Below are positions 1 through 30,241 of a stretch of DNA of 30,241 bases, one piece after another. The stretch spans positions 1 to 30,241 of the forward strand of contig JAFGDV010000006.1 in assembly GCA_016931955.1 (NCBI GenBank). The letters run 5' to 3'. Below the pieces are notes generated by a model. That model searched no databases, was not told the origin of the DNA, and saw only the letters and a program-made list of their open reading frames with translations. Numbering within the stretch: the stretch's first letter is position 1; the number at the start of each line of letters is the position of its first letter. The position numbers were made by a program, and so were the translations under genes. The stretch comes from Candidatus Altarchaeota archaeon (lineage in GTDB: Archaea; Altiarchaeota; Altiarchaeia; IMC4; QMZM01).

Positions 1-129
1 GACCCAGGACATGCCCCATGCCCCGGCCCAATATACGACGGATGCGTAAGAAACAGCGGCACAGGCTACCTAAACTGGGCATGCTGCCACAACATAATAT
101 GCAAAATACAAAAAGAAGTGCACATATGA
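1..129 (+). CDS. C-terminal tail of a Cys-rich protein, cut by the left edge
   Basis: Frame 1 is open from the first base to a TGA at 127-129 and encodes 42 residues. Five of them are cysteines (CPGPIYDGC, a WACC pair and IIC). The Cys-rich style matches the secreted proteins that follow, so this is probably the end of another secreted or surface protein of the same block. The next start codon (134) lies only 4 nt after the stop, which suggests co-transcription and possibly translational coupling with the pilin gene. No membrane segment is visible in this tail. The family is not recognised. Confidence 0.55.
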   Translation, partial: DPGHAPCPGPIYDGCVRNSGTGYLNWACCHNIICKIQKEVHI

Positions 130-133
130 TAGA

Positions 134-436
134 ATGAAAAAAGAGTCCCTCCTGTTCTTGGTGATTGCGTTCTCGCAGTTAGTTGCTGGAGCGGACATAA
201 TACCCTTCGGGTTGAAGGAGGCCTCGATAGAGGAATGGATCAACCTCTTCTATGCGATGACTGTCGCAGTCGCAGTATTGATGATGATATTCCACGGCAT
301 CAAATGGATCACAGCAGACAACGACGAAGACAGAAAACAGGCGAAGGCTGGAATCAAAAACGTCTTCTTGGGCTTGGTTTTTATACTTTTAGCTGCTGCA
401 TTGGTTGACATGGCATATACCAAGCCAAGCTACTAG
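134..436 (+). CDS. VirB2/TrbC-like small pilin, 100 residues
   Basis: This small secreted membrane protein has the layout of VirB2/TrbC pilins of type IV secretion systems. An N-terminal signal peptide has a likely cut after LVAGA (about residue 20). Two hydrophobic helices follow (about 38-53 and 74-92), joined by a short charged loop carrying KWITADNDEDRKQAKAG. The pattern G-x-[KR]-W-[IM]-x-[AS]-[DE]-[DN]-...-A-[KR]-x-G recurs in the membrane hairpins of the next three minus-strand genes, so all belong to one family. In known systems such subunits form the pilus, or with VirB6 the conduit. No clear Shine-Dalgarno precedes the start, and translation may be coupled to the gene ending at 129. 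Its stop shares a CTAG palindrome with the stop of the convergent gene. The fold class is fairly secure; the substrate is unknown. Confidence 0.8.
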   Translation: MKKESLLFLVIAFSQLVAGADIIPFGLKEASIEEWINLFYAMTVAVAVLMMIFHGIKWITADNDEDRKQAKAGIKNVFLGLVFILLAAALVDMAYTKPSY

Positions 437-987
437 ATGGGGCAGGAAACCTCTCCAACGTAGAGATAATTCACGAGAGCGAAGGAGATGATTACAAGAG
501 CCAAACCTACTAAGACATAATATACTCCCTTCTTTGCGTCATCCCGTCCCTGAAAGTCATCAGCAGTCATCCACTTGAGTCCGTTCACCATCAAGGAGAG
601 AACCGCCAACCCAGCCGCGATGGACTCAAGAATCAGGATGATCTCACAAAACTCCTTATTTGCGGCACAGTTTCCAGCGCAGGATTTTACACAGGCATCG
701 AACTCGTCTGAGCCAGATGTATACTTGCTGCATGTGCCAGCTGAGCAGCAGCTTTCACAGTCGCCTACGATGCAACCTGTCATGGAGCCGCATTCTGCCG
801 CGCATATTACTGGACAGTTGCCTCCAGAAGCTGTGTTGCACATGACCGTGGGCTCGCTTCCATCCTTGCAATTGTTGCCGTCACCTGCAGTGCATTTATA
901 TGATTCAAAGGTGGAATCAGCGTATCCAATCAATGTGATAGCTATTAGGATAATGAATGCTTTTCTTGCATTGGGTTTCATTTTCAC
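433..987 (-). CDS. Secreted Cys-rich protein with C-terminal VirB2-like hairpin, 184 residues
   Basis: A signal peptide (about residues 8-24) is followed by a Cys-rich region (about 30-112) with a DCESCC motif and an Asn-x-x-x-Cys segment just before the membrane. Two transmembrane helices then flank a loop reading NGLKWMTADDFQGRDDAKKG. That loop is near-identical in pattern to the small pilin at 134-436. The Cys-rich module recurs in the next two genes, so the three are paralogs. The C terminus ends with another Cys (EVSCPI). The longest start is GTG at 987; an in-frame ATG at 981 is equally plausible. It is third in a minus-strand run, 30 nt after its upstream neighbour, and converges on the small pilin. 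Likely role: a disulfide-stabilised pilin-like envelope subunit (inference). Confidence 0.75.
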   Translation of the reverse strand: MKMKPNARKAFIILIAITLIGYADSTFESYKCTAGDGNNCKDGSEPTVMCNTASGGNCPVICAAECGSMTGCIVGDCESCCSAGTCSKYTSGSDEFDACVKSCAGNCAANKEFCEIILILESIAAGLAVLSLMVNGLKWMTADDFQGRDDAKKGVYYVLVGLALVIISFALVNYLYVGEVSCPI

Positions 988-1017
988 TTAATTAATTTGT
1001 TTTGTTTGACTTAATAA

Positions 1018-2214
1018 TCAGCATGTGAACGACCCTGTAAAGAAGTAATTAGCTAATGATGCCGCTGTTATGATCAGTATCAAACCGACGAAGACGTATG
1101 CTATGCCCCTTTTCGCATCCTGTCGGCCCTCTATGTCATCAGACAGCATCCACTTCATGCCATGAAACATGATAAGCAAGATGGAAATGCCGGCAGCCAC
1201 TCCGTAGATGATGTAGAGGACGTTGCATAATTCCTCGTTGGCTCTGCAGACTCCCATGCAGTTTTCCATGCATACTTTTTTTTCTTCATTCCCGTAGGCG
1301 TACATTGAGACCTTATTACACCACAAGGGGCTATTGCAGCAGTTCTCACAGTCTGTACTGCATGTTGCCTCCCTGCCGCACTTAGAAGCGCATTGATACT
1401 TGCAGTCTACTGTGTTGCTGCATTTGACCTCAGGCTCCGCCCCATTTGAGCACTTGTAGTGCAACCCCATGCAGATGAAGTCGTCGTAAACGCAGGCTGC
1501 TGGAGGCCCCGCGTCGCATTTCATGGCGCATGCCTCCACAAGTGTGCACGAGCACTCTGCAGCTGATTCATCGTATTTGCATTCAACCAGGCAGGGCACG
1601 TTAGGATTGACTTGGATGCTGTCATCACACGTTAGACCCCCGTATGTCTGCCCGTACTCTAAACACGCTATGCCCTCGTATTCGCCGCAGCATCCTGGCG
1701 GAGTCACGAATAGGTGGGGATCGATACCTCCAAAGGGGCAAACATTTGTTGAATCTAGTGGGTCGTTAGAAAATCCAAGCTCGCATTCAAGGGATTCCAT
1801 TAGGGGGTTAGGGTTAGGTAAGGCGCCGATGATCGTGACTTTCGCCTCCCCTTTACCTGGGGGAGGGGGATTCTCGAGGCTGCACGCATCCCAGAGGCTC
1901 GGGACACTCGACAGCTTTATGGTTCCAGACTCGCCTGACTCAAGCCTCAACCAAAAGTCATTCGGCGAACGCTCCAATTCAAAATTATCCGCGTCGAATA
2001 GTACGGCTCTGTAGCAGCATTTCTCGGAACCTTCATTCGTAAACTTTACTGAGAATCTTATCTCATCCCCCCAATAGATTTCATGGGTTATCTCGACTTT
2101 GGTTTGGTCGATCTGGCATTTAGTTGGATCACAGCCTGCGTATGCGCTCTCAGCCAGAAAGATCGCCAAGAGGAGTACTGTAACCGCCTTGCTCAGGGAT
2201 TCCATCTTTAACAT
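1018..2214 (-). CDS. Secreted Ig-like plus Cys-rich protein with C-terminal VirB2-like hairpin, 398 residues
   Basis: This is the longest of the three minus-strand Cys-rich paralogs. The order is: signal peptide ending near SAYAG; a beta-rich Ig/CARDB-like domain (about 30-150); a linker rich in Cys and Pro; the shared Cys module (about 255-340, with YKCSNGAEPEVKC, DCENCC and C-MENC-MGVC); and the two-helix hairpin with HGMKWMLSDDIEGRQDAKRG. The protein ends in a Cys, as its sisters do. Its start overlaps the end of the upstream gene by 7 nt, and a second in-frame ATG lies three codons further on (2205). With both hairpin ends outside, the large N-terminal part would be extracellular. An adhesin-like or structural pilin role is inferred. 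Confidence 0.75.
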   Translation of the reverse strand: MLKMESLSKAVTVLLLAIFLAESAYAGCDPTKCQIDQTKVEITHEIYWGDEIRFSVKFTNEGSEKCCYRAVLFDADNFELERSPNDFWLRLESGESGTIKLSSVPSLWDACSLENPPPPGKGEAKVTIIGALPNPNPLMESLECELGFSNDPLDSTNVCPFGGIDPHLFVTPPGCCGEYEGIACLEYGQTYGGLTCDDSIQVNPNVPCLVECKYDESAAECSCTLVEACAMKCDAGPPAACVYDDFICMGLHYKCSNGAEPEVKCSNTVDCKYQCASKCGREATCSTDCENCCNSPLWCNKVSMYAYGNEEKKVCMENCMGVCRANEELCNVLYIIYGVAAGISILLIMFHGMKWMLSDDIEGRQDAKRGIAYVFVGLILIITAASLANYFFTGSFTC

Positions 2215-2906
2215 ATTATGGTGTGGAGGAATATTAGTTCTACCAGCGTTGACGCAACGACTATGAGGATAAAGCCAGCAAGCACGTATTCCACTCCCTT
2301 TCTCGCATCCCTCCTCGCCTCAAGGTCTTCGCTGGTGATCCACCTGAATCCATGCAGTATCAGCATTATTATGCCTGCGAACATTGCCCCGTAACGCAGT
2401 AAATCGATGACGTTGCAAAACTGCCTGTTTGACTCGCAGACGCCGTAACAGGTGTGATAACACGCCTCCTCCGTCTTACTGCCTGCAGCATATATGCTGC
2501 ATACATCGGTTGCAGTGCACTGCTCGCAGTTATCTGTTAGCAGCGTCTTCCGGCCGCAGGCTGCTGCACACTCAAGCATGCAATCAGAGGAATCCGGTTC
2601 ACTCACCAACTTGGCAACGGAACACCTCACAGACGGTGTGCTGCCGTCCTTGCACATGTAGCTGCCGAAAGTCGCATAGGTTGTGCACATAAAGGGCCCA
2701 AAAGTGCAGTAGGCCCCGCCTGTTGGTCCGGGATATATCTCGCATCCGACCGCACAGTATTCTAGTATGGTAGTATCTGTGTCATCGACGACACATGCAT
2801 TGCTGGGGCTGCCGAAACACGGATCGCGACATTTCGTAGCAGAGACTGCTGAGTTCATGGATATGAAGAGGATGAAAGCCGCTAATATCCATGATTTATC
2901 ATTCAT
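2208..2906 (-). CDS. Secreted Cys-rich protein with C-terminal VirB2-like hairpin, 232 residues
   Basis: This is the first gene of the minus-strand run. A signal peptide (cut near SAVSA) leads into two Cys-rich stretches. The second is the shared module, with YMCKDGSTPSVRC, NCEQC and the C-x3-C-x3-C spacing before the membrane. The C-terminal hairpin carries HGFRWITSEDLEARRDARKG, and the protein ends in Cys. A TATA-like element about 28 nt upstream of the ATG predicts an essentially leaderless transcript. Its stop overlaps the start of the 398-residue paralog, so the three genes are probably one operon. The exact function is unknown; a family link to VirB2-type pilins is inferred from the hairpin. 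Confidence 0.75.
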   Translation of the reverse strand: MNDKSWILAAFILFISMNSAVSATKCRDPCFGSPSNACVVDDTDTTILEYCAVGCEIYPGPTGGAYCTFGPFMCTTYATFGSYMCKDGSTPSVRCSVAKLVSEPDSSDCMLECAAACGRKTLLTDNCEQCTATDVCSIYAAGSKTEEACYHTCYGVCESNRQFCNVIDLLRYGAMFAGIIMLILHGFRWITSEDLEARRDARKGVEYVLAGFILIVVASTLVELIFLHTIIC

Positions 2907-2926
2907 TTTATTAGAATTAGACTAAA

Positions 2927-2956
2927 GGGATATATAACCACAAAACTATATTTATT
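2927..2956. promoter_or_regulatory. Divergent archaeal promoter pair
   Basis: The 82-nt gap between the divergent genes starting at 2906 (minus) and 2989 (plus) holds two TATA-like boxes. On the minus strand TTATATAT lies at 2930-2937, about 28 nt from the ATG, giving a leaderless start. On the plus strand ACTATATTTATT lies at about 2945-2956, about 38 nt from the ATG, giving a leader of roughly 10 nt. Such close spacing suggests the two operons may be co-regulated. Assigned by eye from archaeal promoter geometry. Confidence 0.55.
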
Positions 2957-2988
2957 GTAGGCAGACCATTCTTTAAACGTGACAGAAT

Positions 2989-5900
2989 ATGGTGAAAAAA
3001 TCCAGAGACCATAGGTTTATTCTCCTCATCTCTGTCATCCTCATACTGACAGTGCAAGCCAACTCCCAAAGCCCCCCCAGCTGTACTATGACATTGTCGG
3101 TAAGATTCGATCCTATTGATCCAGGCGAAGACAACGAGTTTAGTGTGCAATTAAATCCAGTCCCTGTATGCCGGGATAAGCCTGTGAGATTAGAGGTCAT
3201 CGATCCCAACGGGGTCAGACATCAATACTATGGAATCACCGACATTAGCGCCCGCATACCGCCGGCTGGTTACCTGAGTTACCTGAAGCAATTCGATAAC
3301 ATGCCTAACACGGATGTGAGCGGCAGATACTATGTGATCGCGACCCTATACACGGGTGACTGGGTTCAAGACGACTTCGCCGTTAACGTAATCTGCGATG
3401 AACAAGCGAAGGACGGTGGGGGCACATTGATAGCTGAACGCCAGATCACCATAGGCAGCATCCCAGAGACCGTGGCCTCAGATATCGTCGCATGCACCGA
3501 CCTGAATGCTAACTGTGGCTACCTTGACCTGGTCTTGGATAAGGACTGCGCTCAAACCGGCGGCAGCTTTCCAGGCGCAGATCTTAACGTAGGAACTACC
3601 GAGCCAAGCTCAACAGACCACATAACTATCTGCACTAAACCGCTCCCCTCCTCCGAGCTGGAGTACACCTCAATAGACGGCAACAAGTACACGCTCATCG
3701 GCATGGCTGCTGAAGACTCTGACTCGACCCATTACTGGATGGCTAAGACCGGAGACGATGAATGCATAATGGGGGACGTCACAAGATGCGAGTTGCTCAC
3801 TAAGAGGCTTTTCATAGACGAACCACTTTACAGGGACTACATAAGAGACACAGTAAACGGCTTGGCATATGTTAACCCCCCCTGTTCGGGCTTCTATGAG
3901 GCCGCAGTGGGCTGGCTGTATGACATCGACACCCCAAGGTACCACGACATCTTCGGGGATTTGACTGATTTCCTCTACTGCCATCAGTCCCCCTTGCCGT
4001 CATTTAAACTCATAAAAGAGTCGCAGTGGTGTCATCTGATAAACCTGGGATGGTATTCCGTCGTCAACCTGACCAACAAGGAGGGTGTCACAAACATCGT
4101 CAACGACAGCATAACAGCTGAGAACCGATGGAATAATCTCTCAGGCTACATCGTCTTAGGGCATGCATGCCCCATCTGGCGGGATGTTGATAATTTACCC
4201 GCAGGCCTCCAAACCTTTGACGCTACCGCTGGGGGTTACAATGTTCCATGCCAGCTTCCTGACAGCGAACCTTTTACGCCCCCGTGTTCGGCATCAATCC
4301 CCAACCAATGCATCTACGTGTGGACGTCCTCTTATGCGTGGGATGGATTGTTTGGGTACGAGAAAAGCTTTGATTACACGTTGACTAATGCGGCTGAGGT
4401 GGAGGTATTGATGGCTGACAGCAACACAGACACCCAGATCCCCGCCTTTGATGTGATAAAGGAGGAGGTGGAGTCTATAAGGTCGCGGGTGACGGTGACG
4501 CCTAATATGGTCGCATCAGACTGTGGCGCTGTAGCCCCCATAACTGATGTCTTTTATTATGATAATCCGCTCCTCCCAGGATACCGTTCCTGCGATGACC
4601 ACAAACTAGGTTACTATAGATTGTTCGACCAGGATACTGTGTGGACTAAGATCTTCGCCGTGACGCCGATGCTCGAAGACGAGCACTGGGCGTGGGACTG
4701 GGATTGGAGCAAGGCAAGCGGACCAGATGTTGACTCCACCATCTCAATATACATTGGAGGAGGCTGCAAGAGGACCAGCGCATTCTACTTCAACTATCCT
4801 GGAGCAAAATCTAAGTACTTCGACTCAGCCAGCGGCACCAATACGCCTATCGTAGACTACGTGGATGTCACAGTAGACGACGGAGTTAATCCACCAAAAA
4901 TCTACAGTCATGTACCTGGGAGGAATCTGCTGCCTTTCCCGCCTGCGGATGCTGTAGAAGATGAAATCACCGGGCTTCCCATACCGGCACGCACCCACCC
5001 ATATGAGGGCATAAGGTATTCCTTCTTCAAAATAGACCATGTTCTGCCGGAGGATGCCGCCTACCTCAAGATAGACGTGGAATACACGTGCGAGACTAAA
5101 CTGGAGCGGACTCAATCACCAGTCTGCGGAGGAGGCACTGAGACAATAGAGGACGAAAGCATCGTCTCAGACAGCTACACCATAAAGTTCCTCGACCACG
5201 ATAATCCAAGAGAGAACTGCAGATGGAACAATCCCCTGGAGTGGATGGTGATTGAAGGTACTTGGCAGGGAAGTTTAACACCTGAGCATCCCGGGAGGTT
5301 CTGGGACGCCGACCTCGAGAAGAACATATTCCACCTAGAGGAGGATTCTACTCAAAACAGGCGGATGGTCTCAGTGGAAGAGGTAGAGGAAGAAGGCAAG
5401 ATAATAGAGGCGTTGGTCAGGGGCGAGGCTTCAGGTGATCAAGCTGATATGATGGTTGGATTCTACAGCGACGCTGCCGCAAATAACTATTGGTACGTTG
5501 ACATAGCCCGAGACGGCGGTGTAGGCGGTCAGAGCATAGTAATAGGCAGATATGAAGCGCCGTCGAGCTGGCAAGATAAGGAGTATGAAATTTCCCCTGT
5601 TCAGCCCCCGGATGAGGAGAAATGGTATTGGGTCAAGGTCTTCCTTGACGGGGATGACATATATGCGAAGGCTTGGCTCTGCGATCCCCCGGATCCCTGG
5701 GAGTGCAGTAAAGATGAGCCAGCAGGCTGGATGATACAATACGAGATGCAGGCAGGTGACACTAAGTATGGCCACCACTGGGTTATCGGTACCGACATAG
5801 GGGATACTGGCGATGAGGAATTCTGGTTTGACACCGAACCCATGTGCGGGATAGACATCAGCGGCTACTTTACGCCACATGATACACCCTTAGGTTACGC

Positions 5901-7164
5901 AGTCATCACCGACGGATTCATAGACATAAATATTAAGCCGGACACCCTCAGCGGATTCAACGTCAGCTTTAGAAACACAAGCATCATATACGAGCAGACC
6001 GCGTATCCCGCTAAACACATACTGTACAAGAAGGGAAAACCAGAAATACCTCCTGAATATCCTGACATCTTTGAGTTCTACTACGAAGACAAATACGGCT
6101 ATGAGTCGGAAATATATGGTTTCAATGAATTATGCAATCTGCCTCCCTGCCCAGCGAATTGCCACTGTGAGGAGAACGACATATTCAAACCGGAATGCGA
6201 TAACGTCGACCGAACAAAGGGTTCATGGCATTACTACCCCGACGGCTGCATATGCGCCCCCAGCGAATGCTATCCTGACCCGTGCAGCTCCGACAGGACA
6301 TACCACGAATTTGAGGGCTTATACTATGACTTCGTTGACTTCAATGCAATGCGTCTTTCAAAGGAGGAGGAATACCTTCAGACGGTGATGGACGCCGACG
6401 TGGCGGATGGTGAGACCGCCTTTTGGATAGAGGGGAGAGATCTGAAGGCTGAACTGGATGTTGGAAAGATAAACTCCGCTGAGGGCAGATATCGGCTCTA
6501 TTTCTCTGGCACAAACGTCAAAGTAACGGACTTTAAAGACGACGCTCAGATCATAGTATCCACGCACTTCAGGAACTACACATACAAGCTCAAGGATGTT
6601 TTAAGGCCGAGGGGCAAGGCAGTCATCGCCTATACAGTGACTCCTCCTAAGGAGTTCATAAAAACAGGTGACATCGTCACCATAGATCTGGACCTAATAT
6701 GCGGCGCAACAACCATAAGCAACGCAGAAGTCGAAGTAATCATCCCAAACTATGAGGGCGAGCTTTTCGGCGTTAGATGGGAGAAGCCCAGGATCGAGTT
6801 AGAGGATATTGAGTTGGATTTCTGGGCTGGACCTGTTTTCATGCCCACCATTAAACCCGACTTCAGGGTTACAGGGGATAGATCCTATGTGACGACCGAC
6901 GGTACGGGACACGCAAGCTTCGGCCTTATGATGAAGCAGAAGGCTGCACATGTAATACTCTACTACGAAGGCGGTGATTTATGCAGTGAAGCCGAGGCCA
7001 GCTTCATCTTAGGGAGAGAGGACTTGTCATCCATAATAACGAGTGTTGACTTCATCCTATTGCTGATCATATTCATCCTCCTCATATTCTCGTACAGGTG
7101 GTTTAAGAGGGGCAGACTGGACTTCTATGAGATGTGGCAGGAGTTCAGAGGGGAGAAGGACTAG
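2989..7164 (+). CDS. Large secreted multidomain protein with C-terminal membrane anchor, 1391 residues
   Basis: The protein starts with a basic, hydrophobic signal peptide (about residues 1-27) and ends with a single transmembrane helix (about 1350-1370) followed by a short charged cytoplasmic tail, so nearly all of it is outside. Visible parts are an Ig-like N-terminal domain (about 30-145) resembling that of the 398-residue neighbour, and a long stretch with scattered cysteines. A concanavalin/LamG-like beta region follows (about 743-965, starting NNPLEWMVIEGTW). Next comes a Cys-rich segment (about 1045-1105, NLPPCPANCHC) and a final Ig/macroglobulin-like region (about 1200-1335, with TTDGTGHA). 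No catalytic motif is recognised. It diverges from the Cys-rich pilin operon and is probably a surface or adhesin component of the same apparatus. Domain names are tentative. Confidence 0.7.
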   Translation: MVKKSRDHRFILLISVILILTVQANSQSPPSCTMTLSVRFDPIDPGEDNEFSVQLNPVPVCRDKPVRLEVIDPNGVRHQYYGITDISARIPPAGYLSYLKQFDNMPNTDVSGRYYVIATLYTGDWVQDDFAVNVICDEQAKDGGGTLIAERQITIGSIPETVASDIVACTDLNANCGYLDLVLDKDCAQTGGSFPGADLNVGTTEPSSTDHITICTKPLPSSELEYTSIDGNKYTLIGMAAEDSDSTHYWMAKTGDDECIMGDVTRCELLTKRLFIDEPLYRDYIRDTVNGLAYVNPPCSGFYEAAVGWLYDIDTPRYHDIFGDLTDFLYCHQSPLPSFKLIKESQWCHLINLGWYSVVNLTNKEGVTNIVNDSITAENRWNNLSGYIVLGHACPIWRDVDNLPAGLQTFDATAGGYNVPCQLPDSEPFTPPCSASIPNQCIYVWTSSYAWDGLFGYEKSFDYTLTNAAEVEVLMADSNTDTQIPAFDVIKEEVESIRSRVTVTPNMVASDCGAVAPITDVFYYDNPLLPGYRSCDDHKLGYYRLFDQDTVWTKIFAVTPMLEDEHWAWDWDWSKASGPDVDSTISIYIGGGCKRTSAFYFNYPGAKSKYFDSASGTNTPIVDYVDVTVDDGVNPPKIYSHVPGRNLLPFPPADAVEDEITGLPIPARTHPYEGIRYSFFKIDHVLPEDAAYLKIDVEYTCETKLERTQSPVCGGGTETIEDESIVSDSYTIKFLDHDNPRENCRWNNPLEWMVIEGTWQGSLTPEHPGRFWDADLEKNIFHLEEDSTQNRRMVSVEEVEEEGKIIEALVRGEASGDQADMMVGFYSDAAANNYWYVDIARDGGVGGQSIVIGRYEAPSSWQDKEYEISPVQPPDEEKWYWVKVFLDGDDIYAKAWLCDPPDPWECSKDEPAGWMIQYEMQAGDTKYGHHWVIGTDIGDTGDEEFWFDTEPMCGIDISGYFTPHDTPLGYAVITDGFIDINIKPDTLSGFNVSFRNTSIIYEQTAYPAKHILYKKGKPEIPPEYPDIFEFYYEDKYGYESEIYGFNELCNLPPCPANCHCEENDIFKPECDNVDRTKGSWHYYPDGCICAPSECYPDPCSSDRTYHEFEGLYYDFVDFNAMRLSKEEEYLQTVMDADVADGETAFWIEGRDLKAELDVGKINSAEGRYRLYFSGTNVKVTDFKDDAQIIVSTHFRNYTYKLKDVLRPRGKAVIAYTVTPPKEFIKTGDIVTIDLDLICGATTISNAEVEVIIPNYEGELFGVRWEKPRIELEDIELDFWAGPVFMPTIKPDFRVTGDRSYVTTDGTGHASFGLMMKQKAAHVILYYEGGDLCSEAEASFILGREDLSSIITSVDFILLLIIFILLIFSYRWFKRGRLDFYEMWQEFRGEKD

Positions 7165-8189
7165 ATCTTAAGTAGAATCCTTATGAACGTGATTAAATCG
7201 CCTTGGCAGAGATAGGTCAACAGAACCCCGAAGAAGAGGAATGGGGCGAACGGCAGCGTCTGCTGTATTCTCACGTGATCGGATTCTAGTTTTTTTTCTT
7301 TGTATAGTCTATTGATTAGATCGATTTCTTTTTGCGTTACACCCCTCCCAAGATTTATGATAACCTTATTTTCTGACTTTATGTCTTCTGCCAACATCAT
7401 GCAGGGCTTCAGCTCATCTATTCGTATGGATGTCGTCGTTTTGATCAATCTGCTTAGGCTTATGAGAAACATAACGACCATGAAAACAAAAATCAGGGAG
7501 GCAAAGAACCTCAGAAAATCCATGGTGAGAACCGTATCATAGTCAAATAAAAGCCTCAGCACAGAAAACAGTATGGATGCCTGCGTCAAGGTGATGAATT
7601 TTGTCTTCCTGAATGCCTCAGGTATGGCCATGAACAGGAGCAGGTATGTTAAGAATGTTAGCTGCATTCCCATAAACGAGAACAGTCCGTCGAAGAACCA
7701 TAGGAATCCGAAAAGGAACAGTATCCTACCAGCTAACGTCTTCAGATCGAATACCTTCCTAGGCTGAATCTTTTCTTTGATGGAGAACGGGAGGGTTAGG
7801 AGTAATAAAAAGAAGAGTGGGATGAATGTGTTGCCGAGGATTGTGAATGATGGGAAGTATTCTACGTAGCCTAACCGGTATGTAGTTAATGGGATTAATG
7901 CCGCATATGCTGAGAATAGTTTCGCATCCCCTGCAGTCCACATTTTGAACGTCCACAATGAGTAACTGACTAGAAACGCTATAATCACGTTGATCAATAA
8001 CGCAGGGTAGTAGTCTTGGCTTAGACTATGGTTTTCGATGAAACCAGAGAACATCAGGGAATTCATAAGGACGGCGAAGATAAACGCTAAAAGGATGTAT
8101 TTGTTCCTTATCTTCCCGCAGCGGATGTCTTCGTAGGATGTTATAGAACCAAAGACCAAGATGAATGGAAAAAATATGTTTGAGACCAT
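7161..8189 (-). CDS. A24-family prepilin peptidase (archaeal type)
   Basis: This polytopic membrane aspartyl protease cleaves class III (prepilin/preflagellin) signal peptides on the cytoplasmic side of the membrane. The first catalytic Asp is D21 in TSYEDIRCGKIRNK. The second is D88 in MWTAGDAKLF, the equivalent of the GxGD motif but with Thr in the first position. The 342 residues are longer than minimal FlaK/PibD enzymes. The extra part holds more membrane helices and a soluble segment with DELKPCMMLAEDI, followed by a C-terminal PFAPFLFFG helix, a layout seen in many archaeal A24 enzymes. It converges with the 1391-residue gene, sharing the CTAG at 7161-7164. No class III substrate is obvious in the window; VirB2-type pilins normally use ordinary signal peptidases. 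Confidence 0.8.
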   Translation of the reverse strand: MVSNIFFPFILVFGSITSYEDIRCGKIRNKYILLAFIFAVLMNSLMFSGFIENHSLSQDYYPALLINVIIAFLVSYSLWTFKMWTAGDAKLFSAYAALIPLTTYRLGYVEYFPSFTILGNTFIPLFFLLLLTLPFSIKEKIQPRKVFDLKTLAGRILFLFGFLWFFDGLFSFMGMQLTFLTYLLLFMAIPEAFRKTKFITLTQASILFSVLRLLFDYDTVLTMDFLRFFASLIFVFMVVMFLISLSRLIKTTTSIRIDELKPCMMLAEDIKSENKVIINLGRGVTQKEIDLINRLYKEKKLESDHVRIQQTLPFAPFLFFGVLLTYLCQGDLITFIRILLKI

Positions 8190-8253
8190 CTTTATAACTT
8201 ACTATTTAGAGGTAAAATCTTTTTTTGGATTGAAAACAATAGTTTAATACAGG

Positions 8254-8688
8254 ATGTCGAAGAAAAGGCTTAAATCTGCTGTAGACAATATGGAGGTTTT
8301 TGACGCTGAAAACTATCTCATCTTATCCGTCAACCCAAGGATCTATAGCCTTGATGTCGTCTATTATGCCGCCTACGTCTTATTGGATAGGGCGTATGTC
8401 ATACTTGGAGGAGACCCGAAGAAAAAGATCCTGGTAGAATTGAGACCGAAGGATAACACAGACCTGAAAAGCTTGGGCAGGGAATTCAACAACGAGTTGT
8501 TGAATTACGCAGTGTACCTGAAACAATCAGCGAAAAATCAAAAGCTGAAGGAGGCTATCCTACAGAGGGTTTTGATGACCAATCTCGCTCCTGTGGAAGG
8601 CTGTGAACCGAATGAACTACTAGGGGATCCTGGAGGAATCACCAAACCCTGGGGGAGAGAGCATGGCAGGAAAAAGAAAAAAGGTTAG
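8254..8688 (+). CDS. HxsD-like protein, first copy
   Basis: This soluble protein of 144 residues matches the pattern of HxsD, a small protein of His-Xaa-Ser peptide-modification systems whose exact role is not established. The recognisable parts are a beta-helix start (YSLDVVYYAAYVLLDRAYV), the strand ILVELRPKD, then DLKSLGREFNNELLNYAV and a closing helix with KEAILQRVL. It is longer than its partner because of a Gly/Pro- and Lys-rich C-terminal tail. It is the first gene of the peptide locus. The 64-nt gap to the divergent peptidase gene is AT-rich but has no unambiguous TATA box. Its last 26 nt overlap the second HxsD-like gene. The assignment is by motif memory, supported strongly by the adjacent HxsB-like gene. 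Confidence 0.7.
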   Translation: MSKKRLKSAVDNMEVFDAENYLILSVNPRIYSLDVVYYAAYVLLDRAYVILGGDPKKKILVELRPKDNTDLKSLGREFNNELLNYAVYLKQSAKNQKLKEAILQRVLMTNLAPVEGCEPNELLGDPGGITKPWGREHGRKKKKG

Positions 8689-8926
8689 TGTGGATGAGAG
8701 AAAAAATCGAGTAGTGGCTGTTTTCGATACCCGATTTTATACCCCCGAAAGCATAAAATCGTCTGCTGAAGACTTCGAGGACTGTTGTCGTCTTCAAATT
8801 AGGTCCTGGAAAGATGATATAACTGTGGTATTGTCTCCTAAGAGCAGAGACATCAACTTAGACTTCCTCGGATATGAGTTCTATAATTATGTCCTTGCCA
8901 GGATGAGATCAAAAATGCCTGGTTAA
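8663..8926 (+). CDS. HxsD-like protein, second copy
   Basis: This 87-residue paralog of the preceding protein keeps the same order of elements: VVAVFDTRFYTPESIKSSA, a strand with DITVVLSPKS, and DINLDFLGYEFYNYVLARM. It stops where the longer copy continues into its last helix. The ATG is supported by the purine-rich GGGGGAGAG at 8651-8659 (spacing about 3-4 nt). It overlaps the upstream gene by 26 nt and ends 6 nt before the radical SAM start, so the three are one transcript. Two HxsD-like subunits may form a heteromer that helps the maturase recognise its substrate (inference). Confidence 0.68.
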   Translation: MAGKRKKVSVDERKNRVVAVFDTRFYTPESIKSSAEDFEDCCRLQIRSWKDDITVVLSPKSRDINLDFLGYEFYNYVLARMRSKMPG

Positions 8927-8932
8927 TTTAAG

Positions 8933-10357
8933 ATGACTTTCAGCTACTTGGACACAGAAAAGTGTGTTGACTACACAGAAAACCAATACTTCGTGGAGAG
9001 CTTAGGGCAAGACACTTTTTTGATAACTACGGAACATGGTGCCTGGGTTGTTTTAAATAGGGAGCAATACAAACTGCTTAGATTGAACCGATTACATGAG
9101 GATTCAGGCCTTTTCCAGGAATTAGAGAGAAAGGGGGTGATCGTCACCAAAAGGAATGTAGACAATATAATAAACCTTTACAGGCTAAGAAGAGACTTCC
9201 TCTTTATGGGAGTGAATCTGCACATAATAGCTGTGACGTCAAAATGCAATCATAGATGTATTTATTGTTTCACTGGGTCACGGAAAAACAGAGGGGATAT
9301 GGATGGAGACACTGCAAAGGATGTGGTGGATTTCATATTCCAGAGCCCAAACCCTGCAATAAATATAGAGATCTCGGGAGGTGAGCCGTTGATGAATTTC
9401 GACGTTGTTAGATTTATCATAGAATATTCTGAAAAATTGAATAAAAAGTGCGGAAAGAATCTGAGCTTCTCTGTCGCCACAAACCTGAGCCGGATGGATG
9501 AGGACATCTTAGAGTATTTGATGGATAAAAAAGTGTCTATATCCACTTCCTTGGATGGACCAAAGAGAGTGCATGACAAAAACAGGAAGTATCTAGGAGG
9601 TAGCAGTAGCTACGAAGAAACGGTTTATTGGATTGACGTCATCAAAAGGGATCACCAGTATCCTCTCATAGGCGCACTGCCTGTGATCACAAGATATTCA
9701 TTAGCCCATGGGGGGGAGATAGTCGACGAATACGTCAAACATGACCTTGGTTGTTTAAGGCTTAAATACATCTGTCCTACAGGTGACGCACAGAAGAGGT
9801 GGGACAGGATAGGATACACATCTGAGGAGTACCTTGTTCTATGGAAGAATGTTTTGGAGTACATCCTTGAGCTGAATTTTAGCGGCATAGAATTCAACGA
9901 AGGATTGACGACTCTTGCATTGAAAAAGATTTTATGGACGCGGGATCCGAACTATGTTGACCTGAGTATGCCCTGTGGTGCTGGAATAAGACAGATCGCA
10001 TACGACGAGGGGGGTAACATATACACCTGTGATGAAGCAAGACCTTATGACATATTTAGGCTGGGCAATGTGGGTAGAGACGGATACATGGAAACAACAA
10101 CTTCGAGGATCGTTGCCAGTATTGTCGGCATATCCTCTGGCTACCCCCTCATCTGTGATTTCTGTGTTTGGAAACCATACTGTGGAGTCTGCTGTGTCAT
10201 ATCATACGCGCAACAAGGGAATATAATACCAAAGCTGCCTCTTGATTTCAGATGCAGGATACATAAGGGGATATTCGAGTATGTATTCAAAAAGCTGCTT
10301 TCATCGCCTGAGTGGAGAAAGATTTTTATGAAGTGGGTTAATATACCAATGTTCTAG
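8933..10357 (+). CDS. HxsB-like radical SAM/SPASM peptide maturase
   Basis: This predicted cytoplasmic radical SAM enzyme uses an Fe4S4 cluster and S-adenosylmethionine to modify a ribosomal peptide. An N-terminal region of about 80 residues resembles the PqqD-like peptide-recognition part of HxsB. The radical SAM motif CNHRCIYC holds C105, C109 and C112. SISGGEP-type and ISTSLDGP motifs follow. The SPASM region has PCGAG (C348), IYTCDEA (C366), the PYCGVCC cluster (about 410-418) and FRCRIHKG near the end; these would bind auxiliary clusters. The length (474) and the C-terminal pattern fit HxsB (His-Xaa-Ser system maturase). No HxsC is present in the window. The likely substrate is the peptide encoded immediately downstream. 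Confidence 0.85.
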   Translation: MTFSYLDTEKCVDYTENQYFVESLGQDTFLITTEHGAWVVLNREQYKLLRLNRLHEDSGLFQELERKGVIVTKRNVDNIINLYRLRRDFLFMGVNLHIIAVTSKCNHRCIYCFTGSRKNRGDMDGDTAKDVVDFIFQSPNPAINIEISGGEPLMNFDVVRFIIEYSEKLNKKCGKNLSFSVATNLSRMDEDILEYLMDKKVSISTSLDGPKRVHDKNRKYLGGSSSYEETVYWIDVIKRDHQYPLIGALPVITRYSLAHGGEIVDEYVKHDLGCLRLKYICPTGDAQKRWDRIGYTSEEYLVLWKNVLEYILELNFSGIEFNEGLTTLALKKILWTRDPNYVDLSMPCGAGIRQIAYDEGGNIYTCDEARPYDIFRLGNVGRDGYMETTTSRIVASIVGISSGYPLICDFCVWKPYCGVCCVISYAQQGNIIPKLPLDFRCRIHKGIFEYVFKKLLSSPEWRKIFMKWVNIPMF

Positions 10358-10360
10358 ATT

Positions 10361-10379
10361 TACATATATGTTTTTATGT
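10361..10379 (+). promoter_or_regulatory. TATA-like promoter of the precursor gene
   Basis: The 39-nt gap after the maturase contains ACATATATGTTTTTATG, with the TATA centre about 29 nt before the ATG at 10397. This spacing predicts a leaderless start. It would let the candidate precursor be made at a higher level than the enzymes upstream, which is common for peptide-modification loci. Confidence 0.5.
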
Positions 10380-10396
10380 CAGTAACCCAATAACTT

Positions 10397-10762
10397 ATGA
10401 GTATGAAAAAGAGACTTCCAAGGATAAGGAAGGAATTATGTTCGTTTCTGTCTGAAGAAGACGGCAGGATACCGAAGAAGTCGATGCTTGCAATCGGTTC
10501 TACTATGGGTGGCATAGCTTTGGCCGGATTATTCTCTGATGTGATACCGTCTGCTGAGGCAACATGCCCCTCAGAAACAGTATTCACTTGTTGGCATAAT
10601 AATACCATTAACGCAGCCTATGATTCAACAATGTGTGCAATAACAGCCACCCACAATCTCCACGCGAATTTCAGCGTGGGTCCTGGGGAACATGGAACCA
10701 GCGGTTGCCGGCACGACAACAGTTGCCCACCGCCAAATGATGGATTGGATCCCTGCCTATGA
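10397..10762 (+). CDS. Candidate modified-peptide precursor, 121 residues
   Basis: The N-terminal half (about 1-55) looks like a leader. It has a basic start, an acidic FLSEEDGRIPKKS segment, then a small-residue hydrophobic helix (MLAIGSTMGGIALAGLF) and a possible cut after PSAEA (about residue 55). The C-terminal 66 residues are a likely core, rich in Cys (57, 65, 80, 104, 110, 120), Asn, Thr and His. The core has five His, three in His-Xaa-Asn (HNN at 67, HAN at 89, HDN at 106), plus HNL at 86 and HGT at 99. Bacterial Hxs substrates carry His-Xaa-Ser instead. Position directly after the HxsB-like maturase and behind its own promoter supports the role. It could instead be a small secreted Cys-rich protein unrelated to the enzyme. 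Confidence 0.65.
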   Translation: MSMKKRLPRIRKELCSFLSEEDGRIPKKSMLAIGSTMGGIALAGLFSDVIPSAEATCPSETVFTCWHNNTINAAYDSTMCAITATHNLHANFSVGPGEHGTSGCRHDNSCPPPNDGLDPCL

Positions 10763-10771
10763 TTAATCTAA

Positions 10772-10796
10772 CGCTCACCAACGAGCGATAGCATCG
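10772..10796 (+). other. Overlapping short inverted repeats
   Basis: Between the precursor and the next gene, CGCTC (10772-10776) pairs with GAGCG (10783-10787). CGAT-AGC-ATCG (10786-10796) forms a second, competing 4-bp stem. Stems this short may be chance. If real, they could shield the precursor mRNA end or reduce readthrough into the following genes. There is no U-rich tail typical of an archaeal terminator. Confidence 0.25.
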
Positions 10797-10810
10797 TATT
10801 TCAGGATAAA

Positions 10811-11662
10811 ATGATTGGAATCATCCCCATTAGCAGATATATCTCAATCTGTTCATTTTTACTTTTTGCTGCCATGCCTTTGATGACTATGGTAACCGCC
10901 TCATCAGCGCAAGATAGGGGACCTGAGGGATATTGTCTGGCCGCCTTATCATACATCTCTGACACGGAACGATCGATGAAGCTGCCGTTCAAGGATTTTG
11001 AAGAATTCGCTAATAACAGCCTTAGAGTGGACGCTAAATACGATCCGTTGATGCTTATCAGATTTGTTCCGGATGATGGGAATGATCGCTTTTATAGCCT
11101 GATTATGTTCGATCTATACAAAGAAATGGATATTGCCTTCTATTACAGCGTGGATAACGAGACCCAGAAAAGCGATTTCATCGGTTGTTCCCTATCTTCC
11201 GATGAATACCCGATAAATCTCGGCTGGTCTGATATCGTGTTAGTTCATAATGAACAAAGAATTCAGAGGGTATTGGTGGACAATGTTACATTCTATCGTA
11301 TAGATGACATGGCCAACCTTTCAACACCGGATGGTTCTCTCAGATGGAACATACATAAAACGCTTCTGCTATACGGAGGGGACTCCTCTGTCATGGAGGG
11401 GTGGGGTGCGTTCAAGAACTGGATAGGTAAGAATTTCTATTTTGAAAGAGATGTGGGTATGTACATCTTGGAGGATAGGACTACTAGAATAGAGACTCCA
11501 GATATTTTTATGAAGCGACAAACAGAATTGAGAGAACGACAAACAGAATTGAGGGGACTTATTCATGCAACACAGGTAATTATTGGTTTTTTGGTCATTT
11601 TGTTGATCATTTATCTCATAGTAGAGAAGAGGAAAGAACTCGGTAGGTGGATGGAATCATGA
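10811..11662 (+). CDS. Secreted protein with N-terminal signal and C-terminal membrane anchor, 283 residues
   Basis: The family is not recognised. A signal peptide (about 1-33, cut near ASSAQ) leads to a mixed alpha/beta extracellular region of about 200 residues. A charged coiled-coil-like stretch follows, with a seven-residue repeat RQTELRE doubled (about 236-248), and then a transmembrane helix (about 253-270) with a basic cytoplasmic tail. The start follows a weak AGGA at 10803-10806. Its stop overlaps the start of the propeller gene (ATGA), so the two are translationally coupled. Position after the precursor suggests a role in handling, anchoring or protecting against the modified peptide, but nothing in the sequence proves it. 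Confidence 0.6.
   Translation: MIGIIPISRYISICSFLLFAAMPLMTMVTASSAQDRGPEGYCLAALSYISDTERSMKLPFKDFEEFANNSLRVDAKYDPLMLIRFVPDDGNDRFYSLIMFDLYKEMDIAFYYSVDNETQKSDFIGCSLSSDEYPINLGWSDIVLVHNEQRIQRVLVDNVTFYRIDDMANLSTPDGSLRWNIHKTLLLYGGDSSVMEGWGAFKNWIGKNFYFERDVGMYILEDRTTRIETPDIFMKRQTELRERQTELRGLIHATQVIIGFLVILLIIYLIVEKRKELGRWMES
11516..11553 (+). repeat. 21-nt tandem repeat inside the anchor protein gene
   Basis: CGACAAACAGAATTGAG occurs at 11516 and again at 11537, a period of 21 nt. It encodes RQTELRE followed by RQTELRG. The near-perfect DNA identity points to a recent in-frame duplication that lengthens the coiled-coil stalk before the membrane helix by two helical turns. Confidence 0.75.
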
Positions 11663-12765
11663 TGGCGAGAAAAAAGGTCGTAATAGCACTTATAGTAATG
11701 GGTATCGCCTACGTTGGGGTGACTGGTATATTTGATCTGACACCCATTATAATGCCTGATGTCCGGCTCATAGACTATAATGTCACAGGGCCTGTTTTTT
11801 TGGGTGTTGAGCTTAATAGGGTAACGGATTACCACATCTACATGTATGACATATCGAATGGGAAAATTTCGACCCTCGTATCGAACAAGGAGGGCTTATT
11901 CAGCCCAGCGATAGACGGGGACAACGTCGCTTATATCAGCTACAGTGGCGGTAATCCTGACATCCACGTAATCAATATACCCACGAAGGAGATTAAACAT
12001 CTGACATCAGACCCATATCAACAGGATTACCCCCATATCCATGAAAACAGGGTCGTATGGGAGGATGAAAGAAGCAAATACGCTGAAGGAAGCAGGGTAA
12101 CAAACACTCTGGACGTGTATATGTATGACTTGAACACCGATGAAGAGAAACCGATCATAACAACACAGGGTAAAGAGAGGTTCCCTTCGATCTATGGAGA
12201 CATAGTGGTCTGTGAGGTCTACAGTGACCTTGCATGCGAAAAGATTTATTTCTATGACCTATCAACAGGAGAACTGACGGAGATAGCCTCAAATTCACTG
12301 GTAATGGGTCCACCACACGTATACAAGAACACCGTAGTGTGGGCTTCTTTGGTTGAGGGGGACGAAATCTTAACCTATGATATAACTACAGGTAAGACAC
12401 GACAGATCACAAGTTCGGCAGAGAATGAGATGGATACGGACATCTACGAGGACAAGGTGGTCTATGCTAAAGGATTTCTGGCCAGTGACTTAGATATATA
12501 TATCTACGACATAGAATCTGGTCTCGAGGACAGAATCACTAACACACCAAATAACTTGGAGAGGCTGCCCAGGGTCTATCAAGACAAAATTGTCTATATC
12601 AGATGGGTGGGGGATTATACATATGTCTACCTCTACGACCTGAAAACTGGGGAGGAGAGCATGATAGAATCTCCGTCGAAATTCAATTATTTGGTGGATA
12701 TCTGGGAAAACAGGATAGTTTGGATGGGCTTCGATGTTTCTGAAGAAAAAGAGGATTCACTGTGA
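11659..12765 (+). CDS. Membrane-anchored TolB-like beta-propeller protein
   Basis: A basic N terminus and one hydrophobic helix (KKVVIALIVMGIAYVGV) anchor the protein. The rest is a chain of about six beta-propeller blades. Each has the pattern Y-D-[IL]-x-[ST]-G-x, a Leu/Ile-T-S/N element, and a 'VYxxxVVW' strand, as in TolB/WD40-like repeats. ATG 11659 is preferred to the upstream GTG at 11647: AGGTGG (11645-11650) sits 8 nt before it, and it overlaps the preceding stop as ATGA. Such propellers usually bind partners rather than catalyse. Coupling to the 283-residue protein suggests a two-part extracytoplasmic complex in the peptide locus (inference). Confidence 0.75.
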   Translation: MMARKKVVIALIVMGIAYVGVTGIFDLTPIIMPDVRLIDYNVTGPVFLGVELNRVTDYHIYMYDISNGKISTLVSNKEGLFSPAIDGDNVAYISYSGGNPDIHVINIPTKEIKHLTSDPYQQDYPHIHENRVVWEDERSKYAEGSRVTNTLDVYMYDLNTDEEKPIITTQGKERFPSIYGDIVVCEVYSDLACEKIYFYDLSTGELTEIASNSLVMGPPHVYKNTVVWASLVEGDEILTYDITTGKTRQITSSAENEMDTDIYEDKVVYAKGFLASDLDIYIYDIESGLEDRITNTPNNLERLPRVYQDKIVYIRWVGDYTYVYLYDLKTGEESMIESPSKFNYLVDIWENRIVWMGFDVSEEKEDSL

Positions 12766-12769
12766 AATA

Positions 12770-12783
12770 GTTTTTCCCTTTTG
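12770..12783 (+). terminator. Possible T-rich archaeal terminator
   Basis: Just after the propeller stop, TTTTTCCCTTTT forms a pyrimidine run on the coding strand, as used by archaeal RNA polymerase for hairpin-independent termination. It lies only 9 nt before the next start, so termination would be partial at best. Confidence 0.3.
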
Positions 12784-12791
12784 TATAAAGG

Positions 12792-13682
12792 ATGAAAGAT
12801 AAAAAGGGGTTTTTTGATGAATTAAAAAGTCTGCGTTTAGGTTGTGATGCGATTAAGGATATTGTTCTAGTATATGATGGGGTTAAACCCTCGACAAGAT
12901 TAATGTTACCACAATACTCACTTAAATCACTTCAGGAGTTTTTGGTAAGATATGGGCTCTGCATTATAAGATCAGACTATAAAGTTGTAACGAAGAAGGA
13001 TAGAAGCAAGGGCGGTTGGGGAAATAAAATTCTGAGGATAGTCGACGCAAACTCCGATGAAGGAGAACCCTCTTATTATATCGCAAAATCAGATGAGATT
13101 GCAAAAGAGGCAAAGACTGCGGATTTTGTAGATCCCGACGAATTCGGTCAAACCTTGGGTTATCCTATATGCTGTCAGGAATTCTTCAAGAAGTATTTTC
13201 CGTTAGCAAACGAAAAACAGTGCGACTTCGTCCTCTATACATTAAAGGAAACAAAAGAAGACTACCCATATGACCTCTACAACAATAATGCTTCCAGGTA
13301 CTTTGGTTATTCTCTTTTAAGTCACTTTCCATGTTCCTTCAACTGCAAGGAGTCGTCGAAGCTTGCAAGGAGTTACTACAAAGTGTTCGAAAGATACTCA
13401 CCAAGTTGGGCGAATAACTTCATCTATTGTCAACAGTCAGCGATCATCTACACTGAATATGGTGGTATTTTTTTAATCAAAAATTTCGAGCTTAATGGGG
13501 ATATCCTACGGTATGGCAAATCAAGCCGATTGTATTCGACTATAACAAACAAGAACCTGGAATTGCTTAGTAGGGGAAACAATATATTGATCAAATCCAA
13601 GAACAACTTTTCAATCCGCCAGGGAGATAGGCTTCTAAAAACATTTAAGGGCGAGAATGTTGGGTTGCTTGTTTTTGGATAG
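12792..13682 (+). CDS. DUF483-like Cys-containing protein, 296 residues
   Basis: This soluble protein has no signal peptide. Two paired-Cys motifs stand out: GYPICCQEFF (about residues 119-128) and HFPCSFNC (about 178-185). Their spacing could bind a metal or Fe-S cluster. They resemble what I recall of DUF483, an uncharacterised, largely archaeal family, but this is from memory and tentative. The gene is visibly more AT-rich than its neighbours. It follows the propeller gene by 26 nt and converges on the minus-strand radical SAM gene, whose stop is 5 nt away. It may belong to the peptide locus or pair with that radical SAM enzyme. The function is unknown. Confidence 0.55.
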   Translation: MKDKKGFFDELKSLRLGCDAIKDIVLVYDGVKPSTRLMLPQYSLKSLQEFLVRYGLCIIRSDYKVVTKKDRSKGGWGNKILRIVDANSDEGEPSYYIAKSDEIAKEAKTADFVDPDEFGQTLGYPICCQEFFKKYFPLANEKQCDFVLYTLKETKEDYPYDLYNNNASRYFGYSLLSHFPCSFNCKESSKLARSYYKVFERYSPSWANNFIYCQQSAIIYTEYGGIFLIKNFELNGDILRYGKSSRLYSTITNKNLELLSRGNNILIKSKNNFSIRQGDRLLKTFKGENVGLLVFG

Positions 13683-13687
13683 GCTAC

Positions 13688-14956
13688 CTAGGTCGTTTTT
13701 TGGATACACAGATCCATCAGACAGAGTGTGTGATTGTCTCCGCATCTTATGCAGTATCTCTCCAAAACCAGAAAGGCCTTGAATTTTTTTAGGTCTATAT
13801 TGCTCAATAAATCCGCGTGAAGTTCAAGACGATTCTTTTTCCTGCAGAAGTATATCTTTTCGGGGGGAAGACCTTTCTTTTTGAGTATCCTTATCAACTC
13901 CTTGATCTTTTCGAGTGATTCTGTGACCACTATCTTTTTTATGCATCCGTTTTCTGTGACTTCTTCATGAGGCTTTCTTATGATTTCGGTCATATTTTTG
14001 ATGATCATAGCTCCTTGAACATGTTTTTTATAGTAACTTGGGCAAAAATTGATTGGTAACTCTATGTTCTTCTCTATTGTAGAATCTATTATCCTCAAAG
14101 CGGCCAGTTCGCTGCCATAAACTGGCATTATGTCGCTCATGAAATCATTTTCTGAGGAACCAATTAGAACCTTATAGCCTCTACTGCTCATGTCCCTCAG
14201 ATTATTCTTGCTAAACGTCAACTCGTGAAGATTCAGGTATTTTACACCGATTTTTTTCAACTCTGGCAGCAGTTTTTTTACTTTTTCTTCATCTTCGGGG
14301 ATTGCTGGTATCTCCACTGACACAACATCAACGCTTTTCACGGCATTTTTTAGCGGCTTTGTGTCGTATTCTCTTGCTGCTAGATCAAACCTGAGCTCAT
14401 CTAAGCCGCTATCCCTGAGTGCATTCAGCGTTTTTTTAGAGGCCAAGTCGCCGTTGGTGTAAAGCCAGATGTAGAAATCCTCAGACATATTATCCTTCAT
14501 TGCTGAGATGAAATCAAGAGCTCTGTCGAGTACACATAAGGGTTCACCGCCGGATATTCCAACACCCTCTATATTCCATCTCTTCAGGAAAGAGATCAGT
14601 TGACTTGGATTATGAAAGATGCTGTAATCGCATTTCACGTAATCTTTTTCTGGTTTGTTCCTTGGTTGGGGACAATAGAAGCAATGCCTTGTGCATTTTT
14701 CTGTTATGAAGATGCAAATCCATTTACCTCTTTTACATAATCTGCAGCCCTTGGATAGGTCGCCGTAGAATAGACTGTTTCCTTCTTGGGTTGCCTTGAG
14801 TCCTCTGGAGATCAAGCCATCTATAAGCTGCCGTCTTTCAGAGCGATACACATCGATCTCTGCCTTTGAGGGCCTCCCTATTCGTCGGTAAAGCTTCTTG
14901 TTCTCATTCTTTATCTCACGTATTTTTTCGGGATTTGGATAATACCATCCTTGCAT
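13688..14956 (-). CDS. Radical SAM protein, COG2108/PflA-related, with extra Cys clusters
   Basis: The core radical SAM motif is CTRHCFYC (C88, C92, C95), with a GISGGEP motif downstream. Ahead of it sits an unusual cluster, GCRLC (C71, C74) and WIC (C81), typical of the uncharacterised archaeal group related to pyruvate formate-lyase activating enzyme. The C terminus has another Cys set (C402, C405, C412, C417) that could bind an auxiliary Fe-S cluster or zinc. In between, an alpha/beta barrel and a second small alpha/beta domain (about 320-395) are visible. The length is 422 residues. The ATG at 14956 faces the importer operon across a 61-nt divergent gap. The reaction and substrate are unknown. 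It is not close to HxsC by motif, so it should not be assumed to serve the peptide locus. Confidence 0.72.
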   Translation of the reverse strand: MQGWYYPNPEKIREIKNENKKLYRRIGRPSKAEIDVYRSERRQLIDGLISRGLKATQEGNSLFYGDLSKGCRLCKRGKWICIFITEKCTRHCFYCPQPRNKPEKDYVKCDYSIFHNPSQLISFLKRWNIEGVGISGGEPLCVLDRALDFISAMKDNMSEDFYIWLYTNGDLASKKTLNALRDSGLDELRFDLAAREYDTKPLKNAVKSVDVVSVEIPAIPEDEEKVKKLLPELKKIGVKYLNLHELTFSKNNLRDMSSRGYKVLIGSSENDFMSDIMPVYGSELAALRIIDSTIEKNIELPINFCPSYYKKHVQGAMIIKNMTEIIRKPHEEVTENGCIKKIVVTESLEKIKELIRILKKKGLPPEKIYFCRKKNRLELHADLLSNIDLKKFKAFLVLERYCIRCGDNHTLCLMDLCIQKTT

Positions 14957-14981
14957 TTTTAGATGTATTTAATAATTCAGC

Positions 14982-14998
14982 ACTAATAAGTTAATAGT
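14982..14998. promoter_or_regulatory. 17-bp imperfect palindrome, candidate operator
   Basis: ACTAATAAGTTAATAGT reads the same on both strands at 7 of 8 paired positions around a central G. It lies 19 nt upstream of the binding-protein ATG, overlapping where a TATA box would be, and also in the promoter region of the divergent radical SAM gene. A metal-responsive repressor binding here could control both. The site does not obviously match the DtxR/IdeR consensus I know. Confidence 0.35.
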
Positions 14999-15003
14999 AT
15001 CCT

Positions 15004-15011
15004 AGAGGTGA
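15004..15011 (+). promoter_or_regulatory. Ribosome binding site deciding the importer start
   Basis: AGAGGTGA lies 6 nt before the ATG at 15018, an almost ideal Shine-Dalgarno match. It supports ATG 15018 over the in-frame TTG at 15012. Confidence 0.65.
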
Positions 15012-15017
15012 TTGATT

Positions 15018-16040
15018 ATGGTGTATGTCAAGAGATTGTTGATTTTATTATTGTTGTTCTCTCTTTTGATGCCTGCCTGCATCGACTCAGGTGGGAAATC
15101 CGATGAAGTTGTTGTCTATGTCGCACATGATCAGGATTATTCTGAGCCCATACTCAGGGCTTTTGAAGAGGAAACTGGCATCAGGGTGAAAACTCTCTAC
15201 GATACTGAAGCTACTAAGACCACGGGCCTGGTGAACAAGCTGATAGCGGAAAAGAACCGTCCTCAGGCTGACGTCTTCTGGAACAACGAAGTCAGCAGGA
15301 CTATTGTCTTGAAGAATAACGGTATCCTGGAAACCTATTGTTCGCCTAACGCAGCCGATGTGCCAGCTATATACAAGGACCCTGAATGTTACTGGACTGG
15401 TTTCGGAGCTAGGGCGCGGATCATACTCTACAACTTGGATCTTGTAAGCAGAGAGGATGCACCCGATTCCTTGATGGATTTAACAGATCCCAAATGGGAG
15501 GGCAAGACGTGTATTGCAAACCCTCTTTTCGGTTCTACTGCATCGCATGTGGCTTCTCTATTCGCCTACTGGGGTGACGACGAAGCCATCCAATACTTCA
15601 CTGGCCTTAAGGAGAATAACATCATGATTGTGGAAAGCAACGGCATGGTCAGGGATCTTGTTGTTTCCGGTGAATGCTACATCGGCTTGACTGACACTGA
15701 TGACGCAAACGATGCCTTGGTCGAGAATAAACCTGTTGCGATGGTGTTCCCAGATCAGGACGGCATGGGTACTCTGGTTTTCCCCAATTCAGTGATGTTG
15801 ATCAAGAATGGGCCGAATCCAGAGAACGGTAAAAAACTCGTCGATTACCTGTTGAGCAGGGATGTCGAGAGAGAGCTTGCTTATACGAAGGCGATGCAGA
15901 TACCCCTTAAACCTGGAGTGGAGCGTCCGGAGAATGTTCCTGACGTGGATGAATTGAAGAATATTCCTGTGACGCCGGAGGAGCTCTATAATAAACTTAA
16001 CGTCTCTCAGGTTTTTGTTCAGGAGCTTTTTATCAGATAA
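15018..16040 (+). CDS. Fbp-type ABC importer substrate-binding lipoprotein
   Basis: This periplasmic-binding-protein-like receptor feeds the permease and ATPase that follow. The signal sequence is short and ends in a lipobox-like MPAC (Cys near residue 20), so the protein is probably lipid-anchored outside the membrane. The body has the ferric-binding family pattern: VVVYVAHDQDYSEPIL, then AFEEETGI, PQADVFWNNE, and a C-terminal LVDYLLS. At the position where FbpA has two adjacent iron-binding tyrosines this protein reads GLTDTDDAND, so the usual Tyr ligands are missing. The substrate may still be iron, bound through other residues or a chelate, or may be something else. It is separated from the permease by 18 nt in a clear operon. 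Confidence 0.8.
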   Translation: MVYVKRLLILLLLFSLLMPACIDSGGKSDEVVVYVAHDQDYSEPILRAFEEETGIRVKTLYDTEATKTTGLVNKLIAEKNRPQADVFWNNEVSRTIVLKNNGILETYCSPNAADVPAIYKDPECYWTGFGARARIILYNLDLVSREDAPDSLMDLTDPKWEGKTCIANPLFGSTASHVASLFAYWGDDEAIQYFTGLKENNIMIVESNGMVRDLVVSGECYIGLTDTDDANDALVENKPVAMVFPDQDGMGTLVFPNSVMLIKNGPNPENGKKLVDYLLSRDVERELAYTKAMQIPLKPGVERPENVPDVDELKNIPVTPEELYNKLNVSQVFVQELFIR

Positions 16041-16058
16041 TCCCAATTCTTATGGAAG

Positions 16059-17606
16059 ATGTCTTTGAGGTTTCATGCAGATTTAAGGCTATTATTAAAA
16101 ATCTTAACGCTTTTTCTATTCATCGTAGTTGCCATAGTTCCACTACTTTGCATCCTCTCATCGGATTTCTCATTGGAGCTTATTCCCACGTTTCTTGATG
16201 AGAGGTTGCTGTTTATCTTCCTCAGAACAATCCTCTTAGGTGTCAGTACAGTAGCTATGAGTCTTCTGATAGGAGTACCACTCGCATTTCTCTTGGAGTA
16301 TACAGTGCTACCATTCAGATCCTTCCTGGAAAAGGTCTACATACTGCCTCTATTGATACCCCCGTATATAAGCGCGATAGCTTGGTTGGAATTCCTGGGA
16401 AAGAAGGGGGATATCACGAATCTGAATCTTCCATTGGACATATACAATCTACCCTCAGCCATAGTTATTTTATCTCTTTCATTCTTTCCGATCGTGACTT
16501 TGTTGACGTCATTCGCACTCAAGAACATTGATTCCAGACTGGAGGATGCTGCAAGGCTCTTGTATCCTCAAAAGGAGGTCATAAGGAGGATAACCCTTCC
16601 ATTGATTATGCCTCACATCATCATCAGCTCAGTCTTCGTTTTCGTTTTTTCCATCTCCGAGCTCGGCGTTCCCGCATTATTGATGGTTAATGTTTTCACC
16701 CCCGAGATATTCGCACAGTTCAGCGCCTTTTTTGATACCAGCAAGGCTGTTACACTCTCCCTGCCTCTCATCATCTTGATATTCATTATCATCCTACTGA
16801 ACAGATCATTCCTTGGAGGGAAGTCCTTCATAACCATCTCCTCCTTTTCTAAGAGAAAGAAATCGATTGAATTATCAAGGACCCAGAGTTTGGTTGCTTT
16901 GTCCTTCGCATCTCTCATCCTGGTACTATCCGTTGGGATACCGATCTCGGTTCTACTTATAGAATCCAGATTGCAGTTCTCAATAGCTCTCTCTGAAGCC
17001 TACACACCTCTCCTAAACACCATAAAAATGGCTTCGATGGGCGCTACCTTGATGGTCGCCATAGGCTTCTTTCTCGCGTATTTTTACAGAAGCCGATTTG
17101 ATCCAATAATCCTATTCCCCATAGCAATCCCGAGCATGATGGCGGGCATCGGGCTCATCAAATTCTTCAACATCGAATTTCTTTCTTTTATCTACAACAG
17201 CTTTCTCATAGTCATAGTAGGGTACGCAACAAGATTCCTCCCATTCGTCACGAAAACACTCCATCCCTTCTTTGAGCAGATACATCCCTCGATCGAGGAA
17301 TCGGCGCTCCTATCAGGCGCCTCCTTCTGGAGGATTCTCCATCGGATCCTGTTCCCTTTGATGAAGCCTGGAATCATTTCGGCGTGGATTGTCGGCTTTA
17401 TACTGTCGGTACATGAACTTTCTACGACGATACTGGTTTCCCCTGCAGGGCTCCAGACCCTGCCAATCAGGATATACTCTCTGATGCACTATGGAGCTCC
17501 CGAGATGGTCTCATCCCTCTCATTGATATTGATTGCTGTGATAATTGCCCCCGTGATACTATTCCTCCTAATCAAGAAGTCATTATTCAGGGCGGTGACG
17601 GCATGA
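16059..17606 (+). CDS. Fbp-type ABC importer permease with two fused membrane domains
   Basis: About 12 transmembrane helices lie in two homologous halves, as in FbpB/ThiP-type permeases, where one chain forms the whole channel. Each half has an EAA loop that docks the ATPase. The first starts at about residue 158 (LEDAARLLYPQKEVIRRITL, lacking the usual Gly). The second starts at about 413 (EESALLSGASFWRILHRILF, with the Gly). The length of 515 is usual for the family. The end overlaps the ATPase start by 4 nt (ATGA), so translation is coupled. The substrate is set by the binding protein and is presumed to be iron or a related ligand. Confidence 0.88.
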   Translation: MSLRFHADLRLLLKILTLFLFIVVAIVPLLCILSSDFSLELIPTFLDERLLFIFLRTILLGVSTVAMSLLIGVPLAFLLEYTVLPFRSFLEKVYILPLLIPPYISAIAWLEFLGKKGDITNLNLPLDIYNLPSAIVILSLSFFPIVTLLTSFALKNIDSRLEDAARLLYPQKEVIRRITLPLIMPHIIISSVFVFVFSISELGVPALLMVNVFTPEIFAQFSAFFDTSKAVTLSLPLIILIFIIILLNRSFLGGKSFITISSFSKRKKSIELSRTQSLVALSFASLILVLSVGIPISVLLIESRLQFSIALSEAYTPLLNTIKMASMGATLMVAIGFFLAYFYRSRFDPIILFPIAIPSMMAGIGLIKFFNIEFLSFIYNSFLIVIVGYATRFLPFVTKTLHPFFEQIHPSIEESALLSGASFWRILHRILFPLMKPGIISAWIVGFILSVHELSTTILVSPAGLQTLPIRIYSLMHYGAPEMVSSLSLILIAVIIAPVILFLLIKKSLFRAVTA

Positions 17607-18316
17607 CTTTCCTCAGAATAAGAAACGTTGAGAAATCATTCGGCAGAAAGAAGGCGATATCAGAGCTCTCATTGGAGGTAGAGCAAAATGAGATCATCGG
17701 AGTACTCGGACCCTCAGGCTGCGGGAAGACGACTCTTCTCAGGATTATCGCAGGCCTTGAAGTACCCGACAGAGGAGAGATAATCATCAACGGAAGCACA
17801 GTTTACTCCAAGCGTACATTCATAACGCCTGAGAAGAGGAATGTTGGCATGGTGTTCCAGGATTTTGCGTTGTGGCCGCATATGACTGTGAGAGAGCATA
17901 TAGGCTTTGTGTTAGAGTCGCGAAAGATTAAAAAAGATGAAAAAATCAGTGAAATACTGAGGTTATTGTATCTTGGATCACTGGCTGGGTCTTATCCTGA
18001 ACAGCTTTCTGGTGGAGAGAAGCAGAGGGTCGCGATAGCGAGGGTTCTGGCTCAGGAGCCCAGGATCCTGTTATTGGATGAACCTGCGTCTAACCTTGAC
18101 CAGATCCTCAAGAGAGAGTTCAAGGATGAGCTGCTTAGGCTGAGGGAAGTTCTTAAGGTGACAGTAGTCTATGTCACCCACAACTACCTTGAACTGCTTG
18201 GTCTAGCTGACAAGATCACTGTAATGAAAGACGGCAGAATAATCCAAGAGGGTAAAACAGACGAAGTCTACGAAAATCCTGGAAATGGGTTCGTAGCCAG
18301 CCTCTTCAATAAATAG
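17603..18316 (+). CDS. ABC importer ATPase
   Basis: This cytoplasmic ATPase drives the fused permease. All core motifs are intact: Walker A GPSGCGKT (36-43), Q-loop Q86 in VFQDF, signature LSGGE (135-139), Walker B ILLLDE (155-160) and H-loop H193 in VTHN. At 237 residues it lacks the C-terminal regulatory (TOBE-like) domain found in longer FbpC/PotA proteins. It is the last gene of the three-gene importer operon. Confidence 0.92.
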   Translation: MTFLRIRNVEKSFGRKKAISELSLEVEQNEIIGVLGPSGCGKTTLLRIIAGLEVPDRGEIIINGSTVYSKRTFITPEKRNVGMVFQDFALWPHMTVREHIGFVLESRKIKKDEKISEILRLLYLGSLAGSYPEQLSGGEKQRVAIARVLAQEPRILLLDEPASNLDQILKREFKDELLRLREVLKVTVVYVTHNYLELLGLADKITVMKDGRIIQEGKTDEVYENPGNGFVASLFNK

Positions 18317-18331
18317 TATCCAAAAAAAAAC

Positions 18332-18343
18332 GAACTTATTAAC
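18332..18343 (+). promoter_or_regulatory. TATA-like promoter before the MopE/PKD fusion gene
   Basis: GAACTTATTAACC lies with its centre about 30 nt before the ATG at 18369, consistent with a leaderless or near-leaderless start. A run of nine A precedes it (18322-18330). This marks a new transcription unit after the importer operon. Confidence 0.4.
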
Positions 18344-18368
18344 CAAAAAGATTTAATCTATAAAGAAT

Positions 18369-21300
18369 ATGAAAAAAACTCTGTTACTCTTAAGTTCATT
18401 TTTATTGATTCTTCTAGTTCTAAATACGGTTAACGCAGCAGATACTGATGGAGATGGAGTTCCTGACGCCTCAGATAATTGCCCCAGTGATCCAAACCCT
18501 GGACAGGACGACCTCGATGAAGACGACGTTGGGGATGTATGCGACTGCGATGCTGACGGTGACGGAGTTGACGCTGATGAGCCTATCAAAGGCTGTTTCG
18601 GTACAGACTGTAACGATTTTAATAAAGATGTTGTTTCAAAGATAACCTGTTATGTGGACTGCGACGACGACAACTTCGGAGACCCAGCAGTATCAACGAC
18701 TCAATGTAAACAATGGTGCACGCAGATTATACTGCCAATAATATGCCTTAATAACGACTGGGTGCCTAATGACGATGACTGCGATGATGATCCTTTAGCA
18801 TGCGGCGCATACTGCTACCCAGGAGGTACAGAGGATACGTGTAACGACTGGGATGAGAACTGTAACGGGATGGCTGATGACGACCCCCCAGACGGCGACG
18901 GAGACGGGCATACAATCTGCGATGGAGACTGCAATGACGGCGACGGCACTGTCTGGGATACGATAGACTGTTACCCGGACTGTGACGGAGACCATCAAGG
19001 AAATCAATTTAGTCCAGCAACGACCGCATGTGTGCTAAAATGCTCTGATCTACCACTTACATGCAACGGATTTGTTTACGTAGACAATAAACTGGACTGC
19101 GACGACTCCAACGGAAACACCTTCTTCAACGCGCCGGAGTCATGTGACGGCATAGACAACAACTGCCCAAATGATGGGGGATATGGGCTATGCGATGAAG
19201 GCTGCGACGATGACGACGATGACTACTGCGACTGGACAACGACTTTTGTCGCCCACGCTCTGAACGCCTGTGGACTAGGCACCTGTCCTGGGGGAAATGA
19301 TAACCTTTGCCGATGCAACAAAGCAGGCGACTGCAAAGATAATGATAATAAGGTATTCCCCCAGGCCATAGCCTCTGAAGGCGATACAGCCTACTGCGGA
19401 GTTGATAGTGACGGCGACGGCATTCTCGACTGCTGTGATGGAATAGACAACGACTGCGACGGTAGAACCGATGAAGGCTGCCCCATGCCGTATCCAAGCC
19501 TCCAGGTCAACAATAGTCTAAATGTTGTGATTATTCCTTATCAGGCAATGCAGTGGTGTGATCTGAGCTACTGGAGTGGTTCGGCGATGGTTACAAAATG
19601 TTACTACCATATTGGAGGAGACGCCGACTTCAAGGACGCAGGCGACTACAAGGTAGCGATAGACTGGGATGTTGAGCCTGTTTATAAAACAGGGAGCTTT
19701 ATTGTCACAATAAACCATGACACACAACAACAATCCTGCGATTGCTTTTATCCCGACGACTGCATGGGACTGTCGTGCTGGCTTCCCGGTTCTGCTCTCA
19801 ACCCTGACTGGAACATGCCAGGCCTGGAAAAATTCTGCTGCGGCGACGACGAAAACGAAATCTATGTTGGAGGCACGGACGGAACATTCGCCTGCTGCGA
19901 CAACAAGAAGGAAGATGGGATAACAAGTCTCGGCGGAGAAGAGTGCGTGATTCATGGAGAATGCCAGAATCGGTTGGTCGGCCCCAACGAGGACGGCAGC
20001 CCCGGACTCTGCAACACTGTAGACGACGACTGCGATGGGATAGTGGACGAAAACTGCATGTGTGATTCCTCCAAGACCAACTGCGACCAAGACCTCGACT
20101 GCCCAACCTACCTGTGCAACGACACCTACGGCAACACTAAATCCTGCTGGAAGGTCGGCGGAGACGCCGACCCAGTGGGGGCGAATGCGTGCTGCGGGAG
20201 TATGACTTCTTCACCTGGATTTCCAAATACGCCGGGAGAGTACTATATCTGGAATCCATGCGATGGAAGCGACGCCTGCTGCGATCAAGCGGGAGAGTGC
20301 GTCCTCGGAGGCGTCTGCATGGGCTTCGTAAAGGTTCCCGGCCCCGAGCCCGCATGCGACTTCATAGACAACGACTGCGACTGCTTGGTGGATGAAGACT
20401 TCGACGTAGACGGGGACGGTTTCCCCTCATGCGCCGGAGACTGCGATGACTTTGATATTCATAGATTCCCCGGCAACCCAGAGATATGCGGCGACGGCAT
20501 AGACCAGGACTGCGATGGAATAGACCCAATATGCGGCAGCCCCGATGAGATAACCCTCGGAAACCTGTGCAGGCTCGTCTACGACACAAGCTACCTACTT
20601 GTCTATATCGCCGCCGCGATAACGGTGCTGTTGCTGGTCATCGGAGGCTTAACGCTCATCGGCTCAGAGGACGTTGAAGCCGCCGCCAAGGCGAAGAGCA
20701 ACATAAAGAACACCGTAATCGGCTTAATCATCGTCTTCGCTTTGCTTGGAGCAGGACACATGCTGGAGCCAGAATGCGTCTACCTGCCGGGGACAGGCTA
20801 CCAGCCGCCCTTCTATTACGGCGAACCCCCGCCTCTGTCGGTGGTTATCTCAACACCAACGGATATGCAATTCTTCGCTCCATCTGAGCTCGTAACATAC
20901 AACGCCGTCATATCCGGTGGCTCGCCCCCCTACGTGTACGTCTGGGACTTCGGAGACGAATCACCGACTGTGTGGGGCAGCATCACCACCTCGGGACCGT
21001 GCGGCGGGGAAACATACAAATACGACGTCAAAGGCAAGGGGAGATACACTGTAAGGATTACAGTCACGGACAGCGCGGGCAGAAAAGCCTGGGATGAGGT
21101 GGACGTCTTAATCGACATGGTGCTTGCTGAAATAGATAAGCCGCCTAACGGATTCATCGGAATCGTGGATGAACCAGTTGACTTCGAGGCGTCAATCTAC
21201 GGAGGAGAACTGCCGTATGCCGCTTGGTCATATGGTTGGTATACCGACGCCGGTGCTTTCCCTGGTGGCACCCTTGAGGACCTGCCTGGTTGGAGCGGTT

Positions 21301-21890
21301 TTCCAGTAAATACCGTAGGCGACTACGTGGTCACTTTTGCTGTCACGGATGCTGGGGGACGGACTTCCTCGGACAGCATCCTGATGAAGATAGTAAGCAA
21401 CGTCCCGAAGATAAAAACTGATTACGCCGATGCTAATTTCGGCTATGACACCATCGCTAGCTGCTGGAAGGCGCTTTGGCTGGCTGAGGACGAGACCATA
21501 ATAAAGTTCAAGGTAGAACCAGTCAACAACCCTTTCAATAATCTGAAAGTCGACGCGAAGGTCGTGGAGACAGGAGACTGTAAGTGGCTCAAGTGCTGTA
21601 AAGCATTTGACAACGAGTTCTACACTTCAACCTTAGGTCCTGTGCCACTTGGTAGTGACAAAGAATTCATTTTTAATAACTTCTGCGTTAGGGTCAAGAA
21701 GCTGGAGATACTGATTGACGGCGACTATTCAGTTGGCGGGGATGAGTGGACGTTCTGCGCCTGCTGCGACGCCGAGAATCCCTCTGATAGATGCCCCGGC
21801 AACTACGACGATGTGCCACCACATGATTTCCATGAATGCAAGGTAGTGCTTGGACGTTGCTCTAACACGGACTGTAGTGCGATACCATAA
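18369..21890 (+). CDS. Secreted TSP3/MopE-repeat, VirB2-like hairpin and PKD fusion protein, 1173 residues
   Basis: A signal peptide (about 1-23) is followed by thrombospondin type 3-like calcium-binding repeats (about 24-72). Many MopE-type motifs of the CDGIDNDCDG kind follow (near residues 158, 259, 355, 548, 662 and 706), very rich in Asp and Cys. At about 733-800 comes a two-helix membrane hairpin with a loop GSEDVEAAAKAKSNIKN, which matches the VirB2-like hairpins at 134-2906 though without the Lys-Trp pair. Two PKD-like domains follow (about 823-917 and 918-1014; the first has WDFGD and a VTDSAGR-type end), then a Cys-rich C-terminal domain. With the hairpin dipping into the membrane, both halves would be outside. 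Likely a calcium-stabilised surface component of the secretion apparatus (inference). Confidence 0.75.
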   Translation: MKKTLLLLSSFLLILLVLNTVNAADTDGDGVPDASDNCPSDPNPGQDDLDEDDVGDVCDCDADGDGVDADEPIKGCFGTDCNDFNKDVVSKITCYVDCDDDNFGDPAVSTTQCKQWCTQIILPIICLNNDWVPNDDDCDDDPLACGAYCYPGGTEDTCNDWDENCNGMADDDPPDGDGDGHTICDGDCNDGDGTVWDTIDCYPDCDGDHQGNQFSPATTACVLKCSDLPLTCNGFVYVDNKLDCDDSNGNTFFNAPESCDGIDNNCPNDGGYGLCDEGCDDDDDDYCDWTTTFVAHALNACGLGTCPGGNDNLCRCNKAGDCKDNDNKVFPQAIASEGDTAYCGVDSDGDGILDCCDGIDNDCDGRTDEGCPMPYPSLQVNNSLNVVIIPYQAMQWCDLSYWSGSAMVTKCYYHIGGDADFKDAGDYKVAIDWDVEPVYKTGSFIVTINHDTQQQSCDCFYPDDCMGLSCWLPGSALNPDWNMPGLEKFCCGDDENEIYVGGTDGTFACCDNKKEDGITSLGGEECVIHGECQNRLVGPNEDGSPGLCNTVDDDCDGIVDENCMCDSSKTNCDQDLDCPTYLCNDTYGNTKSCWKVGGDADPVGANACCGSMTSSPGFPNTPGEYYIWNPCDGSDACCDQAGECVLGGVCMGFVKVPGPEPACDFIDNDCDCLVDEDFDVDGDGFPSCAGDCDDFDIHRFPGNPEICGDGIDQDCDGIDPICGSPDEITLGNLCRLVYDTSYLLVYIAAAITVLLLVIGGLTLIGSEDVEAAAKAKSNIKNTVIGLIIVFALLGAGHMLEPECVYLPGTGYQPPFYYGEPPPLSVVISTPTDMQFFAPSELVTYNAVISGGSPPYVYVWDFGDESPTVWGSITTSGPCGGETYKYDVKGKGRYTVRITVTDSAGRKAWDEVDVLIDMVLAEIDKPPNGFIGIVDEPVDFEASIYGGELPYAAWSYGWYTDAGAFPGGTLEDLPGWSGFPVNTVGDYVVTFAVTDAGGRTSSDSILMKIVSNVPKIKTDYADANFGYDTIASCWKALWLAEDETIIKFKVEPVNNPFNNLKVDAKVVETGDCKWLKCCKAFDNEFYTSTLGPVPLGSDKEFIFNNFCVRVKKLEILIDGDYSVGGDEWTFCACCDAENPSDRCPGNYDDVPPHDFHECKVVLGRCSNTDCSAIP

Positions 21891-21943
21891 TTCAAGGGTG
21901 CCTGCACGTGCTCTAATGGGGACTTTTCTGATCTAAGAATCCA

Positions 21944-21985
21944 TGTATTTATTCGAAGACTCCATATATTACTTTTATAGAGGAG
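21944..21985 (+). promoter_or_regulatory. AT-rich promoter region and GAGGAG ribosome site before the VirB6-like run
   Basis: The 95-nt gap contains TGTATTTATT (about 21944-21953), with its centre about 37 nt before the ATG, and CATATATTAC (about 21963-21972) nearer to it. Either may be the TATA element. GAGGAG ends directly at the ATG (21986), too close for a normal Shine-Dalgarno. Confidence 0.35.
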
Positions 21986-23029
21986 ATGGAATCCAGTAAA
22001 ACAAAGATTGCAGCGATAGCGTTGATTGTTTTTTTGCTTAGCTGTATTGCTCTCCCACAGGAGGAAGACCCCGGCTCAAGCGGCTTGATACTAAGCAAAC
22101 TATTGCAGATACCTGAGCATTTCTTTCTCTATGTGGTGGAGGAGATACTCAAGGCTACCATGAATGCCGTGGTGGATCTCTTGAAGACGATGATCCTCTG
22201 GAATCCTAACCCAGACGATATTAAACCCATGGTAGATGACTTCATAGAGATTCTCATCCCAGTTTATGTGATAATAATCATCGTCTTGGGGATCTACATA
22301 ATCTTTGTATCGATTTCGCCTTCGGGGAGGGCTAAGGCTAAGAGCATGTTCTGGAAGACACTATTGAGTATGATGTTGGTCTCCATATCGCTGGAGATAT
22401 TCAAGATACTCTTAGCCATCTCCGACGCCCTAAGTAACAGGATGCTTGCAGGGGTCGTGACGACGAGGCTCCCCCAGTTTATGATGACGATGGCTATGAA
22501 TCCACACAATCTCTTCTTCCTCTACTTGAATCTCGTCTTCTTCCTCCTGTCGGCGCTTATTGTCATAGCGCTCAGATACATCCTTGTTTTGACGCTCTGC
22601 GCCCTGTTCCCTTTCACGCTGTTCCTGTATTTCTTCGAGTTCACGAAAGAGATAGGCTCCAAACTCCTCAGGTATACATTGATGGCCATATACACTCAGG
22701 TAGTTCAGGCGCTGATGCTGGCTATAACAGTGATATCGATGAATTCATTGAGGACGGGCAGCACCGGCGGAGAGAATATCGTCTACGCGTTCCTCTTCAT
22801 TGCAGGCTCTCTCATGATAGTCTTAGCTCCCTTGATGATGATGGGGATCATGAAGTGGATCGGAGGGGCATTGGCGGGAGCTGGCATGGTCGTCTCGTTC
22901 ATAAACCCCGCACTCGGCGGCATAATGGTGGCTGCTGGCGGGATAGCTGCCGGCATGGGTCCAGGAGCCTTGATCGCTGGTGGAACAGCTACCGGGCTTG
23001 GCTGGGCCTATAGGAAAGGCGGAACATAA
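21986..23029 (+). CDS. VirB6/TrbL-like membrane channel protein, first copy
   Basis: A polytopic membrane protein of 347 residues. The N-terminal hydrophobic segment ends in LLSC, a possible lipoprotein or signal site. Later hallmarks are shared by all three copies in this run: LWNPNPDD before the first long helix pair, SPSGRAKAKSMFWK in a cytoplasmic loop, ALFPFTLFLYFFEFTKEIG, the helix start YTQVVQALMLAITV, then MKWIGGALAGAGM and a Gly/Ala-rich C-terminal stretch ending MGPGALIAGG. VirB6/TrbL proteins (CedA in crenarchaeal DNA import) form the inner-membrane channel of type IV secretion-type machines. It leads the three-gene run. Confidence 0.75.
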   Translation: MESSKTKIAAIALIVFLLSCIALPQEEDPGSSGLILSKLLQIPEHFFLYVVEEILKATMNAVVDLLKTMILWNPNPDDIKPMVDDFIEILIPVYVIIIIVLGIYIIFVSISPSGRAKAKSMFWKTLLSMMLVSISLEIFKILLAISDALSNRMLAGVVTTRLPQFMMTMAMNPHNLFFLYLNLVFFLLSALIVIALRYILVLTLCALFPFTLFLYFFEFTKEIGSKLLRYTLMAIYTQVVQALMLAITVISMNSLRTGSTGGENIVYAFLFIAGSLMIVLAPLMMMGIMKWIGGALAGAGMVVSFINPALGGIMVAAGGIAAGMGPGALIAGGTATGLGWAYRKGGT

Positions 23030-23072
23030 GGAGCATTATCCAAGATCACATCGATGTAGATAACTCACTGGA

Positions 23073-26000
23073 TTGAAAAAAATGCGGAAGCTTGGAGTAT
23101 TTGATATGAGAGTTCTCGCTGTCGCAATCCTCTTATTGATTATCAGCGGTACCACAGTAGGAGTTCAAGTATGCTCATACGGCAGCGAGACACATGGATG
23201 CACATGGAATCCACTCACGTGGCCGGGCTGCTGGGTTCAGATACTGATGGACATGGGCAACTGCGTCATGATGTTCTTCATCTCCAAGATGGGTGACTTC
23301 ATCTTGATGAACCCTGAGATAAGCGTGTTCGATCCTTTTATCAAAGACATCATCTCCCTTCTGTTCCCAATATACGTGATAGCCATAGCCGTTACCGGAG
23401 TATATGTGATCTTTCTGTCCACTGAACCAGAGCATAGGGCGCGGGCGAAATTGATGCTGATTAGGTTGATAATGGGCATGGCCATGGTAACGGTTTCAAT
23501 GAGCATCTATCAGTTGCTCCTCAACCTCGCTCATGCAATAGCCCAACAAATCCTCGCCAGCCAGGGAGTGACAGCCGGCGGAGGAGGCGGTCTCGCCATA
23601 CTGAGCATCCTGATAGTTGTGAGCGTTGTATTCTTTTACATATCCGCCTGGCTTCTTCCAGTGCTTGCCATAATAGCCCTCATATCCATCGTATTCAGGT
23701 ACTTCATGGTATCCCTTATGGCTGTCCTCTTCCCTTTAACGCTTTTTTTCTACTTCTTCGAGTTCACGAAGGGTATTGGTAGGAACCTGATGAAGTACAC
23801 GATGATGGCTGTCTTCACGCAACCGGTTCAGGCCCTGATGATGGCCATAATGTTGGTCGGCCTCCATAATGTGGAAGCCAGCGGCGGCGGTATTATGGCG
23901 CTCCTTATCGGTTTGGGTGGATTGATCATGATCATCGCCGCCCCATTGTTTATGCTGGGTTTGATGAAGTGGATCGCTGGAACAGTAGCTGGTGCCGGCA
24001 TGATGTTGGCCTTCAAGAGACCTCTTTTTGGCGCTGCACTGGTTATTACTGGCGGAATGGGCACAGGCATGGGCCCAGAAGCCTTCGTAGCGGGTGGCTC
24101 GGCTTGGATCCTAGGTCACCAATACCAGAAACATGGACCAGACAGGGAACACGGAGTATATAATCGCAGAAAGAGTCGCATCAAAAGGGCGACTAAATGG
24201 ATCGCGGGGAGAAAAACCGTCCAGAGGGGTATTAAAGCGTTCAAGAGGACTAGAGCTGGTATGAAGGTAACATCCGGTATGAAGACTCTCAGGTCTAATG
24301 TGGACGCCGCCGGCGACAGCCTCTACAAGTTCAAGACAAAGGTCAAGGCTGGCTGGGTGAGGCATAAGAGAGCGATCGGCTGTTCGATATTCATTCCAGG
24401 CTACTGGATCTACGCTGCCGGCAAAAGCAGGATGGGTGCTTCCATAAAAGCGACCTTAGCGAATAAGAGGTATGCTGCAACCATCACAGCCGTCAAAAAC
24501 GCCACTACTTCAGCGGATGTGATGAACAACGTGCGCGATTTTGGCGGTAAAGACTCCGCAAGGGAACTGGAGAGCACACTCCCCAACAAGGATAAATTAG
24601 TCAAAGACATCGCAGACGCTATTGAAGCCACCGTACAGGCTCGGGGGGGTAGAGCGCCACGCTCATACTATGAGGCCCAAGCGAGGGGTATCGTTAATGG
24701 ATACATGGATACCCTCGACGCCAGGATTATTAGGGATGAGCTTAGGGCGGTGGGCGTGGACAGGAACACTATAGGCTCGATCTTTAAGGGTAACCGTCCA
24801 GTGAACCTGAATCAATTCAAGAGGGATGCTGAGTGGGTCACAGGGAGGGATAAGGCTGTGAAATACGACATCAAGGCGGCGAAGACCTTCAAGGAACTTG
24901 AAGAGATAAATGAAAAATACGGTATCTGGAAGGATAAAGAGTTAGAAGAGATAAGAGAAAAAGCAGCTAAAGGACAGAAAAAGTTGGACTCTGAGGAGAC
25001 AGTCAAGGAAAGAAGAGAAAAAGCAGCTAAAGGAAAGAGAAAGTTGGACTTTAAGGAGACAGTCGAGGAAAGCAGGGAATATGCATTAGAGCATGTGGAA
25101 GAAGAAGTTAGAAGGCAAGTAGAGGATAAGTTCTGCATGTCGGAGAAGGAATTAGACAAAAAAGCTGAGAAGTTGATGAAGGATCACGGAATCACCAAGG
25201 ATGAGGCAAAGGCACATGTAATGAATGAGTTCAATGAAACAGTTGAAAAGAACGTTGAGGAACTGATGAAAAAACCCGAGATGAGGGAGAGGGTGGAGGA
25301 GGAATTCCTGAAATGCATGAAGAAATTGCCGGAGTATCAGGAAGTGGAGAGGTATGTGGAACGTGAGTTGCGCAGGAGCCGGAGGCTGCCTCCTAATGCG
25401 TCCGAAGCAGACGTGAGGAAGGCCGTGGACGCCGAGATGACGAAGATGCTGGATAAGGAGTTGGATGTGATAAAACAAGAAAAAACAGTCGCCGCACAGA
25501 GGGGTATGAGTGGGGGTGATGCTGAGAAGTTCAGACTAAGGGACAAACACGGTGAACTTCGTAAGGCCTTTGACGGCTCCATCGAGGATCTGCCGCTAAG
25601 CATAGACAACCGAAGGGAGGTGATTATGACCTCCAAAGCGAACATGGCTAAGAAGGCTATTGAAACCGCCGGAACAGCTGACGAGATCAATGCTGTTTTG
25701 AAGAGGAACCGTATTCTGCAAAGTGAGTTGGAGGAATCATGCATGAAGGCCTACGGTGTTTCCAGGGCAGACGCACAGGACCAGATGAGACAGTTCTTAG
25801 ACACCCATAAGAGGAGCGCTGAGTTGGCTTTGGAAAACAGAAGGGATAGTCTACTGAAGCGGGAGGGAGCGATTGATGGGATACGTCGGGGAGTTAAGTT
25901 GATCGGTCTGTCGCTCACACCTGCTGGTTGGATCATAACAGCGAAGATCATCGCCGAGGGCAGGAAACCCTTCGCCAGAGGCCTTCAGCGGACTGGCTTA

Positions 26001-29000
26001 GCCGTTAGAACCCGGATGGAAGAATCATACAGGGGGAGGCGGATGCTGTCTAGGTGGGATGCAGGCAAACGCCGTGCCGGGGCGAAGTTGGCAGGGGCGA
26101 AGATAAAATCCACGAAGATGATGAAGGCGATAAGAACGCGCAGGCTGGAGAAGGGATTATACAAGGAGTTTATGTCTCTGGGAGCTAATAACACGTCAAG
26201 TGCTTGGTTATCGACGCGCTTAACTGATACGTATCGAAGAACAAATGATCTAAGCGGAATTAAAACATCCCTGGAGGGTTGGTATAGGAACAAGTACCCA
26301 AATATGCCAATTGACGAAGTGAACAGGAAAGTATCCGACTTCATCAACAGGTATGACCCGGACCGGGCGAGAGGTTCGGTACTCTCTAAAATGGATACCT
26401 ACTTCTATGAGATAGGTGGTAAGGAGTTGCAAACAGCTCTAGCAAATAGGTTTGAGGTCTTGGATGTTTCTTCCGACCCGAAGAACGCAGCAAGAAACGT
26501 GGTTAAAAAATATCGTGAAACCGGGAATGTGAGCGAAATTGAAGGGGAACTGAGAAAAGCTTACATTAGTAAATACCCGAATATGCCAATTGATGAAGTG
26601 AACAGGAACGTATCCGACTTCATTAAGAGCATTAGCGTAAAGGATACGTATAAGCCCGAGCTTAAGAAGGTGAGTCTCCTCACCGGTGAAAGGGAGGACA
26701 TAAGGAGGACCCGTGCTTGGAAGGCCGCATACCACAGTGGGTTGTCGCTTATAGTACCTTTCTATCCTATCGCTCTGGCTCATGCGGCTATTACAGGAGG
26801 GGAACTACGATCGATAGCGCTTTATTCAGCCGAATGGATGGCGGCGTCGAAGGCATGGAAGAAGTCAAAGGAAGCAAAAGAGAAAACATTTGAATTCTTC
26901 AAGCAAAGCAGGCCGGGTATAGCGATAGGGGAAGCGGCTGAGATATATGCTGAAATAGGCAGGGACGTAGCTGATGCTGGCAGGAGGGGGGTTGCTGCAG
27001 TGGGGAGAGTGCCCAAGGCCGTGAGTACTGGTGTCAGGGAAACGACAACTGAGCGTTTGAAGGAGATGCGCACACGCAGGCTGGAGAAGGAATTAGCCAA
27101 AGAGTTCAAAGGAATGACCAGAGTTAATCCAGATAGATTAGCACACAACTTAGTTGAAGAGTATCGCAGAACAAATGATCTAACAAAAGCTAAAAAAGAG
27201 TTGGGTAGCTGGTATCGGCGATCACACTGGATCCAACATGGAACTCCGATATCGATCTATGAAGCCGATATTAAAGCCGCCAGATTCCTTGGGGTGCATG
27301 ACCCTGAGATAAGGGAGCCTCTTAGGGCCAAATGGAAGGAGGGTCTGGTAAGGAGAGACCTGAACCTTATGGAGAAGGAACTGGCGTCGGAGTTCACGAA
27401 TCGAGGCGTTCCTGATGCAGACAAGATGGCAGGAGAGTTAGTCAAAGACTACGGTAAATCCAACGACCTGTGGCAGATCACCCAGGCATTGAAGAGCCAC
27501 GGCGCCAAAAACAGGATAAGCTACTTCAAGGAGAGATACAGTCCAGAGAAGCTCGGAGAACCATTACATAAGAGGCCGGGCAGCTCATTCAAGCGTACGG
27601 CAGAGAGGATCGCATCAAGGGAGGAAGAAGCCCTAAAGAGCAGGAGGCTTAGTTCGATGAATAGTGGACTGGATGATGAGTTCAATAGATTACAAGTTCC
27701 TGCAACAGACAACTCTGTACAGGAGATCAAAAAATTGGTCGATAACTACGGAACTGATACAACAGACACAAATTTCACCAAGGTCAGAGACAGACTGGTT
27801 GAATTTTACAGGAACAGGGGGAGTTCTTTCGATGATGCTGGGGCGAAGTCTTATGAAATACTCAGAGGCTATAGTCCTGATGATCTCAGTAAGCCTGGTT
27901 TTGTGGATCTCAGGGGTCGGGCTCAGTGGGTCAGAGAGCATCGAAGACAAATTGGGGTCTCGCTTGTTGCGGCACCGGTTTACGCCCCCTATCTAGCCAG
28001 TCGCGGTGTGTATGCTGGACTGAGCCGTGCAAAAACAATGTCGACGCTGAGGGATATAGACAACATAAAGGTCACTGAAGCCTATAGATACAAGAAACTC
28101 CGGGATGCTATGGTGGGCTCTGGTGTCCCCGAGGCGGAAGCCAGGGTGCTTATCGACGACCACATGCATAATAAGAATGAGGAGATCAGGGCCACTCCCC
28201 CGGGCACGCCACGTAAGAGTGACTTAGAGTACCACGATAGCCTCCAGAGGGAGGCGAAGGCTCTTGTGGTGGCTGATAGGACCATGGGTAGCAGATACCG
28301 TAAGCTGACAAAAGAATTCTTTAAGCCCTTCCAGCACAATAAAACACTGGATGAAGTCATTGCAAGGGGGGGATTGTACAGTGAACAAGGTATGGAAGAT
28401 CCTAAACTGATCGATATACGAGACCGTGCTGTAGCCGACATAAACCGCGGAGCAGACCATGAGCAGATTATCTTAAGGGCGAATAGAGAAGTCGATGACC
28501 ACCTAATCGAGTCCGGCAGCTTTAACAAGTATCTGAAGGACAACATCAGGAGAAAATACGGCATACTCGGCAGCGAAATAGACAAAATCAACAGCCACCT
28601 AATGGACAGCAGGAGGGACAAGATCACAGAAGTTAGGAGACAGAGGAGCACGATTGCTGAGCCTCCAGTACACGCGAGGGATAAGGTAAACGCCCAAGTC
28701 CTCGTGGACGCTCACCGATCAGTTCAGGAGATCGCGTCAGTTGAAGCCGTTAATACGATGAAACCCTCAGTGCAAGTACAATGCATCGAATTCTTCGGAG
28801 GGGGAGACAAGGAAGTGAGAGGAGTGCGCCTGCTAACGGAGGCGGAGAAGAGAGACATCATTTTCGGGCTTGACTTGGGCAGCAACCTTCACGCGAGGAT
28901 GCTCCTCGAGGACTACATGGGCATCGGACCCAGACCAAGTGAGTTCTATCACGGAATAGGACCAGAGACCAAAGAGGAGAGAGAGAAGGAAAGGGAGAGA

Positions 29001-29120
29001 GAAGAGGGGTCACCCCTATATGCTGCCGCTACAGTGAAGACCGCTGAACTCTTCGGCCAGATATCCGGTGGCATTGAAGAGCTTAAGAAGCCCTCCAAAA
29101 AAGGAGGGGAGGAAAAATGA
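23073..29120 (+). CDS. Giant VirB6-like channel protein with a long repeat-bearing C-terminal extension, 2015 residues
   Basis: The first 350 residues or so are a VirB6/TrbL-like membrane domain with the same hallmarks as its neighbours (EHRARAKLMLIR, LFPLTLFFYFFEFTKGIG, FTQPVQALMMAIM, MKWIAGTVAGAGM). A strongly basic stretch (about 355-425) and a cytoplasmic extension of about 1600 residues follow. The extension has coiled-coil regions rich in Lys/Glu (about 600-800), four hydrophobic patches (near 433-449, 937-960, 1221-1245 and 1624-1650), and at least five helical repeats between about 1022 and 1610. TTG 23073 gives the longest form. ATG 23106 is better supported by GGAG at 23094-23097 and still keeps the signal-like first helix. 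Giant VirB6 paralogs are known in Rickettsiales systems; the extension here is not recognised. Confidence 0.75.
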   Translation: MKKMRKLGVFDMRVLAVAILLLIISGTTVGVQVCSYGSETHGCTWNPLTWPGCWVQILMDMGNCVMMFFISKMGDFILMNPEISVFDPFIKDIISLLFPIYVIAIAVTGVYVIFLSTEPEHRARAKLMLIRLIMGMAMVTVSMSIYQLLLNLAHAIAQQILASQGVTAGGGGGLAILSILIVVSVVFFYISAWLLPVLAIIALISIVFRYFMVSLMAVLFPLTLFFYFFEFTKGIGRNLMKYTMMAVFTQPVQALMMAIMLVGLHNVEASGGGIMALLIGLGGLIMIIAAPLFMLGLMKWIAGTVAGAGMMLAFKRPLFGAALVITGGMGTGMGPEAFVAGGSAWILGHQYQKHGPDREHGVYNRRKSRIKRATKWIAGRKTVQRGIKAFKRTRAGMKVTSGMKTLRSNVDAAGDSLYKFKTKVKAGWVRHKRAIGCSIFIPGYWIYAAGKSRMGASIKATLANKRYAATITAVKNATTSADVMNNVRDFGGKDSARELESTLPNKDKLVKDIADAIEATVQARGGRAPRSYYEAQARGIVNGYMDTLDARIIRDELRAVGVDRNTIGSIFKGNRPVNLNQFKRDAEWVTGRDKAVKYDIKAAKTFKELEEINEKYGIWKDKELEEIREKAAKGQKKLDSEETVKERREKAAKGKRKLDFKETVEESREYALEHVEEEVRRQVEDKFCMSEKELDKKAEKLMKDHGITKDEAKAHVMNEFNETVEKNVEELMKKPEMRERVEEEFLKCMKKLPEYQEVERYVERELRRSRRLPPNASEADVRKAVDAEMTKMLDKELDVIKQEKTVAAQRGMSGGDAEKFRLRDKHGELRKAFDGSIEDLPLSIDNRREVIMTSKANMAKKAIETAGTADEINAVLKRNRILQSELEESCMKAYGVSRADAQDQMRQFLDTHKRSAELALENRRDSLLKREGAIDGIRRGVKLIGLSLTPAGWIITAKIIAEGRKPFARGLQRTGLAVRTRMEESYRGRRMLSRWDAGKRRAGAKLAGAKIKSTKMMKAIRTRRLEKGLYKEFMSLGANNTSSAWLSTRLTDTYRRTNDLSGIKTSLEGWYRNKYPNMPIDEVNRKVSDFINRYDPDRARGSVLSKMDTYFYEIGGKELQTALANRFEVLDVSSDPKNAARNVVKKYRETGNVSEIEGELRKAYISKYPNMPIDEVNRNVSDFIKSISVKDTYKPELKKVSLLTGEREDIRRTRAWKAAYHSGLSLIVPFYPIALAHAAITGGELRSIALYSAEWMAASKAWKKSKEAKEKTFEFFKQSRPGIAIGEAAEIYAEIGRDVADAGRRGVAAVGRVPKAVSTGVRETTTERLKEMRTRRLEKELAKEFKGMTRVNPDRLAHNLVEEYRRTNDLTKAKKELGSWYRRSHWIQHGTPISIYEADIKAARFLGVHDPEIREPLRAKWKEGLVRRDLNLMEKELASEFTNRGVPDADKMAGELVKDYGKSNDLWQITQALKSHGAKNRISYFKERYSPEKLGEPLHKRPGSSFKRTAERIASREEEALKSRRLSSMNSGLDDEFNRLQVPATDNSVQEIKKLVDNYGTDTTDTNFTKVRDRLVEFYRNRGSSFDDAGAKSYEILRGYSPDDLSKPGFVDLRGRAQWVREHRRQIGVSLVAAPVYAPYLASRGVYAGLSRAKTMSTLRDIDNIKVTEAYRYKKLRDAMVGSGVPEAEARVLIDDHMHNKNEEIRATPPGTPRKSDLEYHDSLQREAKALVVADRTMGSRYRKLTKEFFKPFQHNKTLDEVIARGGLYSEQGMEDPKLIDIRDRAVADINRGADHEQIILRANREVDDHLIESGSFNKYLKDNIRRKYGILGSEIDKINSHLMDSRRDKITEVRRQRSTIAEPPVHARDKVNAQVLVDAHRSVQEIASVEAVNTMKPSVQVQCIEFFGGGDKEVRGVRLLTEAEKRDIIFGLDLGSNLHARMLLEDYMGIGPRPSEFYHGIGPETKEEREKEREREEGSPLYAAATVKTAELFGQISGGIEELKKPSKKGGEEK
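24954..25073 (+). repeat. 60-nt tandem duplication in the giant VirB6-like gene
   Basis: Two adjacent 60-nt units (24954-25013 and 25014-25073) share most bases, including AGAGAAAAAGCAGCTAAAGG and AAGTTGGACT. They encode 20-residue units of the type REKAAKGQKKLDSEETVKER. The product is a charged helical or coiled-coil stretch. The identity indicates a recent in-frame duplication. Confidence 0.85.
26301..26347 (+). repeat. Near-identical 47-nt direct repeat, copy 1
   Basis: The stretch beginning AATATGCCAATTGACGAAGT recurs at 26580-26626 with about three differences. It encodes the end of the first helical repeat (NMPIDEVNRKVSDFI). Nucleotide identity here is far above that of the rest of the repeats, which suggests recent duplication or gene conversion of this piece. 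Confidence 0.8.
26580..26626 (+). repeat. Near-identical 47-nt direct repeat, copy 2
   Basis: Partner of 26301-26347, at a distance of 279 nt. It encodes NMPIDEVNRNVSDFI at the end of the second helical repeat. Confidence 0.8.
29103..29112 (+). promoter_or_regulatory. Strong ribosome binding site inside the end of the giant gene
   Basis: GGAGGGGAGG lies 4-10 nt before the ATG at 29117. With the 4-nt ATGA overlap it indicates tight translational coupling of the third VirB6-like protein to the giant one. Confidence 0.65.
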
Positions 29121-30151
29121 ATAGAAGGCTTAAAGTAATCGCAGCGACTGCATTGATGGTCCTGTTAGGTGCTGGAGAGGCGCTGGCTATCTGCAGATGG
29201 TATCACTGGTTCATTCCAGGCATATGGAACATCTGCATAATAGAAGCAATCATCAAGTGGTTTTTAAGTGGTCTAACTGGATTCGCCAATAACCTTAAAA
29301 AACAGATACTCTGGAATCCGGATCCAACAGCCGTTAACTCCTTTGTCCAAGCCTACCTTGACCTGATGCAGCCGATATTCACTCTATCAATAATTATAGT
29401 TGGCTTCTATCTGGTCTTCATGTCCGGCTCACCTGGGGGCAGGTCGAGGGCTAAGAGCATATTCTGGAAACTTATTCTGGCCATGATACTGACCTCTCTG
29501 TCAACGGAGATCTATGTAACATTGCTCAACATATCTGAGGGGATAAGCTCGAGGGCGATTGCCGGAGTCACTGACGGCTCAATCCATTTCAGTTTTCTAG
29601 AGAATCTTACTTTTGTCGCTGTGAAGATATTACTCAATTTCGTTTTCATACTGACAATGATATCCATTGGCATGAGACACGTGCTGGTGCTGGTAACTGC
29701 CGCATTGTTCCCGCTAACGATATTCCTCTACCTATTCGACCTGCCTTTGATCGGCGCCATGGGCAGGGAAACAGGTGCTAAACTGTTCAGGTGGACCATC
29801 GGCGTGATATTCGCCCAGACAATCCAAGCAATCATGCTCGCTATAACGGTTGTGTCATTCGGCAATGCACAGGAAGCAACTGGTTTAGGTACACTAGCAG
29901 CCGTCTTCGTTGGCATGGCCGGCCTTCTGATGATAGCCTGCGCTCCGTTGATCGCGATGGGGGTCCTGAAGTGGATAGGCGGCGCAATGATGACCCTCGG
30001 CATGGCGTTTTCTCTCACCGGTCATCCCTATTTAGGCTTCGCTGTAACAGCCATGGGCGGATTAATGATGGGTCAAGGCCCTGGCTCGGCCTTGATGGCT
30101 GCAGGGGGGGTTGCTTCGATGACTAAGGCTTTGAGCCTGTTTAAAACATAG
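29117..30151 (+). CDS. VirB6/TrbL-like membrane channel protein, third copy
   Basis: A 344-residue paralog of the first VirB6-like protein, with a clear signal-like N terminus (cut near GEALA, about residue 24). It keeps the hallmarks: ILWNPDPTAV, SPGGRSRAKSIFWK, ALFPLTIFLYLFDL, FAQTIQAIMLAITV, LKWIGGAMMTLGM, and the Gly-rich end with MGQGPGSALMAAGG. One loop differs from the others (DLPLIGAMGRETGAKL, a few residues longer). It overlaps the giant gene by 4 nt. Three paralogous channels in one operon suggest a hetero-oligomeric pore or alternative channels for different substrates (inference). Confidence 0.75.
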   Translation: MNRRLKVIAATALMVLLGAGEALAICRWYHWFIPGIWNICIIEAIIKWFLSGLTGFANNLKKQILWNPDPTAVNSFVQAYLDLMQPIFTLSIIIVGFYLVFMSGSPGGRSRAKSIFWKLILAMILTSLSTEIYVTLLNISEGISSRAIAGVTDGSIHFSFLENLTFVAVKILLNFVFILTMISIGMRHVLVLVTAALFPLTIFLYLFDLPLIGAMGRETGAKLFRWTIGVIFAQTIQAIMLAITVVSFGNAQEATGLGTLAAVFVGMAGLLMIACAPLIAMGVLKWIGGAMMTLGMAFSLTGHPYLGFAVTAMGGLMMGQGPGSALMAAGGVASMTKALSLFKT

Positions 30152-30172
30152 AGACCAAGATAAAATCAACAA

Positions 30173-30192
30173 CCACACCCTAAAGGGTGTGG
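30173..30192. other. Perfect 8-bp hairpin with TAAA loop
   Basis: CCACACCC, TAAA, GGGTGTGG form a perfect stem-loop 21 nt after the last VirB6-like stop. No T tract follows, so it does not look like a classic terminator. It could be an mRNA 3' end or processing structure, or a binding site for a regulator. Confidence 0.6.
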
Positions 30193-30215
30193 TATGAACT
30201 TACAAACACACTAAA

Positions 30216-30241
30216 ATGTCAAAAACAAAGGAGGTGCAAGC
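30216..30241 (+). CDS. Possible start of a gene cut by the right edge
   Basis: ATG at 30216 opens a frame that remains open to the window end (MSKTKEVQ and on). Alternatively, the strong GGAGGTG at 30230-30236 is the ribosome site of a gene whose start lies just outside. The two readings exclude each other, and too little is present to choose. Confidence 0.3.
30230..30236 (+). promoter_or_regulatory. Strong Shine-Dalgarno, probably for the next gene outside the window
   Basis: GGAGGTG is a near-perfect match to the anti-Shine-Dalgarno and lies 5 nt before the window end. This suggests a plus-strand gene starting within a few bases of the edge, continuing the secretion operon beyond the hairpin. 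Confidence 0.45.

What the first reader, a model, noticed from the sequence alone, without database searches (positions are those of the whole stretch)
134..2906. A family of VirB2-like pilin hairpins fused to secreted Cys-rich domains
Four adjacent genes end in the same two-helix hairpin with a G-x-[KR]-W-[IM]-x-[AS]-[DE] loop. One is a bare 100-residue pilin; three carry large Cys-rich ectodomains (184, 398 and 232 residues). Canonical VirB2/TrbC pilins are small and have no such domains. The three share a Cys module of their own (P-x-V-x-C, a C-x-x-C[C] pair, C-x3-C-x3-C before the membrane) and each has a further Cys at or near the C terminus. This may be an undescribed class of disulfide-rich archaeal pilins or minor pilins.
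Basis: partly seen in the sequence, partly recalled or inferred. Interest (0 to 1): 0.8.

Follow-up and report, generated by a model that had tools for sequence, protein, structure and literature searches.

The report
Cys-rich and concatenated pilins in Altiarchaeota
A little-known group of archaea has taken the small hairpin protein that normally builds DNA-transfer pili and fused it to large cysteine-rich outer domains, and in relatives has even strung up to ten copies into one chain, which suggests an armoured, partly pre-joined type of secretion pilus not found in the literature searched.

Summary
The four genes at 134-2906 share a VirB2-type pilin hairpin (Pfam T4SS_pilin, E 6e-14 to 1.5e-5). 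Three place a Cys-rich secreted domain in front of it; the fourth is a bare pilin. The window is a complete contig of an Altiarchaeota genome and also carries a fifth fused hairpin and three VirB6-like proteins. A relative keeps the same four-gene block behind PrgI/VirB3 and VirB4, so this is a chromosomal type IV secretion machine whose ATPase resembles Gram-positive and mycoplasma systems more than Ced/Ted. T4SS_pilin hits occur in 23 of 29 Altiarchaeota, many in proteins of 180-1170 aa, against 13 of 365 other archaeal genomes, whose listed hits all lie in small ORFs. Some Altiarchaeota proteins hold 4-10 tandem hairpins in one chain ('polypilins'). Nearly every polypilin unit, and all three window fusions, carry one Cys at the start of helix 1 and one after helix 2; the bare pilin has neither. 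I infer a disulfide staple on the outer face, comparable to pilin cyclisation. VirB6 genes often come in fives. Most likely these are minor or structural pilins decorating a T4SS pilus; pilus incorporation, disulfides and function are inferred, not shown.

The parts
134..436 (+). Bare VirB2/T4SS_pilin-type pilin, 100 aa, signal peptide plus hairpin, no Cys
   Evidence: PF18895 6.5e-14; orthologue in G015 (L045:10493-10795)
433..987 (-). 184-aa pilin fusion: short Cys module (16 Cys) plus C-terminal hairpin
   Evidence: PF18895 1.5e-5, 25.4 bits against cut-off 26.6 as a protein, 27.8 bits in the six-frame search; AF2 hairpin
1018..2214 (-). 398-aa pilin fusion: N-terminal beta-rich region, Cys modules (34 Cys), C-terminal hairpin
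   Evidence: PF18895 8.1e-11, PF04956 1.4e-6 over cut-off; AF2
2208..2906 (-). 232-aa pilin fusion: Cys module (20 Cys) plus hairpin
   Evidence: PF18895 6.4e-7
1..130 (+). C-terminal end of a Cys-rich secreted protein cut by the contig end
   Evidence: 67% identical over 42 aa to the end of the G015 283-aa Cys-rich protein, which also lies directly upstream of the bare pilin
2989..7164 (+). 1391-aa secreted, membrane-anchored protein (36 Cys), conserved next to the block
   Evidence: 48% identical over full length to L045:13333-17340
18369..21890 (+). 1173-aa protein: MopE-type repeats, T4SS_pilin hairpin at residues 738-791, PKD domain; 88 Cys
   Evidence: PF11617, PF18895 2e-8, PF00801; similar hairpin proteins upstream of the VirB6 genes in G013 and G015
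21986..23029 (+). VirB6-like polytopic protein, hairpin homologous to the pilin at residues 89-142
23073..29120 (+). 2015-aa extended VirB6-like protein
29117..30151 (+). VirB6-like protein; the contig ends just after it

Best explanation
These are pilins of a chromosomal, VirD4-less type IV secretion system of Altiarchaeota. Shown by sequence: a VirB2-type hairpin; fusion to secreted Cys-rich domains; conserved gene blocks with VirB6-like, PrgI/VirB3-like and VirB4-like partners; phylum-wide expansion; tandem hairpins in single chains; and a Cys pair bracketing most hairpins. Inferred: the proteins enter the membrane through Sec with the basic G-x-[KR]-W loop on the cytoplasmic side and both ends outside, and VirB6/VirB4 pull hairpins into a hollow pilus with the loop lining the lumen. 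The bare pilin would be the main subunit. The Cys-fused pilins would be minor subunits whose disulfide-rich domains cover the outside or tip and make contact with partner cells. The Cys at the start of helix 1 and the Cys after helix 2 would form a disulfide that closes the outer end of the hairpin, doing by disulfide what head-to-tail cyclisation does in TrhA. In the polypilins several subunits would be inserted as one covalently joined stretch of the five-start pilus wall or of its base.
For: Pilin families. Paralogy and 12 invariant Cys. Same four-gene order and 1:1 orthologues in G015, behind PrgI and VirB4. VirB4 in 20 of 29 Altiarchaeota, 62-83% identical in the best full-length matches, and all 18 named-genome hits come from Altiarchaeota records or unclassified archaeal MAGs. 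Fusions and polypilins. Cys bracket: 106 of 160 non-VirB6 hairpins have both Cys, 57 of 61 polypilin units have both, 0 of 29 VirB6 hairpins have both, and Cys are rare inside the helices; spacing is exactly 68 residues in the six fusions of G000 and G015. Total Cys are even in the window fusions (16, 34, 20); leaving out one Cys in the apparent signal peptide of two G015 orthologues gives the same counts there. AF2 hairpins. VirB2/VirB6 homology and five-start protofilaments: PMC9905601.
Against: No experiment shows a pilus in these archaea. VirB4/PrgI were not found in this genome; in G015 they lie about 7 kb upstream of the block, which here would fall off the contig. No VKOR and no Thioredoxin_4 oxidase was found in this genome, so the source of disulfides is unknown. 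The Cys domains are poorly modelled. 28 hairpins have only the downstream Cys and 7 only the upstream one, though with a 30-residue cut-off. Sequence and fold searches of PDB found no solved pilus chain.
Confidence: 0.58

Rival explanations
1. The hairpin is only a membrane and VirB6-docking anchor. The Cys-rich proteins are surface receptors or adhesins fixed at the mouth of the T4SS and never enter a filament; polypilins form a ring in the membrane.
For: VirB6-like proteins carry the same hairpin inside a membrane protein. Some hairpins lie within very large proteins (window 1173 aa, L051 1139 aa, L056 844 aa), which are awkward pilus subunits. VirB6 is a pentamer in R388 and Dot/Icm (PMC12857230), several polypilins have 5 or 10 hairpins, and VirB6 genes often come in fives.
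Against: The window hairpins match pilin families, not VirB6 families. Bare pilins are co-encoded, as expected for a pilus. Pilin ends face outward in known pili, so decoration is possible (established knowledge of VirB2-type pili).
Confidence: 0.27
2. The Cys-rich domains are metal-binding or redox surface modules, not disulfide-stapled adhesins; the pilin hairpin carries them to the surface.
For: The 1173-aa protein has MopE-type putative metal-binding motifs. VKOR and Thioredoxin_4 were not found in this genome.
Against: The three four-gene-block fusions have no MopE match. Conserved even Cys numbers and a fixed 68-residue Cys-to-Cys spacing around the membrane hairpin fit pairing better than metal sites.
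Confidence: 0.1
3. They are substrates or effectors of the T4SS that borrowed a pilin hairpin as export signal.
For: Great diversity of attached domains (PKD, MopE, Cys-rich repeats) across species.
Against: Each also starts with its own signal-peptide-like helix; no catalytic or toxin domain was recognised; 1:1 orthologues are kept in place between genera.
Confidence: 0.04

Closest known systems
VirB2/TrbC and T4SS_pilin families (T-pilus, F-pilus; CedA1/TedC in archaea, PMC9905601)
   Same: Two-helix hairpin with short basic loop, signal peptide, genes with VirB4/VirB3/VirB6-type partners; VirB6 N-terminal hairpin related to the pilin
   Different: Canonical pilins are about 100 aa with no ectodomain and are single-unit. 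Here ectodomains reach several hundred aa, up to 10 hairpins share one chain, and most hairpins are bracketed by Cys
Patescibacteria T4SS with VirB2 arrays of 2-11 pilin genes (PMC12102498)
   Same: VirB4 and PrgI of Gram-positive (MPF_FATA) type combined with VirB2-like pilins that PF18895 detects; many divergent pilin paralogues; relaxase absent in most
   Different: There the units are separate genes (an array); the passages read describe no Cys-rich fusions and no concatenated pilins
Cyclic pilin TrhA of the H pilus (PMC13031515)
   Same: A covalent bond closes the outward-facing ends of the hairpin
   Different: A peptide bond there; here a predicted disulfide between a Cys before helix 1 and one after helix 2
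Rickettsia rvhB6a-e (PMC2653234)
   Same: Five divergent, extended VirB6 paralogues arrayed in one T4SS
   Different: Bacterial; no fused or concatenated pilins reported in the passages read

Membership tests
T4SS_pilin (PF18895) | Profile score over the curated cut-off | tested here: met
   52.2, 42.3 and 29.8 bits for three proteins; the 184-aa protein has 25.4 against 26.6 as a protein and 27.8 in the six-frame search
T4SS_pilin (PF18895) | Two-helix transmembrane hairpin | tested here: met
   AF2 of the 184- and 398-aa proteins; hydropathy of polypilins agrees with the hairpin count
TrbC/VirB2 (PF04956) | Profile score over cut-off | tested here: inconclusive
   Over cut-off only for the 398-aa protein (28.8 against 27.9); 17.8-20.6 bits for the others
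Canonical VirB2 pilin | Small, about 100 aa, one hairpin, no ectodomain | tested here: not met
   Met by 134-436 only; the three fusions are 184-398 aa and polypilins have up to 10 hairpins
Canonical VirB2 pilin | Assembles into an extracellular pilus | not testable with these tools
   Needs cryo-EM or proteomics
MPF_FATA-type T4SS | VirB4 of that type plus PrgI | tested here: inconclusive
   G015 VirB4: CD1110 family 318.4 bits against cut-off 325, best of all models; PrgI PF12666 35.5 against 27. Both lie in relatives, not in this assembly
Conjugative element | VirD4 coupling protein and relaxase | tested here: not met
   PF02534 hits are short Walker-region matches; the one in this genome lies on the HerA-type DUF87 ORF. 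No Relaxase PF03432 in 29 genomes. Other MOB classes not tested
Ced/Ted DNA import | CedB-type VirB4 | tested here: not met
   61 bits against cut-off 700, far below the Gram-positive-type models. TedB was not tested
Ced/Ted pilins CedA1/TedC | Sequence or fold match to the solved pilins | tested here: inconclusive
   No match in PDB by sequence or in Foldseek; a bare two-helix hairpin is weakly informative
Archaeal type IV pilin | Type IV pilin family domain | tested here: not met
   No such Pfam match; the conserved hairpin is C-terminal with two helices

The most novel reading that the evidence does not exclude
Altiarchaeota build a T4SS appendage of a kind not seen before. Subunits are disulfide-stapled hairpins, some delivered as covalently joined blocks (often 5 or 10 hairpins) matched to the five-fold architecture, on a base made from five different VirB6 proteins, and the surface is covered by Cys-rich domains fused to the pilins themselves.
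Probability: 0.3. Interest if true: 0.88.

Novelty: new variant of a known kind. Interest (0 to 1): 0.74.

Why it matters
VirB2-type pilins are known as tiny, unadorned hairpins. Here a whole archaeal lineage has made them carriers for large exposed domains and, in some species, concatemers. If such chains enter a filament, a pilus wall can be built from joined subunits with decorated surfaces, which gives a natural scaffold for protein engineering and a handle on symmetry (5 and 10 hairpins, VirB6 quintets against VirB6 pentamers). It also indicates a widespread, apparently chromosomal T4SS in Altiarchaeota, whose cell-cell interactions are poorly understood, with the same VirB4/PrgI plus VirB2 combination as Patescibacteria.

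Tried and rejected
Type IV pilin reading, suggested by the A24 prepilin peptidase at 7161-8189: no such domain in the four proteins. Solved-structure relatives of the hairpin: profile search gave only chance or designed proteins; Foldseek and VIA-align gave generic two-helix matches with Z up to 7.1, uninformative. Mobile element: no plasmid match for the 398-aa protein, no viral contig encoding the polypilin, no Relaxase PF03432, no clear VirD4. VKOR or DsbA-like partner: none found in this genome. A mixed 12-row pilin alignment was too diverse for the genome-contig scan, so VirB4 was used to name the lineage. A strict rule of five was not upheld: polypilins with 2, 4 and 7 hairpins exist, and the window's congener G013 shows four VirB6 genes on the stretch read.

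Full report
What is there. The four ORFs at 134-436 (+), 433-987 (-), 1018-2214 (-) and 2208-2906 (-) exist as described. Every one ends in a hairpin that Pfam places in T4SS_pilin PF18895 (6.5e-14, 1.5e-5, 8.1e-11, 6.4e-7), with weaker TrbC/VirB2 PF04956 matches, over cut-off for the 398-aa protein. NCBIfam's best match for each is the Mbov_0395 pilin-like conjugal transfer family, below its cut-off. The three fusions are 36-41% identical to each other over Cys module plus hairpin, with 12 invariant Cys: they are paralogues.

Structure. AlphaFold2 on shallow alignments gives a confident hairpin in the 184-aa protein (helices 93-141 and 145-177) and in the 398-aa protein (309-357 and 361-391), with low confidence for the Cys domains and a beta-rich N-terminal region in the 398-aa protein. 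Helix 1 runs on outward from the membrane and carries the C-x3-C-x3-C-x6-C series along it (C99, C103, C107, C114). Fold searches with this model say nothing beyond two helices.

Organism and machine. The window is a whole contig (C36, 30,241 bases) of a 1.55-Mb, 46-contig genome. The phylum-level relatives are Altiarchaeota: a scan of named genomes with VirB4 of this system returned 18 loci, labelled Altiarchaeales or Altiarchaeota in nearly all cases and otherwise Euryarchaeota or unclassified archaeon. Relative G015 keeps the block: PrgI-like, VirB4-like, five further genes including a Cys-rich protein with a hairpin, then bare pilin, three Cys-fused pilins, a large secreted protein and an A24 peptidase. 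The stub at window 1-130 is the end of the same Cys-rich protein that precedes the bare pilin in G015 (67% identity), so VirB4 would lie a few kb beyond the contig end; it was not found in this assembly. VirB4 is present in 20 of 29 Altiarchaeota species genomes. By NCBIfam it is nearest to the Gram-positive CD1110 family (318.4 bits, cut-off 325) and the mycoplasma ICE family, and far from CedB (61 bits). No VirD4 beyond short matches and no Relaxase PF03432 were found. I infer a domesticated chromosomal T4SS.

VirB6. The window ends with three VirB6-like proteins (347, 2015 and 344 aa), each with a hairpin recognised by the iterated pilin profile. VirB2/VirB6 homology is already described (PMC9905601). 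In relatives VirB6-like genes often form quintets: G016:C38, G015:C1, G017:C14, G018:C52, G009:C38, G010:C18, one cluster of G006, and three separate quintets in G014. The congener G013 shows four on the stretch read, and family f4 has fewer, longer ones. Rickettsia has five VirB6 paralogues (PMC2653234), and VirB6 is a pentamer in R388 and Dot/Icm (PMC12857230). A hetero-pentamer is therefore a natural hypothesis, untested here.

Spread of the pilins. PF18895 over 394 genomes hits 23 of 29 Altiarchaeota genomes and 13 of 365 other archaeal genomes; listed hits outside Altiarchaeota lie in ORFs of 101-166 aa, while Altiarchaeota ORFs reach over 1000 aa (listed matches are truncated and at most 14 candidates per genome were scored, so counts are lower bounds). 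On the loci read here, the window's family f1 has 14 bare pilins, 52 single-hairpin fusions (N-terminal, C-terminal or both sides), 11 proteins with two or more hairpins, and 25 VirB6-like proteins; family f4 has 18 bare pilins and 3 fusions (the categories are mechanical and some proteins are cut by contig ends).

Polypilins. Ten proteins carry 4-10 hairpins in one open frame, in six genomes: 7, 4 and 7 in G018 (L046); 5 and 10 in G009 (L047); 10 and 5 in G010 (L048); 5 in G007 (L049); 5 in G008 (L050); 5 in G011 (L060). Hydropathy gives matching helix pairs. G009, G010 and G011 are one genus and G007 and G008 another, so the recurrence of five rests on few independent lineages.

The Cys bracket. 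Of 160 distinct non-VirB6 hairpins, 106 have a Cys just before or at the start of helix 1 and another within 30 residues after helix 2; 19 have neither. Among polypilin units 57 of 61 have both, and the other four have long linkers. None of 29 VirB6 hairpins has both. Cys are rare inside the helices. Sequences are related, so the Fisher value (5e-7) is only descriptive. In the three window fusions and their G015 orthologues the two Cys are exactly 68 residues apart. The window's bare pilin has no Cys at all. The simplest reading is a disulfide staple at the outer end of the hairpin, analogous to the peptide bond that closes TrhA (PMC13031515). Disulfide chemistry is not shown, and no VKOR or Thioredoxin_4 enzyme was found in this genome.

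Mechanism, shown and inferred. Shown: homology, gene order, conservation, expansion, concatenation, Cys pattern. Inferred: Sec export, outside Cys domain, inside basic loop, assembly by VirB6/VirB4, pilus surface decoration, contact with partner cells. Known archaeal and bacterial pili of this type share five-start protofilaments (PMC9905601); subunits joined by linkers of roughly 25-60 residues on the outside are compatible with that but not demonstrated.

Novelty. The held library gave no description of a T4SS in Altiarchaeota, of Cys-rich VirB2 fusions, or of concatenated VirB2 pilins. The closest precedent is the Patescibacteria arrays of 2-11 separate VirB2 genes (PMC12102498). I rate it a new variant of a known kind.

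Noticed in passing
window 8254-10762: Archaeal His-Xaa-Ser-type RiPP locus: HxsD (47.3 bits, cut-off 50), HxsD-like (over cut-off), radical SAM HxsB (394.9, cut-off 370), and a 121-aa Cys-containing peptide weakly like HxsA3.
   Followed up: partly
window 13688-14956 (-): Second radical SAM protein; only a weak match to HxsC (45 bits against 268).
   Followed up: no
L046:8007-15371, L047:4172-9247, L048:1899-6999, L049:1047-3233, L050:1687-3387, L060:7650-9692: Polypilins: 4-10 VirB2-type hairpins in one polypeptide, in six Altiarchaeota genomes.
   Followed up: yes
L062:8032-13324, L058:3-5140, L153:4656-13949, L154:6987-12919, L155:5747-11485, L159:5690-14277, L160:3594-9574, L163:3345-8717: Arrays of five VirB6-like genes; three separate quintets in one genome (G014).
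   Followed up: yes
window 15012-18316: Binding protein, permease and ATPase of an ABC transporter, also next to the VirB6 cluster in G013, and its ATPase in G015.
   Followed up: no
window 7161-8189 (-): A24 prepilin peptidase next to the pilin block, also in G015, although these pilins are not type IV pilins.
   Followed up: no
L062:13416-13982, L058:6987-7556, L163:8754-9350, L076:7142-7666, L160:3026-3550: A similar-looking membrane protein of 174-198 aa follows the VirB6 quintet in several genomes; the L062 copy has no Pfam match.
   Followed up: no
L156:3-6431, L160:9575-13999, L155:2-4258, L166:8353-12534, L062:4709-7852: Very large Cys-rich secreted proteins sit next to many VirB6 clusters, possibly tip or adhesin proteins.
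   Followed up: no
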